DNA from: Mycolicibacterium arabiense
GTDB lineage: Bacteria > Actinomycetota > Actinomycetes > Mycobacteriales > Mycobacteriaceae
Length of the DNA stretch: 64,000 bases
Reading direction: 5' to 3'
NCBI RefSeq assembly: GCF_010731815.2
Contig: NZ_AP022592.1
Location: 62,001-126,000, forward strand
The notes beneath the pieces are model-generated. The model did no database searches, was not told the DNA's origin, and saw nothing but the letters and a program-made list of their open reading frames with translations. Each line of letters opens with the position of its first letter. The first letter of the stretch is position 1. The translations under genes and the position numbers were made by a program. Below, in pieces: positions 1 to 64,000 of this stretch.

Positions 1-1077
1 CGACGCGAGCAACTGCGGGCAGGCTCCGACACCGTCATGGAACCGCCGCTGAGCATCCAGATCACCCGCGACCGCCTCGTCCCCAACGACGCCTACGAGC
101 GGATGCGCGTCATGGTCCGCGCCGTGATGGACGTCTATGCGATGGAGGAGACCAAGCGCCGTTTGGAAGCGACCCGCGACAAGCGCCGCGACAATCCCAG
201 CTCCCCGACCGACGCCCTCGCCGACGTCAGCACCGCAGTCGAGGAAGTCGCGGCCCACCTGCCCGAGCGGACCGTCCGCGAGATCACCGCCAAGGTCGAC
301 GCCGCCTCGCGCAGCGTGCGGGCGTTGCAGGAATCCACCCGTGAACACGCCGCCCTGCTGGGTGCCCTGGCGACCGCGGGCATCTCGGCGATGGCCTACA
401 GCCACGAACTGAGCCGACAGAGGATCGGTCTCGACGACGTCGTCGAGCGGCTGCGGTCCCTGCTCGACGACCTGCCCACCGAGCGGCACGACGACGCACG
501 CGTCGTCGTCGACGATCTCGACGCGTGGCTGCGCCGCGCCGCGGGTCTGCGCAAACTGCTTCAACCGGTGCTGGATGAGGAGACCCGCAAGGACGAGAAG
601 TCCCGCGGTGCGTTCAATGTGCTCAGGGGTGTCCGCGACAACGTCACGCCGGTCGCGCGTGGCATCACGATCGACCTGAGCGCAGTGCCCCGCGGGTTGA
701 TGCTGCCCGCGGCGAGTGCGGCGGCGTGGTGGGCGGTATTTCAGAACCTGTTCATCAACTCCTTCAACGCCTTGTTCAACGCCCACCAGCCCGCCATCGC
801 CGTCGACGGGGGCAGCGGCGACGACGGCCGGGAGTGGGTGCGCGTGCAGGACAACGGCGTCGGAGTGGGATCCGACCTCACCGAGGCCAACCGCTTCTTC
901 GAACCGTTCCGGCGCAAACTGAACCTGCCACCGGAGAGTGCGGCCCTGGGGTTGGGCGGCACCGGCCTGGGGTTGACCATCGTCAGGATGATCACCGAGG
1001 AAGTCGGTGCTCGGGCTGAATTCACCATCCCCACCGACGACTTCAGCACCGCCGTGACAATCAGTTGGGAACCATGA
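1..1077 (+). CDS. Sensor histidine kinase, GHKL ATPase C-terminus (5' partial)
   Basis: The reading frame is open from base 1, so the N-terminus, probably including the sensing region, lies outside the window. The first internal ATG is at 37. Counting from it, a helical region with a candidate phospho-acceptor H-box (AYSHELSRQ, His about residue 123) precedes a GHKL ATPase domain: an N-box (QNLFINSFNAL), a D/G1 box (DNGVGVG) and a G2 box (GGTGLGLTIVR). The protein should bind ATP, autophosphorylate and pass phosphate to a receiver. Its stop overlaps the ATG of the next gene, which encodes a receiver protein, so the two are very likely cognate partners. No membrane segment is seen in the visible part. 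The input signal is unknown. Confidence 0.85.
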   Translation, partial: RREQLRAGSDTVMEPPLSIQITRDRLVPNDAYERMRVMVRAVMDVYAMEETKRRLEATRDKRRDNPSSPTDALADVSTAVEEVAAHLPERTVREITAKVDAASRSVRALQESTREHAALLGALATAGISAMAYSHELSRQRIGLDDVVERLRSLLDDLPTERHDDARVVVDDLDAWLRRAAGLRKLLQPVLDEETRKDEKSRGAFNVLRGVRDNVTPVARGITIDLSAVPRGLMLPAASAAAWWAVFQNLFINSFNALFNAHQPAIAVDGGSGDDGREWVRVQDNGVGVGSDLTEANRFFEPFRRKLNLPPESAALGLGGTGLGLTIVRMITEEVGARAEFTIPTDDFSTAVTISWEP

Positions 1078-2321
1078 CGACCACCGACACCACCACCCCG
1101 ACGATCCTCATCTGCGACGACGACCCTCGCCGCGCCGCAGGATGGCGCGACAAGATTGCCGGCATCGCAGGCATCCGCTCGTTCGACTACGACGTCGTCG
1201 ACGGAGACGAACTCGTCACCGAGATCGAGGTCCTGAGTCGACGGCGCGACGCCGCCCGCGACACCGCTGACCCGTCGGATGCGCCGTCGAAGTTCGACAC
1301 CGCCGACATCGCGATCTTGGACTACGACCTCACCCCCGATGCCTCCATGAAGGAGGACTACCAGCGCGCCGACGACCAGTCCACGTTCGCCGACCTGCAG
1401 GACCGGCTGCGGGGCAACACCGGTGAGATGTTGGCCTATCTGGCCCGGTGCTACTCCGGGGTGGGATACCTGGTGGTCGTCAACCAGGGCGTAGCCGATG
1501 CGGCCTTCGACCTGACCCTGCAGCGCTTCGCGTCGTCGAAGGCCGACCTCAACGTCAGTGCCACCGAGCTGGTGTCTGCAGCGCTGTGGACCGGGCAGCC
1601 TGCAAGCGAGCGGTTCAACGCCTGGTCCTGGCCCAGCCTTCAGGACGCCGCGGAACTGTGGGAGCGCCGCCACGCCGCCATCACCCTGGACGGCAGGGTC
1701 TTCGAAACGCTCGGCCTCGATCCCGAACGCGACCGCCTGGCGCCACGCCAGATCGACGTGCTCACCGAATCCTTGAGCGACGTCACCCCGACCACGCCGG
1801 TGAACCTGAATAGCGTGATCTTCGAGGACCTCGTGTCGTCGTCCCTGGGGCTGCTGCCCAAGGACAAGCAACCCAATCCCGAACTGCGCCGCCGCATCGC
1901 CGCGGCGGCGGTGGGACGGTGGCTCGATCATTGGCTGCTCCCCGGGCAGAACGTATTCATCGACCGACCACACGTCGCGGCCACGTTCCCCTCGGCGCTG
2001 CCCGCCGACACCGCCGACGTCAACTGGAAGACACCCGACGCGCCGGCGGCCGCCCCCGCGCCGCTCGATGAGCTGGAGGTGGCGGCGCAGACCTTCCTGG
2101 AACGGCCCGCCTGGCGGTTGTCTCAAGTCCGCGAACTGGCCCGCCAACACGACATCCCCGACCGTGACGTGGAGATGGTGTTCTGCGAAGACGTGTCGGC
2201 GTTTCGTCCCTTCGACAAGGCATGGGAGGTCGACACCGACGTCCCCGGTCCGTTCAGTCGCCGCTACGTGCAGAAACTCGACGAAGTGCATTACTACCCG
2301 CTGACCCGCCTCTACCAGTAA
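1074..2321 (+). CDS. Receiver-domain protein with an unknown output domain
   Basis: The ATG at 1074 overlaps the upstream stop (ATGA), so I prefer it to the in-frame TTG at 1065. The N-terminal ~150 residues look like a response-regulator receiver: an acidic cluster (ILICDDDPRR), then a candidate phospho-acceptor Asp in AILDYDL. A long insertion separates the first strand from the acceptor. The remaining ~270 residues show no helix-turn-helix and match no output domain I know, so this is not an ordinary transcription factor. It may be an effector or adaptor switched by the kinase encoded just upstream. The receiver assignment is moderately sure; the output function is unknown. Confidence 0.75.
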   Translation: MTTTDTTTPTILICDDDPRRAAGWRDKIAGIAGIRSFDYDVVDGDELVTEIEVLSRRRDAARDTADPSDAPSKFDTADIAILDYDLTPDASMKEDYQRADDQSTFADLQDRLRGNTGEMLAYLARCYSGVGYLVVVNQGVADAAFDLTLQRFASSKADLNVSATELVSAALWTGQPASERFNAWSWPSLQDAAELWERRHAAITLDGRVFETLGLDPERDRLAPRQIDVLTESLSDVTPTTPVNLNSVIFEDLVSSSLGLLPKDKQPNPELRRRIAAAAVGRWLDHWLLPGQNVFIDRPHVAATFPSALPADTADVNWKTPDAPAAAPAPLDELEVAAQTFLERPAWRLSQVRELARQHDIPDRDVEMVFCEDVSAFRPFDKAWEVDTDVPGPFSRRYVQKLDEVHYYPLTRLYQ

Positions 2322-2328
2322 CCCCGCC

Positions 2329-3039
2329 GTGACTGCGAACAATCCGTCGCGTACCGCGCTCAGTGAGGTCGAACTGGTCGCCACCGCTTGGAACGATTTT
2401 CCGGGCACCGAACGGACCCCCACCGCCACCGAGGTCCGCATCGAGACCGAACGCGCCCGGTTCCCGACCTTTCAGACACAGCAAATCAGGTCATTCGCCA
2501 CCGGCACTCACGGCAAGTGGGACGACCGCGGATTCCTCACCCCGGCACCGGTCACCACCACCACGCCGCACCTGTACCCGGTGGTGTGGCCCCGGTTCTA
2601 CTGTGAGGATCAGAAACTGGAGATGATGGTGCGGGTGGCGATGTTCTGGTGGGACGGTGACGAGGTCCGCGCCGATGGATGGCGTTTCGAGACCGGCGAC
2701 CCCTACGACTCCCGCAAGGTCACTTACCGAGGTCACTACCGCCCGCACGTGCAACGCGTTCAGCGGTGGTGGCGAACCGGACCCGCCGGTTTCACCGCCG
2801 ACCTCTATGAAGCCGGCCGGCGAGCCCCCGACGCCGTGCCCGACCCCGAACCAGACGCCGCGCCGGTGGTGTCACCGTTCAGCGAGGTTCGTCCTGCCAT
2901 TCCGCTGCCGTCGAGCAGCCTGGCAGGTCTACTGCTGTGCGCGGCGATCGCGGTGCACGGAGCTAGGGCGGCCCAGGAGATTATGGAGGTGGCGGGGGCC
3001 AAGTTCGAATCCGAGTTCCGCAAGATGGCCTTTCCATAG
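2329..3039 (+). CDS. Hypothetical protein, third gene of the kinase-receiver operon
   Basis: It starts at a GTG 7 bases after the receiver gene, so it is probably cotranscribed. The 236-residue product has a Trp/Tyr/Arg-rich centre (for example MFWWDGDEVRADGWRF and VQRWWRTG), a Pro/Asp/Ala-rich linker near residues 160-190, and a C-terminal hydrophobic stretch (SSLAGLLLCAAIAV) followed by an amphipathic tail. The stretch could be one membrane segment or a buried helix. I do not recognise a family. Its place in the operon suggests a role in whatever the kinase and receiver control. Confidence 0.6.
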   Translation: MTANNPSRTALSEVELVATAWNDFPGTERTPTATEVRIETERARFPTFQTQQIRSFATGTHGKWDDRGFLTPAPVTTTTPHLYPVVWPRFYCEDQKLEMMVRVAMFWWDGDEVRADGWRFETGDPYDSRKVTYRGHYRPHVQRVQRWWRTGPAGFTADLYEAGRRAPDAVPDPEPDAAPVVSPFSEVRPAIPLPSSSLAGLLLCAAIAVHGARAAQEIMEVAGAKFESEFRKMAFP

Positions 3040-3280
3040 GGACCGACCGCCACCCCCGAAGCTTCGCAGTGCCCGCCCGGCGCTCAGACCTCACGCGGTG
3101 ATGCATCGCCCCCCCGAGGCGCGCGCTCGTTACCATCACCCGGTCACGCCGAACCAGGGAACCGCCTGCGCGGCAACCCGTCGTGCGCGTCGAACCCGTC
3201 GATGAAGGGCATGTCGAGACCACCTCGTCGTCCTCGTCGAACGGGCACCCGCAACCACGCGTGGCTGGCATACTTCGGCC

Positions 3281-5911
3281 ATGGCTCCAGACGTCGCCGG
3301 GGTGGGCGGCTCGGCCGCGGAGCGGCGACTGCGCATCATCACGGGCCAGAAGACCTACGCCAGCGATTACCGACCCAAGGATCTCGGGTGGCCCGAGCAC
3401 TGCGCCCACGCACTCCTGCTGCGGGCGAGCGTCGCCGGACGGGCGTACACCGGGATCGATCTCGGTCGCATCCGGCCCGACTTGCGGCCCGACCTGGTGA
3501 TCACCGCCACCGACCTGAGACCCCCGTTCCAGAACTTCATCTCCACGATGCCGATCGAACTGTTCGTCACCCCCGGTCAACCGATCGACTACGTGGGTCA
3601 GCCGATCGCGTTGCTGCTCTACGACGATTTCATGTGCTTCAGGCGGGCGGCCCAGGAGATCCGGGAAGACGCCGGTCCCATCGTCTATGCACCTCCACCG
3701 GCCGAGCCGGTGACGGTGACGACGATCGAGGAGGAATTGACGCAGTGGCGCAATCTCCGATGTGATAACGGCCCCAACGAAACTCACTATCTGCTCGACG
3801 TCGACCGAGACTACTCCCAGTGGACCCGAGGCCAACTCACACTCGCAAACGGGAAGTTTCAACGCGGCCAGCGGCCCGACCCGGACGCCGACCGGATGTT
3901 TCAGGAGATGTCCGCCGACGGGGACGGCCGGGCGGTGCAGACCACGACCTACACCCAGACGATCGATCCTGCGTTCCTCGAACCCGAGGCCGGTCTGGGG
4001 TGGCTCGATCCCGCCACCGCCACCCTGAATCTGGTGCTGGGCACGCAGTCCCCGTACAGCGACGTCACCGAAGTGCGGGCGGTCCTGGGAGCGTCGAATC
4101 CGAGGATCCGCGACATCCGCATCACGGCCAAGGACATGGGCGGCGGGTTCGGTGGACGCGACAAGTCGCCGTTCACGCTGTACCTCGCGGTGGCAGCCGC
4201 GTTCGCCGGTTCGCCGGTGCGGCTCGCGTTCGATCGTCGCGAACAGTTTCAGGGTGGTCTCAAGCGGCACGCCTCGGCGGTGCACTCCCACATCCGCGCC
4301 GCCGCGGACGGCACCCTGGATTCGATCCGCACCTTCACCGTCTTGCGAGGTGGTCCCGAGACCAACCTCAACGGGGCGGTCCTGTCGTTAGCGGCGTTGC
4401 ACGCGACGGGCCCCTACCGCGTTCGCCGCGCCGGATCGCATGCGGTAGTCGTGCAGCGACCCATACCGACCGTGGGCTCGATGCGCGGCTTCGGCATCCC
4501 GCAGGTGGCGTTCAACGTCGAAACCGCCATCGACCGGCTCGCCGTCCTCGAATTGGGGGAAGATCCCATCGCGTTCCGCAGTCGCAATGTCCTGCGCTCG
4601 GGTACCGACCGGGATCTCGCCGGCACGCCGTTGCGGTTTCACCTTCCGACCGCCGAGATCTGCGACGCGGCGCACGCGCATGAGCTGTGGCAGGGACGCC
4701 ACGACCTGAGGTGCGGTGAAGGCGTGTACCGCGGCGTCGGGTTCGCCTGCTGCATGGAGGCGTACGGCACCAGCAGCGACAGCGTGTACTGCGCGGTGCG
4801 GGTGACGGCCGACGGCGGGATCGAGGTGTGGTCGCAAACCCTCGACATGGGGCAAGGGGCCCGTCAGAGTCTGGAACTGGTAGCCACCGAGGAACTCGGC
4901 CGGCCCGCGCGGGCGGACCTCGGCATCACGGGCTGGTTCGAGAAGTTCGCCGGCCACCTCGCCACCCACCATGCGCACGACCCGACGTTCAAGAACTGGT
5001 CGCTGGTCCACGGCGCCAGCAGCGCCTCGAAGACGGCGTTCTTCCACGTTCACGCGCTGCGCGAAGCGTGCCGGGCCTTGCTCCGGCTGCGGCTACTCCC
5101 CGCCGCGCGGGTCATCCTCGGCGAGCCAGACCTCGCCGACGAGGAACTGCTGAGCTACTGGAGGAACGGGGAGGTCCAGCTGCCCGGCCGACCCAGCGTG
5201 CCGCTGGCAGACCTCGCCGCCCACGTGCACCAAAGCAACGCCGAGCCCGGAGTCATGGTTCACGGATACTTCAACAACGGCTGGTCGAGCGCACGCTTCA
5301 CCGTCGACGGCCACACCCTGGACCTGTGGGTCGACGGCTTGGCGTTCATCCGGGAACCCGGCGACGACATGACGATCCTCGCGCCCCAGGGTGATATACG
5401 CATGCCGCCGCTCGCACCTGGGGGATCGAAGATCCCGCGGTCGGTGTACGCCTCGGGTGCCCACCTCATCGGCGTCACCGTCGACACCCGGCGCGGCGCG
5501 ATCACCGTCACCGACGCAGTGACCTTCCTCGACGCGGGCGACGTCATCGCCCGCCCGGTCGTCGACGGACAAGTGGAAGGCGGGTTGGCGATGGGCATCG
5601 CGCACACCCTGTTCGAGGAGCTGCCGCCGGAGACCGGTGCCGGCCCGTTCGCGAACTTCGACCGCTACCGGCTTCCACGGTGGAACGACCTGCGCGCCAT
5701 CACCAGACAGACCGTCCCCGTGGAACTCGGTCCCGACGGGATACTCGGGCCTGACCAACCCAACGTGCGGCACAAGGGAATCGGAGAGGTGACGATGACC
5801 ACCGTGGCCCCCGCGATCGCCAACGCCGTTGCCCACGCCCTGGGCCACGTCGATGCCCGGTGCTGGCCGACGCGCACGCCGATCCGCGTCGCGGACCTGT
5901 CGCTGCCATGA
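3281..5911 (+). CDS. Molybdenum hydroxylase large subunit (xanthine dehydrogenase/aldehyde oxidase family)
   Basis: This 876-residue protein resembles the Moco-binding subunit of the xanthine dehydrogenase family. Residues 20-130 look like the aldehyde-oxidase a/b hammerhead domain. Further on are the family motifs GGGFGGRDK (about 287), RGFGIPQVAF and MGQGARQS, and near the C-terminus GIGEVTMT, whose Glu matches the catalytic base of the family. It should hydroxylate an N-heterocycle or aldehyde using water. The small [2Fe-2S] subunit follows with an ATGA overlap. No FAD subunit is nearby, as in isoquinoline oxidoreductase-type enzymes that pass electrons elsewhere. The substrate cannot be read from the sequence. 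No Tat signal is visible, so the site is probably cytoplasmic. Confidence 0.85.
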   Translation: MAPDVAGVGGSAAERRLRIITGQKTYASDYRPKDLGWPEHCAHALLLRASVAGRAYTGIDLGRIRPDLRPDLVITATDLRPPFQNFISTMPIELFVTPGQPIDYVGQPIALLLYDDFMCFRRAAQEIREDAGPIVYAPPPAEPVTVTTIEEELTQWRNLRCDNGPNETHYLLDVDRDYSQWTRGQLTLANGKFQRGQRPDPDADRMFQEMSADGDGRAVQTTTYTQTIDPAFLEPEAGLGWLDPATATLNLVLGTQSPYSDVTEVRAVLGASNPRIRDIRITAKDMGGGFGGRDKSPFTLYLAVAAAFAGSPVRLAFDRREQFQGGLKRHASAVHSHIRAAADGTLDSIRTFTVLRGGPETNLNGAVLSLAALHATGPYRVRRAGSHAVVVQRPIPTVGSMRGFGIPQVAFNVETAIDRLAVLELGEDPIAFRSRNVLRSGTDRDLAGTPLRFHLPTAEICDAAHAHELWQGRHDLRCGEGVYRGVGFACCMEAYGTSSDSVYCAVRVTADGGIEVWSQTLDMGQGARQSLELVATEELGRPARADLGITGWFEKFAGHLATHHAHDPTFKNWSLVHGASSASKTAFFHVHALREACRALLRLRLLPAARVILGEPDLADEELLSYWRNGEVQLPGRPSVPLADLAAHVHQSNAEPGVMVHGYFNNGWSSARFTVDGHTLDLWVDGLAFIREPGDDMTILAPQGDIRMPPLAPGGSKIPRSVYASGAHLIGVTVDTRRGAITVTDAVTFLDAGDVIARPVVDGQVEGGLAMGIAHTLFEELPPETGAGPFANFDRYRLPRWNDLRAITRQTVPVELGPDGILGPDQPNVRHKGIGEVTMTTVAPAIANAVAHALGHVDARCWPTRTPIRVADLSLP

Positions 5912-7665
5912 ACTACGAGCCGACCGTCGCCCTCGACATCATCGTCAACGGCGAACACCACCACGGGCGCCGCGTCGCCGCCGACATGACCCTGGTGCAC
6001 TTCCTGCACGAAGACCTGGGGCTGACCGGCACCAAGATCGGCTGCTCCATCGGCGAGTGCCGCGCGTGCACGGTAGCGGTGCAGGTGGAACCCGACGGGC
6101 CACCGGTCACCCGCCAGGCCTGCATGACCGGGATGCGCCACACCGCCGGGTGGAAGGTCACCACCATCGAAGGCCTCGGCGAACCCGACGAACTGAACCC
6201 CGTGCAGAAGGCGATCTTCACGCGCCAAGCCTTCCAATGCGGTTACTGCGCTGCCGGTTTCGCCGTCGCCGGGACCGTCGCCCTGGCCGGTGTCCGGCCC
6301 GGCGACGACGCCAAGGCCGTCGAGAGGCGCGTGGACGCCGTCCTCGGGCCGCACCTGTGCCGATGCACCGGCTACGGCCGATACCGCGACGCCATCCTCT
6401 CGGCTGCACCGTCGCAGGCAGCGGCACCCGAGGTCAGACTCTTCGCCTCACCACCGACCGGACTCAACGCCTCACCGGCGATGAGGCCATCCGCGGCACC
6501 GATAGCCCGACCCGTCATGCAAGCGCTGACCAAGGCCGACACCGACGAACTGGGCTACACACCCGTCTTCGACGACCCCACCCTGGAACTCGTCCGGCTC
6601 CTCCGCGACGGCGCCGAGATCGAACACTCCCTGCTCGTGCAATACCTCTACGCCGCCTTCTCGGTGAAACTCCCCGACTACGCCCAGCTGGCGGGATGGC
6701 CCAACCACCGCTACGGCGGGCGTCCCCTGCACGTCATCGGCGTGGCCATCGAGGAGATGACCCACCTCGACGTGGTGAACGAACTGCTCGTCGCACTGGG
6801 CGCCGCACCGCACCTGGGCAGACAGCAGTTCCCCTACGAAACCGACATCTACCCGTTCGACTTCACCCTGGAACCGCTGAACCTGCACAGCATCGCCAAG
6901 TATCTCTACGTTGAAGCGTCCACCACCGCCGTCGACCTCGACGCGCCACAGGACCCCGAGCACCGCGCGATGCTCGAACGCCTCTACGCCGCCCTCAACA
7001 GCACTGCACCCCACCACATGCGTCCCAACCAGGTCGGCAGCCTCTACCGAAAGGTGGTGCGGGTGTTGAAGCTGCTCGAACACCGCCACCCGAGCAGTCT
7101 GGACTACGACTACTGGGGTGCGCGCCTGGGCGTCGTGCTCGAAGAAGGCGAACACGAACACTTCGACTTCTTTCGCACACTGTTCGACGGAACCCATCCC
7201 GCCCTGCCCGCCGGTGGACCCGACATATGGGACCCCACCCACCCCGAGCACCCCGTCCTCGCCTTGAAACTGGAGTCCGGGCTACCGCGATCGGGCGAGC
7301 CCATCGTCGACGAGCTACTTCCCGCGATGCGCCACCTGTCCAACCTGCACTACTGGGCGGTGTGCATGCTGCTGGACCTGTCCTACCGCCACCGTGGGCG
7401 GTTCCACAGCGCGGCGCGTCGACACATGACCGGCCCGCTGCGCAGCCTGGGATCGGCGTTGGCCACCCACGGCCACGGCGTGCCGTTCGACGCGTTCGTC
7501 GCCGGCTACGCACCCGGACTGGACAGCCGACGCAACCTCGAACTCGCGGTGTCGATGCTGCAGCAGACCCTCATCGCCCAACAGCGCTACGCCCGCCACC
7601 TCCCGCCCGACTACGCCCACACCTGCGTCACCGAGACACTGTGGGAACTCAGTGACCTGTGCTGA
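5908..7665 (+). CDS. [2Fe-2S] hydroxylase subunit fused to a ferritin-like (VioB/RebD-type) domain
   Basis: The ATG at 5908 overlaps the stop of the large subunit. Residues 1-165 are a molybdenum-hydroxylase small subunit. Cys46, 51, 54 and 72 form the plant-ferredoxin cluster, and Cys111, 114, 151 and 153 (CGYC and CRC) form the second cluster. An Ala/Pro-rich linker (about 168-205) leads to a second domain of ~375 residues with EIEHSLLVQYLY, EEMTHLDVV and EEGEHEHFDFF. These Glu/His motifs match the ferritin-like domain of iminophenylpyruvate dimer synthase proteins (VioB, RebD). Small subunits of this family are normally ~160 residues, so the fusion is unusual. It predicts that the product of the Mo enzyme, or its electrons, meet a diiron or oxidative-coupling centre. 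Domain calls are firm; the joint function is inferred. Confidence 0.85.
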   Translation: MNYEPTVALDIIVNGEHHHGRRVAADMTLVHFLHEDLGLTGTKIGCSIGECRACTVAVQVEPDGPPVTRQACMTGMRHTAGWKVTTIEGLGEPDELNPVQKAIFTRQAFQCGYCAAGFAVAGTVALAGVRPGDDAKAVERRVDAVLGPHLCRCTGYGRYRDAILSAAPSQAAAPEVRLFASPPTGLNASPAMRPSAAPIARPVMQALTKADTDELGYTPVFDDPTLELVRLLRDGAEIEHSLLVQYLYAAFSVKLPDYAQLAGWPNHRYGGRPLHVIGVAIEEMTHLDVVNELLVALGAAPHLGRQQFPYETDIYPFDFTLEPLNLHSIAKYLYVEASTTAVDLDAPQDPEHRAMLERLYAALNSTAPHHMRPNQVGSLYRKVVRVLKLLEHRHPSSLDYDYWGARLGVVLEEGEHEHFDFFRTLFDGTHPALPAGGPDIWDPTHPEHPVLALKLESGLPRSGEPIVDELLPAMRHLSNLHYWAVCMLLDLSYRHRGRFHSAARRHMTGPLRSLGSALATHGHGVPFDAFVAGYAPGLDSRRNLELAVSMLQQTLIAQQRYARHLPPDYAHTCVTETLWELSDLC

Positions 7666-7856
7666 CGGCAACGACCTGCGCGCCGGTGGCGGCGGGCCGG
7701 TGAACCCGTCCGCGCCGCGAACGGCCGACGCGTCACCTTGCGCGTTTTCGGTCCGGCGGCGCGCTGGCTGACGTAGCGTCGCAGCACGGGATGACGACCG
7801 CCGCGCCGGTACGGGCACGTCGAGTGCCGGCGTCGCGCATAGGGGGACCACGCGCC

Positions 7857-9008
7857 ATGTCCAACATCTACGCAGGTATGCGCCGCACGTTCGGCCAGGA
7901 TGACGAGGGTCTACGACGATGCGCTCAGCGCCTGGTGGCACTGCGCGCCGGCCTGGGCGAGGTGCGCGACCTACGCACCGACGACTCACTGTTGCTGGCT
8001 ACGTGGAACATTCGCGACTTCGACAACAACAAGTTCAAGTTCGGGCCCCGCAAGAAGGAGTCCTACTACTACCTCGCCGAAATCATCGCCAGCTTCGACC
8101 TGGTGGCCATCCAGGAGGTCAGCCGTGACCTCGGGCCGCTGCGCGATCTGATGGACATCCTCGGTGGCGGCTGGGACTACATCGTCACCGACGCCACCGA
8201 GGGATCCGGCGGCAACAGCGGCGAACGGATGGCCTACGTGTTCGACACGCGAAAGGTGTTCTTCCGGAAAATCGCCGGCGAGGTGGTGCTTCCCGACGGG
8301 CAGGTCATCGTCTCCGCCGACGACGCCGAATTAGCCCCAGAGCGGGCGCCGATCGGCAACGGCCAGTTCGCCCGAACCCCCTTCCTGGTGGCCTTCCAGG
8401 CCGGGTGGTTCAAGTTCAGCCTGTGCACCGTCCACATCTACTACGGCTCGGAATCCGGTGAGGATCTCGCGCGCCGCTCCGAGGAGATCGGTCGGCTGGT
8501 GGGTTTCTTCGCCAAGCGTCAAGACGCCGAGGAACGCGCCGACAAGAAGGCGGCCAAGGCCCGCGGCGGTCGATTCGCCTCCGCGCAGACCGAGAACTAC
8601 ATCCTGCTCGGCGACTTCAACGTGGTCAGTCCCGAGCACGAGACGATGTCGGCGCTCAAGGCCAAGGGATTCGAGGTTCCCGACGCCATCGATGGTGCCG
8701 CCGTGCGGCGCGACGGCGAACACTTCTACGACCAGATCGCCGTGCGCGTGAAGGACGATCGTTTCACCGTCACCGGCGGCGGAATGATCCGCCCCTACGA
8801 GCACGTGTTCCGCGACGAGGACGCCGACATCTACGAATCCGATTGGCGGCCGGTCAAGGAACGCAACCTCGAACCCGGCGACGTCGAGGCCGACGACCTG
8901 TCGTTCTATCGGAAGTGGCGCACCTGGCAGATCTCGGATCACCGACCCCTGTGGGTGCGGATCACCACCGACTTCGCCGACGATTACCTCACCGACCTCG
9001 CCACCTGA
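7857..9008 (+). CDS. Endonuclease/exonuclease/phosphatase-fold protein
   Basis: The ATG at 7857 follows AGGGGGA at a good distance, so it is chosen over an in-frame ATG 66 bases upstream. The 383-residue product has the EEP fold motifs in order: ATWNIRDFD (metal-binding Asn), AIQEV (catalytic Glu), GERMAYVF, LLGDFNV (Asp/Asn) and ISDHRPLWV (final Asp-His pair). Such proteins cut phosphodiesters in DNA, RNA or small molecules with Mg2+. A Lys/Ala-rich insertion sits near residue 225. It lies 191 bases after the hydroxylase operon on the same strand and next to a PD-(D/E)XK-like gene. That neighbourhood hints at nucleic acid, but the substrate is unknown. Confidence 0.8.
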   Translation: MSNIYAGMRRTFGQDDEGLRRCAQRLVALRAGLGEVRDLRTDDSLLLATWNIRDFDNNKFKFGPRKKESYYYLAEIIASFDLVAIQEVSRDLGPLRDLMDILGGGWDYIVTDATEGSGGNSGERMAYVFDTRKVFFRKIAGEVVLPDGQVIVSADDAELAPERAPIGNGQFARTPFLVAFQAGWFKFSLCTVHIYYGSESGEDLARRSEEIGRLVGFFAKRQDAEERADKKAAKARGGRFASAQTENYILLGDFNVVSPEHETMSALKAKGFEVPDAIDGAAVRRDGEHFYDQIAVRVKDDRFTVTGGGMIRPYEHVFRDEDADIYESDWRPVKERNLEPGDVEADDLSFYRKWRTWQISDHRPLWVRITTDFADDYLTDLAT

Positions 9009-9102
9009 CGTGTTGGGTCCCGCTTCGGGAGGAACCGACGACGACCGCCCTACAACGTCTTCGAGACATTGCCCGTCGCGCATCGCGACGCACGGCGGTG
9101 CA

Positions 9103-9996
9103 TCAATCCGCGTCGTCGACGACTAGTTCCTCACCGCGTCGCAGTTCCCGCGCCCGCACGTGGGCGGTCACCGGGGTGCGGTCGAGCACGGCGTCGACCA
9201 TCCGCATGAGGAACCGGTCGACCGCCAGCTCCGCCGGCACCGGGTCGCTGCCGATGGAGACGTGCTCGCCCGCGTCGATGTCGATCTCCCCGCCGTTCCA
9301 TGACGCCACCACCACCGAGGTGGCGTCGTACAAGCCGGTCTCGGCTCCCAATCGTGCGATGAGGTCCACCAGTCGCAGGGCGGGCTTGGCCGAGGTGTCG
9401 AACACCGACGACCGCAGCACCATCACGTAACCCAACGCCGCCAACGGGTGTCGGCCGCGCAGATTGTGCGCATCACCGTAGGACTCCTCGATGCGGTTGA
9501 ACGCGTTGTTGGACAGCGATCTGTCCATCCTCTTGGTGGAGACCAGCAGCTCCGGTCCACGCGACCACCGCGCCATGACCACGTCCACCTGTTTCTCGTA
9601 GGCCCGTCCAAGGATCTTGGCGTCGCTGGACCCCACCTTGGGCACCGAATTCGACGCGATGCGCGAGGCCACCTGCTCGCGCAACGTCCGCGGCAGTCCT
9701 TCCAGCAGTTGCGTCACCTCACGGGGCAGAACCCGAGGCGCCCTGGGCCGCGGCCACACCTCGTCGGCGCCGAAGCCGGCGCGGCGCAGTTCATAGGACA
9801 GCCACACGTCGACCGCCTTGGCTGGTAGCCCCGTGGTGTGCGACAGCTCCAACTGCAGCGGCACCTCCAGCAGTTCGGCGAACGTCTCGACGTCCGGTAC
9901 GTAGCGCCGCGCGTCACCAGAACCGGTCCAGGGGTCCGTCAACTCCCGGTCGACGATCCGGTCGAATTCACCCCACGCGTCTTCACTGGCCGGCAC
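9103..9996 (-). CDS. Putative PD-(D/E)XK nuclease-like protein
   Basis: The product has 297 residues and starts at a GTG without a clear ribosome site. Its centre reads GRAYEKQVDVVMARW followed by ELLVSTKRMD. The spacing of Glu, Asp and (S/T)-x-Lys is what one expects of a PD-(D/E)XK restriction-endonuclease core. The stretch after it (NRIEESYGDAHNLRGRHP) is typical of helices packing against such a core. It is transcribed against the EEP-protein gene. No methyltransferase is beside it, so a classical restriction-modification pair is not seen. The nuclease call is a pattern reading with moderate certainty. The alternative is an uncharacterised actinobacterial protein. Confidence 0.5.
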   Translation of the reverse strand: MPASEDAWGEFDRIVDRELTDPWTGSGDARRYVPDVETFAELLEVPLQLELSHTTGLPAKAVDVWLSYELRRAGFGADEVWPRPRAPRVLPREVTQLLEGLPRTLREQVASRIASNSVPKVGSSDAKILGRAYEKQVDVVMARWSRGPELLVSTKRMDRSLSNNAFNRIEESYGDAHNLRGRHPLAALGYVMVLRSSVFDTSAKPALRLVDLIARLGAETGLYDATSVVVASWNGGEIDIDAGEHVSIGSDPVPAELAVDRFLMRMVDAVLDRTPVTAHVRARELRRGEELVVDDAD

Positions 9997-10170
9997 CGTT
10001 ATTGGCTATCACACATCGCCGGTGCACCTGCCCGAGACGTGCCAGCCCGGATGGCCGCCCACGCGGGGGGCGACGAGCACCACGGCCCCCCGCGGCGGGG
10101 CGACCTCGCCGTCGACCTCCCGCCGCGCAGCCCGACGCCGACCCGATCCCGTCGAGCGCGTTCGCTCCCG

Positions 10171-11397
10171 CTACACGGTCTCCCCGCGGTCCGGCCCCGC
10201 GGTGGACGGGTACGCGGGCCCGGTTGACCCGTCGCCCCAGGGCACTATGCGCGGGGGGATGAGCACGGGCTCGACCTCCCCGTGGAGGCCGGCGTGCAGC
10301 TTCGCGAGCAGGTCGATGGTGGCTTCCATCTTCTCCCGCTCAGGAGGGGCCATCGTGATCCAGCGCTGCGCGGGCGGCAGCCACGTGCGGTGGTGGGAGT
10401 TGTCGTTGCCGGTCAGCATCACACTGCGTTGCCCGTCGTCGTGCACGGCGCGGGGATCCTGGACGGTCGAGCGGCCTGCCGACGGTGCCGCGAGGTGCAC
10501 CATGTAGGCCAGTGCGTCGCTGTCGCAGATCACGGCGTCGACGTCTTCGCGGCGCAGCCAGTCGCGCAACTGGGAGCGGTGCCGTTCACTGCTTGGGGTG
10601 AACGAGTCCAGGTAGCTGATGGTGGTGCGAGGGACCTCACCGCCCACCGCGTCCGCGACGGCCTCGCGCCGATCGCGGGTGACGTGGCTGGTGTCATCGG
10701 AGAAACCGACGTGACCGAAGGTGCGGCACCCCGCCTCACGCAGACGCCGAACCATCTCGGCGATCGCGCTGTGGTTGTCGGTCTCGACGTAGGGATGCCG
10801 GGGCGCGGGCTCACCCGAGGTCGAGCGACGAGGTAACCCGAGCGCGACGTAGGGCACCCCCTGCGCTGCGAGCATCTCCAAGCGCGGGTCATCCACGGAC
10901 AGGTCGTTGACGACGAACATCCGCACCAATCGTTCGCGCATCACCTCCTGATAGGTCCAGGGCGCCAGGGTGTGGGCGTAGTCGCGGTGCCAGCCCTGCA
11001 GGCCCGATTCCCGCTCGGCGCGTTCCTCGTCGGTGCCGCCCACGACGTCGTCGACGCCGGGAACCCGGGGGTCGACGACGAACGGCACGAGGTGCGCATC
11101 GGCGGACTGCGCCGCGTCGAGCAGTTCGTGGAACTGCACGTCCATCACCGGGGACTGCATCGACCACGACCGCGGCATCTGGTAGCCGATCGCGACTTTG
11201 TCCAGAGAACCGCGCCCCCGGCGGATCGGCCGGTAACCGGTCTCGGCGACCGCACGAGCGATGCTCCGCCGCAATTCGGTCGACAGCCGCCCCGGGCGGT
11301 TGAAGAAGTTGCGAACCGACTCCGCACTGGCCCCACTGCGTTCCACGACCCTGTTGAACTCGGCCTCACGCGACGGCCTGCCCACCGGACGATTCAT
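10171..11397 (-). CDS. LacI-like transcriptional regulator
   Basis: The N-terminus (AEFNRVVERSGASAESVRNFFNRPGRLS, split here as a helix-turn-helix followed by a hinge) resembles LacI-family heads ending in AETGYRPIRRG. A periplasmic-binding-protein-like ligand domain follows. It contains typical elements such as VAIGYQMPRS, PYVALGLPRRS, VETDNHSAIAEM (the usual DN in the ligand pocket) and FGHVGFSDD. I take the ATG at 11397, which has GAGG 7 bases upstream, over the GTG at 11403. The gene diverges from the nucleotidyltransferase gene at 11536, so it probably controls that operon and itself. The recognition helix departs from the usual VSxATVSR pattern, so the operator may be atypical. Confidence 0.75.
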   Translation of the reverse strand: MNRPVGRPSREAEFNRVVERSGASAESVRNFFNRPGRLSTELRRSIARAVAETGYRPIRRGRGSLDKVAIGYQMPRSWSMQSPVMDVQFHELLDAAQSADAHLVPFVVDPRVPGVDDVVGGTDEERAERESGLQGWHRDYAHTLAPWTYQEVMRERLVRMFVVNDLSVDDPRLEMLAAQGVPYVALGLPRRSTSGEPAPRHPYVETDNHSAIAEMVRRLREAGCRTFGHVGFSDDTSHVTRDRREAVADAVGGEVPRTTISYLDSFTPSSERHRSQLRDWLRREDVDAVICDSDALAYMVHLAAPSAGRSTVQDPRAVHDDGQRSVMLTGNDNSHHRTWLPPAQRWITMAPPEREKMEATIDLLAKLHAGLHGEVEPVLIPPRIVPWGDGSTGPAYPSTAGPDRGETV

Positions 11398-11535
11398 GAT
11401 CACACCTCGGAAATAAGTCGGCTATTTACATGTACAAGATGTGGGCAGCCGGGATAACCTGGTACACGGTAACGCACGAAACAATTGAACGAGGTCAGAA
11501 CCCTCCCCGTACCCCAACTCACGAAAGAGCTAGCC
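11398..11535. promoter_or_regulatory. Divergent promoter region between the regulator and the nucleotidyltransferase operon
   Basis: This 138-base, relatively AT-rich gap should hold both promoters and the operator. A perfect 8-base palindrome TACATGTA lies at 11427-11434. An AAATA/TATTT inverted pair spaced by 7 bases is at 11411-11427. Neither has the CG-centred form typical of LacI operators, so the binding site is only a guess. Confidence 0.35.
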
Positions 11536-12369
11536 ATGGAACACGAATTTCGCACCGAGGCCTTCGAGGACATGAAGACCAACGAATGGTTCGGCCCGGC
11601 GATGGAGGTCTACTGCCTCAACGACCTGAGGGCGGCCGGATATCAACGACCGCTGACCGGGGTGGTGAAGGCATCCCGCGACAACCCGGTCACGTTCTTC
11701 GAGCGTGAGAACCATCCCTACGTGCGGTTCGCCAGCAGCCACTACTTCGATGAGATCCAGTGGGCCGCGCTGCAGGACGATCCGGTCATCATCTCGGCGA
11801 TGGGTTCCTACGCACCCATGCACGCAGGGCACGTGGAGATGGCCGAGGCCGCCGACACGGCGCTGCGTGCGGAGGGGTTCACACCGATCGCCGCGGTGTT
11901 CTCCCCGCATAGCGAACAGTACGTGCGTGCGAAGATCCTGCCGACGCGTCGGGACGCGCTGATTGCCACCGACGCCCGCATCGCGCAGGCCGAGGACGTG
12001 CTTCCCCCTCGCCTGCGCAGCGGGACCCCGACGTTCATCGACACCTGGGATGCGAGGATGCCCGGCGGTCCGCGCAGCTTCACCGATATCATGATCCGCC
12101 TGGTCAGAACTCTGGAGGCCGCCCAGATCCGCAACGTCACGCCCGTCGCGGTGTTCGGTCCGGACAACGGGATCTCGATGCGTGCCTTCGCCCGCGCGGG
12201 TCAGGCGGTGTGCGTCATCCGACCCGGCCACGAGGACGAGGCCAAGCCCTACGAGGCCGAGCCGCAGATGAAGGCCGCGCTGCGGCAGAAGCGGGTGATC
12301 GTCGCCACCCGCGAGCACAACACAATAATCTCCTCAAGCGAGATTCGCCAACGCAGGGCGGCGGGGTAG
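11536..12369 (+). CDS. Nucleotidyltransferase of the NMNAT/cytidylyltransferase-like (HxGH) superfamily
   Basis: The ATG at 11536 follows GAAAGAG. An upstream in-frame TTG at 11485 is less likely. Residues 85-99 read IISAMGSYAPMHAGH, the first strand plus the HxGH signature of nucleotidylyltransferases. The C-terminus carries IISSSEIR, equivalent to the ISSTxIR motif that binds the nucleotide triphosphate. The ~80-residue N-terminal extension is not part of standard NadD. The enzyme should join NMP from ATP or CTP to a phosphorylated acceptor and release pyrophosphate. It heads a tight operon whose next gene, 2 bases on, is an APH-fold kinase. A kinase plus nucleotidyltransferase pair could activate an alcohol or a cofactor precursor. 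The substrate is not known. Confidence 0.75.
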   Translation: MEHEFRTEAFEDMKTNEWFGPAMEVYCLNDLRAAGYQRPLTGVVKASRDNPVTFFERENHPYVRFASSHYFDEIQWAALQDDPVIISAMGSYAPMHAGHVEMAEAADTALRAEGFTPIAAVFSPHSEQYVRAKILPTRRDALIATDARIAQAEDVLPPRLRSGTPTFIDTWDARMPGGPRSFTDIMIRLVRTLEAAQIRNVTPVAVFGPDNGISMRAFARAGQAVCVIRPGHEDEAKPYEAEPQMKAALRQKRVIVATREHNTIISSSEIRQRRAAG

Positions 12370-12371
12370 CG

Positions 12372-13319
12372 ATGACGATCGCCGGACTCCCCGAACCCGC
12401 CGAGGTACTGCGCGACGCGCGGTTGCCGAGGGACGCGACGACGTTGGCGCGCCAGCGCTTCCACCTGGTCGCCTCGTCGGCGTCGGTGGGGCTCGTGTTC
12501 CGCGTCGGCCTCGCATCGGTGGACTCGGCCGCAGCCGACCCCTGCGATGTCGGACGCTCCCACGAACTGGCCGCTGCCATGGCCGATGCCGGGCTCAACG
12601 TCCTGGCACCGACGACGGCGGCACCCGAGCACCGCGGCCGCTACGTCGTGTCGGCCTTCCCGCTCGCCGAACCCCTCGGTGGCACCGGATGGCGCGCGCA
12701 GGAACCCACCCTGCTCGGGTCGGCCATGACCCGCTGGGCGGACTTCGGCTCCCCGTTGCTCGCGCCGCTGGACATCCCCGGATACACCGCGGGCAGGATC
12801 GACACCGCCGCCGCGTCGGCCGACGACGACCTGCGCGAGGCCGCGCAGTGGTGCCGCGCGCAGCGCGAGTCCCTGGACCGCCGTCATCCGTGGGGGCAAC
12901 TTCTCGACGGGGGCGGATGCGTCCACGGCGACCCGAATCTGGGCAACCTGGTGCGCGTCCCGACGACGAGGACCCCGCTGTTCATCGACCTGGACTCGGT
13001 CAAGTACGGGCCGCGCTGGTACGACCTGGCGGTCATGTCGACCTACGCCGTGCGCTTCACGTCGCACTACCCGTGGAGCGAGATCATGGCCGGCTACCAG
13101 CGCGTCGCCGGCACCGTCGACGTCGACGTCCTCTGGGGGCTGCGCCGGTGGAAGGAGTTCTCCTCGGCGACCCAGCTACTCACGCGGTGGTCGGAACCGG
13201 GCATCGCGCAGGAGTTCCGCAGGCGCACCGGCCTCGACGACACGGGTCGCTGGCGCAACGTCACCAGAACGCTGGTTCACGTCCGCCCCGTTCACGCCGG
13301 GCAGCAGCACCGGGGGTAG
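12372..13319 (+). CDS. APH-fold phosphotransferase family protein
   Basis: The ATG at 12372 lies 2 bases after the preceding stop. The 315-residue protein has the kinase signature of aminoglycoside/choline kinases: CVHGDPNLGN (His185, Asp187, Asn192) and FIDLDSVKYGPRWYDLA (metal-binding Asp206/208). The N-lobe is poorly conserved and a clear ATP-anchoring Lys is not obvious. Members phosphorylate small alcohols or sugars, and some RiPP pathways use them to phosphorylate Ser/Thr of a peptide. Here it lies between a nucleotidyltransferase gene and a small peptide gene, so both a small-molecule and a peptide substrate are possible. Confidence 0.75.
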   Translation: MTIAGLPEPAEVLRDARLPRDATTLARQRFHLVASSASVGLVFRVGLASVDSAAADPCDVGRSHELAAAMADAGLNVLAPTTAAPEHRGRYVVSAFPLAEPLGGTGWRAQEPTLLGSAMTRWADFGSPLLAPLDIPGYTAGRIDTAAASADDDLREAAQWCRAQRESLDRRHPWGQLLDGGGCVHGDPNLGNLVRVPTTRTPLFIDLDSVKYGPRWYDLAVMSTYAVRFTSHYPWSEIMAGYQRVAGTVDVDVLWGLRRWKEFSSATQLLTRWSEPGIAQEFRRRTGLDDTGRWRNVTRTLVHVRPVHAGQQHRG

Positions 13320-13618
13320 CGACGCTCCACGGCATTACCGATGGAACGAATTGTTCCGCCACGGAGCCGACAGTCGCAGTGCTCGAGGCCGCAGTGCTCG
13401 TCGCAGCACCGACGCCACCGCCGGGATGCGGGCCTCGGTCGCCGCGGCCGTCGAGAAGGCCCGATGAGGTCGACGTAGATCCCGCCGCGGCAGCGTCGCG
13501 CCGACGTCACGCGCCGCCGAACTCGTCGGCTGCACGAGATTTGCCCAATACCCGTCGCGGTGGTAGCCGCGGTCGTACGCTCGGCGCACGTTCACCGAAC
13601 TGTGATGGGGGAGAAATC
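13320..13618. other. 299-base gap before the small peptide gene
   Basis: No convincing gene was seen on either strand. An AGGGGGAGAA-type ribosome site lies just before the ATG at 13619. The length of the gap suggests that the peptide and oxygenase genes have their own promoter here, but I could not identify -10/-35 boxes. Confidence 0.4.
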
Positions 13619-13801
13619 ATGGGTATCCGCGACGTTCGCAAGCAGCTCGACGGCGAGGGCGACGACACCGTGCTGGATCGGTCCGATTCCGCCGAGGCGC
13701 TGTCCACCCGCGACCAGGGCGGCCAGGAGGCGTCGATGCAGGACGGCTCCGACGCCTTCGAGTCCAACCGCGCGACGCTCAACATGATCACCCAAGCCTG
13801 A
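13619..13801 (+). CDS. 60-residue acidic Cys-free peptide, candidate precursor or substrate
   Basis: The ATG at 13619 is preceded by GGGGGAGA at a good distance, a stronger ribosome site than at most genes around it. The 60-residue product begins MGIRDVRKQL, is rich in Asp, Glu, Ser, Gln and Gly (for example DGEGDDTVLDRSD and STRDQGGQEASMQDGSD), and ends in ATLNMITQA. It has no Cys, signal peptide or hydrophobic segment. The TGA overlaps the ATG of the next gene (TGATG), so translation is coupled to a JmjC-like oxygenase. Size, composition and coupling fit a modified-peptide precursor or a small accessory subunit. I recognise no family. Being expressed is likely; the role is inference. Confidence 0.65.
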   Translation: MGIRDVRKQLDGEGDDTVLDRSDSAEALSTRDQGGQEASMQDGSDAFESNRATLNMITQA

Positions 13802-14706
13802 TGTCGGTCGCCGCTGACCCGGCGACGAAACCCGCAGGCAGCGCGGCGCGACGGTTGATCGCCGACCTGCACGCTCGCGACGTGCTGGTACCCGGAGACC
13901 GGCCGGTTCGGCCGTCGGTGGTCACCGGAATCGACGTCGACGGGTTGTTCTTCGCCCCCGCGGAGCTGATGGGACTTCTCGACCGCAGCCTGTTGCGATG
14001 GCCGTACGTGACGGTCGTCCACCACGGAGCCACGTCGTCGATCGGTGAATTCACCCGCACCCGCAACGTCATCGGTCATCGCCGAGACGGGTTCGTCGAC
14101 CGCGCCAAGATCCGCGCCCTGATGAACAAGGGCGTATCGGTGAAGTTCAACTCCATCTCGCACTGGCACCGCCCGGTACGGGAGCTGGTGACCGCGCTCG
14201 AGGCCCAACATCCCTGGGCCGTGTCGAGTTACGCCTTCTGGACGCCACCCGCGGAGTCGGGGATGCTCCCGCACCGCGACCCCGGGCACGTCGTCGCCAT
14301 ACAGCTGGCGGGCCGCAAACGCTGGCAGTTGTTCGACGCGGTCGACGACGAGCGCGGGACCCCCGGCATCGACGTGGACCTCTCGCGCGTCACCGACGAC
14401 TTCGTCGTCTCCGCCGGCGACGTCGTCGTGCTCCCGCACGGAACGCCGCACGCCGCGCACGCACTCGACGAGGAGTCCCTGCACCTCACCCTGACCCTGA
14501 CAGAGCCCTCCGCGATCGACCTCTTGGAGGGGTTCCGCCAGGTGACCGTCGAATCCGACCGCCCGACGTTCGTCGAATTCGACAAGCTGAGCCTCGATGA
14601 GCGACCGAGTGCCGTGATCGCCGCGATGCGGGCGCGTGTGCACGATCTGGACACCACCGCCTGGCTCGACGCCACGCTGGCCCTGATGCGCGAAAAGACC
14701 GGTTAG
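13801..14706 (+). CDS. JmjC/cupin-like Fe(II)/2-oxoglutarate-type oxygenase, first copy
   Basis: The ATG is inside the TGATG overlap with the peptide gene. The 301-residue protein shows the JmjC-type metal triad: HRD (His158, Asp160) in GMLPHRDPGH, then a distal His in VVLPHGTPHAAH (about 217). Between them lies VAIQLAGRKRWQLF, which matches the strand that binds the cosubstrate in cupin_4/ribosomal-oxygenase proteins. An upstream conserved stretch reads VSVKFNSISHWHRP. Members hydroxylate amino-acid side chains in proteins or peptides, or small molecules. The translational link to a 60-residue peptide makes that peptide an obvious candidate substrate. Confidence 0.8.
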   Translation: MSVAADPATKPAGSAARRLIADLHARDVLVPGDRPVRPSVVTGIDVDGLFFAPAELMGLLDRSLLRWPYVTVVHHGATSSIGEFTRTRNVIGHRRDGFVDRAKIRALMNKGVSVKFNSISHWHRPVRELVTALEAQHPWAVSSYAFWTPPAESGMLPHRDPGHVVAIQLAGRKRWQLFDAVDDERGTPGIDVDLSRVTDDFVVSAGDVVVLPHGTPHAAHALDEESLHLTLTLTEPSAIDLLEGFRQVTVESDRPTFVEFDKLSLDERPSAVIAAMRARVHDLDTTAWLDATLALMREKTG

Positions 14707-14708
14707 AC

Positions 14709-15641
14709 ATGACAATCCACGACACCACGCACACCTCGAGCCCCCGGCTCACCACGACCGCGGCTCTTCGCGCGCTCGTCGGCGACGTCGCGGAGTTCGA
14801 CGGGCAGTTCTGGGAACGCCGCATCGGGATGTTCTCCGCGGCTCCCGAACTCACCGACCTGGTCACCGAGCAGGAGATGTGGGAGGCCGCCGAGTGCGGG
14901 TTGCTGATCCGGCCCTACTTCACCTGCTTCAACAACGGCGTCCGCGAGCCGCTCGACGAGATCGCCACCACGCGGTGGGTCGGTGAACGCGAGATTCCCG
15001 GTTACATCGACGCCGACGCGATACGCACGGCCTTCGCCCAGGGTGCGACCTACAAGTGGAGCCAGGCCGAACACTGGCATCCCAGGATTGGCGAGTTCAT
15101 CGCCGACCTGCGGCACAGCTTCCGCGGTCAGACCGAGGCGTTCGTCTTCCTGTCCCCGCCCGGCATCACCGCCATGCCCGCCCACATGGACGGCTCCCAC
15201 GTGTTCATCCTGCAGGTCGCAGGAACCAAGGACTGGAACGTCGCCGCGCTCGGCGACACCACCACCGGTCTGCCCGAACGCTACTGGCGATCGCGGATCG
15301 AAGAGGACCGCCGCATCGAGTTCAGCCTGACTCCGGGCGACGTCCTGTACTTGCCGCACGGAACGCCGCACCACGCCCAGGCCCGCGACGGCAACTCCAT
15401 CCACATCGCCATCACCGTGGAGGAGCCCACGACGCTTGAGCTGGCCGACGTCGTCCTCGCGGACTGCCTGCAGCACACGGCGTTGCGCGCCGTAGAACGC
15501 CGCTACCCCCTCGACGAGCCCCGCCGCTTCGCCGAGCAGGTGCGCGCGGCGCTCAGCGACTTCCTCGACGACGGGATTCGGCCCGACGACGAGTACATCG
15601 CCGACGCCGTCCGCGTGATCAGCCACCACCTCGACGACTGA
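14709..15641 (+). CDS. JmjC/cupin-like Fe(II)/2-oxoglutarate-type oxygenase, second copy
   Basis: It starts 2 bases after the first oxygenase gene. The 310-residue product has the same plan: ATYKWSQAEHWHPRIGEF upstream, the HMD pair (His159, Asp161) in PAHMDGSHVFIL, QVAGTKDWNV, and the distal His (about 221) in YLPHGTPHHAQ. The two proteins share the HWHxP element and the LPHGTPH end motif but are otherwise far apart. They are therefore old paralogues, probably with different target residues or successive steps. Both metal triads look intact. The substrate is unknown. Confidence 0.8.
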   Translation: MTIHDTTHTSSPRLTTTAALRALVGDVAEFDGQFWERRIGMFSAAPELTDLVTEQEMWEAAECGLLIRPYFTCFNNGVREPLDEIATTRWVGEREIPGYIDADAIRTAFAQGATYKWSQAEHWHPRIGEFIADLRHSFRGQTEAFVFLSPPGITAMPAHMDGSHVFILQVAGTKDWNVAALGDTTTGLPERYWRSRIEEDRRIEFSLTPGDVLYLPHGTPHHAQARDGNSIHIAITVEEPTTLELADVVLADCLQHTALRAVERRYPLDEPRRFAEQVRAALSDFLDDGIRPDDEYIADAVRVISHHLDD

Positions 15642-15658
15642 TCCGAGTTCCCCGAGCC

Positions 15659-16549
15659 GTGGCGGCCGTCCCCGACGTCGAGCCAGACGAGAGGCCTCAG
15701 GGTCGCGCGGACCTGGTCGCCGACCTGGACCACCTCGGGGTGCGTCCTGGTGACACTCTCATCGTGCACGCGTCGATGCGCGCGGTCGGCCGACTCCTGG
15801 GCGGCCCCGCCACCCTGCTCTCGGCGCTCGAGGACGCCGTCGGCGTCGCCGGGACCATCGTGGCCCCGGCGTTCACCACCTATTTGGCCGACCCCAGCAT
15901 CTGGCGTCGGCCGCCGCCCCCCGACGATTGGGGCCGGATTAGGCGTGACACACCGGCATTCGACCCCCAACGGCACCCGGCGCAACGAAGTTTGGGGGTG
16001 TTCCCCGAACTGCTGCGCACCTGCGGCCGCGCGGTGCGCTCAGCGCATCCGTTGTACTCGTTCGCCGCTGCGGGCCGATTGGCGGCGACACTGTGCGCCC
16101 CCCACCCCCCGGACTTCGCGTTGGGATGCCACGGGCCGCTGCAGCGACTGCACGACGCGGGTGGTCGCGTGCTGCTGATCGGCGTCGGGTGGGATCGCTG
16201 CACGTTACTGCATCTGGCAGAACACCACGTGCCCTACCGCGGCCGGCGCAGTTATCGGTCGTTGGCGCCGTCGGCGGCGCCGCAGGGGACCACGGCGTGG
16301 AACCCCACGCGCCAACTCGTTCTGCACGAAGGCGACTTCGCCGAGATCGGCCGCCGGGTGGAGGCCGCCTCCCGTCCGCATCCGGTGATCCGATGGGGCA
16401 CCGTGGGCTCGGCCGAGGCCGTCCTGGGCGAGGGGCGCGACCTCACCCTGGATGCCGCGCGGCTGCTGATGAGATTTCGCGACCTGTCGAGCGCGACCCG
16501 TTCCGAGCCGTATCCGCAGCTGCGCGAGGAGGGGATGGGCCGTCGGTGA
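15659..16549 (+). CDS. AAC(3)-family N-acetyltransferase
   Basis: It starts at a GTG 17 bases after the second oxygenase gene. The 296-residue protein matches the antibiotic_NAT fold: VRPGDTLIVHASMRAVG, AGTIVAPAFTTY, HPLYSFAAAG and GVGWDRCTLLHLAEHHVPY, which corresponds to the conserved GVxxxxNTxxHxAE segment. Such enzymes transfer acetyl from acetyl-CoA to an amino group, classically N3 of 2-deoxystreptamine. As the last gene of a kinase/oxygenase operon it may acetylate the pathway product, for tailoring or self-protection, rather than confer drug resistance. The usual Asn before Thr is Cys here (DRCTLLH), a small deviation. Confidence 0.8.
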   Translation: MAAVPDVEPDERPQGRADLVADLDHLGVRPGDTLIVHASMRAVGRLLGGPATLLSALEDAVGVAGTIVAPAFTTYLADPSIWRRPPPPDDWGRIRRDTPAFDPQRHPAQRSLGVFPELLRTCGRAVRSAHPLYSFAAAGRLAATLCAPHPPDFALGCHGPLQRLHDAGGRVLLIGVGWDRCTLLHLAEHHVPYRGRRSYRSLAPSAAPQGTTAWNPTRQLVLHEGDFAEIGRRVEAASRPHPVIRWGTVGSAEAVLGEGRDLTLDAARLLMRFRDLSSATRSEPYPQLREEGMGRR

Positions 16550-16717
16550 TGCGGTTGATCGACCGAGGTGTCCTACCCCGCCGAGGCCGAACCGACCGCG
16601 GGGCGCGAGGACGACGCACGCGTGCCCGCCAGCCGCTGCCGCCGGTGCAGTCACACCCGACCGGTGGTGTGAATTTTGAGCGCCGACGCGGGGGAGGCCC
16701 CGGCCGACCATGACGCG

Positions 16718-17017
16718 TCACCGGCCACCGCATGAGCCTCCGTCGTCGCGTTCGGTCGTGCGGGGCGAGGCAGGGCTGCTGTCGGTGGGCCAGCGCTTGA
16801 CGAGGGCCACGATCGCCGTGACGAAGGCCGACACCGCGGCCCCGACGGCAGCCAGCCCATCAGTGTTCCCGGTGCGCAGGAGGACGACTGCCAGCAGCAG
16901 CAGGTGGGCGACGAAACAGCCGGCCAGCACGAGGGCGATCTGGGTGACGATGTTCACGGCTCGCATCCCTTTCGGTGGGTGGATGCGAACAGTCAATGCG
17001 CTAGGGAGTCGTTTCAT
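16718..17017 (-). CDS. Small membrane protein
   Basis: This short product (up to 99 residues) has two hydrophobic segments, [20 protein letters not shown] and the one around [19 protein letters not shown], and a charged Ser/Arg-rich tail. The start is uncertain. An ATG at 17017 gives 99 residues. A GTG within GCCGTGAAC near 16957 has AAAGGG at a good distance and gives about 79. Its 5' end overlaps the kinase fragment at 17001-17318. No family was recognised. It may be a real two-helix membrane protein or part of the decayed zone. Confidence 0.4.
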
Positions 17018-17318
17018 CGAGACCTAGAACGGCGAGTGGCGCGTAGGCGGGCCAGCTTGCGGTCGCCTCCGTCGGTGTCGCCCCGGTCGTGGACGGTGAC
17101 GATGTGTTGGGATGCTCCAGGCCGGCGATCGAGTCGGCCTCGCGAATGAAACGTTGGCGGAAGGTGTCGTCGGTGGAGATGTCTGGGCGCAGGATCTCCA
17201 ACGTCTCAAGGCGGGGGAGTCGAGGGTGTTTGGCGAGGTAGACCTCACCCATGCCGCCGCTGCCGAGCTGACGCACGACGGTGTACCCGGCGAACTCGTC
17301 GACCGGCCCTAACGTCAT
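17001..17318 (-). pseudogene. Truncated Ser/Thr protein kinase (PknF-like N-terminus)
   Basis: The first ~75 residues ([20 protein letters not shown] and [17 protein letters not shown]) match the N-lobe of the complete kinase at 21382-23142 ([17 protein letters not shown] and DALKVLRTD). The ATP-anchoring Lys is replaced (ETLEIL instead of DALKVL). After EHPN the frame is lost: the expected [11 protein letters not shown] sequence is readable only in another frame. No C-lobe, membrane helix or sensor domain follows. This is the remnant of a second copy and cannot be an active kinase. Confidence 0.8.
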
Positions 17319-18185
17319 GGCAGGATCCTATAGCTGTCCAGGCGAGCAATGAGGCGGCGTGGCGGAAGCCGCGGCAACATGGGAGACGAAGGTGCGGTCC
17401 ATCGACGGCGACTACCGCTTCGTTCCCGCGGCGACGTCGAATTGGGCACGAAATCCGTCGACGACCTGTCAGGACTGGCGGTAGATCCGACGCGGCCGCT
17501 TGGGCATCGGCCGGACGTTCGAGTCATCGGGGCGATGCACGAAATGCCCCAAAGCGTCCGCCGCGGAGGCATATTCACGCACTCAAGCGTCGCGGTGACG
17601 AATCGTCCGTTGTGGTGTATCCCGTGTAAGCGTGGCGTCTTGGCTGTTCGCTGGTCGTTCCCACCCGGAACGCCCAAAAGCGTGCAGCACCCCCCTGTGA
17701 GGGCTCATCGACAGACACTCTCGTTGCGGGTCGAGCACCGAAGTGATCGCGCGACTAAATCGCAAGCGAGACAGTGAGGTTGACCCATAATCAATCGCAT
17801 TTTGCGTTTCGCGTCCTTGACGCCTCGCGCGAAGCGGCAGTCGGTGACTTCGCTGACGGGAATCTGCAGTGTGGACGGCAGGTGAGGACGTCACAGTCGG
17901 CACTGGTCAGGAGGTCAGTTGTGGGCACGAAACTCGAGAAGCCGCAGGGGCCGGCCGGCGGCGGAGTGGCTTCTCAAACTTGATGTCCAATTCTCAAGCG
18001 AAATGTCCACCCGATGTGCATTGGACACCTAAGTGAGAACCTGCAGCTCGGCCGACGGTCCGCGCGCAGACGCATCGATCCGCGGCAGCCACGTGAGCAC
18101 GCGTGCGAGACGAGAAACGAGACGCCCCGGACTGGTTCAACACCTTGGGGGAGTGGCGCCTAGTGGCTGTCTCGCTTACCCAGTA
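17319..18185. other. 867-base stretch without a recognisable gene
   Basis: Short frames occur on both strands, but none has a family match, a ribosome site and mycobacterial codon use together. The stretch contains the IS-end-like repeats at 17971-18039. It looks like degraded, formerly mobile or coding DNA. Confidence 0.5.
17971..18039. repeat. IS-end-like inverted repeat (TTCTCA...TGTCCAA / TTGGACA...TGAGAA)
   Basis: TTCTCAAACTTGATGTCCAA at 17971-17990 is mirrored by TTGGACACCTAAGTGAGAA at 18021-18039. A second TTCTCAA and ATGTCCA lie between the arms. TGTCC and TTCTCA elements repeated like this resemble the ends of actinobacterial insertion sequences. No transposase is next to them, so they may be a solo end pair left after deletion. 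Confidence 0.5.
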
Positions 18186-18329
18186 GTGACGGCGTTCGAG
18201 TTCTACAAGCTGTTGGTGACCGACGCGCAAAAGGCGCAGGAAGTCGTCGAGTCGGTCACAAGGGACACCGTCGGTGTCGCGGACTGCCGCGTGGGAAACC
18301 TGCCCGTCGAGCAGACCGTCGAGGCGTAA
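18186..18329 (+). CDS. Possible 47-residue protein upstream of the AAA+ remnant
   Basis: A GTG at 18186 opens a 47-residue frame beginning [20 protein letters not shown] and ending [12 protein letters not shown]. The sequence has the look of a folded protein (amphipathic helix, balanced composition) rather than an out-of-frame read. No ribosome site is obvious. It may be a small gene or a surviving piece of a larger one. No family was recognised. Confidence 0.3.
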
Positions 18330-18339
18330 GAGTAGTGAC

Positions 18340-18411
18340 ATGCCCTACCTCACCGACATGTACCACGACCAGAACGCGACGCGGCAGCACATCAACAAAA
18401 CGTCGCGGTGA
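18340..18411 (+). CDS. 23-residue leader-like frame overlapping the AAA+ gene start
   Basis: ATG at 18340 opens MPYLTDMYHDQNATRQHINK plus three residues. Its TGA overlaps the GTG start of the AAA+ gene (GTGA), the same coupling used by real operon pairs in this window. It may be a leader peptide or the decayed 3' end of an upstream gene. Confidence 0.3.
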   Translation: MPYLTDMYHDQNATRQHINKTSR

Positions 18412-19570
18412 AATCGGTCGCCGCGTTCGACCGCGACACCTTCGTCGCCCGACTTGGGCAACGGATCCTCGGTCAGCCTGACGCCGTCAGCGCAGTGGCC
18501 CGGGCGCTGTCGATTGCACATGCCGGTGTTCACGATCCCGGTCGTCCTCTAGCGAGCGTGCTGCTCGTCGGGCCGACCGGGACCGGCAATACCGAACTCG
18601 TCCGTCAGGTCGCCGCCGAAATCCCCTCTGGGGCTGACGACCTGTGCCGGATCGACATGGCGGTCCTAGCCCAAGAGCATTACGCAGCGTCGTTTTCCGG
18701 CGCGCCCCCGGAATACCCCGGAAGCAAGGAGTCCTTCACCTTGCTCGACAAGGACAAGATCGAAGGGGACCCCTATACCCCAGGCATCGTGCTCTTCGAC
18801 GAGGTCGAGAAGGCCGATCCCACGGTGATACGTGCACTGCTGCACGTTCTCGACAGCGGGGAGCTGCGGCTCGCGAATGGACGCGAACGCATCTCCTTCC
18901 GTAACAGCTATGTCTTCATGACATCCAACCTGGGATCCAGGGACGTCGCCGAAGCGCAGCGCGCATCTCGCTGGTCGTCGCGATGGCGCCGACTGCGCCA
19001 ACCCGGCTCGACACAATCCGCCCCGCGACTGCCTGGGCCCACGATCTGGTGACGTCCGCAGTCGAGAAGTTTTTCAACCCCGAGTTCTTCAATCGGATCG
19101 ACGAGACAGTTGTCATGAAACCTTTCGAGACCTCGACAGCCCGGCAGGTCACCGAGCGTGAAGTCGGTCTGTTCACCACACGGTTAGCCCGTGAATCCGT
19201 AGAACTTCGGATTGACGACACCGTGGTCGACTTTCTGCAAGCTTGCGGGTTCGACCCGATCTACGGTGCCCGCGGATTACGCAGAACGTTCCAAACGCAT
19301 CTAACAGCCCCCGCAGCCGACTGCGTATTGCGCAGTCGCACCACGCCAACCGCGCCCATCGTGGTCGACGCGACCGTGGTCAACGGGGCCATCGTAGTGA
19401 CCTCGGCTCTCCACGTCGCCGGCTCGCAGCACCAGATCGTCGTCGACGCCGCGAAAGCCGTCGTCGTTGTGCGATTGAGACGGTGGCAATTTTCCACTGT
19501 CTCAATCGCGATCGCACCGAAGTGTCAAGCCTCGGCGGCGGTGTCGTTTCATCACGGTGACAAAACTTAG
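18408..19570 (+). pseudogene. ClpB-type AAA+ ATPase (D2 module only), frameshifted, Walker A mutated
   Basis: The protein begins directly at a D2-like AAA+ module (RILGQPDAVSAVARAL), with no Clp N-domain or D1. Walker A reads GPTGTGNTEL, with Asn in place of the essential Lys. Walker B (IVLFDEVEKAD) and sensor 1 (VFMTSNLGS) are intact. Near 18950 the frame shifts and continues from about 18983 with FFNPEFFNRIDETVV, the arginine-finger region (NRID), and a ClpB_D2-small-like domain up to about 19460. The Lys loss and the frameshift make an active unfoldase very unlikely. Single-module ClpB-like ATPases do occur in actinobacteria, so a once-complete short gene is plausible. Confidence 0.75.
19471..19509. 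terminator. Strong hairpin at the end of the AAA+ remnant
   Basis: GCGATTGAGACGGTGG (19471-19486) pairs with CCACTGTCTCAATCGC (19494-19509). The stem has 16 pairs with one G-T mismatch around a 7-base AT-rich loop. There is no clear T-run, so it is either a terminator-like hairpin or the joined ends of a lost element. Confidence 0.45.
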
Positions 19571-19870
19571 TGTCTAAGAACATTGCAGCGTGGTACTGGA
19601 CGACTGCGTTGAGCGCCGGGCGAGGCGCCCAGTTGCCGCGGGGTGGCGCCGTGCGTGATCGCGGGTGTCCTGGTCAGTGCCACGTCCTCAGTTGACTCGC
19701 CCCTGAAAGCCAGCTGGCAACAACAACGCGGTCAGCATCTTGGCACACCTGAGATACGCTCCACAGAGAGGCTCGCGGCCGGCACGCGTCTGACTACTGA
19801 TGCAGAAGTCTCTAGTGCGAAACCAATTGCAGCACACCTATTTCGACTACCGATAAGTTATATTATGGTC
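19548..19870 (+). repeat. Left arm of a long imperfect inverted repeat
   Basis: This ~320-base stretch is homologous along its whole length to the reverse complement of 20062-20355. Shared blocks in order: TTCATCAC.GTGAC, TTGCAGCGTGG, CGTTGAGCGCCG, ATCGCGGGT, TCAGTGCC, CCAGCTGGCAAC, GCGGTCAGCATCTTGGCACA, AGTGCGAAACC and TCGACTACCGATAAG. Indels make the arms unequal. No frame is kept between the arms, so the conservation looks non-coding. Confidence 0.85.
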
Positions 19871-20061
19871 AACCGCGCTGTCCTGCACAGGAATTGGGGT
19901 TGCAACGAGATCGTCAGCCCATGGCGCGCCCTCGAAGGGATGCTGCGCGCAACGGGGTCCGCGGAGCTTCGTCAGGTGTAGACACTGACGTGGCGTTGGC
20001 GAGCGCGGTGGCGAAGGTGTGGCCATCTGGAGCCTCTCACCTGGGTTAATCCCCACTAACT

Positions 20062-20355
20062 GACATAAGGTACCTTATCGGTAGTCGAAAAATATTGTGC
20101 TGCAGTGGGTTTCGCACTGTAAATCCCTGCACGGTGGGCCGCGTGCCTCTGTGTGTTCTAAATGTGCCAAGATGCTGACCGCGTCGTTGCCAGCTGGCCT
20201 TCGGGGCTCGCCAACTAAGGGCGCGGCACTGAGGAAACCCGCGATTGTGAACGGCGCCAAACCGCTGCAACTAGGTGTCTCGGACGGCGCTCAACGGAGT
20301 CATGCGTTGCCACGCTGCAAGGTGCTTAGGCAGAAGGTTTCGTCACTGTGATGAA
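20062..20355 (-). repeat. Right arm of the long imperfect inverted repeat
   Basis: It is the inverted partner of 19548-19870, facing it across a ~190-base centre (19871-20061) in which I see no gene. Together they make an ~808-base palindromic element. The inner edge carries the 14-base palindrome at 20065-20078. A MITE-like element or two diverged copies of one regulatory region would both explain it. Confidence 0.85.
20065..20078. promoter_or_regulatory. Perfect 14-base palindrome ATAAGGTACCTTAT
   Basis: It sits at the inner end of the right repeat arm. The left arm has a degenerate counterpart, ATAAGTTATATTAT, near 19854-19867. Palindromes of this type are typical operators for TetR-like dimers. 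No linked regulator gene is seen nearby. Confidence 0.4.
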
Positions 20356-20479
20356 TGGTGCAGTGCCCCAAGGAAGTCAGCAGCCAGCCGTGTCGTCGTA
20401 CCCCTGTTGGTTCAGCGACTTCCTCGCCGATCGCGCGATGCGCAAGCCGTCACCGCACACACATACACAGTACGGTGGT

Positions 20480-20602
20480 ACGCCGGGCTAGCACGGCGAC
20501 CCGGGCGCCGCGATCGGTGTGACACGTAGCGGCGGCCACACCGACACCGGAGCTTGCGCCGGTGATCACGATGCGTTTTTGCCCGCTGTACTTCTTCGTC
20601 AC
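20480..20602 (-). pseudogene. Short-chain dehydrogenase N-terminal remnant
   Basis: Reading from a GTG at 20602, the frame gives VTKKYSGQKRIVITGASSGV followed by GVAAAT and, after a shortened helix, GARVAVLARR. This is the Rossmann start of an SDR with its TGxxxGxG motif. It stops being recognisable at about 20480. There is no catalytic YxxxK, so it cannot be an enzyme. It lies just after the GMC remnant on the same strand, suggesting a former GMC-SDR operon. Confidence 0.7.
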
Positions 20603-20663
20603 TGTCAACCTCCAGGGCAAATCAATAGAACGGCGCGGTTGCGCCGCGGGCCGTTAGTGCTGA

Positions 20664-20813
20664 TCACACCTGCGCGGCCATGCTGCGCGCGGTGTCGGCG
20701 AGGTGCTCGGCGCTGCGCAAAGCCAGTGCGGTGATGGTGGCAGTGGGGTTGACTGCACCGCCGGTGACCATGACGCTCCCGTCGGCGATAAACAGATTCG
20801 GGCAGCATGCAAC
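20664..20813 (-). pseudogene. GMC oxidoreductase C-terminal remnant
   Basis: The frame reads PNLFIADGSVMVTGGAVNPT, then ATITALALRSAEHLAD and a stop. It is the conserved C-terminal segment of glucose-methanol-choline oxidoreductases, which closes the FAD site. Everything upstream is missing or out of frame, so only the tail of the gene survives. Confidence 0.75.
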
Positions 20814-21381
20814 CGAAACCGCGCACTGGCCCTCCATTCGTCACTGTGACACCGCAACCTTGGGTCCGTTCACGTTGATGGCGCGCGAAACATGAGCTGT
20901 GACAGTGTCTTCTCCATTCTGCAGCTCTGCCTAGCTCGCAATTACCGCGCCTGCTGAACCGGTCACCTCACCCGTGGAGGTGCCCGGGCTACTCAGCGTT
21001 GCTCTGCGTCCTGGGTCACCGCTTCCAGTTCGGAGCAACGGCAGCGACCGCACACCCTGGGGTGATCCTCGAGGCGCGAAGACGACTTGAGTATGTGTCG
21101 TTCACCTGAGACTCCGCGGCAGTCGCCCGATTCTTGCGCACACCTCATGCTGATATGGCCGGGAAAGAGTCGCCGACCACCGCCCAACTGCAACCCTCCG
21201 TCTCGGCATGCTTGGATACCCACGATCGCCCGTCCCGCGAGTTAGCGCGAGGTATCCAGTTTTGTTGACCGCGGGTCTGGAGGCGCCGCTAGATCAACTG
21301 ATGGAGGGGCGGCCAATAGGGTGCTCCTCGCTAGGGCCCCGCCGGAAAACCGTAAGTCAGAGTAGCGATTCACGGCCTCTG
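20814..21381. other. 568-base stretch without a recognisable gene
   Basis: No frame on either strand has a family signature or a ribosome site. It continues the decayed zone up to the 3' end of the kinase gene. Confidence 0.5.
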
Positions 21382-23142
21382 TCAGCAACTGGGCGTGTAT
21401 GCGGGTCCGATGCCGTTGACCGACGTCACATACGCAACCACGCTTTCCAGTTCGTACGGGCCGCGGACGTCATCGAAGGACTTCGTCTCGAAGACTCGCT
21501 GCTGACCGACCTGCAGGCAGTCCGAGAACGTCGTCGACACCACCGTGCCGACCGCTGTCTTGACGAACGCGACAACGAGAGCATTGAGTGGGCCGCCTGC
21601 ATCGAGCGACACTCGACCTGTTACCGACGGGCCGGAGTATCCGGCGTCGTCGACTACGGCAGCGTCAGTCACCGTGGCCTGTGGTGCATCGACATCGCTC
21701 CACTCCAACCATTGTCCGGTGATCGTCAGTTCCAACGATGCCACGGTTCTCCCCTTCGGAGCATCCAGGCTGCTGAACCCGAAGTCGCCGTTGGGCGGCA
21801 GTTGATAGATCGTGCTGACCGGAGATCCGGGGAGGCCTTGGTCACCCAAGTTCGCGATAATAGCGCCGCTATCGTCCAGGAGCGCCAGCTCGAAGGGCGA
21901 ACGGACCAGCCCCACATCGAGATTGGGATTGTGCAGGCGAACATTGAGCGAATCGCCGATCTGCGTGAAACTCACTTCGACTTGGCGTGCGGTGTTGCCC
22001 GGAGCGGCGGGCTCGGCGTTTGGGTCGACGGCGGGCGCCGGGACCGGTTTCCGTGTGCCGTTGACCGCACCAGCGGTACTGCTCGCGGAGGGCGGTTGAT
22101 CCGTTGAGCCGGAACGCGCCAAGACGAAGTAGAGGCTTGCGGCCACGAGCGCGACGACGGCCACGGCGGCGGCGCCTACGATCACCGGGCGACGCCGTAT
22201 CGGTCGCTGTGTGGATTCGACGAGCGGCTGTGCGGCTGGCTCGCGGTACTTCTCTGCTGCGATCGTGTGGGCAGCTTGGGGTATGGCCGAACGGGTTGGT
22301 GAGGTGCCAGCGGCTGTGGTGAGCGCTTGGGCGAACGTCATGCAGTTGGCGAAACGCTCAGCGGGATCCTTCGCGAGGCCGGTGTGGAGCACACCGTCTA
22401 AAGGCGCGAGGTCGGGGCGACGCTCGCTCAGCGCCGGGGCGGGTGTGCTGAGGTGTCGGCTGATCACGGCAACTGGGTTCGTGTTGTCGTATAGCGGTGT
22501 GCCGGTGAGGAGGTGGTGTGCGGTCGCCGCCAACGCGTACTGATCGGCGCGGCCGTCGAGGTCCTCACCCATCAGTTGTTCTGGGGCGGCGTAAGCCACG
22601 GTACCCACGGTCAGGTTGGTTGCAGTCAGACCGCTGGCGTCGGCGATGGGTCGGGCGATGCCGAAGTCCGCCAGGTATATCCGCCGCTGCCGGTCCTTAT
22701 CGGGCTGACTCAGGAGTATGTTGGCCGGTTTCACGTCCCGATGCAGCAAACCTCGGTCGTGGGCGTAATCCAGGGCATTGGCGATCGCGGTCACGATGGT
22801 CAGAACCTGATCCACTGACATGCCCGCCGGATGCTCGCGCATCAGCTGCGCGGCGTCGATGCCGTCAATGTATGCGGTAGCGATCCACAGCTGCTCGTCG
22901 TACTCGCCACGATCATGAACGGTCAGGATGTTCGGATGTGACAGGGCTGAGGCCAGGTCGGCCTCTTGTATGAACCGCTCGCGGAACTCACCATCGTCGG
23001 ACACATCGGTTCGAAGAACCTTGAGGGCGTCCTGCCGCGGCAAACGGGGATGTTGCACAAGGTAAACATGCCCCATTCCGCCTGAGCCGAGAGGCCGGAC
23101 GATCGTGTAGCCAGCAAAACCGGTTCCGGGTGACAGAGGCAT
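21382..23142 (-). CDS. Membrane Ser/Thr protein kinase (PknF-like)
   Basis: The product has 586 residues. The N-terminal ~280 residues are a complete Hanks-type kinase: glycine loop GSGGMGHVY, catalytic Lys in [27 protein letters not shown], activation loop with [12 protein letters not shown], and DQYALA. A juxtamembrane region of ~50 residues and one transmembrane helix ([20 protein letters not shown], about 318-340) follow. Then comes a ~230-residue extracellular part with a Pro/Ala linker and a beta-rich domain containing a few Cys. It should phosphorylate cytoplasmic proteins in response to an external ligand. It stands alone, with a truncated copy of its N-lobe at 17001-17318. Confidence 0.9.
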
Positions 23143-23427
23143 GGAAACGGAGCGTAACGGAACCTGTCACGTTGCTGTGCAAGACCCTGCGAACCGCTGA
23201 GCACGGGCTCGACGAACCCAAACCGGCGGTACCAGTCGGTCCAGCTCCCGTCAGGTTTTTCCTTGAGATGGAATGTCATACAGAGTTGTTTGGGACTGCA
23301 TGTGAACTCAACCCATACTCGACTGCGTCCTCGCCGGCCTGCACTGAGGAGAAGTCACCGACGAGGTTCGCAACATAAGCTGTGCAGGGTCCTTGAGGCG
23401 GCTGCCGGAACGCCTCGATTGATGCGG

Positions 23428-24848
23428 TTATCCGCCCTCGGCAGGATTGCGTCGGGGGCGGGTGAGGTTGTCGGGCTGAAGAATCGTCTCCAGCTCGGAC
23501 GCGGTCAATAACCCGCGGTCGAGGACGAGCGACGCGATGTCGGCCCCGGAGTTCAAGGCGTCGGCGGCAAGGTTTGTTGCCGCGTCATAACCGATGTAGG
23601 GATTGAGCGCCGTCACCAAGCCGATCGAGTGGTCCACGGTGGCCCGCATGCGCGCGACGTTCGCGGTGATTCCCACGACGCACCGGGTGCGCAGCGTGTC
23701 GCACGCCGCCGTCAGGTGTGCCAGGGACTCGAACAGGCTGTGCGCGATGATCGGCTCGAAGGCGTTGAGCTGCAACTGCCCCGCTTCAGCTGCCATGCTG
23801 ATCGTGATGTCGTTGCCAATCACTTCGAACGCCACCTAATTGACCATCTCGGGAATCACGGGGTTGACCTTGCCGGGCATGATGCTCGAGCCGGCCTGCA
23901 CCGGCGGCAGGTTGATCTCCCCGAAACCGGCACGCGGCCCCGAGGACAGCAGCCGAAGGTCGTTGCAGATCTTCGACAGTTTTACCGCGGTGCGCTTGAG
24001 CGCACCCGACAGCTGGACGAAGGCGCCGACGTCCTGGGTCGCCTCGACGAGATTGGAGGCCGTCACCAGCGGCAGTTCGGTGATGGTCCGCAATTCTTCG
24101 CAGGCGGCCTCGGCGTATCTGTGGTGCGCATTGAGGCCGGTGCCGATGGCCGTGCCGCCGAGGTTGATCTCCGCGATCAACAGCGCTGCTTCACGAGGCG
24201 GTCGGCGTCCTCGCCGACCATGACCGCGTAACTTCCGAACTCCTGACCGAGGGTCATCGGGACTGCGTCCTGCAGCTGCGTCCGTCCCATCTTCAGGTGC
24301 GGGCCGAACTCGACGGCCTTGGCGGCGAACGCCGCGACCAGTTCCGTCATCGCAGCCTGGAGTCGGTGCACTGCGAATTGGAGCGCCACCTTGAGGGCCG
24401 TGGGATAGACGTCGTAGGTGCTCTGCCCGAGGTTGACGTGTTCGAGGGGATGCAGGCGCGCGTAGTCACCCCGCCGGCGGCCGAGCAGTTCCAGGCCGCG
24501 GTTCGCGATCACCTCGTTGGCGTTCATGTTCGTCGAGGTCCCCGCTCCGCCCTGGATGACGTCGACCACGAACTGATCGTGCAGCCGGCCAGACTTGATC
24601 TCCTCGCATGCCGCGACGATGGCGTCGGCGCGGTCGGCATCGAGCAGGCCAAGCCGCCTATTTGCCTGCGCTGCAGCGAGTTTGACGCAGGCCAGCGCGA
24701 CGACCAGCTCCGGATACCGCGATATCGAAACCTCGGTGATCGGGAAGTTGTCCAGGGCGCGCGCGGTATGCACCCCGTAGTAGACGTCGTCAGGCACCTC
24801 GCGGTCGCCGAGGAGGTCGTGCTCGAGGCGCATCGCGATCGACGTCAT
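23428..24848 (-). pseudogene. aspA: Aspartate ammonia-lyase, two disabling lesions
   Basis: The sequence matches aspartase/fumarase: [64 protein letters not shown] and the signature [10 protein letters not shown]. Near 24180 the frame breaks after RLVKQR and resumes as [15 protein letters not shown]. At 23836 a TAG interrupts PEMVN-VAFEVIGND where Gln (CAG) is expected. Translation therefore cannot give the full enzyme (Asp to fumarate plus ammonia). Its ATG overlaps the stop of the M20 gene, so it was the last gene of the catabolic operon. A sequencing error could explain one lesion, hardly both. Confidence 0.85.
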
Positions 24849-26017
24849 GACGACACACCCTCGGAGTCGATCAGACGGCGGCGTGTGCCGGGATCCGTCG
24901 CGGCGTCCAGCAGCGTCAGCGCGAGCGCGCCCGCGCCGTCGACCACCGCCCGGTCGGCGGCCGCGGTGACGGCGGCGGCCGCGAACTCCGGTTGATGATT
25001 CACGGCGGGCAGCGAGTCGATGCCGATGTAGGGGTGGATCGCCGCGATCCGCTGTGACACGTTCCCCATGTCGGTCGACGCCCGGTTCATGAGGGAGTCC
25101 GCCCCGGTGCTGAACCGGCGGCCCTGCTCTTCGGCACGGCGGACGTAGAGGTCGAGCAGGGCGTCGTCGTTGCGGAACTCCGCGTACGGCTTGCTCTCCG
25201 GGGTGATCGTCAACTCGCATCCGGTCGCCCACGCGCCGGCTTCGAAGCACCGGTTCACCCGCTGCTCCAGCCCGTCCAACTCCATCAGAGAACCCGCGCG
25301 CACGTACCAGCGCCCCTCTGTGCGTTGCGGGATGGCGTTGGGCGCCTCGCCGCCGCTGGTCATGATCCCGTGCACCCGGACTCCTTGCGGAAGCTGTTGC
25401 CGCAGCAAGCCGATTGCGACCTGGGCGACGGTGAACGCGTCGGCGGCGTTGACACCCCTGTCCGGATACGCCGCCGCGTGTGCGGCCTTGCCGTCGTAGC
25501 GAATGTGGCTGTGAGACACGGCATAGGGTTCGGCGCGGGCCACGTCGACGGGACCGGGGTGCACCATGGCGGCCGCGTGCACCCCATCGAACCCACCGCG
25601 GTCCAGCATCTCGATCTTGCCGCCGCCGCCCTCTTCGGCAGGAGTGCCCAACACCGAGAGGGTGATGCCGAGGTCGTCGACGTACGGCGCCAACGCCAGT
25701 GCGGCGCCCGTCGAGATGGCTGCGATGACGTTGTGTCCGCAGGCGTGCCCGAGGCCGGGCAGGGCGTCGTACTCGGCGCAGACCGCCAGATGCAGCGCAC
25801 CGGATCCGCGGCGTGCGGCGAAGGCCGTCTGCAGCCCCGCGTAATTCTCCTCGATCGCGAACCCGGCGTCGGCGAGGTCGCCGGCGACCCGTGCGCTGGA
25901 CCGCACCTCCTCCCACGCGATCTCGGGGTGCGCATGCAGGTCGTGCGACAGCCGCAGGATGGTGTCGGTGGCGCGGCCGGCGGCATCGCGGACGCCGTCG
26001 GCGAGTGTGGTGCTCAT
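24845..26017 (-). CDS. M20-family amidohydrolase
   Basis: The 390-residue metallo-amidohydrolase begins MSTTLADG and carries the M20 motifs: HDLHAHPEIAWEE, CAEYDALPGLGHACGHN (metal ligands), GTPAEEGGGGK (catalytic and metal Glu pair) and a dimerisation domain starting near ARAEPYAVSHSH. It resembles AbgB/IAA-amino-acid hydrolase types that free an amino acid or ammonia from an N-acyl compound. Its ATG overlaps the stop of the DUF1028 gene, and its stop overlaps the aspA start. Given aspA downstream, an N-acyl-aspartate-like or amide substrate is possible, but this is inference. Confidence 0.85.
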   Translation of the reverse strand: MSTTLADGVRDAAGRATDTILRLSHDLHAHPEIAWEEVRSSARVAGDLADAGFAIEENYAGLQTAFAARRGSGALHLAVCAEYDALPGLGHACGHNVIAAISTGAALALAPYVDDLGITLSVLGTPAEEGGGGKIEMLDRGGFDGVHAAAMVHPGPVDVARAEPYAVSHSHIRYDGKAAHAAAYPDRGVNAADAFTVAQVAIGLLRQQLPQGVRVHGIMTSGGEAPNAIPQRTEGRWYVRAGSLMELDGLEQRVNRCFEAGAWATGCELTITPESKPYAEFRNDDALLDLYVRRAEEQGRRFSTGADSLMNRASTDMGNVSQRIAAIHPYIGIDSLPAVNHQPEFAAAAVTAAADRAVVDGAGALALTLLDAATDPGTRRRLIDSEGVSS

Positions 26018-26676
26018 AGGTCTCCCGGCACTCCGTAGGAGGGCGCGGCGGTCGGATCGAGGCCGCGGGTGCGGTAGTCGCTCTTCTGCGGCGCCCAGAC
26101 CGACCACAGTCGCCGGAGTTCGTCGGCTGGGTCGTCGTGCCAGTCGACGCGCAGGTCGGTGACGGGCCACGGGACGTCCTCGGTCACCTGCAGCCCGGCC
26201 GATCGGATCGGGCCCGCCTCCCCGCCGGCGGCGATCGCAGCGGCCAACCCGTCGAGTAGCCGTTGCTCCAGGAACGGCGAGTCCGACGCGGTGTATCCGT
26301 CGAGCAGCGCGTCGACGACCGAGGCCTCGTGGAGCATGTTGCCTGCGGCAGCGGCGTTCTCGGCCGTGCGGTGATGGTGGGTGCCCAGCGCGTGGCGACC
26401 GGTGTGGACGGCGGCGCTGCCCGTGCGGTCGACGACGATCAGCTGCCGGTGGTCGGGGTGGCCGTCGGCCGCGGTAGCGGCGTCCAGGGCCGTCCGCGCG
26501 TCGGCCCCGCCTGCGAGCGCGTCGAGGGCGACCACGCCGAGGTGGGGATTGGTGACGTTCTGGCTGGCGACCGCTCCGACGCCGGCACGCAGGTGCACGC
26601 ACCGCGAGGCGACGGCCGGGCTCGACGACGCCACGATCATCCCGAACGCGGTGCCGTCGCGAACGACCAGGGACAT
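26014..26676 (-). CDS. DUF1028 family Ntn-hydrolase-like protein
   Basis: The 220-residue product matches the DUF1028 family: FGMIVASSSPAVASRCVHLR, GVGAVASQNVTNPHLG, DHRQLIVVDRTG, and AAAAGNMLHEASVVDALLDGY. The family has an Ntn-hydrolase fold and often sits beside RidA and amidase genes in catabolic operons. The start is either the ATG at 26676 or a GTG at 26682 that overlaps the RidA stop (GTGA). Its stop overlaps the M20 start. The exact reaction is not established for the family. Confidence 0.85.
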   Translation of the reverse strand: MSLVVRDGTAFGMIVASSSPAVASRCVHLRAGVGAVASQNVTNPHLGVVALDALAGGADARTALDAATAADGHPDHRQLIVVDRTGSAAVHTGRHALGTHHHRTAENAAAAGNMLHEASVVDALLDGYTASDSPFLEQRLLDGLAAAIAAGGEAGPIRSAGLQVTEDVPWPVTDLRVDWHDDPADELRRLWSVWAPQKSDYRTRGLDPTAAPSYGVPGDL

Positions 26677-26678
26677 CG

Positions 26679-27122
26679 TCACGAGGTGGCTCCGCTGAGA
26701 ACGGCGGTGGCGTCGATCTCGACCAGCCACTCCGGGCGTGCGAGGGCATCGACGACGAGCCCGGTAGACACCGGGTGAACGCCCTTGAGCCACCGACCCA
26801 TGACGCGGTACACCGTTTCGCGGTACCGGACGTCGACGAGGTAGACGGTCACCTTCACGATGTCCTTGAGGCTGCTGCCGGCTTCGTCGAGGAGCATGGC
26901 GATGTTGCTCATCGCCTTCTCGGCCTGGGCCTCGACGTCGCCGATGCCCACCGACTCCCGCGTGTCGAGGTCCTGTCCGATCTGCCCGCGCAGGTAGACC
27001 ACTCCGCCAGCGACCACCGCTTGGCAGAGGTCGTTGTCGAGGCTCTGCTCGGGGTAGGTGTCCTTGGTGTTGAAGGGACGTATCCGTCGGTGCGTGGCCT
27101 GTGGCGGCGTGGCGTCGATCAT
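26679..27122 (-). CDS. RidA family protein
   Basis: The 147-residue protein has a near-perfect ribosome site (GAAAGGAG) before its ATG at 27122. Family features include YPEQSLDNDLCQAVVAGGVVYLRGQ, AQAEKAMSNIAMLLDEAGS and DIVKVTVYLVD. RidA proteins hydrolyse reactive enamine/imine intermediates. The canonical Arg that binds the carboxylate should lie near the C-terminus but is not obvious (the sequence there is RPEWLVEIDATAV). Catabolic paralogues often act on other enamines or aminoacrylates. It heads the block RidA-DUF1028-M20-aspA. Confidence 0.85.
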   Translation of the reverse strand: MIDATPPQATHRRIRPFNTKDTYPEQSLDNDLCQAVVAGGVVYLRGQIGQDLDTRESVGIGDVEAQAEKAMSNIAMLLDEAGSSLKDIVKVTVYLVDVRYRETVYRVMGRWLKGVHPVSTGLVVDALARPEWLVEIDATAVLSGATS

Positions 27123-27151
27123 CGGGTTGCACTCCTTTCGGGTGGGGCGGT

Positions 27152-28414
27152 TCAGTGGGACGCGAGTGCCGGAGTGTGGTGCGCGAGATAGCTGCGCTGG
27201 ATGGCGATCTGGTCGGCGATGAACTTCGCGTCGTGCCACACGCCCCAGATGAAGCTGGATCCGCGCCGGGACTGCCACGGCAGTCCGAGGAAGTAGATGC
27301 CGGGTTCGGTGGACACCCCCCGCTGGTGGCGGGGCTTGCCACTGTCGTCGAACGCGTCGACCTTCAACCAGCCGTAGTCGAACGAGAAGCCGACGGCCCA
27401 GATGACCGAGGTGATTCCCGCTGCGGCGAGGTCGAGTTCGCGGATGGGATGAGTCATGCACTTGGGGTCGGGGCCGATGATGCGGGCCTCGGGCTCCTCG
27501 GGAAGGTCCAGGCCGTTGCGGGTGACGTAGGCGTCGGCCTCGTCGAGCATCGACAGATAGTTGGTGTCCCCGTTCTCGACGTTGGCGCGCAGGTCGGCCG
27601 CGAAGCTCAGCACTCCGTCGTCGAACGACTCTGCCCTTCCCAGCAGCGTGATCCCGTCGGCTGCGAGGTCGCGGAAATCGACGGTGTGCCCGCCGTGGGC
27701 TCCGCTGACGGCGATGGTGACGTGCTCGGCGCCACGCGGGGGCGCTGCGGCGTCCCACTTGCCGAGAACCCCGAGCCACCAGCAGAAGTCGCGGCCACGG
27801 TAGCTTCGCGGCGGCCTATCGTGCGGGCCGACGGCGAGGTAGGTGCGCCTACCGGACCGGCGGAGTTCGTCGGCGATCTGAACCCCGGACGAACCCGCTC
27901 CGACGACGAGGACGGCGCCCTCGGGCAGCTGGCGCGGATTGCGGTAACCGCTGGAGTGGATCTGGTGGAGCCCGGCGTCGTCGGGGACGAGGGAGGGAAG
28001 GACCGGCTTCTGGAACGCGCCCGTCGCCGCGACGACGTACCGCGCATCGATGACCCCGTCCGAGGTCTCGACGCGGAAGCCGAGGCGTTTGTGGAGCTTC
28101 TGCACCGACCGCACCTCTACCCCTGTACGGATCGGTGCATCCACCTTCTCGGCGTACGCCACGAGGTAGTCGGCTACGTCCTCCTTGCCAGCGAACCCGT
28201 CCGGGTCGACGTCGAATTCGAGCCCGGGGAACCGGTCGTGCCAGGCTGGGCCGTTGGCCACCAGCGAGTCCCAGCGCCAGGACCGCCACCGTTCGGCGAT
28301 GCGGTCTCGTTCGACGACGAGGTGCGGCACGCCCTGGGCGCCCAGATGCTCGCTCATGGCGATGCCGGCCTGGCCTGCGCCCACGACGAGCACCTCGGTC
28401 TCTTGGATGGACAC
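27152..28414 (-). CDS. Flavin-containing monooxygenase
   Basis: The GTG at 28414 is chosen because AGGAGG lies 6 bases upstream. The product (420 residues) has an FAD Rossmann motif VLVVGAGQAGIAMSEH, a central NADPH motif VLVVGAGSSGVQIADE, and a C-terminal GLPWQSRRGSSFIWGV. It resembles CzcO/FMO-type enzymes that oxygenate N or S atoms or carry out Baeyer-Villiger oxidation. It is 29 bases upstream of RidA on the same strand. It may start the degradation of an amine or amide whose unstable product RidA then handles. Confidence 0.85.
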   Translation of the reverse strand: MSIQETEVLVVGAGQAGIAMSEHLGAQGVPHLVVERDRIAERWRSWRWDSLVANGPAWHDRFPGLEFDVDPDGFAGKEDVADYLVAYAEKVDAPIRTGVEVRSVQKLHKRLGFRVETSDGVIDARYVVAATGAFQKPVLPSLVPDDAGLHQIHSSGYRNPRQLPEGAVLVVGAGSSGVQIADELRRSGRRTYLAVGPHDRPPRSYRGRDFCWWLGVLGKWDAAAPPRGAEHVTIAVSGAHGGHTVDFRDLAADGITLLGRAESFDDGVLSFAADLRANVENGDTNYLSMLDEADAYVTRNGLDLPEEPEARIIGPDPKCMTHPIRELDLAAAGITSVIWAVGFSFDYGWLKVDAFDDSGKPRHQRGVSTEPGIYFLGLPWQSRRGSSFIWGVWHDAKFIADQIAIQRSYLAHHTPALASH

Positions 28415-28547
28415 TTCGACCTCCTGCTGGCGGGTGGACTCTGGTGTCCATGATTCGGCCGCCCGGTGCATCTGTACAGCGCATTAAGTCGATGACTGGC
28501 ATCGGTTGAACCGGTTTACGCAGTTCACTGGCGTGCTGGCGTGCCCG

Positions 28548-29480
28548 TTAGGTCGACGTTCGACCCAGCGAGCCGCTGCTCGAGCCGCCGAACAGGTCCC
28601 GACAAAGCTCGGCAACGACGGTCGCCCGCCGGGTGGGCCGCGCCGCGGCGGAGGTGAAGAGGACGACCGTGATGCCGGGCGGATCGCCACTGATCGGAAC
28701 CGCCGCCACGGCATGGCCGTCGAGTGCCATTGGAACCGCCGCGCGCAGGTTGAGCACGGTGTACGCCAGGTCCCGCCCCACGAGTGCCCGGCAGGTTTCG
28801 ACCGTCGTGGAGCGGAAGCGGATCTCGGGATCGACGCCGGAGGCCTCGAACACGCGCCGGAAGTAGTCGCGGCTGTGCGGCAGGTCGAGCAGCGCCATCG
28901 GCTCGTCCGCCAGTTCGGCGAGGTCAAGCCGATCACGCTGGGCCAGGCGGTGCGACCCGGACACCAGCGCGTACGGCGACAGGGTGAACAGTGGCCACCG
29001 CTTCAGCTTGGTCTCGTCGACCAGGTCGTAACCGATCCCGAGTTCGAACGTTCCGTTGGCCACTCCCTCGGCTAGGTCGGCGAGATCGACCTCGGTCGTC
29101 TGCAGGTGCAGCCGTGGCAGCTTCTCGGCGGCGGCCGACAACAACTCGGGCAGCAGGTAGGGCGCGGCGACGGCGTAACACCCGACCGACAGCGTGCCGC
29201 CCAGCGAGGTACCCAGCCCCTGGGCCACCGCGCGGAGATCCGACGCCGAGGTGAGCAGCTGACGGCTCGCGACGAGAAGTTCGCGGCCCGCAGGAGTCAG
29301 GGTCACGCCGCGGGCGTGATGCCGCACGAACAACTGCACCGACAAGGCGCTCTCCAGGTCGGCTAGTGCCGCCGACATCGCCGACTGCGAGAGATGGACC
29401 GAGACGGCCGCCCTGGTGACGCTCCCGGTCTCGGCGACGGCGACGAAGTACTCCAACTGCCGGAGTGTGTAGTCAGGCAT
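28548..29480 (-). CDS. LysR-family transcriptional regulator
   Basis: The ATG at 29480 is preceded by GAGGGGGT. The HTH lies at residues 1-60 (YTLRQLEYFVAVAETGSVTR, LSQSAMSAALADLE, HHARGVTLTPAG), followed by a LysR effector-binding domain (GTLSVGCYAVAAPYLLPELL). It diverges from the MFS gene and lies upstream of the FMO-RidA operon on the same strand, so it probably controls both. Confidence 0.9.
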   Translation of the reverse strand: MPDYTLRQLEYFVAVAETGSVTRAAVSVHLSQSAMSAALADLESALSVQLFVRHHARGVTLTPAGRELLVASRQLLTSASDLRAVAQGLGTSLGGTLSVGCYAVAAPYLLPELLSAAAEKLPRLHLQTTEVDLADLAEGVANGTFELGIGYDLVDETKLKRWPLFTLSPYALVSGSHRLAQRDRLDLAELADEPMALLDLPHSRDYFRRVFEASGVDPEIRFRSTTVETCRALVGRDLAYTVLNLRAAVPMALDGHAVAAVPISGDPPGITVVLFTSAAARPTRRATVVAELCRDLFGGSSSGSLGRTST

Positions 29481-29493
29481 CGCACCCCCTCGC

Positions 29494-29547
29494 ATCGTCA
29501 AAACCGATCTCAAAGTTCGGAAAGACCGGCTGTACAGGATTGACGAT
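29494..29547. promoter_or_regulatory. Inverted repeat ATCGTCAA...TTGACGAT between lysR and the MFS gene
   Basis: ATCGTCAA at 29494-29501 and TTGACGAT at 29540-29547 are perfect inverse copies 38 bases apart in the divergent promoter region. This is a plausible two-site LysR binding region. TTGACG could also act as a -35 element for the MFS gene. Confidence 0.45.
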
Positions 29548-29627
29548 ACGGCGCAGTGTTGGGCATCACACAGCCGCCGCGCCATCAGGCGAGGGGTCAC
29601 CGCGATGACAGCACGGAGAGCACCGAT

Positions 29628-31001
29628 ATGACGGACACGACGCCCGGGCCGCTGGTTTCAGAAACCTTCGTAGATCAGAAGAGCATTCGAAAGAGCGTCG
29701 TCGCGGGATCCGTCGGCGTTTTCGTGCATTGGTTCGACTGGGCGATCTACGCCTACCTCGCGTCGACCCTGTCGATCGTGTTCTTTCCCGACCAGGACGG
29801 GACGGCCGGGCTGCTCGCGGTCTTCGGTGTGTTCGCCATCTCCTTCGGCGCCCGACCCATCGGGGCGCTCCTCTTCGGCGCGCTGGGCGACCGCATCGGC
29901 CGGAAGAAAACGCTGACCTACGTCATCCTCGCGATGGCCGCCTCGACGATGTTGCTGGGTCTACTGCCCTCCTACGCCAGCATCGGGATCTGGGCGCCGA
30001 TCCTGCTCCTCGTCGCCCGAATCATCCAAGGACTCGCTGCCGGCGGCGAATTCGGCAGTGCCGCAGCCTTCCTGGCGGAGTACTCCCCGACGAAGCGCCG
30101 CGGCTTCGGCGTGAGCTTCCTCGAGGTCGGGTCGCTGCTCGGCTTCCTGGGTGCATCGCTCGCGGTTCTCGTGCTGAACACGCTGCTCATGGCGGACGAC
30201 GTGAACTCCTGGGGATGGCGAATCCCCTTTCTGCTGGCCACTCCCCTGGGCCTGATCGGGTTCTACATCCGCAACAAGATCGAGGACACCCCGGAGTTCC
30301 GAGAACTGACCGAGCTGGACGCGGTACCGCACAGCCCGATCAGGGAATCGTTCACGCGCGGCTGGAGGCAGATGCTCCAGACGAGCGGCATCGAGATCAT
30401 GATGAACGTCACCTTCTACATCGTGCTGGTGTACCTGCTGACCTATCAGGAGATCGAACTCGGGATTTCGACGTCGGACGCAGCGCTCTTCTCCACGGCC
30501 GCATCCATTGCCGCGTTGATCACCGTTCCACTGTTCGGCGCGCTGTCGGATCGGGTTGGTCGCAGGCTGCCGCTGATCGTGGCCTCGGTCCTGCTGATCG
30601 TGTTCTCCTACCCCTTGTTCCTCGTCATGCACTCCGGAACTTCCTGGGCCGGTCTGGTGAGCACGGTCGGGCTGGGGCTGATCCTCGCAGTCATCCTGGG
30701 GGTGCACGCCGTAACGGTCGCCGAGCTGTTTCCCACCCGTACGCGGCAGACCAGTTTGTCCATCGTCTACGCGGTTACGGCGGCGATCTTCCCCGGGACC
30801 GTGCCCTACGTGCTGACGTGGCTCATCGCCCACACCGGCAATCAGATGATGCCCGCGTTCTACCTCATCCTGGTCGGACTCCTCGGGCTCGGGACGATGC
30901 TCACGGTGAAGGAGACCCGCGGCATCGACCTGCTCCGCGACGACGTCGCCCTCGCCCAGAAGAGCCGCGTCACAACGGTTTCGCCCACCGCATCGGTGTA
31001 G
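29628..31001 (+). CDS. MFS transporter, metabolite:H+ symporter type
   Basis: The 457-residue protein has 12 predicted membrane helices. The MFS loop motif is GALGDRIGRKKTL, and RIIQGLAAGGEFGSAAAFLAEYSP is typical of the metabolite:H+ symporter (MHS) subfamily with ProP, ShiA and KgtP. The second-half loop is GALSDRVGRRLPL. The ATG at 29628 follows GGAGAG. It diverges from the LysR gene, so it is the likely importer for the substrate of the FMO-RidA-DUF1028-M20 operon. Confidence 0.9.
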   Translation: MTDTTPGPLVSETFVDQKSIRKSVVAGSVGVFVHWFDWAIYAYLASTLSIVFFPDQDGTAGLLAVFGVFAISFGARPIGALLFGALGDRIGRKKTLTYVILAMAASTMLLGLLPSYASIGIWAPILLLVARIIQGLAAGGEFGSAAAFLAEYSPTKRRGFGVSFLEVGSLLGFLGASLAVLVLNTLLMADDVNSWGWRIPFLLATPLGLIGFYIRNKIEDTPEFRELTELDAVPHSPIRESFTRGWRQMLQTSGIEIMMNVTFYIVLVYLLTYQEIELGISTSDAALFSTAASIAALITVPLFGALSDRVGRRLPLIVASVLLIVFSYPLFLVMHSGTSWAGLVSTVGLGLILAVILGVHAVTVAELFPTRTRQTSLSIVYAVTAAIFPGTVPYVLTWLIAHTGNQMMPAFYLILVGLLGLGTMLTVKETRGIDLLRDDVALAQKSRVTTVSPTASV

Positions 31002-31230
31002 CGGTACGGACCTCACGTACCTGGGGATGGTGCACGTCGAGGTAGTGGAGAACGACGTAGCCAGAATGGGTGCCGTTTCCGCGTCCGACCAGCTCGGGGT
31101 GCATTCCCAAGCCGACATCGATGATCGCTGGATCCTCGACCAGGCCTGCAAGCCGGGCTTCAATACCGTTGCAGCAGAAACCAAGTAACTCATCGCCCGA
31201 AGCGATGGCGTGTAGCTGGGGAACCCAGCC
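30970..31230 (-). pseudogene. GNAT acetyltransferase remnant
   Basis: The minus-strand frame reads DELLGFCCNGIEARLAG, then IIDVGLGMHPELVGRGNGTH. This matches the acetyl-CoA-binding beta4-helix3 region (Q/RxxGxG/A) of GNAT enzymes. Its 3' end runs into the MFS gene and its 5' part is not recognisable, so only a central piece survives. Confidence 0.55.
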
Positions 31231-32297
31231 CGACGCAGCCCGGCGGCGATGATGTCGGCGAGTTGCTCGGCGCGCGCTTTGGTGAGGATGGTGTGCCCCC
31301 ACAATCACCATCTCCAGGATCGAACGCGGTTGCCAACGCAACGACGCCCTCGTCAACGACTACCGCCAGTGGCTCACCGCCGCTTGACTTCTAACACCAA
31401 TAGGAGCATGAACTCTCGCACACTCAGGCGAATTACTACGGACGCCAGCGGGCGCATCACCGCAGATCACCGACTTCCACAAATGCTCACGAACTCGCCT
31501 GGACGCCTCAAATCAACTTCCCCCAGCTGATTGCGCCCCGGCAGCTTCGATGTGCCGAAATCCCCTCGTCCATCTGGTTAAGAGCAGTTCGACGATGCTA
31601 GCGGCTCGAACAGTTGGCATCGCGGTACGCGAGAACTCCGGATTCGTCGAGATCGATAGCCCCAGAAGCACGCCGCCCGGTAGTCCGTGGACACCTGAAT
31701 CTGTCGATCGCCGCGGGACAGCGGTGGTTGCGGGCGGACATCGACTGCGAGGATGTCTTCTGAAAGCTCGCTGGCATCGGGTTGGCGGCCAACGAGCCGG
31801 GCCAGCAGGAGCGCGGGGAGTCATCGATTTGATGCTCGACGCGCTGCGCTACCGCTCTTAGCGTTAGCTGTCGTGAAGTCCAGTCACGACACTATCGCTG
31901 AGCTGCTCATCGAACGCATGAGGGAGAAATACGGCCGCATCTCGGGTGATGCGACTGCTGCCGACCGCCAAGGCGCTGGATGCGCCGCTTCTACCGGAGG
32001 GCGTTCTTCGATCGCAACTTCGTGTGTTCTCTACCGTTCAACGGCATCCGCCACGTTAACGCTGATTGCTAAGGCCAACGCCACGATCGGCCGGATCCCT
32101 GCGCGGATGTGGGCCGCCCGGAGGACCCGGCCCGTAGACGGGGTTGTCGCCAACGTTGTCGTCTGCGGCTCAACTCGGCGGTGACAGCAAAACTGCGTAG
32201 GCTCCCGGCGGCGATACGGGCAGCTCGATCGACGCGAACGCAGCCCTTCGAGCGGATGCCACGTACTACTCTTCGGAGGAGGGCGTAGCCCAACCCT
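31231..32297. other. ~1.07-kb stretch of fragments
   Basis: No intact gene is seen. A plus-strand piece near 31900 (ELLIERMREKYGRIS) followed in another frame by RLLPTAKALDAP weakly resembles an IS21-type transposase. Another piece near 31340-31387 ends DYRQWLTAA before a stop. Both are too short to assign. The region separates two catabolic loci and looks like insertion-sequence debris. Confidence 0.4.
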
Positions 32298-34499
32298 TCA
32301 AGCGCCCCTGGTTGCTTTGAACTCTCGGCGGCGGCGGTGGAGGATCGGTTCGGTGTAGCCGTTGGGTTGCTCGCCGCCTTCGAGGATGAGTTCCTGCGCT
32401 GCGGCGAAGGCGATGCTGTCGTCGAAGTTAGGTGCCATCGGCAGGTAGGAGGCGTCGCCCTCGTTCTGGCGGTCCACCACCGGAGCCATGCGTTCCAGGC
32501 TGGCCCGAACATCGGCAGCGGCGATTACCCCGTGACGCAGCCAGTTGGCCAGCAACTGACTCGAGATACGCAGTGTCGCACGGTCTTCCATTAAAGCGAT
32601 GTCGTGGACGTCGGGCACCTTGGAGCAACCGACACCCTGGTCGATCCACCGCACGACGTAGCCGAGGATGGACTGGCAGTTGTTGTCGACTTCCTGCTGG
32701 ATCTCGTCCGGAGACCAGGTCAGTGACGAATCGGCCACCGGAATGGTCAGCAATTCCGCTAGCGAGCTGCGGGCCCCACCTTCCAACTCCCTCTGCACCG
32801 CGAACACATCCACCTGGTGGTAGTGCATGGCGTGCAGTGTTGCTGCGGTGGGCGAGGGCACCCAGGCTGTAGTGGCGCCCGCCTTTGGCTGGCCGATCTT
32901 CTGTTCGATCATGTCGGCCATCAAGTCCGGCATGGCCCACATGCCCTTACCGATTTGCGCCCTGCCCGACAGTCCGGCGTTCAGGCCGATGTCGACATTC
33001 TGGTTCTCGTAGGCGCCGATCCACGGCTGGGCCTTCATCGCGCCCTTGCGGATCATCGGGCCGGCCTCCATGGAGGTGTGGATCTCGTCGCCGGTGCGGT
33101 CTAGGAAACCGGTATTGATGAACACCACCCGGTCGGCGGCGGCCTTGATGCACGCCTTGAGGTTGGCGCTGGTGCGGCGTTCCTCGTCCATGATGCCCAC
33201 CTTGATGGTGCCCTGCGGCAGGCTGAGAACCTCTTCGACACGGGAGAACAGCTCGCAGGTGAAGGCGACCTCGTCGGGGCCGTGCATCTTGGGCTTGACT
33301 ATGTAGATGGATCCTGTGCGGCTGTTGGACAAGGGACCGGACGCCCCCCCGTTGTGAGATGAGTCCTTCAGGCCGTGGATGGCGATCAGGCTGGTGAACA
33401 GCGCATCCTGGATACCCTCGGGAACCTCGGAACCATCGTCGAAGGTGATGGCGTCATTGGTCATCAGGTGTCCGACATTGCGGACGAACAGCAGGCTGCG
33501 ACCGGGCAGCGTCAGCTGACCACCGCCTTGTGCGGTATACACCCGGTCCTGATTGAGCACGCGGGTGAACGTCTTTCCACCCTTTGAGACCTCTTCGGAC
33601 AGATCGCCGCGGTTGAGTCCTAGCCAGTTGCGGTAGCCGAGGACCTTGTCGTCGGCGTCGACGGCGGCCACCGAATCCTCGAAGTCCATGATCGTGGTGA
33701 TCGCGGACTCCAGCACGACGTCCTTGATGCCGGCCGGGTCGTCTGATCCGATGGGCGAGTCGGCGTCGATGAGAATTTCGATGTGCAGGCCGTGATTGGC
33801 CAGCAACACCGAGGTGGGTGCGTCGGCTTCGCCTCGATAACCGGCGAATTGGTCGCCGGTGGCCAGACCGGTGGTGGTGCCCTCGCCGAGGGCGACCACT
33901 AGGGCACCGTCGGTGACGTTCAGCTTGGTGGCCTCGGTCCAGGATCCGGATGCCAGAGGAACGGTGTCGTCGAGGAACGCCCGCGCGTAGGCGATCACCT
34001 TGTCGCCCCGGATCTTGTTGTAGGCCGAACCCTTCTCGGCGCCCTCGTCTTCGGGGATGGCGTCGGTTCCGTAGAGCGCGTCGTACAGCGAGCCCCAGCG
34101 GGCGTTCGAGGCGTTCAGCGCGAACCGCGCGTTGAGAACCGGCACTACCAGCTGAGGTCCGGCGGTGGAGGTGATCTCCGGGTCCACGCCGGAGGTGGTG
34201 ATGGTGAAATCATCGGGTTCCGGCAAGAGATAACCGATTTCGGTGAGGAACGTCCTGTAGGCGTCGGGGTCGTGGGGCTCGACGCTCCGGTGGCGGTGCC
34301 ACTTGTCGATGTGGGCCTGCAGTTCATCGCGGCGCCCGAGCAGTTCAGCGTTCCGCGGCGCCAGATCGGTGATGACCTTGTCCACTCCCGCCCAGAAGCT
34401 GTCCTGGTCCAGATCGGTGCCCGGCAACGCCTCGTTGTTGACGAACTCGAGCAACACCTTGGCGACCCGCAAGTTGCCCACGGTCACACGCTCAAACAT
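32298..34499 (-). CDS. glcB: Malate synthase G
   Basis: The 733-residue protein is full length for malate synthase G (about 720-740). Recognisable elements include [55 protein letters not shown] (active-site region with Glu/Asp for Mg2+), [19 protein letters not shown], and [17 protein letters not shown]. It condenses glyoxylate with acetyl-CoA to malate in the cytoplasm. The GlcG-like gene lies 36 bases upstream on the same strand, so the two form an operon facing away from iclR and its operator. The last ~20 residues follow the family (FKATRGA end). Confidence 0.95.
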
Positions 34500-34535
34500 A
34501 GATCCTCGCTTCGGTCTGGACTGATGAATAGGCAG

Positions 34536-34961
34536 TCATCGAGTGGTGTGTAATCCGGCGGCTTCGATTCCCGCGAAGGCGGCTGTCTCGTCGTTATCCG
34601 AGCTGTCTCCGGAGATGCCGACGGCACCCACGACGGTGCCTTGTGCATCGCGTATCAGGACACCACCTGGAACGGGGATCAAGCTCCCACCGATTGCTGA
34701 GGTGGCAGCGGCGATGAAGTAAGGCTGTTCCTCTGCACGCACCATGAGGGCCCGCGAGTCGCTTCCCAGCGAAACAGCCCCGAAAGCTTTGCCGAACGCT
34801 ATCTCGAATCGCTTGTTGGAGGCGCCGTCCTCGCGTTGCGCGGCGACGACGTTGCCGCCGCTGTCCAGGACGACAACGGTCAGAGGTTGAAAACCGCGGG
34901 TTCTGCCCGTCGCTCGGGCGCCGGCGACGACGGCTTCTGCTGATTGCAGGCTGATGGACAT
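34536..34961 (-). CDS. GlcG/HbpS family protein
   Basis: The 141-residue product begins MSISLQSAEAVVAGARAT after GAGGAGAACAG. It has the family core VVVLDSGGNVVAAQREDGAS, GKAFGAVSLG, GGSLIPVPGGVLIRD and GAVGISGDSSDNDE. GlcG-like proteins occur in glycolate utilisation operons and related ones bind haem or small ligands. The biochemical role is unclear. It precedes glcB and is transcribed from the IclR-operator region. Confidence 0.85.
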   Translation of the reverse strand: MSISLQSAEAVVAGARATGRTRGFQPLTVVVLDSGGNVVAAQREDGASNKRFEIAFGKAFGAVSLGSDSRALMVRAEEQPYFIAAATSAIGGSLIPVPGGVLIRDAQGTVVGAVGISGDSSDNDETAAFAGIEAAGLHTTR

Positions 34962-35064
34962 CTGTTCTCCTCGAACGTGCAGGACCGACGCATCACTGGC
35001 GGCACAGCGCCGACTAATCTCAGCCAAAGATCAAGACGATACTGTTCAAGGTTGTGCCGCAAAT

Positions 35065-35078
35065 GGAATACTTATTCC
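35065..35078. promoter_or_regulatory. IclR-type operator GGAAT-N4-ATTCC, site 1
   Basis: GGAATACTTATTCC is a perfect palindrome in the gap between the glcG-like gene (minus) and iclR (plus). The same half-sites with the same 4-base spacing recur before the glcD-like gene, which supports a shared operator. Confidence 0.7.
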
Positions 35079-35139
35079 GAATACAGAATCATGTGAGGTG
35101 GTTGATGTCAAGCCGTAGTGGTGTGGTCAGGGCGCTGCC

Positions 35140-35901
35140 GTGACGAGCCAGGGCGGGGTGCAGTCGCTGCACAGAGCGCTCGACATTCTCGAGACTGTTG
35201 CACGCAGGGGTGGGCGAGTCACTGTTGCCGAGGTCGCCGAATCGACGGCGCTGCCGATGCCGACGGTGCATCGCGTGCTCCGGACGCTGGTGGAGCGCGG
35301 GTACATGCGGCAAATGGCCAATCGCAGTTACGTGTTGGGCTATCGATTGATGCCGCTCGCGTCCGTGGCCAACGCCACTGTCGGAGCCGGTGCATCTCCC
35401 GTCCTGGCGGATTTGGTCACCGAACTCGGCGAGACCGCCAATCTGGCCGTTCTCGCGGGTGAGGAAGCCGAATACATCGCCCAGGCCCCTTCCCGCTATG
35501 CGATGCGGATGTTCACTGAGGTTGGTCGCCGCGTCGAATTACACAGCACCGGCGTGGGGAAAGCGCTACTAGCGCAACTCGATGACGTTGCAATCGATGC
35601 GATTGTGGGCCGCGGGGGGTTGCCTGCTCGTACTGAACACACGTTGACCACCCGACTCGCGCTGCTGGCCGAGGTCGACCTGATCCGCCGACGCGGGTTC
35701 GCACTGGATGAACAGGAGCAGGAGATCGGTGTCCGTTGTGTCGCAGTACCGCTGGAATCAAATGTCGTTACAGGGATGGCGGTTTCCGTATCCGGGCCGG
35801 TGACACGAATGACCGACGAACTCGTCGACCGAGCAGTACCGCTACTCCAATCGGCGGCGAGGCAACTGGTGACGGACATGGTAGGCCTGGTCAGCGAGTG
35901 A
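35140..35901 (+). CDS. IclR-family transcriptional regulator
   Basis: The 253-residue protein starts at a GTG. The winged-helix N-terminus (SLHRALDILETVARRGGRVT, STALPMPTVHRVLRTL) is followed by an IclR effector domain: ELGETANLAVLAG, VELHSTGVGKALLAQL, GFALDEQEQEIGVRCVAVPL and AVSVSGPVTRMTD. It sits between the glcG-glcB operon and the glcD-like gene. Palindromes of one type precede the genes on either side, so it very likely controls glycolate/glyoxylate use and itself, with glyoxylate or a related acid as effector. Confidence 0.9.
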   Translation: MTSQGGVQSLHRALDILETVARRGGRVTVAEVAESTALPMPTVHRVLRTLVERGYMRQMANRSYVLGYRLMPLASVANATVGAGASPVLADLVTELGETANLAVLAGEEAEYIAQAPSRYAMRMFTEVGRRVELHSTGVGKALLAQLDDVAIDAIVGRGGLPARTEHTLTTRLALLAEVDLIRRRGFALDEQEQEIGVRCVAVPLESNVVTGMAVSVSGPVTRMTDELVDRAVPLLQSAARQLVTDMVGLVSE

Positions 35902-35931
35902 CGCTTGACACCTAACGATCCAACCTGGACA

Positions 35932-35951
35932 TTTGGAATCCCTATTCCAAA
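35932..35951. promoter_or_regulatory. IclR-type operator TTTGGAAT-N4-ATTCCAAA, site 2
   Basis: The 20-base perfect palindrome has 8-base arms around CCCT and lies 14 bases before the glcD-like ATG. It contains the GGAAT-N4-ATTCC core of site 1. Its position close to the start suggests repression by blocking initiation. Confidence 0.75.
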
Positions 35952-35965
35952 TATGAAAGCTGGTT

Positions 35966-37345
35966 ATGGACGTTTCCTCGACCTCACTGGACCTGACCCC
36001 GCTGGAGTCGGTGCTTCCCGAGGGCTGCCTGATCACCGATCCCGCTCGGACGGACAAGTACCGTTGGGATCGCGCGCTCGACCCCAACGCCGGTGTTCCG
36101 ATGGCCGTCGTACGCGCGACGTGCACTGCTGACGTGCAGGCGGCGGTCTCATTCGCGGCGGCCCGTGGAATCGCTGTGGTGCCACGCGGCGCCGGCACAG
36201 GATTGTCCGGCGGAGCGTCCGCTGTAACCGACTGCATCGTCATATGTACCGAGCGGATGCGTTCGATTGAGATCGACCCTCTCACGCGAACAGCAGTCGT
36301 AGAGCCCGGCTTGCTCAACGCCGAAGTCAAGCGCGCCGTAGCTGCCCACGGGTTGTGGTACCCGCCGGACCCATCGTCGTACGAGATCTGCTCCATCGGC
36401 GGAAATGTCGCGACCAACGCTGGCGGGCTGTGCTGTGTCAAGTACGGAGTAACCACTGATTACGTGCTCGGCATGACGGTGGTGCTGGCCGACGGATCAG
36501 CAGTCAAACTGGGTGGAAAACGAATCAAAGATGTTGCAGGCCTGCCTCTTCTGAAGCTATTTGTCGGATCAGAAGGCACCCTGGGCATTGTCACCGAAGT
36601 GATCCTGCGGCTTCTGCCCGCTCCGCGGACACCCACCACCCTGGTTGCTACATTCGCATCCCTCGACGACGCCACCCGCGCGGTCCTCGAGGTCACACAG
36701 TCGATGCGCCCGTCGATGCTCGAGTTCATGGACAACGTGTCGATCAACGCGGTCGAGGACGTCACCAAAATGGGTCTCGATCGTTCGGCGGAGGCGCTGT
36801 TGGTGGCCCAATCCGACGAAGCCGATTCCACCGCGGCAGCCGAGATCATCCGCATCGAGTCGCTGTGCGAGGCGAACAATGCGGCCGAAGTTCTGGTGGC
36901 TCCCGACGCCGAAACCGGTGAAGCGTTCGTGGCGGCAAGGCGGATGGCGATTCCAGCGGTCGAACGCCGAGGAACCCTTCTCCTTGAAGATGTCGGCGTC
37001 CCGGTTCCGCACCTGGGTGGCCTCGTCCGGGGGATCGCTGACATATCGCGCGCTAACGATGTCGAGATCGCGGTGATCGCGCATGCTGGCGACGGGAACA
37101 CTCATCCGCTCATAGTCTTCGATCCCATGGATGCCGACCAGGGTAGGCGTGCGCAGGCCGCCTACGGTGAGATCATGACCCTGGCGATCGGACTGGGCGG
37201 AACCATCACCGGCGAGCACGGGGTCGGGCGTCTCAAAAGGCCGTGGCTGGGTGCGAACATCGGCGATGACGCCCTTGCCCTCAACCGTCGTATCAAGCAG
37301 GCGCTTGACCCAGCCGGGATTCTGAATCCGGGAAGCGGATTGTAG
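35966..37345 (+). CDS. glcD: FAD-linked 2-hydroxy-acid oxidase/dehydrogenase, GlcD-like
   Basis: The 459-residue enzyme has a PCMH-type FAD domain (VVPRGAGTGLSGGA, SSYEICSIGGNVATNAGGLCCVKYG, LFVGSEGTLGIVTEV) and a C-terminal FAD-oxidase domain with AHAGDGNTHPLIVFD and GTITGEHGVGRLK. It is the size of GlcD, which oxidises glycolate to glyoxylate. No GlcE or GlcF genes follow, so it is either a stand-alone glycolate/D-lactate dehydrogenase or works with partners elsewhere. Its product would feed glcB. The gene symbol reflects the context and could be wrong for the exact hydroxy acid. Confidence 0.8.
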   Translation: MDVSSTSLDLTPLESVLPEGCLITDPARTDKYRWDRALDPNAGVPMAVVRATCTADVQAAVSFAAARGIAVVPRGAGTGLSGGASAVTDCIVICTERMRSIEIDPLTRTAVVEPGLLNAEVKRAVAAHGLWYPPDPSSYEICSIGGNVATNAGGLCCVKYGVTTDYVLGMTVVLADGSAVKLGGKRIKDVAGLPLLKLFVGSEGTLGIVTEVILRLLPAPRTPTTLVATFASLDDATRAVLEVTQSMRPSMLEFMDNVSINAVEDVTKMGLDRSAEALLVAQSDEADSTAAAEIIRIESLCEANNAAEVLVAPDAETGEAFVAARRMAIPAVERRGTLLLEDVGVPVPHLGGLVRGIADISRANDVEIAVIAHAGDGNTHPLIVFDPMDADQGRRAQAAYGEIMTLAIGLGGTITGEHGVGRLKRPWLGANIGDDALALNRRIKQALDPAGILNPGSGL

Positions 37346-37439
37346 GGCCCGCACCGTCACCGATTGAGGCCGACTCCAGCAGTACCCTGTCTGCGGCGAG
37401 TCGGTGCAGCCGTCGCGTGACACGGTGCGCGAGATTTCG

Positions 37440-37830
37440 ATCACCGCGCGAGCCCAGGCTCAGCGACGGTGGACATCTCGACGAATCGGGCGTACCCGTC
37501 GATGCCGGCGATCACCATGCACTCACGGCCGTCGACCAGCAAGACCCCGCCCGTGATGACGATCTACCAAAGCTGCATCGGGGCGTCGAGCTTCCAGCGC
37601 CGGCACTGCGTTTGTGGTTCTGCTGCTGGGCGGCGACAAGGCCGTGCCGTACCAGCATCCGGTACACACTCGACCGCGAGGGCGGCGCGTCCACCCCGCG
37701 CAGTGCCAGCTCGTGGGCGATGCGTTGGGCGCCCCAGCGCGGATAGGTCAGGCGCAGTTCGCAGACCGGCGCCACCACCGTCGGGGGTGTAGCGGTTTCG
37801 GTTGTCTCGACGAGGTGGAGATTGATGGTG
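37440..37830 (-). pseudogene. IS481-family transposase fragment
   Basis: The minus strand encodes VCELRLTYPRWGAQRIAHEL and PSRSSVYRMLVRHGLV, the HTH region of IS481-like transposases. After a frame change it reads APMQLW, a TAG stop, and then GGVLLVDGRECMVIAGIDGY, the start of the integrase core. The rest, with the catalytic residues, is absent. The element is dead and no terminal repeats were found. Confidence 0.75.
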
Positions 37831-37857
37831 TGCGCTATCTCGGTGGCGAGCGGCCGA

Positions 37858-38673
37858 CTAGCTCGTGAGCTTGCTCATCTTGCGGAGCTGCCTGTCGAAC
37901 ACCCCGGAAGGCGCGAAGCGGCGAAAGGCGCCGATGCGTGGAGCGAGGGCACCGGCGGCGTAGCGCAGCTTGGGGTTTTTGTCGGTTGCGGCCGCCACGA
38001 CCACTTTGGCGACCACCGCGGGATCCTCACCGTTGGCAACCGAATCCGCGAGCAACTGCTCGGCCGCCCGGCGTCGTTCGGCATAGACCTGCACCGGCGC
38101 GTCGGGCTTCACACTGTTCACGTCGATCCCGGTCTTGATCCACGAGGGCTCAATCAGAAGGACCCGCACACCGTGCTCGCGCACCTCGTGATCCAGCGAC
38201 TCCGAATAACCTTCGACCGCGTGTTTCGAGGCCGAATAGATCGCCATGTACGGCATGGGCACCAGACCGCCGACCGAGGAGATGTTGATGATGCGGCCGT
38301 GGCCTCGGGATCGCATGTGCGGCAGAACGGCCTTGGTCATGCGAATGAGCCCGAAGACGTTGATGTCGAAAACGCCCTGGTCGTTGGAGACCGAGCTGTC
38401 CTCAGCCGCGCCGATGAAGCCCACGCCGGCGTTGTTAACCAAGACGTCGATTCGCCCGAACCGCCCGATGACCTGCTCGACAGCGGCGGCGACCGATTCG
38501 TCGTCGGCCACGTCGAGATCGAGCAACGTCACGCCGGGCGGAGGTGTGATGCCCGACGTGCGGCGGCTAGTGCCCACCACCTCGTAGCCCGCGTCACGCA
38601 GCGCTAGGCCGACCGAACTGCCGATACCGGATGCGCCGCCCGTGACGAGGGCGACCGGCCTGATTGTTGTCAC
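37858..38673 (-). CDS. Short-chain dehydrogenase/reductase
   Basis: It starts at a GTG (38673) with GAGAGGG upstream. The 271-residue protein is a classical SDR: VTGGASGIGSSVG, NNAGVGF, the catalytic Ser in INISSVGG, and YSASKHAVEGYSESL (YxxxK). The Lys-rich C-terminus (KMSKLTS) may be a membrane-contact tail. It lies downstream of an MFS gene on the same strand, with a gap of about 50 bases. The substrate is unknown. Confidence 0.9.
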   Translation of the reverse strand: MTTIRPVALVTGGASGIGSSVGLALRDAGYEVVGTSRRTSGITPPPGVTLLDLDVADDESVAAAVEQVIGRFGRIDVLVNNAGVGFIGAAEDSSVSNDQGVFDINVFGLIRMTKAVLPHMRSRGHGRIINISSVGGLVPMPYMAIYSASKHAVEGYSESLDHEVREHGVRVLLIEPSWIKTGIDVNSVKPDAPVQVYAERRRAAEQLLADSVANGEDPAVVAKVVVAAATDKNPKLRYAAGALAPRIGAFRRFAPSGVFDRQLRKMSKLTS

Positions 38674-38725
38674 GTGTGAACCCTCTCGATTCGGAGATCG
38701 GTACGGACCGACCGGATACTGACTG

Positions 38726-40107
38726 TCACCGATCCAACGAGACCGACGTGGTCTCACGCCTCACCAGTTGAGCGACGAGGGTCACCGCCGCGGTGACCAC
38801 CAGGTACAGACCCACCTCGCCGACCCGTGGTGTGCGGTCAACCACGTCGCGATGAACGGCGCGACCGCAGCACCCAGGATGCTGGCGAGATTGAACGACA
38901 CACCGGAGCCGGTGTACCTGACGTTCGTCGGGAACATCTCGGGGAGAACCGCGCCCAACGGCCCGTAGGCCAATCCCACGAGTGCCATCCCGAGGATGAG
39001 GAACGTCAGGGTGAGCGTGGACGAGGATCGCGCGGGGTCCAGGAAGAAGCCGAAGCTCGTACCGTAGGCGATGGCGACGCTGGTGCACAACAGGATCGGG
39101 CGGCGGCCGAAGCGATCGATCAGCCTGCCGGCCAACGGAACTGCCGCCGCGAAGAACAGCACGGCGATCAACTGCAGCCGAAGGAAGTCCACGAACCCGA
39201 ACCCCAAGCCGTGCTGGGTGGACTTGGCGGTGCCGTAGCTGAGCGTCCACGTCGTCACCACGTAGAAGATCGTGAACGTGGACACGACGGCGAACGTACC
39301 CACCACCACCTCGTACCCGTTCCGGCTCAGCAACCGCGCCTTCGGTGTGCGCACCGCATCGCCACGGCTGGCGGATCGGGCGAACACCGGAGTCTCTGTC
39401 AGGCGCAGCCGAACGTAGAGCCCGACCGCCACCATCGCCGCACTGAGCAGAAACGGGATGCGCCAGGCCCAGCTGAGCAACGCCTCGCTGGACGACACCG
39501 AGAGCAGGACAAGGAGCGATCCGTTGGCGAGCAGGAAACCCGCCGGCGCGCCCAGCTGTGGCCACATCGCGGCCCAACCGCGGTGGCGCTGCGGTGCGGA
39601 TTCGATCGCCAGCAGCGCGGCGCCGCTCCATTCGCCGCCCAACGCCAGACCCTGGGTGAACCTCAATGTCGCCAACAGGATCGGCGCCACGACACCAACC
39701 TGAGCGTAGGTCGGTAGCAGCCCGATCCCGAACGTGGCCGCACCCATCAGGAGCAGCGACGCCACCAGCGTGGACTTGCGACCGATCCGGTCGCCGAAGT
39801 GCCCGAAGACGACCGAACCGACTGGTCGCGCCACGAATGCCAATCCGAACGTGGCCAGCGACGCCAGCAGCGCCGTCGTCGAGTCGCCGGTGGGAAAGAA
39901 CACCTGGGGGAAGACCAGGACCGACGCCGTGGCGTAGACGTAGAAATCGTAGAACTCGATGGTAGTGCCGATCATCGAGGCCGCAGCGATACGCGCTGGC
40001 CGAGTCTCCGCGACAGTCGTCACCGGCGATCCAGTTCCGTCTCGGGCATCGGTGTCGCCAAGTACGCCCACGGATTGGGTACGCCCAATACTGTTCGCAC
40101 AGTTCAT
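38726..40107 (-). CDS. MFS transporter, metabolite:H+ symporter type, frameshifted at the 3' end
   Basis: The ATG at 40107 has AAGGAGG at ideal spacing. Twelve-helix MHS features are present: MIGTTIEFYDFYVYATASVL, GHFGDRIGRKSTL, FTQGLALGGEWSGAALLAIE and GRLIDRFGRRPILL. The frame that carries the protein ends at 38782 with WVCTWWSPRR. From about 38825 another frame encodes the expected last helix (VGLYLVVTAAVTLVAQLV) down to 38726. A one-base indel therefore removes the last helix unless it is a sequencing error. Related carriers import aromatic or dicarboxylic acids. Confidence 0.75.
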
Positions 40108-40190
40108 TCTGTCCTCCTTGCGAGGTCGTAGCGCCATTACCTTCTACCGTGCTGGCCCAACCGCGACCGAGGTTGCGGGCCAATTGTCGA

Positions 40191-40748
40191 TCAAGGCTGC
40201 TTCAGCGCTTCGATGTCGAGTGTGATGGTTACCTTGTCCCCCAGGACCACACCGCCGGTGTCGAGCGGCGTATCCGTGCCGACGCCGAAGTCTCTGCGGC
40301 TCAGTACCGCTGACGCGGAGAAGCCGGCGACTTCCCCGTGCCCCATGCCGGGGTTGGTGCCGTTGAACTCGAGCTTCAGATCCACCAGCTTGGTGACGCC
40401 CCGCAAAGTGAAGTCCCCGCTGACGACGCAGTCGTTGCCGTCGGCACGCACCCGGGTCGACACGAACGTCGCGGTAGGGAACTGGGCGGCGTCGAAGTAG
40501 TCCGGGGATTTGAGGTGCTCGTCGCGGGTCTCGTTGCCGGTGTCGATGGAATCGATCGCGATCTCGGCGGCGACAGACTGCGCGCCATCCTCAGCGATAA
40601 CGATCGCACCGTTGATTTCCACGAAGCGCCCGCGGACCGTGGTGACCATGAGGTGGCGGACGGAGAAGCCGACCGACGAATGCAGGGCATCGATCACCCA
40701 GCTGCCTGCCGTCAGATCGGTGGGTTCAGCTGCAGGGGCTGATGTCAC
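40191..40748 (-). CDS. YceI-family protein
   Basis: The 185-residue product starts at a GTG after GGAGACG. It shows the YceI lipocalin-like barrel: AGSWVIDALHSSVGFSVRHL, GRFVEINGAIVI, TGNETRDEHLKSPDYFD, GDFTLRGVTKLVDL and SRRDFGVG. No signal peptide is present, so it is cytoplasmic, unlike many proteobacterial members. Members bind isoprenoid-like or other hydrophobic ligands. It is upstream of the MFS gene on the same strand and divergent from an alpha/beta hydrolase gene. Confidence 0.9.
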   Translation of the reverse strand: MTSAPAAEPTDLTAGSWVIDALHSSVGFSVRHLMVTTVRGRFVEINGAIVIAEDGAQSVAAEIAIDSIDTGNETRDEHLKSPDYFDAAQFPTATFVSTRVRADGNDCVVSGDFTLRGVTKLVDLKLEFNGTNPGMGHGEVAGFSASAVLSRRDFGVGTDTPLDTGGVVLGDKVTITLDIEALKQP

Positions 40749-40972
40749 GGGGCGTCTCCTCGGATCGGGCGTTTCGGTTCATTTGGGCTGCACCAGGATG
40801 ACGATGGAGCCGGCCGTGGCCCAACAACCGCTGCGAATGGAGGTGGTGCGAACGACGAATGCGCCGTCTCGGTCGGTGGGGTGACGGTCTGGTGATCGGC
40901 GCGATCTCCCGTCGATTGGCGATATTCATACCGCGAACTCCACCACTACCGATCTCGACCTAGTCTTCAGCC

Positions 40973-41698
40973 ATGCCCGAATACATACTCGTTCACGGCA
41001 ATTGGCACGATGGCTCTGCCTGGAACGGTGTCTCCGCCGCACTGCACGACCGCGGCCATCATTCGTTTGCGCCCACCCTGCCCGGCCGCGGCGACGGGGC
41101 GCCGAAGCAGACGACGTACGCGGAGTGCGCGCAATCCGTCGTAGACGTCGTCATGGCGGAAGGACTCACCGACGTCGTCCTAGTAGGCCACAGCAATGGA
41201 GCCGTCGTCAGCAGCAAGGTCGCCGAGGCGATTCCCGAGCGCATCCGGTGGCTGACCTTCGTCTCCGGAGTCGTACTGGAGGACGGTCAGTGCCTACTCG
41301 ACGCGGCACCGCCCCCCTACCGGCCGATGTTCGACCAGCTCGCGGCTGAATCGCCCGATCACACCGTGACGATCCCCTTTGACATGTGGTGCAACAACTT
41401 CATCAACGACGCCGCTCCGGACCTCGCCCGCTCGACGTACGAAGAGCTGTGCGCCGAGGGCTATGACCTGATGACGGAGCCGGTCGATCTGAAGCGGTTC
41501 CCGTCACTCGACATTCCGATTAGCTACATCAACCTCGCGGATGACGTTGTCTTCCCCAGTGAATGGGCTTGGCACCCACGGCTCACCAGTAAACTGCCGT
41601 TCCGTCGCATCATCGAAATGCCCGGAAGCCACGAGGTCATGTACACCAACCCGGAGGGTCTGGCCCGAACCATCATCGAGGCGAGCGAAGGGCCGTGA
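40973..41698 (+). CDS. Alpha/beta hydrolase
   Basis: The 241-residue protein has a short alpha/beta hydrolase core: oxyanion segment ILVHGNWHDGSAWN, nucleophile elbow VVLVGHSNGAVVS (Ser), and a catalytic His near MPGSHEVMYTNP. It is similar in size to plant MES/HNL-like esterases and bacterial relatives. The acid is probably the Asp in INLADDVVFPSE. Substrate unknown. It diverges from the YceI gene. Confidence 0.85.
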   Translation: MPEYILVHGNWHDGSAWNGVSAALHDRGHHSFAPTLPGRGDGAPKQTTYAECAQSVVDVVMAEGLTDVVLVGHSNGAVVSSKVAEAIPERIRWLTFVSGVVLEDGQCLLDAAPPPYRPMFDQLAAESPDHTVTIPFDMWCNNFINDAAPDLARSTYEELCAEGYDLMTEPVDLKRFPSLDIPISYINLADDVVFPSEWAWHPRLTSKLPFRRIIEMPGSHEVMYTNPEGLARTIIEASEGP

Positions 41699-41969
41699 CC
41701 TTCGCTTCGCCGCTATCTCCCGATCCGCGGAGCCTGCGTGCAGCGCCGCGCGGCTTCCAACGGCGCCGAGCCCAGTGATCGTTCGGTGGACGAAGGCTAT
41801 TCGCGTATCAGGACAGCTCGAGCCCGCGATCGCCACGCGCGGCGAGCCGCTCGGCGATACGGACGCCCGCGAAGGCGCGTACGGATCGACTCACCACGTG
41901 CTCGTCGGTCATCTACATCTGTTCGCGCAGTTGCATGAAGCATGACGTGCCACCTGTACAGAGAAAATC

Positions 41970-42410
41970 GTGCCATCGACACGATCGACCAGCTTCCTGC
42001 TTATGCTCGCCCGGTGCGAGCAGGGCATCACCGACTTGCTGCGCCCGACACTCAATGAGGTTGGTATCAGCCTCGAACAGTGGCGAGTGATTGGGACACT
42101 GCGCCAAGTCGAGTACATGTCCATGACTACTTTGTCCGAATTGTCGGCAGTCCCGGCGAGTTCTCTGACACGACACGTCGATCAGCTCATCGACATGGGC
42201 GCTGCGTTGCGCCAGGTGGATCCTGCCGATCGGCGGAAAGTCGTTGTTGCCCTTACCAAGCAAGGATGGCGGTTCGAAGACAAGTGTGCCGAAGCCGAAG
42301 CGGAGAATCTCGCCAAGGCGATGACGCCTTCTGGAAACACCGCCAAGAATCTGGCCGAACTGATCGACTTCGTTGGAGAGGCAGTAGCTGACCAGCGGCG
42401 CTCCCCCTAG
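41970..42410 (+). CDS. MarR-family transcriptional regulator
   Basis: The 146-residue winged-helix protein starts at a GTG. It has the MarR pattern: GISLEQWRVIGTLRQV, LSAVPASSLTRHVDQLID, and the wing VDPADRRKVVVALTKQG. Such dimers usually repress neighbouring transport or detoxification genes and release DNA on binding a phenolic ligand. The likely targets are itself and the adjacent hydrolase, but no palindrome was identified. Confidence 0.9.
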   Translation: MPSTRSTSFLLMLARCEQGITDLLRPTLNEVGISLEQWRVIGTLRQVEYMSMTTLSELSAVPASSLTRHVDQLIDMGAALRQVDPADRRKVVVALTKQGWRFEDKCAEAEAENLAKAMTPSGNTAKNLAELIDFVGEAVADQRRSP

Positions 42411-42516
42411 AGCCGACGTGGGCCGATTCCCACAGCGCCCACGATTGTCCCGATGGTGCCCTTCAGACGATTGACGAAACACCGGGGCAGATCACTGATT
42501 CGCAACGTGCACGCGC

Positions 42517-44187
42517 TCACGCCACGTCAACGGGAACGTCGTGCAGCCGGATGGCATCGTCTTCGCCATAGTGGGCGTCGACACCGGTGTAGTACCAGCA
42601 ACGCTCGGTGAACCGTCGCCAATAGGTGTAGATGAATCGGTCGTCGTCGCCCCAGATCCCTCGTGCCATGGACGGCCACGGCCGGTCCATGACCAGATGT
42701 CCGTTCTCTCCCGGTACGACCAGGTCGGCTTCATCATCGACGATGTGCGCACTGATGCCGGGCAGCGGGCTCATCGATGAGCCCGCCGAGCATGCGGACG
42801 CACCCGGCAGCGGGGCGACGACTATCGTCCCCGTTTCCTCCTGCCACCAGGTGACTGCGACAGGGCATCGCTCACCGCCGAGAATGTCGCGGCACCAGCG
42901 GCGTGCGGGCTCGCTGTGAGGTTCACCCAATGTGCCGACCAGACGCAAGGAGGTAAGAGAGCTGGCAGCAATGGCTCTCGGCTCCGACCCGACAAATGTG
43001 CGGACGGCGTTCGGCGCCACGTAGTAGGTCGTCACGCCGTAGTCCGCGATGATCCGGACGTGTCGACGTTCATCGAGGAGGTCCGCGCCGCCCTCGTAGA
43101 TCACCGATGTCGCACCAGCGGAGAGCGGGCCGTACACCTGATAGGTGTGCCCCGCGATCGTGGCGAGTTCGGTGTCGCACCAGAAGACGTCCGCGTCCTC
43201 CTCTTGGCCGAAGACGAAACGGAAGGTATACCGGGCTTGAGTGAGGTATCCGCCTGAGGTGTGCACGATGCCACGCGGCTTGCCCTCTGCGAACGACGGG
43301 TAGAACAGGAACAGCGGATGCTCCGCGTCGAACGAACCAGGGTCGTGATGTTCTCCGGCCGACCCCACGGCGTCGTGCCACCAGACATCGCGGTTGTCCA
43401 CCCACGTCGATTCGACACTGTCACCCGTGCGACGGACCACGACGATCCGCTCCACGGAAGCGCGGGGTGCGTCGCCATGAGCGAGTGCCTCGTCGAGGAC
43501 TCCTTTCAACGGCATCGCGACTCCTCCTCGAAAATGACCGTCTGCGGTGATCACCAGCCTTGCTCGTGAGTCGTCCAACAACAGTCGCGTGGTCGCTGCG
43601 GATGAGGCGGCATCAACGAGCACGTGAACGAGACCGAGTCGGGCGCAGGCGAGCATGGCGACGACGGCCTCCGGGATCATCGGCATGCAGATGGCGACTC
43701 GGTCTCCCGCCCGAAGCCCGATTCCGTCAAGATAATTCGCGGCCTTGCCGACCTCGCTCAGCAATTGGCCGTAGGTGATGTCACGACGATCACCGTGCTC
43801 GCCAACCCAGTGGATCGCGACCCGGCCACCCTTACCTGCGGCTACGTGACGATCCACGCAGTTGACTGTCACGTTGAGTGTGCCGCCCACGAACCATTGG
43901 GCGAACGGCGCCTTCGACCAGTCGAGCACCTCACTGAAATCGGTGGTCCACAACAGTTCACGAGCTCGCTTAGCCCAGAAGTCCATGCGATCGTTGGCGG
44001 CGTCCTCCCAGAGTTGACGCCGCGAGGCGGGGCGTGAAGGCACGTCGGTGAGCCGCTCGCGCACCTTCTGTGCGCGCCGCCGCGTTTCACCGGAGACAGC
44101 ACGCCGAACGCTGAGCCTGCGGGACCGTCCTTGACTCACCCCGGCCGCCGCCGCGACGTCGCTGGTGACCACACAACCTGTACGCAT
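42517..44187 (-). CDS. Chimeric protein: LacI-type HTH remnant joined to a truncated acetyl-CoA-synthetase-like domain
   Basis: The ATG at 44187 opens a 556-residue frame. Residues 5-45 (VTSDVAAAAGVSQGRSRRLS, then AVSGETRRRAQ) resemble a degenerate LacI DNA-binding head. From about residue 70 it is acetyl-CoA-synthetase-like: DWSKAPFAQWFVGGTLNVTV, AICMPMIPEAVVAMLACARL, GKPRGIVHTSGGYL, TWWQEETGTIV and GYWSRF-like TYWRRF. The phosphate-binding loop is unusual (YPSFAEGKPRG where YTSGSTGKPKG is expected). The protein ends right after the D-motif region, so the C-terminal domain with the catalytic Lys is missing. Normal adenylation/thioesterification seems impossible. It is best read as a rearranged gene, possibly a pseudogene. 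Confidence 0.7.
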   Translation of the reverse strand: MRTGCVVTSDVAAAAGVSQGRSRRLSVRRAVSGETRRRAQKVRERLTDVPSRPASRRQLWEDAANDRMDFWAKRARELLWTTDFSEVLDWSKAPFAQWFVGGTLNVTVNCVDRHVAAGKGGRVAIHWVGEHGDRRDITYGQLLSEVGKAANYLDGIGLRAGDRVAICMPMIPEAVVAMLACARLGLVHVLVDAASSAATTRLLLDDSRARLVITADGHFRGGVAMPLKGVLDEALAHGDAPRASVERIVVVRRTGDSVESTWVDNRDVWWHDAVGSAGEHHDPGSFDAEHPLFLFYPSFAEGKPRGIVHTSGGYLTQARYTFRFVFGQEEDADVFWCDTELATIAGHTYQVYGPLSAGATSVIYEGGADLLDERRHVRIIADYGVTTYYVAPNAVRTFVGSEPRAIAASSLTSLRLVGTLGEPHSEPARRWCRDILGGERCPVAVTWWQEETGTIVVAPLPGASACSAGSSMSPLPGISAHIVDDEADLVVPGENGHLVMDRPWPSMARGIWGDDDRFIYTYWRRFTERCWYYTGVDAHYGEDDAIRLHDVPVDVA

Positions 44188-44203
44188 CGTCGCTCCGCCC
44201 ATG

Positions 44204-44215
44204 CAAATCGATTTG
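44204..44215. promoter_or_regulatory. LacI-type operator CAAATCGATTTG
   Basis: A perfect 12-base palindrome with the central CG typical of LacI-family operators (extended TGCAAATCGATTTGTA). It lies 17 bases before the ATG of the LacI-headed chimera and on the upstream side of the nucleoside hydrolase gene. Confidence 0.65.
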
Positions 44216-44270
44216 TAACAATGGCCTCCTGATGCTGCGCCGCTGCTCTCCGGGGTGTCAATGGGGCAAC

Positions 44271-44308
44271 CGATGCAAAGTCCACCAAAGGTTTTGCATC
44301 GTTTTGCA
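44271..44308. promoter_or_regulatory. Inverted and direct TTTTGCAT repeats upstream of the nucleoside hydrolase gene
   Basis: CGATGCAAA (44271-44279) faces TTTTGCATCG (44291-44300), and TTTTGCAT recurs at 44301-44308. The elements share TGCAAA with the palindrome at 44204-44215. They may form a multi-site operator for a regulator of the hydrolase gene. Confidence 0.5.
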
Positions 44309-44377
44309 TACCTCGGGCGGGGGCGCCCCCGCGGAATCTCCTGCACAATCGTCCTCGGCGTGAACCTGAGGAGTCGC

Positions 44378-45415
44378 ATGCTGGAACCGGCACCGGGCGC
44401 GGATACGCGATGGGTGGTGGTGGACACCGACACGGGACTGGACGATGCGCACGCCCTGCTGTACCTCCTGGCCCAACCGGACATCGAAATAAAAGGCGTT
44501 ACAGCAGTGTTCGGCAATACCACGGTGCGTCAGGCTGCGCGTAACGCCGCGACCGTGCTGGAGGTCGCCGGTCGCACCGACGTGCCCGTCTACCTCGGCG
44601 CCGCCGGACCACTGCAGGGCGACGCGGTCATCGACACCGTCTGGCACGGCGAGGACGGCCTAGGCGATCGCGGCCTGTCCACGTCCATTCCCCACATCCA
44701 GGCGGAGTCCGCTGCCGACTTCCTGGTCCGAATCGCCAACGCCCATCCACAACGCGTGGACCTTCTCGCCATCGGACCACTGACCAACCTCGCACTCGCC
44801 CTCGAACTCGACCCCGAGATCCTCTGCAAATTGCGTTCGGTGGTCATCATGGGCGGCGGCGGCCCGTATCCCCCACCCGGTGGCCTCACCCTGACCGACT
44901 CGAACTCCAACCACGACCGGATCGCGGCCCAAAACGTCTACACCGCTCCGAACATCGAGAACGTCGTCATGGTTGGCGTGAACGTCACCCTCAGAGCGCT
45001 GCTGGACGAAGACGCCTACGATCGGCTGCGACGCCAGCCCGGGCCGTGGGCCACCTTCGCCGCCGCGGTACTCGACGCCTCCAACGGTACGTATCAATAC
45101 CTTTGGGGACGTCGCGTTTCAGCCGCGCACGACGGGCTCGCGGCCGTGATCCTCCACCGTCCGAATCTGGTGACGAAATGGGTGGAGGGCCCCGTAACCT
45201 TCACGGCCACGGCTGGATCCTTCGCGGTGCAAGTGGCTCGCACCTACCACGGCGATCCTCTGACGTTCGATACCGATAGCGGACCTACGATCCGCGCTGC
45301 CACGGGCTTCGATGAGGAGGAGTTCTCGCGGTCATTCCTCCGGGCTCTGATGCGCCGAGATTCGTTTGGCGTCGATGACGAGCATGCGCCCCCCGCAATG
45401 AACGACAGTGGTTGA
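44378..45415 (+). CDS. Nucleoside hydrolase (inosine-uridine preferring type)
   Basis: The ATG at 44378 follows GAGGAG. The 345-residue protein has the Ca2+-binding signature WVVVDTDTGLDDAHALLYL, FGNTTVRQAARN, LLAIGPLTNLALALE, VIMGGGGPYPPPGG (loop before NSNHDR) and HDGLAAVIL near the C-terminus. It cleaves the N-glycosidic bond of ribonucleosides for salvage or catabolism. The upstream region has LacI-type palindromes, and such genes are often LacI-controlled, in keeping with the LacI-head remnant next door. Confidence 0.9.
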   Translation: MLEPAPGADTRWVVVDTDTGLDDAHALLYLLAQPDIEIKGVTAVFGNTTVRQAARNAATVLEVAGRTDVPVYLGAAGPLQGDAVIDTVWHGEDGLGDRGLSTSIPHIQAESAADFLVRIANAHPQRVDLLAIGPLTNLALALELDPEILCKLRSVVIMGGGGPYPPPGGLTLTDSNSNHDRIAAQNVYTAPNIENVVMVGVNVTLRALLDEDAYDRLRRQPGPWATFAAAVLDASNGTYQYLWGRRVSAAHDGLAAVILHRPNLVTKWVEGPVTFTATAGSFAVQVARTYHGDPLTFDTDSGPTIRAATGFDEEEFSRSFLRALMRRDSFGVDDEHAPPAMNDSG

Positions 45416-45828
45416 AGACGTACTTCCGTGAGCGCAGACGTCAACCCATACCGTCGTTGGGTGTCCTTCAATCAATCACCGCATTTCGTCGTGGCGGGCG
45501 TGAGCCGACCCCTCAACTTGCAGCTATTGATCCCATGAACACCTCGAATTCTCTTTCGTTCTGTGGCGCAGCTTGATTGGCTGGCTACCGGCCCACTAAC
45601 AGCAGATGACCATCCGCAGCATGATGACCGAGGAAGCGACATGAAGAAGATTGCCCGTCAACGAGCCCGGCTTCGGCTGGGTCAATCACATCAGCCAACC
45701 TCACGTCCACGTCCCCCACGTCGATACGACCGTCCATTACTGACGTAAGCCTGGCGTCTCAGCCGCGGTCGGCTTCTCGAAGTGGTAGACGGGCTCGCCG
45801 CGAGCGATTGAGGCCCGGACTGCCGCGT
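45416..45828. other. 413-base stretch without an assignable gene
   Basis: A plus-strand piece near 45655-45740 reads VNEPGFGWVNHISQPHVHVP, then HVDTTVHY, in protein-like composition, with a stop after it. It is probably the end of a lost gene that I cannot name. Nothing else was recognised. Confidence 0.4.
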
Positions 45829-47382
45829 TCAGCCCGTCTGGCCCAGCGGAAGGCAGGCGGTGAAGCGCGTGTCGCCGGGCCGCGACTGGACACCGAGCGT
45901 CCCACCGTGCAACCCCACGATCGTGCGCCAGGCCAGATCCAGGCCCATGCCGACCCCCTCACCGACCGGCTTGGTCGTGAAGAAGGGCAGGAACACCCGT
46001 TCCCGAATCGCCGCGTCGATACCCACCCCGGTGTCCTCGATCTCCACGCGGACGATTGCGGGGTCGACGAGCGCGGTGCGCACCGTGATGACGCCGGTAC
46101 CCGTCGGTGTGGCCCGGATGGCGTCGATGGCGTTGTCCACCAGGTTGGTCCACGCCTGGTTGAGTTCGCCGGCGTAACAGAGCATCGGTGGAATGTCGGC
46201 AGCGTAATCCCGGCGGACGACGATGCTTCCGCCCGTGGCGGCGGACATGACGGTCAGCGTGCTATCCAGCAGATCGTGCAGATCGCATACGGTGAGCGGT
46301 GATGCGTCGAGCTGGGAGTACTGCTGTGCCGATCCGACCAGCGCGCTGATCTCGGTGCTCGCACGGCCAGGTCACCGAACAGTAGGAGTTTGTCGATGCG
46401 TTCGGTCAACGCGGACACCACCGCCGACAGTTGGTCCGCGGCTTCCGATCCGGTCAGCGCGTCGGCCATGATCTGGAGCGCGGCCGGCGTGAGGCCACCG
46501 GCCGCAAGGGACGGCGCCCATGCCCACGTGTCCTCGACGCCATGGACAGTCAGCCACTGTTCGAAGTCCTCCTCCAGACGAACACGTTGAGAGGCCGAGA
46601 GCGGCGACTTCAGTACGTTGTCGACCGAGTCGACGACCTCGCATCGGAGTGCCTCGTACACCTGCGAAGCGACCGGCGGAAGCCGACGGTCGGTGCGGTA
46701 CTGGTGATCGTCGTGAAGACGCGTCCGGAGTTGCGCTGCGATGCGGACCATCGCCCCAGCCGGATTGTTCAGCCCGTGCATCAGTCCGGCGGTCAGTGTT
46801 CCGGCCGCTTGGATTCGACGCTGCTGATCAATGAGTTGATGAACGCCCTCGTGGTCGACGATCATGCCCTGTAACAGGTGCACGGCCATGGGATACCGCG
46901 CGCGGACGAACGCACCGAAGTGGTCGGCGGCGATCCGAACCATGCGGGTGGCTTGGTCGTACGCACCGAGAAGCCGTACCTGGCGGGAGGGTCGTCGATG
47001 AAGGAGGCGGTCGCGCCGCAATACGCGCCGCGGTGACCGGTCCGCATCGTTTGGACGTCTCGGTCCCGCATCGCTTGCTCAAGGCGAGTTCCCCCTCGAC
47101 CTAAACATAGAAATCGCGCGCGGGCTCGCCCTCGCTGATGAGCCGGCCCACCCCGTAGTCCACCAGCGAAGCCTGAGCCGCCACTGCTTCGAGATCGGCA
47201 TCCGTCAAGGCCTCGAAAAGAAACGGCGTCCGCAGCGTGGCCGGATTCAGCGGTGACTCCAACTCCACACGCGCCGGTTCCGTATCCGCGATCCTAACTC
47301 CGAATTGGGTTATATCGCCCATTCTGAGATAGCAGCCGCCGCGCGCCGCGGCGGTGCTTTCGGAAGCCTGCGACAAGGTCAC
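45829..47382 (-). pseudogene. Histidine kinase with cNMP-binding-like N-domain, several lesions
   Basis: In three frames one can follow a single ancestral protein. It begins with LFEALTDADLEAVAAQASLV and GEPARDFYV, the start of a cyclic-nucleotide-binding domain. Next are AGTLTAGLMHGLNNPAGAMV (H-box His) and FGDLAVR. After a frameshift near 46366 it reads STEISALVGSAQQYSQLD, then an intact ATPase domain: NQAWTNLVDNAIDAI, DTGVGIDAAIRERVF and GVGMGLDLAWRTIV. A TAG at about 47101 stops the N-domain, and a frame change follows it. Only the C-terminal ATPase piece (139 residues) is uninterrupted. It cannot make a full kinase. Confidence 0.8.
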
Positions 47383-47581
47383 GGTCGTGGAGCGCGACTC
47401 ACCATTCGACGACGACGCCGGGAAGCGAAGGGGTGTTCCCCACGGTGAGCAGCCGCACCTGCTCCTGGCTCACGGTGCACGGCTGTTGTCGGACATGTTT
47501 CCGGGGTTCGTCGACGGGTTCCTGGCGGCTGGTGTACCGGCGTGGACCGACGGCGACCTCACGACTCGGCGGGAGCCATGA
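47354..47581 (+). pseudogene. FAD-dependent monooxygenase N-terminal fragment
   Basis: The frame reads SEACDKVTVVERDSPFDD and RRGVPHGEQPHLLLAHGARL, ending LFPGFVD-like MFPGFVDGFLAAGVPAW. This is the region after the GxGxxG motif in squalene-epoxidase-like FAD monooxygenases. The Rossmann start and the C-terminal two thirds are absent. It overlaps the P450 fragment on the other strand. Confidence 0.6.
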
Positions 47582-47819
47582 TCGAGTGCGGTTCGTTCAA
47601 CCACAGCTCGCTGTCACGCTCGATGGCGAAGATGTCGGCGTGTTTGGTGACGGCCCAGAACGGCCGATAGGGGGCGTGGTCGACCCAGACGACGGGCGCG
47701 TACTCACGAAGCCACGCCAAAGCCTCGTTGAGACGGGCCTCGTCCACGTACGACTGCGGATTGGCGAGCAGTCCAGCCGCTTCCTCGACGATCAAGACAC
47801 CCACCTGAATCCTTCCCAC
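47559..47819 (-). pseudogene. Cytochrome P450 N-terminal fragment
   Basis: The 86-residue frame contains LLANPQSYVDEARLNEALAW, VVWVDHAPYRPFWAVTKHAD and FAIERDSELWLNEPHS, which matches the N-terminus of actinobacterial P450s of the CYP125/142 kind. The I-helix, ExxR and the haem Cys are missing. The sequence stops where the FAD-monooxygenase fragment begins, marking a rearrangement joint. Confidence 0.75.
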
Positions 47820-48142
47820 GGTCGTCCCGAGTCCAACACGGACGTGAGTTCGTCGGGACGAAATATGCTGTACTAGTTGAGCTTAAGGTGCGAAGTCGCC
47901 GTGTTCATTAACAGCCTCGATCGGTCCTATCGATGGCATGAGCGATGCACGAGGTGCGATCGAGACACCGTAGAGGGGGTGCCGGCACCCGCGTGCGCAG
48001 GGCTGAGCGGACCGATAGACGAGCCGACACAGTCGCATTCGCAGGGTTGCCGTAGCCGGCGCGGCCGTGGTGGCACCATTCCGGACTGAGGACACCCCAC
48101 CTGAAGCCACGCGAGCATCGCCCGTACGAATAGGAGACTCCG
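47820..48142. other. 323-base stretch without a gene
   Basis: No frame with a family signature was seen on either strand. Its right end holds the ribosome site TAGGAGA that precedes the GTG of the methyltransferase gene. Confidence 0.5.
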
Positions 48143-49190
48143 GTGAGCGAGAAGCCGTGTAACGCGCGCTCGTCTACTGCGGCGACGCGCGCGGAACACG
48201 ATGCCGTATACCGAATCATCATGGCGTATTGAGGAAGTCAGGTGGCCCGCGTTGTCCGAGCTGGATGTAGCCGAGCACCTGAGAGCAGACGCGTTGTCCA
48301 GCAGTGATATCGCCTCCAGGATGAACATCGACCCGTCGATGACGCACCGCCTGTTGCGGGCGGCCGCATTGGGCTTCGTGGTCTTCAATCCGGAAACCTC
48401 CCGGTTCGCTCGGACCGCCATGCTCGATGTCCTCGACGGCGAATCACCTCTTTCGTTGAAGCACTATGCACAGACCGCAGGCAGCGAAGTGTCCTGGATG
48501 CCCGGTATGCGTATGACAGACACCGTGCGGGCCGGCCGCGATCACACTCAGGACGTTCTCGGCTGTTCGCCGTTCGAGTTCTTCGCCGAGGACGACTCAG
48601 CAGCGCGGGTGTTCAGTCTCGCGATGACCGAGATCTCCACACCCGTGATTGCCGAGGCGGTTCTCGCGATCGAGCCTGACGGGGCTCGGACCGTCGTGGA
48701 CGTCGGTGGGGCCGACGGAGCATTCGTTGCCCACCTGCTGAAGATGCACAATCAGCTCAGCGGTGTGGTCTTGGATCTGCCCCAGGCGATGTCGGGAGTC
48801 GAATCCGAATCACGCCGCCGTAGTCTGCAGGACCGCATTACGGGGGTCGCTGGTGACTTCTTCCGCGAAATCCCGTCCGCGGATATCTATCTCCTGAAGT
48901 TCATTCTCCATGATTGGGATGACGAGTCGTGCAGACAAATCCTGACCAACGTCCATACCTCCATGGGCCCTCGAGCCCGTCTCTTCGTCGTGGATATGAC
49001 CACCGACGACGGGTCAGTCGAAGCTGCCATGATGGACATGGGCATGATGGCGGCGTTCACCGGGCAGGAGCGCAACACCGATCACCTGCGATCCCTCCTA
49101 GCTTCCGCGGGACTGCGCACCGTCCGCACGTCCCGTCTGCATCAGCCTTACATCGTGATCGAGGCCATGCCGCTTGATGTTGAACCCTGA
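48143..49190 (+). pseudogene. SAM-dependent O-methyltransferase with a damaged 5' end
   Basis: From a GTG at 48143, with TAGGAGA upstream, the frame reads VSEKPCNARSSTAATRAEHD and on to IIMAY, where a TGA at 48230 replaces the Trp expected in MAYWGSQVARV. A one-base loss near 48251 then shifts into the long frame LSELDVAEHLRADALSS. The remainder is intact: plant-type O-methyltransferase dimerisation/HTH region (SSSDIASRMNIDPSMTHRLL), SAM motif TVVDVGGADGAFV and FILHDWDDESC. Re-initiation at the ATG at 48201 could still give a 329-residue protein lacking the first helices. Function is therefore doubtful rather than excluded. Confidence 0.65.
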
Positions 49191-49253
49191 GTCGCTGCAG
49201 GCGCTTTCAGCATCGGATCTCAAAGCATCCGACCTTCGAGAGGAAGTTGGCGA

Positions 49254-50493
49254 GTGACATTGCCAGAACAGCGTGTGATTCGACCGCTCGGGGCCCTCGA
49301 GCGACTCTTCTACCGCTATTCCGAGGCACATCCCGTGCACTTCACATTGGCCGCGGAGTTCGCCTTCGAGATACCGGCTGAGCAATTGCGTCACGCCCTG
49401 GCAAAGGTTGCGCAGCGCCATGCTCTGCTGCAGGTACGTGTCGGCGAGGCTTCTCAGGATGGACCGATCTTCCTGCATGATTCGCAGGTCGTCGGGCTTC
49501 CGTTGTCCGTCTCGGATGCTGATCCCCGGGAGTGGCCCTTCGTCGCCGCCGAGGAGCTCGCTGCACCGTTCGATCGTCAGACTGCGCCCCTTGCGCGTGC
49601 CATTCTGCTACGCAGAAGGCGGCACAGTGTGGTGCTACTCACCCTTGACCACACGGTGGCCGATGGGATCTCGGCAGCACTAGTACTGCGCGATCTCATT
49701 CTGGCGCTCAACGGTATTGGACTGAACACACTGCCGCCGCCGCCATCCCAGGAATCGATGCTCGCTCGCCACTGCGCCGCTGTCGACAGCGGCTACGACG
49801 ACGCCGCGGAGTCGCCAGCGCAGGATGCCCGCATGAACCGCGTGAGTAGCGTCCGGCCGTTCGACGGCGTCACGCCTCACGTGGCCACCGCTTCCCTAAC
49901 GGAGAACGCCACCGCGCAATTGGTCTCGCGGGCGCGCGCCCAACGCAGTACGGTCCACTCGGCGCTGGTCTCGGCCACCGCCAGGGTTCGGCGGCAGATC
50001 TCGCGACGGCTTCACACGTGTAGTGTCGCCGATCAACTTCCGGTCCTTGATCGGAGAGCCCGAGAGTTGCGCCGATTACTTCATGTCGATGCGGACCGGG
50101 GTGGATGCTGACGACGGCGCCACGTTCTGGGAGCACGCCCGAATGATCAACCACCAACTCCGGCAACAGCGCTCTCGGGAAGGCATCCTGACCGCATCTC
50201 GGATGGTCGAGGCGGCGATCACGCCTGACGCCGACTCCGACTCAGCGAAGCGATTCCTCATTGCGGGGCTCAGCAACGACCTCTCGGTCACCAACCTCGG
50301 TGTCCGCCTCGTACCGAGTCACTGCAGGCTTACACCCAGCGCGCTCTGGGGGCCGGTTCAGTTGACTCAGGTGGCCGAAGAGACAGTCACCGGTGTGATC
50401 ACCTACGGAGGTCGGATGCGTTTGACCAAAACCGGTTACATGACAACCGACGGCTTCCTCGCGACCCTGGTGGATACGCTGCAACGGTGCTGA
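49254..50493 (+). pseudogene. Condensation-domain/PapA-like acyltransferase, frameshifted
   Basis: The N-terminal half (RPLGALERLFYRYSEAHPVH, then LLTLDHTVADGISAALVLRD) has the HxxxDG active-site motif of NRPS-condensation/PapA acyltransferases. Near 50002 one base is missing: after VRRQIS the sequence DGFTRVVSPINFRSLIGE continues in another frame to 50493 (SNDLSVTNLGVRL, the DFGWG-like region is weak). Neither half alone is a complete enzyme. It sits between the O-methyltransferase and the carboxylic acid reductase, suggesting a former lipid or peptide tailoring locus. Confidence 0.7.
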
Positions 50494-50735
50494 CATGCCG
50501 CCGCCCGTGAATAATCATCGCGTACCGACGTGGCGCTTTCGCGGCATATTCGGAGCCTCGCCCTGACGGTCGAAAGCGCGATCGATGGTCGACATAACCC
50601 CGAGCGATACCCGCATCTCAGTCAGGACCGGTAGGACTTATGCGGGTGCTGCGAGTTCGGACAGTACCGCCCCGCTCGGTCGGCGCGGTAGTGCCGATGC
50701 CCGATCGTCGACGACCTACCAGAGGGGACCGCACG

Positions 50736-53700
50736 ATGTCGAAGGCATCTGCTGCTGCTCGACCGCTTGACATCGGGGTGTCGCAAGAGGACCGGCTCCG
50801 GCACCGAGTCGACCGCCTTCTGGCCTGTGACCTCGAGTTCGCCGCGGCCCGGCCGGATGACGCCGTCCAGCAGGAGCTCTTACGGCCGGATGTTCGTCTC
50901 TTCGATGTCGTACGCACGGTTGCACATCGGTACGCGAGCCGTCCCGCACTGGCGCAACGAGCCACGAGGCTGACGACCGACGGGTCGGGGAACACCGTCG
51001 CCGAACTACGGCCGTCGTTCGCGACGATCAGTTACCGCGAGCTCTGGCGGCGGGTGGAAGCGATGATCAGCTCCCTCACCAGCGGGCCCGCACCGCTGAA
51101 CCCCGGTGACCGCGTCGTGATCCTCGGTTTCTCCGGAATCGATTACACGGTGATCGACCTCGCCGCAACGCTGGCTGGGGCACTGGTCGTACCGCTGCAG
51201 AGCGGAGTTGCAACTGAGCAACTGAGTGCCTTGGCGGACGAGACCCAACCAGTGCTGATCTTCACCGACGTCGACCTGATCGAGAAGGCCGTCGACCTCG
51301 CTCTGGTAGCACACGCACCTCCTCGCATCATCGCGTTCGGTTACGACGAGCGCGTCTCAGCACACCGCGAGAGTCTCGACGCCGCGCGGGTGCGCGCATC
51401 CGGGGAGCGGTGCGATCTCGTGGTCGAGCCGCTCGGCGACTTCAGCGCTCGCGGATCACGATTCAGGGCGCCGAACAGGCCGGACGGTGACCTGGACGCA
51501 CCGGCCCTGCTGATCTACTCATCGGGTTCGACTGGAACGCCCAAGGGGGCGACGATCTCGGAGCGGGCCGTCGTCGGCTTCTGGAAGTCGTTGTCCAGCG
51601 GGGCGTTCGGGGATGCGGCCCGGTACCCCGCCATATCTCTGTGTGCTCTTCCGTTGAGTCACGCGGCCGGGCGCATCTCCGTCGCCATGGCACTGTGGTC
51701 CGGCGGCACCGCGTACTTCACCACCAACGGCGACCGTCCGGCTCTCATGGACGACATCGCGCTCGTCAGGCCCACCCATCTGCACCTCGTTCCGCGCATG
51801 TGGGAGATCGTCCACCACGAGGTCCAGATCGTTGTCGAGCGGCTTCTCGCCGAAGGTGGCGGCGCCCACACCTCCTCGAGTGACATCCGCTCCACGATCG
51901 AGGAGCAGCTGTGCGAGTCGATGATCGGCGGACGTCAGATCCTCGCCGTGGTCACGGGCGCGCCGATATCGACGGAGCTGAAGCACTGGGTGCAGTCCTT
52001 CTTGGATGTGCCCTTGATCGACCTGTACGGCTCAACAGAGGCGGGCATGATCTCCATCAACGGACGCATCGTCCGACCGCCGGTCACCGAATACCGCCTC
52101 GCCGACGTTCCCGATCTGGGCTATTACTCGACTGATGAGCCGCATCCGCGCGGCGAACTCCTCATCAAATCCGGAGGCCTGTTCGGTGGTTACTACCGGC
52201 GACCCGATGTGACGTCCTCGGTGATCGACGCCGACGGCTGGTACCACACCGGCGACATCGTGGCGCAAATCGGGCCGGACCACGTCGCCTACGTGGACCG
52301 AACGAGTAACGTGCTCAAGCTGTCCCAGGGCGAGTTCGTCGCTGCGGCGACCCTGGAGGGTGCATATGTCAGCCACCCCATGATCGGTCAGATCTACGTC
52401 TACGGCTCGAGCACCCGCTCGTATCTGCTGGCCGTCATCGTGCCCACCGCCATCGCCCTGGCTCGTTCCAAGGGAGACCGGAGCCTGCTGCGGTCGCTGC
52501 TCACCGAGGCGCTCAGGGAGACGGCACGCCACAACGCTCTGCGCGCGTACGAGGTGCCCGGCGACTTCCTCATCGAGGAGCTACCCTTCGCTCTGGCGAA
52601 CGGACTGCTCACCGGACCGGGGAAGCCGGCGAGGGCGGCGTTGAAGCGCCGGTACGGGAAAGTGCTCGAGGAGTTGTACGCCGCGAATGACGAATCCCTT
52701 GGGCAACGTCGCCGTGCACTGGCGGAGAACCGAGACTCGAAATCGACCCGCGAAACGGTCCGCGACGCCGCACTCGTCGTGACCGGATCCCCGGAAGCCG
52801 ACCTGCCTGCCGATTCTCGTTTCGCGGACATCGGCGGTGACTCGCTGTCCGCGGTGACCTTCCGCAACGCCCTCCGTGATCTCTTCGGTGTCGAGATCCC
52901 GGTGAGTGAAATCCTGAGCCCCGTCACCGATCTGAGCGTGATCGCCGACCGGGTGGACGCACACCGGCGGAGTGACTCGGTGAGGCCCACCTTCGCCTCC
53001 GTGCACGGAGCGAATGCGCGTGAGGTCAGGGCTCGGGACCTCGCCCTCGACGCGTTCATCGACGCGCCGACGCTGCACGCCGGACCGTCGCTCCCCGTGA
53101 CACTGACGGGCTCGACGGTGCTGTTGACGGGTGCCACCGGATTCCTCGGCCGCCACGTCGCGCTGCGATACCTCGAGACCGCCGGCTGGCCTGTGGCCAA
53201 ACTGATCTGCTTGATCCGCGGTCGCGACGACGCCGATGCCGCGGCGCGCCTGGACCGAAGCTTCGAGGGCGGTGACCCATTCGTATACGGTAGGTACCTG
53301 ACCCTGGCGGACACGCGCCTCGAGGTCGTCGCCGGCGACATGACGGAGTTCCGCCTCGGTCTCGACGACCGCACGTGGCAACGCCTCGCCGCCACCGTCG
53401 ACGTCATCGTGGACACCGCGGCCCTCGTCAATCACGTGCTGCCCTATGACGAACTGTTCGACGTCAACGTCGGCGGCGCCGCCGAACTGATTCGACTGGC
53501 GATGACCACCATGAGGAAACCGATCAAGTACGTGTCGACGATCGCAGTCGGGGATCAGATATCACCACCGGAGTTCACCGAGTGTGCCGACGTGCGTGCA
53601 ATGAGCCCCATCCGCAGGGTCGGCGACGAGTACGCCAACGGCTACGCGAACAGCAAGTGGGCCGCCGAAGTGCTGTTGCGCCAGGCACACGAGCGGTGCG

Positions 53701-54302
53701 GCATTCCCGTTACGGTCTTCCGGTGCGACATGATCCTCGCTGACGTCGGCCTAGTCGGGGGTCTCAATCTGCCGGACATGTTCACCAGGTTCGTCTTCAG
53801 CGTCCTGGCGACCGGCATGGCTCCGGATTCCTTCTACACCAGCTTGGCCGACGGGCAGAACGCAGCGCACTACGACGCCCTGCCGGTCACGTTCGTCGCC
53901 GAGGCGATCACGGGGCTCGCCGCGGCGTCCGATCCCAGCGCCCACGTGACCTATCACGTGGCCAATCCGCATTCCGACGGGATCGGCATGGACACGTTCG
54001 TCGACTGGCTGATCGAGGACGGGCACGCCATCACCCGCGTCGGGCCCTACGCGGAGTGGCTGCGCCGCTTCGAAACCGCGCTGCGCGCACTGCCCGATGA
54101 GCAGCGGAGACTGTCGCTGTTACCGCTTCTGCACGACTACCGCCGACCCAGGCGACCCGACGAGGGATCCGCTGTGCCCGTCGATCGGTTCCGGGCCGCC
54201 GTCGGACACGCGGGTCTCGGCGAGCGCGGCGAAATTCCCCACATCCAGCCGAGCTCCGTCCGTCTCTACGCCGCCGAACTGAAGCGCATCGGATTGCTGT
54301 GA
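50736..54302 (+). CDS. car: Carboxylic acid reductase
   Basis: The ATG at 50736 follows AGAGGGGA. The 1188-residue protein has all three CAR modules. The adenylation domain (about 30-640) carries LLIYSSGSTGTPKGATISE, IDLYGSTEAG and GWYHTGDIV. The carrier domain carries FADIGGDSLSAVTF, whose Ser (about 702) takes phosphopantetheine. The NADPH-dependent reductase domain has VLLTGATGFLGRHVALRYL (about 798) and YANGYANSKWAAEVLL. It reduces carboxylic acids to aldehydes with ATP and NADPH after activation by a phosphopantetheinyl transferase, which is not in the window. It is intact, although the two genes before it are broken. Confidence 0.95.
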   Translation: MSKASAAARPLDIGVSQEDRLRHRVDRLLACDLEFAAARPDDAVQQELLRPDVRLFDVVRTVAHRYASRPALAQRATRLTTDGSGNTVAELRPSFATISYRELWRRVEAMISSLTSGPAPLNPGDRVVILGFSGIDYTVIDLAATLAGALVVPLQSGVATEQLSALADETQPVLIFTDVDLIEKAVDLALVAHAPPRIIAFGYDERVSAHRESLDAARVRASGERCDLVVEPLGDFSARGSRFRAPNRPDGDLDAPALLIYSSGSTGTPKGATISERAVVGFWKSLSSGAFGDAARYPAISLCALPLSHAAGRISVAMALWSGGTAYFTTNGDRPALMDDIALVRPTHLHLVPRMWEIVHHEVQIVVERLLAEGGGAHTSSSDIRSTIEEQLCESMIGGRQILAVVTGAPISTELKHWVQSFLDVPLIDLYGSTEAGMISINGRIVRPPVTEYRLADVPDLGYYSTDEPHPRGELLIKSGGLFGGYYRRPDVTSSVIDADGWYHTGDIVAQIGPDHVAYVDRTSNVLKLSQGEFVAAATLEGAYVSHPMIGQIYVYGSSTRSYLLAVIVPTAIALARSKGDRSLLRSLLTEALRETARHNALRAYEVPGDFLIEELPFALANGLLTGPGKPARAALKRRYGKVLEELYAANDESLGQRRRALAENRDSKSTRETVRDAALVVTGSPEADLPADSRFADIGGDSLSAVTFRNALRDLFGVEIPVSEILSPVTDLSVIADRVDAHRRSDSVRPTFASVHGANAREVRARDLALDAFIDAPTLHAGPSLPVTLTGSTVLLTGATGFLGRHVALRYLETAGWPVAKLICLIRGRDDADAAARLDRSFEGGDPFVYGRYLTLADTRLEVVAGDMTEFRLGLDDRTWQRLAATVDVIVDTAALVNHVLPYDELFDVNVGGAAELIRLAMTTMRKPIKYVSTIAVGDQISPPEFTECADVRAMSPIRRVGDEYANGYANSKWAAEVLLRQAHERCGIPVTVFRCDMILADVGLVGGLNLPDMFTRFVFSVLATGMAPDSFYTSLADGQNAAHYDALPVTFVAEAITGLAAASDPSAHVTYHVANPHSDGIGMDTFVDWLIEDGHAITRVGPYAEWLRRFETALRALPDEQRRLSLLPLLHDYRRPRRPDEGSAVPVDRFRAAVGHAGLGERGEIPHIQPSSVRLYAAELKRIGLL

Positions 54303-54405
54303 CTACCGACCACGGACAACCGATGTCAACCGAAGTAATCGGCGGCGTCGATTTCGCGAACCACGTTGGCTAGACCGTGATTCCGTCGACGAATACGGTC
54401 GCACC

Positions 54406-55362
54406 GTGACGATTCAAATGGGACTTCAGATACCCAACTTCTCCTACGGCACCGGCGTCGAGAACATCTTCCCGTCGGTGGTCGCGCAGACACGAGAAGC
54501 CGAGGATGCCGGATTCGACTCCGTGTTCTTGATGGATCACTTCTACCAGCTGCCCATGCTGGGCAGCCTGAACGAACCCATGCTCGAGGCGTACACGACG
54601 TTGGCGGCGTTGGCCGGCGCCACCACGCGGATTCAACTGGGCACGTTGGTCACTGGGATCACCTACCGCAATCCCGCACTGCTGGCCAAGATCATCACCA
54701 CTCTCGACGTGGTGAGCGCGGGACGCGCCATTCTCGGCACGGGCGCGGGCTGGTTCGAGGCGGAGCACACCGCGTATGGATTCGAGTACGGCACGTTCAC
54801 CGATCGCTTCGAGCGTCTAACGGAGGCGCTCGCGCTCATCGCGCCGATGATCCGCGGCGAGGAAGCCGCTCTGCAGGGCAAGTGGTATCGAGCCGATTCC
54901 GCGTTCACCGAGCCGCGCTACCGCGGCGACATCCCGGTCATGTTGGGCGGTAGTGGGGAGCGCAAGACGTTCCGTCTTGCCGCCCGCTACGCCGACCACC
55001 TCAACATCATGGCGCCATTCAGTGAACTCAAAGCCAAGCGCGAAGTTCTGGCGCGCCGTTGCGAGGAGATCGACCGCGATCCGGCGACCTTGCAGACCAG
55101 CGCGTTGGTCATCGTCAACGTTGACGAAACGGCCTCTGCCCCTGAGGGTATGGAGGAGGTCGCCGTCTTCGGAAGCGCTCCGCAGATCGCTGAGCAATTG
55201 AAGAAGCGGGTTTTCGACGCCGGCATCGACTCGGTCATCGTGAACCTACCCCTGCACGGTCATACCCCCGGGCTCATCACCGAGGTCGGGAAGGCGATCC
55301 ACGAGGTACTCCCCCACCGCGTCATCCCCGAGTGGACCCGTACGGCGCTGCCCGAGGTCTAG
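54406..55362 (+). CDS. F420-dependent LLM-class oxidoreductase
   Basis: The 318-residue protein belongs to the luciferase-like monooxygenase family of the mycobacterial F420 type: MGLQIPNFSYG, REAEDAGFDSVFLMDHFYQL, RIQLGTLVTGITYRNPALLAK, GRAILGTGAGWFEAEH and IPVMLGGSGERKTFRLAARY. The start is a GTG at 54406, with an ATG 12 bases on as alternative. Members use F420H2 (or FMN) to reduce or oxidise small organic compounds. It follows the CAR gene by 103 bases on the same strand. Confidence 0.85.
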   Translation: MTIQMGLQIPNFSYGTGVENIFPSVVAQTREAEDAGFDSVFLMDHFYQLPMLGSLNEPMLEAYTTLAALAGATTRIQLGTLVTGITYRNPALLAKIITTLDVVSAGRAILGTGAGWFEAEHTAYGFEYGTFTDRFERLTEALALIAPMIRGEEAALQGKWYRADSAFTEPRYRGDIPVMLGGSGERKTFRLAARYADHLNIMAPFSELKAKREVLARRCEEIDRDPATLQTSALVIVNVDETASAPEGMEEVAVFGSAPQIAEQLKKRVFDAGIDSVIVNLPLHGHTPGLITEVGKAIHEVLPHRVIPEWTRTALPEV

Positions 55363-55366
55363 CCCA

Positions 55367-56167
55367 TCAGCCCTTGAAGTACACGATCTGATGGGTGGTG
55401 GCCAGTAGTGCCCCGCCGCGACTCCACATCGTTGCACTCTGGTCGAAGTAACCGCCGCCGAAGTGATTGGCCCGCGCGCGACCCAGGACGAAGTCCTCCC
55501 CCACGATCCGCAACTGCCGGTGGTCGGCGTGAAAGTAGATGGTCAGCGAGATGGTCCCGGCCGGGACGAATCCGCCGCGGCGAAGGAACACCCGTGGGAA
55601 GAACACGTCGCACAGGCCGGTCAACGCAGCATGATCCAGTGTGCGTGCGGGATCGTCGCGCACCCAGAGCGTCGTCGTCGATTCCGCACGAGCTTGACTT
55701 GCGTCGGCCGGAGCGGCGCCATCGACGATGCGCATGTCGTAGTTGCGCAGCCAGGGGGCGAACTCCGAAGGCTTCTGCGGGCCGGTCTGCTCCGGCGTCG
55801 GTGCCACCGGAGCCTCGGCCTCGGTGTCGGACCAGGAGTCGCGCCGGGTGCCGAACAACGCCGTGGCCGTCGTCTTGGTCTCGCCGACCTGACGAAGTCG
55901 AGCGATCCAGTGCTGGTTCGAGCGATTGCTCCGCGCCGGCTCCGTGACGATTTCGAACTCGCCATCACCGATCGGTGCTGCGAAGTTGACCGTCAACGCC
56001 ACCGGTTCGCCTACGCGCTCCGGCTGCACCTCCAACGCGCGCAAGATCGTCGCCGCGGTGATCCCCCCGAACGGCCCGACCATGTTGGCCCACTGAGGTT
56101 CGGTGTGACCGCGTACGAGGCCCGCCGCGATCGGCTCCAGCTCGGTCGCCGTGTCGAAGGGATGCAA
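55367..56167 (-). CDS. Acyl-CoA thioesterase-like protein (tandem hotdog)
   Basis: The ~266-residue product has a TesB-like double-hotdog pattern: WANMVGPFGGITAATILRAL (first hotdog helix), NFAAPIGDGEFEIVTEP, HWIARLRQVGETKTTATALF, and a second unit with DVFFPRVFLRRGGFVPAGTI and LGRARANHFGGGYFDQSATM. It should hydrolyse acyl-CoA. No ATG or GTG fits the 5' end. A TTG at 56167, 12 bases after the LysR stop, is my best start. It follows the LysR gene on the same strand. Confidence 0.75.
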   Translation of the reverse strand: MHPFDTATELEPIAAGLVRGHTEPQWANMVGPFGGITAATILRALEVQPERVGEPVALTVNFAAPIGDGEFEIVTEPARSNRSNQHWIARLRQVGETKTTATALFGTRRDSWSDTEAEAPVAPTPEQTGPQKPSEFAPWLRNYDMRIVDGAAPADASQARAESTTTLWVRDDPARTLDHAALTGLCDVFFPRVFLRRGGFVPAGTISLTIYFHADHRQLRIVGEDFVLGRARANHFGGGYFDQSATMWSRGGALLATTHQIVYFKG

Positions 56168-56178
56168 CGCAGGTGTGC

Positions 56179-57141
56179 TCAGGAGGCCAGCGCGTCCTGC
56201 GAGGCGTCTTGGAGCTCGATGCAGGGACTCGGCGAATACGTCTCGCTCGCACCGTCTTCGAGCAACGACACCAAGTGTCCGAGGTCGCGGCGCCGAGACG
56301 AGGCCGACCACGCCGCCCATGTGCGCAGCCGGAGCGGATCTCCGGTCAGGCGCCGCCACTTGATCGGCGGTGGGAGCGTGCTTTGACAACTCGGAGCAGC
56401 CAACCCGAAGGACCGTCCCAAGCTGACACTCGCGTACGTCACGTCCGGAACCAGCTCCTCGGTGTAAGAGGCCGACGGTTCGATGTGCAGACCGTAGCTG
56501 CGCAGTGTCGAGGTCAACTCGTCGTACCACACCGGGCTGCTGTCGCGTGGGAATCCGTGCCAATCCAGACCCAGTCCCACCAGCGACTCCAGTCCCACTT
56601 CGTCCGAGGGACCCAGCCGCTCGGCCTGACGCTCACTGACGATCACCCCCAGTGGTTCGTCGGAGATCAGCACGGCGTCCAGATCTGCCTTGGATGGTCG
56701 ATGCCGAAGCAGCGCAAGATCCAGTTCAGCCCGACCGAGAGCATCGATCTGGCGCGCGGTGGACAGCTGTCGGACGGCTATGGACGTCGACGGATAGGTG
56801 GCTGCGAGCGTCGCCAGTGCGCTGCTGAGCAGACCCGCCGGGAGCCCGAAGGGCATGCCGATGGCGAGCGATGCTTCCTCGCCGCTGTTCTGCGACATCG
56901 CCGCGACTGCCTGCTCGTAGCGGGCGAGCACCGCCCGAGCCTCGACGACCAGGAGTTTGCCTGCCGTCGTGGTCACGACTCCGGAGCTGGTGCGCTCGAG
57001 TAACACGACCCCGCATTGCTTCTCGAGTCCTCGAATCGTGTGCGATATCGCGGGTTGGCTCAGGTTCAGCCGATGCGCGGCTCCCGCGAAGCGGCCCTCC
57101 TCGACCACGGCGACGAAGGTCCTCAGTTCACGAAGATCCAC
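56179..57141 (-). CDS. LysR-family transcriptional regulator
   Basis: The 320-residue protein starts at a GTG (57141) with GGGAGC upstream. The HTH reads DLRELRTFVAVVEEGRFAGA, NLSQPAISHTIRGLEKQ, LLERTSSGVVTTTAG. The effector domain follows (LAIGMPFGLPAGLLSSAL, LGVIVSERQAERLG). It precedes the thioesterase gene on the same strand and probably controls it. A second target may be the genes across the 57142-57721 gap. Confidence 0.9.
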   Translation of the reverse strand: MDLRELRTFVAVVEEGRFAGAAHRLNLSQPAISHTIRGLEKQCGVVLLERTSSGVVTTTAGKLLVVEARAVLARYEQAVAAMSQNSGEEASLAIGMPFGLPAGLLSSALATLAATYPSTSIAVRQLSTARQIDALGRAELDLALLRHRPSKADLDAVLISDEPLGVIVSERQAERLGPSDEVGLESLVGLGLDWHGFPRDSSPVWYDELTSTLRSYGLHIEPSASYTEELVPDVTYASVSLGRSFGLAAPSCQSTLPPPIKWRRLTGDPLRLRTWAAWSASSRRRDLGHLVSLLEDGASETYSPSPCIELQDASQDALAS

Positions 57142-57721
57142 GGTCACGCTCCCTTGTCTGTACCACGACGCCGAATGGCGGTGCGAAGATCCGGATGAGC
57201 GGATTCGAGGATCTGGCCGAGCCGCGTGGGCGGTACCGGATACGACGTATGTCGGCGTGTGACCGCCGCTCCGCCGTCGAGGAGACGACGGTATGCATCG
57301 GAGAGCGTCAGCGTCCTGCACATATGGGCCATGCAACCCATTCTGCACTACTATTTCGACTACCTGCCAGAATCTCAGGAGATTGACAGCCAGGGTTGGC
57401 GGCGGAGCCGCGTGTGAACATTTCGTCGGACGCACTCTCAGCGACTGATCGACACCGATACGCGGTACCGCCTCACCGATACGAATCAATTGGGTCAGTT
57501 CACCCATTAATACGCCTTCGATGCGGCACTCCTATCGATCCTGAGCCCATCCGAATCGCAACGAGATGGTCCGGCGGCGGTGCCGAATCGATTTGCGCGT
57601 TTCGTGTTGCACAGTGGGCGCGGTGCCCCATAATCAAGATTGAATCGCCCCTTGGTTTCCAGTGCGGGTACGCCCGTTTCGCCGTTGGTAGGACGAGGGG
57701 CTCGAGCGAGGAGGGGCACCT
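57142..57721. other. 580-base gap between lysR and the small-protein/amidase operon
   Basis: No convincing gene was seen. A long open frame runs through it into the amidase frame, but it has no family sequence before 57879. The right end has GAGGAGGGG, the ribosome site of the 51-residue gene. The gap should hold the LysR and amidase-operon promoters. Confidence 0.45.
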
Positions 57722-57877
57722 GTGGATTCGAACGAGGCCGACCCGGTGTCCGCCGCCGAGGGGGCGGAGGACTCGGCGAACAGTCTGCTGGCCGCGCTGG
57801 ACGCGAGAATCGCGTCGGCGGTATCGCGGATCGACTCCGAGACGGGGCTGGGCGTCTCATTCGATGCGCGGTGCTGA
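57722..57877 (+). CDS. 51-residue protein upstream of the amidase
   Basis: A GTG at 57722 with the strong ribosome site GAGGAGGGG opens an acidic 51-residue frame (VDSNEADPVSAAEGAEDSAN, then LLAALDARIASAVSRID). It ends in a TGA one base before the amidase ATG. The middle is a likely amphipathic helix. Small helical proteins encoded just before amidase-signature enzymes (GatC, AtzG) bind and stabilise them. This one could be an analogue, but I see no clear homology. Confidence 0.6.
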   Translation: MDSNEADPVSAAEGAEDSANSLLAALDARIASAVSRIDSETGLGVSFDARC

Positions 57878-57878
57878 G

Positions 57879-59294
57879 ATGACGACGATGAACGATCTGT
57901 CGCTCGCATGGCGGGCCGACATCGCCGCGGTGGGCGGCCTGCTGGCCGATAGATCGCTGTCCGCTGTGGAACTCACCGACACCATGCTCGAGCGCATCGC
58001 GGCGATCGATCCGACGGTGCAGGCGTTCGTGACCGTGTTGGACCGGTCGGCGCGCGAGCAGGCGGCGGCCGCCGACGCCGAGATCGCCTCCGGTGGCTAT
58101 CGCGGTCCGCTGCACGGCATCCCGATCGCCATCAAGGACATCTACAACACCGCAGGCGTCGAGACCACGTGCTGCTCGCAGGTGCGCCGCGGCCACGTAC
58201 CGGACAGCGATGCCACGGTGGTCCGCAAGCTCAAGGAGGCCGGAGCCGTCGTCCTGGGCAAGGTCAGTACGCACGAATTCGCTTTCGGTTTCGATTCCGA
58301 ACCCACCAGGAACCCCTGGAACCCGGACCACATTCCGTCGGGTTCCAGCGGCGGCTCGGGAGCTGCGCTGGCCGCGGGTCTGTGCTTCGCCGCTACCGGA
58401 AGCGACACGGGCGGCTCCATCCGCGCTCCCGCCGCCGCCAACGGTGTCGTCGGCATCAAGCCGACCTACGGCCGCGTCAGCAAGCACGGCGTCGCCGCGC
58501 TCTCGTGGTCGCTCGACCACGCCGGACCGATGGCGCGTACCCCACGCGACCTGGCCATCCTGCTGACCATCATGGCCGGGCACGACCCGCTGGACACCGA
58601 TTCCAAACACGTTGCCGTCGAGGACTACTGCGCGGCACTGACCGGAGACGTCCGCGGCCTGCGCATGGGAGTGCCCTCCGGTTACTTCACCGACGACGTG
58701 ACCCCCGCCGTCGGCGAGGCCTTCGCGGCGGCCACCGCACACTTCGGCGAACTCGGTGCCACCCTGGTCCCGGTGAACGTGGACTTCCTCGACCCCGCAT
58801 TGGACGCCATGATGGCGATCGCCATGGCCGAGGCCGCCGCCTACCACCGCGACGCCATGGCGAGAACACCCCACCTGTTCGGAGCCGAGACGCGCAGTCT
58901 GCTCGACGCCGGCACCCTTATGTCCGCCTCGACCTACCTCAACGCCCAACGGGTGCGCGCCGCGATCAAGGACTGTTTCCGGCAGGCCCTCCGCGACGTC
59001 GACGTGCTCCTGACGCCGACCCAGCCACGCACCGCGATGAAGGTCGGCCAGACCGTCACCCACATCGGATCCCGAGAGGAATCGGTCTTCGAGGTGTCGG
59101 CGCGCTTCTGCGCCCCGTTCAACCTCTCCGGACTCCCGGCCGTCTCGGTTCCCTGCGGATGGTGCCCCGACGGACTGCCGATCGGATTGCAGATCGTCGG
59201 CAAACCCTTCGACGAAGCCATCGTCCTGCGCGTGGCCGACGCGCATCAGAACACCACCCCGTTCCGACACCGGTACCCGGCCCTGGCGAACTGA
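57879..59294 (+). CDS. Amidase signature family enzyme
   Basis: The ATG at 57879 lies one base after the small-protein stop. The 471-residue enzyme has the complete Ser-Ser-Lys triad: Lys in PIAIKDIYNTAG, the cis-Ser in ATGSDTGGSIRAPAA, and the nucleophile Ser within the same GGS element. The Gly/Ser-rich loop SGSSGGSGAALAAG precedes it. It resembles GatA/AtzE-type hydrolases that cleave amides to acid plus ammonia or amine. No GatB is nearby, so it is not the tRNA amidotransferase. Substrate unknown. Confidence 0.9.
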   Translation: MTTMNDLSLAWRADIAAVGGLLADRSLSAVELTDTMLERIAAIDPTVQAFVTVLDRSAREQAAAADAEIASGGYRGPLHGIPIAIKDIYNTAGVETTCCSQVRRGHVPDSDATVVRKLKEAGAVVLGKVSTHEFAFGFDSEPTRNPWNPDHIPSGSSGGSGAALAAGLCFAATGSDTGGSIRAPAAANGVVGIKPTYGRVSKHGVAALSWSLDHAGPMARTPRDLAILLTIMAGHDPLDTDSKHVAVEDYCAALTGDVRGLRMGVPSGYFTDDVTPAVGEAFAAATAHFGELGATLVPVNVDFLDPALDAMMAIAMAEAAAYHRDAMARTPHLFGAETRSLLDAGTLMSASTYLNAQRVRAAIKDCFRQALRDVDVLLTPTQPRTAMKVGQTVTHIGSREESVFEVSARFCAPFNLSGLPAVSVPCGWCPDGLPIGLQIVGKPFDEAIVLRVADAHQNTTPFRHRYPALAN

Positions 59295-59430
59295 CCTCGC
59301 ATCGATCCATGAGGGCGATAAGTCGCAGTTGTGGTGTGGTCGCCCCTGCACCCATAGGCTGACGACACCGAGACGGTAGCGGGCGGATGCATGCAGAGCC
59401 CATGATTAGCGCGCGAAGGGGATCTGAGAC

Positions 59431-60069
59431 GTGAATCCGAATGTGCTGAGCCTGATCACGATAACGGGTGCGATCGCGATCGGTGCGATCAGTCCGGGAC
59501 CCAGCTTCGTGATGGTGGCTCAGACTTCGCTCGCAACCGAACCGCGAAACGGTCGCATCGCAGCGCTCGGGATCGGAGTCGGCGGTTTGATGTTCGCGGT
59601 GACGGCCACGGCGGGTTTGGGTGCTGCGCTCGTCTACGCCGGACCGCTGTTCATGGCAGTCAAGATCGCCGGTGGCGCCTACCTCGTCTATCTGGGAATT
59701 CGACTGTGGCTGGCCAGCATTCGCGATGATTCGACAGAGGAGGGGTCCAGAGCCGTCGCCTCGACGCGGACCTTCACCACGGCGCTACTGACGCAACTGA
59801 GCAATCCCAAGGCGATCGTGGTCTACGGGAGTGTCTTCGCTTCGGCGCTTCCGCTCCATCCTTCGCACTGGCTGCTTCTCGCCCTGCCGCTGGCGGTGGC
59901 CGGTGTCGAACTGTCCTGGTATCTGATCGTCGCAACGGTGATGTCACGGCCCGGCCCCAAGCGGGTTTACTCCCGAGCCGGGAGGACGCTCGACCGCGTC
60001 GCCGGGACTGCCATGGGAGGCCTCGGCGCCGTCTTCGTCGTCGAAGGTGCACGCGCCTCACTTCGGTGA
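59431..60069 (+). CDS. LysE/RhtB-family exporter
   Basis: The 212-residue protein starts at a GTG. It has the RhtB features: AIGAISPGPSFVMVAQTSLA near the N-terminus, GGAYLVYLGIRLWLAS, and QLSNPKAIVVYGSVFA. Five to six membrane helices are predicted. Members export amino acids or their derivatives. It lies 136 bases after the amidase gene on the same strand and could remove an amino acid released by it. Confidence 0.9.
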   Translation: MNPNVLSLITITGAIAIGAISPGPSFVMVAQTSLATEPRNGRIAALGIGVGGLMFAVTATAGLGAALVYAGPLFMAVKIAGGAYLVYLGIRLWLASIRDDSTEEGSRAVASTRTFTTALLTQLSNPKAIVVYGSVFASALPLHPSHWLLLALPLAVAGVELSWYLIVATVMSRPGPKRVYSRAGRTLDRVAGTAMGGLGAVFVVEGARASLR

Positions 60070-60215
60070 GAATTCCCGGCTTCGACGGTCGCGGCGTCCG
60101 AGCGTTCTTCGAGCCGCTCATCCGGCTGGAGTACCCCCATAACCACGGCTGTAGGTGTCTCCTGTGCGGTCATTGATACCGTACCCGCACCCCGGTTGGC
60201 TAGGAGGAATGCTCG

Positions 60216-61373
60216 ATGCGGAGCACGGGATCGTCGTTGCCCAAGAGTGGATTCCGGAAGTCACCCGGGCGGAAGGCGCAGGCGGATCGCTTCCTCCTGG
60301 TGGCGTCGAGTCTGGCCGATCGGCGGGTGCAGGACGACCTTCGACACGCGCTCTCGGCCATCACCGGGGTCCTCGGGATTATCCCCGTCCTGATGCTGGC
60401 GAGCCCGGCGGGCCCCTCGGGTCCGATCGGCGGCGGGCTCGCCATCGCCACCACGACGTGTTGCCTCGTGATGGCCGGCTGCTGGTTGCGTCCTCGCTGG
60501 CCGACGCGAAGTCAGTCAGCGGCGTTCGTCCTCGTCGCCACGTTCTGCACGGCGGTGGCGTGCTTGGTGCTGCAGGCGCCGGACGCCGGTTTTCTCGGTC
60601 TGATCGTCTTCGCCCTCCTCGGCGCATACGCCACGTGCTTCCATCCTCGTTGGATCCACGCCTTCATCTGGGTGGTGGCCGCCTCCACCTTCGCTGTTCT
60701 GGAGGTCAGACTGTTCGCCGTGGACGGCGTCCTGGCTGTCAGCGGCGCCGTTCTCGTCATCTCGACGAACGTCTTCGTCGTCGTCGCCAGCCGGACGTCC
60801 GTTCAGCATCTGCTTCAAGGTCAGGCGACCGTCGACAACGACATCGATCCCCTGACCGGTCTGCTCAATCGGCAAGGTCTCTATGCGAGAGCGGCAGCAC
60901 TGCTGGCGACGTATCAGAGCGATGCCGACCGATACCTGGTGTTGACGGTGTTGAACATCGACGGCTACTCGTTGGTGACCAGTCTCGCCGGAGAGCGCGG
61001 AGCCGACGAGGCTGAGCTACAGGTCGGGCGCCTGCTGCGAGAAAACCTGCGGCACAGGGCCCTTCTGGCACACACGGCCGAAGCCGAGTTCGTCGTCGCC
61101 GACGTATGCTCCACTCCCGGACCGTTTCCAACCGTCGAACGTGTGCGCGCTTCGTTGCTGAACTCCGCCATGGGGTTGACCCTCAGCATGGGGGTCGTTG
61201 GAACCCTCGTCGCGCCGCTGCGGCAGTTCGCGGTTCCGGACGTGCTCGACGCGGTGATCGCGGTCGCGTCCAAGGCGATGTACGACGTGCGCAAGACCGG
61301 CGGCAACGCAGCGCGGTACGAGATCAACCCGAGACTGGCGGTCGCCGGCGGAACCGACACGCCTGCATCGTGA
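60216..61373 (+). CDS. Membrane protein with a degenerate GGDEF domain
   Basis: The ATG at 60216 follows TAGGAGGAATG. The 385-residue protein has about six hydrophobic segments between residues 40 and 195, then a GGDEF-like domain starting with DPLTGLLNRQGLYARAA. Where GGDEF is expected it has AEAEFVV. The I-site and metal-binding pattern are also lost. It is unlikely to make c-di-GMP and may act as a nucleotide sensor or scaffold. Such MASE-like plus degenerate GGDEF proteins are common in mycobacteria. Confidence 0.75.
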   Translation: MRSTGSSLPKSGFRKSPGRKAQADRFLLVASSLADRRVQDDLRHALSAITGVLGIIPVLMLASPAGPSGPIGGGLAIATTTCCLVMAGCWLRPRWPTRSQSAAFVLVATFCTAVACLVLQAPDAGFLGLIVFALLGAYATCFHPRWIHAFIWVVAASTFAVLEVRLFAVDGVLAVSGAVLVISTNVFVVVASRTSVQHLLQGQATVDNDIDPLTGLLNRQGLYARAAALLATYQSDADRYLVLTVLNIDGYSLVTSLAGERGADEAELQVGRLLRENLRHRALLAHTAEAEFVVADVCSTPGPFPTVERVRASLLNSAMGLTLSMGVVGTLVAPLRQFAVPDVLDAVIAVASKAMYDVRKTGGNAARYEINPRLAVAGGTDTPAS

Positions 61374-61522
61374 GGTGGGGACGATCCGCTGAATCCACAC
61401 TTTCACGACATTGATGGCGTCGTGGGTAACGTTTCTGGAGTGCCGGCGCAGGGCTCGGAACCACGATGCCCGCGCCGGGCCCGACCACTGAGCCCGATGA
61501 TGTACCGAGAGGAAGATGACCA

Positions 61523-62506
61523 GTGTTCCAGGGAAGACGTTGGCACGCAGAGGCGTTCGGCGATCCACGGGACGTGTTGCGGCTCGCCGAAGCCACCTGG
61601 CCGACGCCGGAAGTGGGAAGGGTACTCGTCGAGGTCACCGCCTGCGGTGTGGGTTTGCCCGACCTGCTGATCACCACCGGCGCCTATCCGCTGCTGCCGA
61701 ATCCGCCGGTGGCACCGGGCCAGGAAGTCGTCGGCACCGTCGCTGCGGTTCCCGATGGCTCCGCGTTCACCGTCGGCGAGCGCGTGATGGGCGTCACGGC
61801 CTTCCTCGAGGGGTGGGGCGGCTACGCCGACTTCGCCTACCTCGGCGAAGGCACGACTCAGCGGGTGCCGGATGCGATGAGCGACGAGGAAGCCGCCGGA
61901 TTCACGATCGCCTTTCGCACCGCCCACGCCGCCTTGGCCCAACGGGTGATGGTCAGCCAGGGCGACGTGGTTCTCGTGCTCGGCGCGGCCGGCAACACCG
62001 GTGCGGCCGCCGTATTGATGGCAAAGGCGCTGGGCGCGAAAGTCATCGCCGTGGCCAGTGGTCCCGAGCGGCTGTCCTTCTGCACCGGCCTGGGCGCCGA
62101 TCACGTCGTGGACCGTCAGACGTCGGACGTCGTCGATGCCGTCCACGAGATCACGGGCGGCGACGGTGCCGACGTCGTCGTCGACCCCGTCGGTGGTGAC
62201 CTCGGCACGCGGGCGGCTGCCGCAGTGGCCCGGCTGGGCCACATCGCCGTCGTCGGCTACGCGAGCGGATCCTGGCTCACCTTGGATCCGGTGGACATGG
62301 TGCTGCGGAACTACTCCGCAGCAGGCGTTTTCGCCGCGGGTACGCCTGCGGAGGATGCACTGGCCTACGGCGCACTCCGCGAGCTCGCCAACCGAGGTGC
62401 CATCAAGACCCCGGTCTCCTCGCTGGCCGCCTTCACCGACGTTCCGGAGGTCATATCCGGTATCCGCACCGCCCCGCCGGGCAAGACCGTCGTGCTGGTC
62501 AGATGA
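61523..62506 (+). CDS. Zinc-free MDR oxidoreductase (quinone reductase-like)
   Basis: The 327-residue protein starts at a GTG. It has the MDR fold of NADPH:quinone oxidoreductases: VEVTACGVGLPDLLITTGAY, APGQEVVGTVAAVPDG, and the nucleotide motif VVLVLGAAGNTGAAAVLMAK. The Cys/His zinc ligands of alcohol dehydrogenases are absent. Its stop overlaps the ATG of the SDR gene, so the two are coupled. It would reduce an enone or quinone. Confidence 0.9.
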   Translation: MFQGRRWHAEAFGDPRDVLRLAEATWPTPEVGRVLVEVTACGVGLPDLLITTGAYPLLPNPPVAPGQEVVGTVAAVPDGSAFTVGERVMGVTAFLEGWGGYADFAYLGEGTTQRVPDAMSDEEAAGFTIAFRTAHAALAQRVMVSQGDVVLVLGAAGNTGAAAVLMAKALGAKVIAVASGPERLSFCTGLGADHVVDRQTSDVVDAVHEITGGDGADVVVDPVGGDLGTRAAAAVARLGHIAVVGYASGSWLTLDPVDMVLRNYSAAGVFAAGTPAEDALAYGALRELANRGAIKTPVSSLAAFTDVPEVISGIRTAPPGKTVVLVR

Positions 62507-63402
62507 CGGACACGACGAGGGTGTGGTTCATCACCGGCGCCTCGCGCGGGTTCGGCCACCGCTGGGCGACTGCCGCGTTGGCGCGCGGCGACCGCTGCAT
62601 CGCGACGGCTCGGGACGTCACCACCCTCGAGCCTCTCGTCACCGCCTACGGAGATGCCGTCCTGCCGATCGAGTTGGACGTCACCGATGCCCGAGCCGAC
62701 CACCTCGCCGTCGACCGTGCGTTCGCACACTTCGGCCGTGTGGACGTTCTGGTGAACAACGCCGGCTACGGCCTCTTCGGGACCGTTGAGGAAGTCACCG
62801 AGGAGCAGGCCCGCCGACAACTCGACACCTGCCTCTTCGGTCCCCTGTGGATCGTGCAAGCCGCGCTGCCTCACCTCAGGGCGCAGGGAAGCGGGCACAT
62901 CGTCCAAGTGTCCAGCCTGTCGGGATTGGTGGCCATTCCCTATCTCGGGATGTATCAAGCCGCGAAGTTCGGACTCGAGGGGTACAGCGAAGCGCTGGCT
63001 GCCGAGGTTGCGGCTCACGGTATCAAGGTGACGATCGTCGAACCCGGACCCTACGACACCGATTGGGTGTACGGCTCGAAGGAAGTCGCACCGGAGAACC
63101 CGGCGTACGAGCACGTGCGGGCCTGGTGGAGTGAGCATTTCCATGCCACCGACAAGGGGGGCCCAGACGACCTGCAAGACGCGCTGCTGTCCATCGTCGA
63201 TGCGGCCGAACCTCCCCTCCGCGTACTGCTGGGCGAATACGGTCTACCGGTCGTGGAGGCCGTCTACCGACAACGTCATCGAAGCTGGTGCGACTGGAAC
63301 GCGCACGTCGCGGTCACCGCTCCGCGTGGGTTCGTTCCAACGGAGTCGAACCCGCCGCCACCCGCCCGGTCGTCCGACACCCCGGACCCGCGGCGATGCT
63401 GA
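62503..63402 (+). CDS. Short-chain dehydrogenase/reductase
   Basis: The ATG at 62503 overlaps the MDR stop (ATGA). The 299-residue protein has VWFITGASRGFGHRWATAAL, NNAGYGLFGTVEE, the Ser in VQVSSLSGL and YQAAKFGLEGYSEAL (YxxxK). A Pro/Ser-rich tail ends the protein. The proline-rich last 20 residues may be disordered. Coupled to the MDR and overlapping the GNAT-like gene, it belongs to a three-gene unit. Confidence 0.9.
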   Translation: MTDTTRVWFITGASRGFGHRWATAALARGDRCIATARDVTTLEPLVTAYGDAVLPIELDVTDARADHLAVDRAFAHFGRVDVLVNNAGYGLFGTVEEVTEEQARRQLDTCLFGPLWIVQAALPHLRAQGSGHIVQVSSLSGLVAIPYLGMYQAAKFGLEGYSEALAAEVAAHGIKVTIVEPGPYDTDWVYGSKEVAPENPAYEHVRAWWSEHFHATDKGGPDDLQDALLSIVDAAEPPLRVLLGEYGLPVVEAVYRQRHRSWCDWNAHVAVTAPRGFVPTESNPPPPARSSDTPDPRRC

Positions 63403-64000
63403 CGGGCCTCATCAGTTCTTCGAATGACGGCGAACTCGGCGCCCAGCTCGAAGGCGTCGAGGCAGAGGTGATGTACCGATACGAGGCGCTGGCGTCGCCA
63501 ACGACTCAGTCGCACATGGGTATTGCCACGGCACGGATCGGTGGCGGTGTCGCGCTCTCGGTGCGCAACGACGTCACCGGCTACTGGAGCAAGGCACTCG
63601 GGTTCGGCTTCACCGAACCCGTCACCGGCGATCTGATCCAGGATCTCGTCGACTTCTACCGCACCGAACGCAGCCAGGGCTCCATCATTCAGATCGCGCC
63701 GTCCGTGCTTCCCGACGACTGGCCGGAGATCGCCGAGCACCACGGACTTCGGGTCGTCTCGGAGTGGGTCAAACTGGCCGGTCCCATCGCAGACATGGCG
63801 CCCGGTCGCACCGACCTGCGCGTTGCGCCCGTCGAACGGAAGAACGTCCGCGACTGGGCCGCAACGACATTAAGGGGATTCGACATGCCGACCACCGGAC
63901 TCGTGGACATGCTGTCCGCCAGCGTCGTCGACCCGAACATCAGGCCGTTCGCCGCATGGGACGGCGACGAGATGGTCGCCGTCGCCAATCTCTTCACCTG
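63396..64000 (+). CDS. GNAT-like N-acetyltransferase (3' partial)
   Basis: The ATG at 63396 overlaps the end of the SDR gene by 7 bases. The frame stays open to the last base, so the C-terminus lies outside. The visible ~201 residues include GYWSKALGFGFTEPV, IQIAPSVLPDDWPEIAEHHG and IRPFAAWDGDEMVAVANLF. This is the plan of two-lobed GNAT proteins with a degenerate N-lobe and the acetyl-CoA site still to come. The substrate is unknown. Confidence 0.7.
   Translation, partial: MLTGLISSSNDGELGAQLEGVEAEVMYRYEALASPTTQSHMGIATARIGGGVALSVRNDVTGYWSKALGFGFTEPVTGDLIQDLVDFYRTERSQGSIIQIAPSVLPDDWPEIAEHHGLRVVSEWVKLAGPIADMAPGRTDLRVAPVERKNVRDWAATTLRGFDMPTTGLVDMLSASVVDPNIRPFAAWDGDEMVAVANLFT

Follow-up and report, generated by a model that had tools for sequence, protein, structure and literature searches.

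A probable RiPP-like cassette with paired JmjC oxygenases beside an apparently separate nucleotidyltransferase-kinase pair in Mycolicibacterium arabiense

The locus described here lies in a window, meaning the whole analysed stretch of DNA, of 64,000 nucleotides from Mycolicibacterium arabiense, and comprises six genes on a common strand with a divergent regulator beside them (Table 1). A sequence-only reading had placed six same-strand genes at these positions, and all six frames are indeed intact. It had also described them as mostly overlapping or 2–17 bases apart, which holds for four of the five junctions (2 bp between nucleotidyltransferase (NT) and kinase, a 1-bp overlap between peptide and JmjC1, 2 bp between JmjC1 and JmjC2, 17 bp between JmjC2 and AAC(3)), while the kinase-peptide junction, at 299 bp, is the sole wide gap and marks the boundary of two modules. 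Within this gap there is no match to any of 20 query proteins, and no promoter-like site in a simple scan. Pfam confirms the family calls for the two JmjC-like proteins, the AAC(3)-fold enzyme and the APH-fold kinase. The regulator, read as LacI-like, exceeds the Pfam cut-off for Peripla_BP_3 but falls below that for the LacI helix-turn-helix domain. An anti-phage defence system was considered and dropped, as no PADLOC family was matched by any of 7 proteins at E ≤ 0.01.

Table 1. Features of the locus, with positions in the window.
Feature	Position	Strand	Basis
Divergent regulator	10171-11403	-	Peripla_BP_3 (LacI-type sensor domain)
NMNAT-fold nucleotidyltransferase (NT), APMHAGH motif, module A	11536-12369	+	Profiles and AlphaFold model
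APH-fold small-molecule kinase, module A	12372-13319	+	PF01636, E 8.7e-10
299-bp gap, boundary of two modules	13320-13618	.	No query-protein match
60-aa precursor-like peptide, leader start MGIRD, C-terminal decapeptide RATLNMITQA, module B	13619-13801	+	
JmjC1 oxygenase, module B	13801-14706	+	JmjC_2 (PF08007), Fe(II) triad H158-x-D160...H217
JmjC2 oxygenase, module B	14709-15641	+	JmjC_2 (PF08007), triad H159-x-D161...H221
AAC(3)-fold acyltransferase, module B	15659-16549	+	Antibiotic_NAT; closest solved relative FrbF (3sma)

The two oxygenases of module B match the JmjC_2 profile (E 1.6e-17 for JmjC1, 4.7e-20 for JmjC2) and both contain the HxD...H iron ligands typical of YcfD/NO66-type enzymes, the triad being invariant in a 47-row alignment for JmjC1 and in 14 loci for JmjC2, window included in each case. 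The structural model of JmjC1 has the corresponding fold, its best structural relatives being the ribosomal oxygenases NO66, MINA and YcfD, and 2-oxoglutarate-dependent hydroxylase activity is predicted from sequence for both proteins. The AAC(3)-fold enzyme is above the fold-family cut-off of Pfam Antibiotic_NAT (E 4e-62), but reaches only 180.9 bits against the NCBIfam AAC_3 cut-off of 270, below the score of an aminoglycoside N3-acetyltransferase, i.e., a resistance enzyme.

Thirty-four JmjC-bearing loci, 28 from public genome contigs and 6 from plasmids, were opened for comparison; none carries a homologue of the regulator. A related peptide is encoded just upstream of the JmjC gene in 20 of the 28 genome loci and 4 of the 6 plasmid loci. 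Among the 21 closest loci (L021-L041) it is missing only in L038, whose contig starts right at the gene, and at least two JmjC genes are present in 20 of these 21. A short gene-encoded precursor is thus found beside modifying enzymes and conserved together with them. Across the 25 peptide-bearing loci, window included, YcaO and TfuA occur in 20, an S9 peptidase match in 17 and an M16 match in 7, and the frequency of YcaO-TfuA and S9 neighbours places the family among ribosomally synthesised and post-translationally modified peptide (RiPP) clusters. AAC(3), present in 13 of the 25, tracks the leader type, accompanying 13 of 14 peptides with an M[GA][IL]RD leader vs 0 of 11 with other leaders. 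Distances between JmjC1 and JmjC2 co-vary (rho 0.92), as do those of AAC(3) with each (0.79 and 0.83), a correlation partly expected from shared ancestry. In L021, L049, L050 and L052 neither YcaO nor TfuA lies within the fetched stretch, and the peptide, the JmjC pair and AAC(3) are kept. A neighbouring rpoC in L024, L027, L028 and L029 was entertained as a self-resistance gene hinting at the target and dropped: that of L027 stands behind rplL and rpoB in a housekeeping operon, the other three loci have at this place a gene matching it in cluster and length, and the genome of the window has one rpoC match.

The window peptide itself has no match in Pfam or NCBIfam at E ≤ 1; GGGGGAG precedes its ATG, and its third-position G+C is 0.92, the five larger genes having 0.84-0.91. 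Leaders diverge within the peptide family while the last ten residues are alike (P-MVIENINEA, P-KTIMNQISAA, and N-RATLNMITQA in the window); in a 22-row alignment an Ile column is common to all 22 and Ala is last in 21. The combination of variable leader and conserved C-terminal core, a RiPP trait, is therefore present for the family, the profile match of the window peptide being weak. Among 700 open reading frames of the window it ranks first with an RD-leader profile of the other peptides (E 0.065) and second with an all-peptide profile (E 0.47), in both cases scored as an N-terminally extended frame. A protein search matches only itself and the metagenomic peptide P0002, with which it shares 83% overall identity and its last 19 residues unchanged, and tblastn on plasmids brings up none of the family even at E ≤ 10. 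It sits on a long branch of the tree and lacks the Pro of the other 20 aligned peptides. That this Pro predicts an S9 peptidase was set aside as merely suggestive, since L021, L049, L050, L052, L037, L040 and L041 have the Pro with no S9 match. What ties the window peptide to the Streptomyces peptides is its position, the pattern of its start and end, and its partners, taken together; sequence alone is insufficient.

These observations led us to favour the reading that the four genes of module B are probably a conserved kit for making a small, chemically modified peptide with an oxygenase pair, and that the remaining two genes seem to be a separate unit next to it. More specifically, we consider it likely that 13619-16549 is a RiPP-like cassette in minimal form, its JmjC pair hydroxylating the peptide core. 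The 60-residue peptide would serve as precursor, its leader (starting MGIRD) being what the enzymes recognise and its last ten or so residues forming the core. JmjC1 and JmjC2, as ribosomal-oxygenase-type enzymes dependent on Fe(II) and 2-oxoglutarate, would hydroxylate this core, most likely near the invariant Ile and the following N/S/T/D; a host protease may then release it, and the AAC(3)-fold enzyme could acylate either the freshly exposed amino terminus or an added hydroxyl, or else protect the producer. The structural kinship of JmjC1 to NO66, MINA and YcfD would also suit a cellular, for example ribosomal, protein as target, with the peptide as regulator or partner subunit instead of substrate, but this is very unlikely given that peptide conservation is strongest at the C-terminal end and that YcaO-TfuA and S9 peptidases adjoin so many of the peptide-bearing loci. 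The same two features make a carrier or chaperone role for the peptide, one of the earlier proposals, a disfavoured one.

Module A has a different distribution. The NT, originally called an HxGH nucleotidyltransferase, remains under the Pfam cut-off for CTP_transf_like (E 0.0036) and, with 33.2 bits against a cut-off of 112.45, does not reach the family score of TIGR00482 (NMNAT). Its AlphaFold model (pLDDT 82.5) does support the call, the best PDB folds being NMN/NaMN adenylyltransferases (E 2.4e-8), with the NMNAT-like part running from about residue 80 and an extra N-terminal helical part before it that sets it apart from NMNAT. The M. arabiense genome is alone in carrying the NT among 397 of the order (E ≤ 1e-20) and among 100 relatives (E ≤ 0.001); a phage origin was dropped, nothing having been found in viral_contigs or phages. 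On the Gordonia bronchialis plasmid pGBRO01, which is not among the JmjC1 matches at E ≤ 1e-5, there is an adjacent NT-kinase pair in the same order as in the window (44.5% identical). The two genes flanking it do not match the window regulator, and the idea of a conserved regulator for module A was abandoned on that account. The stretch 11536-13319 would accordingly hold a separate kinase of APH fold and adenylyltransferase of NMNAT fold that probably convert a nucleoside-like substrate into a nucleotide or dinucleotide.

The alternative that all six genes form one pathway, in which the kinase phosphorylates a hydroxypeptide, the NMNAT-fold enzyme caps it with a nucleotide and AAC(3) acetylates it, draws on the common strand, on the tight spacing save one gap and on FrbF being nearest to AAC(3) among solved structures, as FrbF acetylates a CMP-linked intermediate. 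It is nonetheless quite unlikely, with the 299-bp gap between the modules, neither NT nor kinase in any of the 34 JmjC-bearing relatives, and the same pair on pGBRO01 with no JmjC1 relative in that record; the last two points leave a single six-gene pathway unsupported, and the proposed phosphorylation of the peptide is without comparative support. The sequence-only reading, which tied the unity of the six genes to a shared neighbourhood and suggested a RiPP-like system, is thus supported for the peptide and the twin JmjC genes, which recur together across actinobacteria, joined by AAC(3) where the leader is of one type; for NT and kinase it is not supported. We infer that the two modules are independent and that the locus is a new member of a little-studied peptide family.

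Of 297 genomes in the genus, only that of M. arabiense has JmjC1 at E ≤ 1e-20; with the threshold at E ≤ 1e-35, 2 of 394 from the class have it, namely its own genome and one whose locus is a near copy of L030, peptide included. Given this absence from the rest of the genus and the long branch, the cassette may be an import that has decayed or is not used. A non-functional cassette, acquired horizontally and then stripped of its protease, transporter and thioamidation genes, seems unlikely, even though the peptide has no protease, transporter or YcaO gene next to it, the genome has no YcaO, the Pro is missing and the locus sits on a 434,050-base contig carrying a TrwC relaxase gene (no close DNA relative was found on plasmids). 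Every frame is intact, both Fe(II) triads are retained and the C-terminal residues shared with P0002 are unchanged; moreover, L021, L049, L050 and L052 keep the same four components with no YcaO in the fetched stretch, although they also carry GNAT and MFS genes.

With the likely hydroxylation cassette in mind, the YcaO-less subgroup (window, L021, L049, L050, L052) can be regarded as the simplest version of the family, and the twin oxygenases, rather than YcaO, as the constant enzymes that give a testable handle on it. In many actinobacterial loci, relatives of a YcfD/RoxA-type oxygenase and of YcaO adjoin a gene for a small peptide, so the family may illustrate how enzymes that modify the ribosome turned to natural-product chemistry. 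A bolder proposal, to which we give very little weight, is a separate RiPP class with an obligatory ribosomal-oxygenase-type JmjC pair acting on a core of some ten residues at the C-terminus, to which most members add backbone thioamidation, whereas the window member, devoid of YcaO, adds kinase and NT to yield a nucleotide-capped hydroxypeptide. As the earlier reading had supposed, no named pathway emerged: the literature matches listed, mainly non-subscription papers, contain no description of a twin-JmjC peptide family. A 2025 JACS paper by Xia et al. reportedly deals with macrocyclization by an alpha-ketoglutarate dioxygenase in RiPPs and, by its title, is possibly relevant.

Among known systems, thioamidated RiPP clusters (thioviridamide-like, thiovarsolin) share the short precursor at the cluster start and, in most peptide-bearing loci here, YcaO with TfuA (PMC6511847, PMC8120280). 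The window has no YcaO or TfuA match, which keeps it outside the YcaO-TfuA thioamidated RiPPs, and the constant part of the present family is instead the twin JmjC pair; the terms "JmjC" and "cupin" have zero occurrences in the main texts of both papers. One of them reports two tfuA and three ycaO genes in Streptacidiphilus carbonis NBRC 100919, the strain of L041, and an S9 prolyl endopeptidase in a figure legend (PMC8120280). BipG/PbsQ of biphenomycin biosynthesis, a JmjC/cupin-like hydroxylase reported to act on ornithine in a RiPP pathway, is a precedent for the proposed cassette, although one such enzyme stands beside an MNIO and a radical SAM protein, whereas here two co-varying JmjC genes adjoin the peptide (PMC12707348, PMC12257519). 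RRE-JmjC (PF08007) fusions have bacterial homologues in RiPP-like contexts, JmjC proteins of bacteria having been noted close to RiPP-like genes (PMC12710340); the JmjC1 model has no RRE-like beta3-alpha3 segment. YcfD/RoxA, NO66 and MINA have the fold, Pfam family and HxD...H triad in common with JmjC1, which is only ~20% identical to them, is helical in its modelled C-terminal part with no winged helix, and has a small peptide gene as neighbour. In E. coli, Arg81 of uL16 is hydroxylated by RoxA and Met82 thioamidated by YcaO (PMC13063428), a double mark of which the bolder proposal would be the peptide counterpart, and the same two superfamilies co-occur in most of the relatives here.

The locus comprises a left module, an NMNAT-fold nucleotidyltransferase (NT) with an APH-fold kinase, and a right module, a 60-residue peptide followed by two JmjC-type oxygenases (JmjC1, JmjC2) and an AAC(3)-fold acetyltransferase. 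Recomputed from the sequence, the frames, their strand and their spacing agree with the sequence-only reading, except that it had omitted the 299 bp between kinase stop and peptide start. A strong ribosome-binding sequence (GGGGGAG) ahead of the peptide start and relatives likewise starting MGIRD support this start; the openness of its frame far upstream is attributed to high G+C. The peptide stop and the JmjC1 start overlap by one base.

Coordinates of the two modules, neighbouring window genes and related host genes (host genome G000; C1, the window's own contig; C2, the larger contig)
Feature	Position	Remark
HATPase protein, then two ORFs that no Pfam family matches at E≤0.01	37-3039	may be a signalling or conflict operon
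Xanthine-dehydrogenase-like large subunit (MoCoBD domains), then unusual [2Fe-2S]-domain/ferritin-like-domain fusion	3281-7665	
Endonuclease/exonuclease/phosphatase-family protein	7791-9008	follows the fusion
NT	11536-12369	
Kinase	12372-13319	
Peptide	13619-13801	
JmjC1	13801-14706	
JmjC2	14709-15641	
AAC(3)	15659-16549	
Two overlapping ORFs resembling one broken Clp-type AAA+ ATPase	18408-19570	visual impression from the ORF list
TrwC-type relaxase gene	C1:43284-44546	
TrwC-type relaxase gene	C2:5952376-5953638	
Third, distant JmjC-type match	C2:1959262-1959855	28% identity

JmjC1 matched 92 proteins (E≤0.001) in a protein search, and the top 47 of these, window included, were treated as its subfamily and aligned. 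Four patterns from this alignment were used in a single scan of genome_contigs (84,980 species); of the 81 stretches matched, 28 encode a relative. A plasmid search gave 46 records, and the best four plus two weaker ones were examined. A frame of 38-58 residues with a common end pattern lies just upstream of a JmjC gene in 20 of the 28 genome loci and four of the six plasmid loci, giving 25 peptide-bearing loci with the window. All four plasmid peptides are annotated 'hypothetical protein'. The peptide was not found in plasmid loci L053 and L054, nor in eight genome loci: L038, whose contig starts at the JmjC gene itself, L042 and L043, with a single distant JmjC match beside YcaO-TfuA, and the distant relatives L044-L048.

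The peptides vary in length and in leader type (MGIRD/MALRD, MSxDDK-like and others). An Ile column is common to all 22 aligned peptides, a C-terminal Ala to 21, and a Pro 8-10 residues from the C-terminal end to 20; the Pro-less pair are the window peptide and its metagenomic relative P0002, identical over their last 19 residues and differing further upstream. Run against 5,876 ORFs, a profile of 21 other peptides matched 24 loci with E below 1e-8; each is at a known place and belongs to the training set or is a near copy of a member. With this profile the window peptide ranked 2 of the window's 700 ORFs (E 0.47), and with an RD-leader profile it ranked 1 of 700 (E 0.065). Direct searches with it matched itself and P0002 alone and, on plasmids up to E 10, gave two unrelated places and no family member. 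Its assignment to the family therefore depends on its position, its start and end pattern and its conserved partners, not on a significant score.

The predicted JmjC1 model (pLDDT 89.9) matches NO66 (E 2e-18), MINA and YcfD, in agreement with the profile search, and no winged-helix or RRE-like segment was seen in it. The iron ligands are invariant in both oxygenases (H158, D160 and H217 of JmjC1 in the 47-row alignment; H159, D161 and H221 of JmjC2 in 14 loci). FrbF is the closest relative of AAC(3) among solved structures; the protein falls below the NCBIfam aminoglycoside cut-off and a resistance role is therefore not implied.

Partner genes were counted by tblastn (E≤1e-5) in fetched stretches, usually about 10 kb each side and several clipped by contig ends. 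Among the 25 peptide-bearing loci, YcaO with TfuA occurs in 20, MFS matches in 20, S9 peptidase matches in 17, GNAT matches in 15 (three weak), AAC(3) in 13 and M16 in seven. AAC(3) tracks the RD leader type (13/14; the contig of the exception, L026, is 7.4 kb long), and the other type goes with a transketolase-like gene (8/11: L030-L036, L040). This gene was Pfam-tested in L030, which also encodes a CmcI-type methyltransferase, and a partner subunit was seen in L032. Of the 21 nearest loci, 20 have at least two JmjC genes; L041 shows one. JmjC1 and JmjC2 distances correlate (rho 0.92, 14 loci), as do those of AAC(3) with JmjC1 (0.79) and JmjC2 (0.83) in 13 loci; common descent by itself would also produce a degree of correlation. 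The JmjC1 tree groups the window with metagenomic P0004 and P0005 (100/100), inside the half to which every AAC(3)-bearing locus belongs (99/99); its branch is long and has no resolved sister. In Streptomyces loci L024, L027, L028 and L029 the cluster lies directly behind rpoC, a repeated insertion spot (rplL and rpoB precede it in L027), and a Tn3-family transposase adjoins the L025 cluster.

Since the JmjC pair is near-constant whereas YcaO-TfuA is variable, the oxygenases are likely the defining modifiers of this peptide family. The constancy of JmjC1 is built in, because the loci were collected by it; the fair evidence is how constantly the second JmjC gene and the peptide occur. The right module has linked genes, a conserved core pattern and intact active sites. 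The JmjC pair would recognise the leader and hydroxylate at or close to the invariant Ile and the N/S/T/D after it, with cleavage by a host protease and acylation by AAC(3) as putative further steps.

The sequence-only reading had joined all six genes in one unit; by tblastn of the fetched stretches, NT and kinase are absent from every peptide-bearing locus except the window (n=25). The NMNAT fold of the NT was assigned by structure model and fold search. The NT has few homologues (17 proteins, counting that of the window), and no other genome among 397 of the order matched at E≤1e-20. On Gordonia bronchialis pGBRO01, NT and kinase are adjacent in the window's order with different flanking genes, and Gordonia has no record in the organism tally of JmjC1 plasmid matches (E≤1e-5). 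Streptomyces and Variovorax plasmids carry more distant relatives of the NT next to nadE and a 2OG-Fe(II) oxygenase. These neighbourhoods suggest nucleotide chemistry for the left module, possibly by a nucleoside kinase and an adenylyltransferase. L068 and L069, from such plasmids, share a three-gene set of nadE, 2OG-Fe(II) oxygenase and a large protein with NT-like domain (PF01467 checked in L068 alone).

The host genome totals 6.45 Mb in two contigs; the window is on the one of 434,050 bases, and both carry TrwC-type relaxase genes. Within the genus (297 genomes), the host alone matches JmjC1 at E≤1e-20, though more distant JmjC proteins are common (32 of 61 relatives, E≤0.001), so the right module looks imported. 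YcaO had no match in the host genome; of 14 known genomes, the control search matched 5.

In the searchable open-access literature, no paper was found to describe a peptide family with twin JmjC genes as its defining feature, or its YcaO-less subgroup. Earlier mining of YcaO-TfuA clusters included one from the L041 strain (PMC8120280), and JmjC proteins are mentioned in RiPP-like contexts (PMC12710340). In uL16, hydroxylation by RoxA and thioamidation by YcaO fall on neighbouring residues (PMC13063428), and biphenomycin provides a precedent for JmjC hydroxylation in a RiPP (PMC12707348, PMC12257519).
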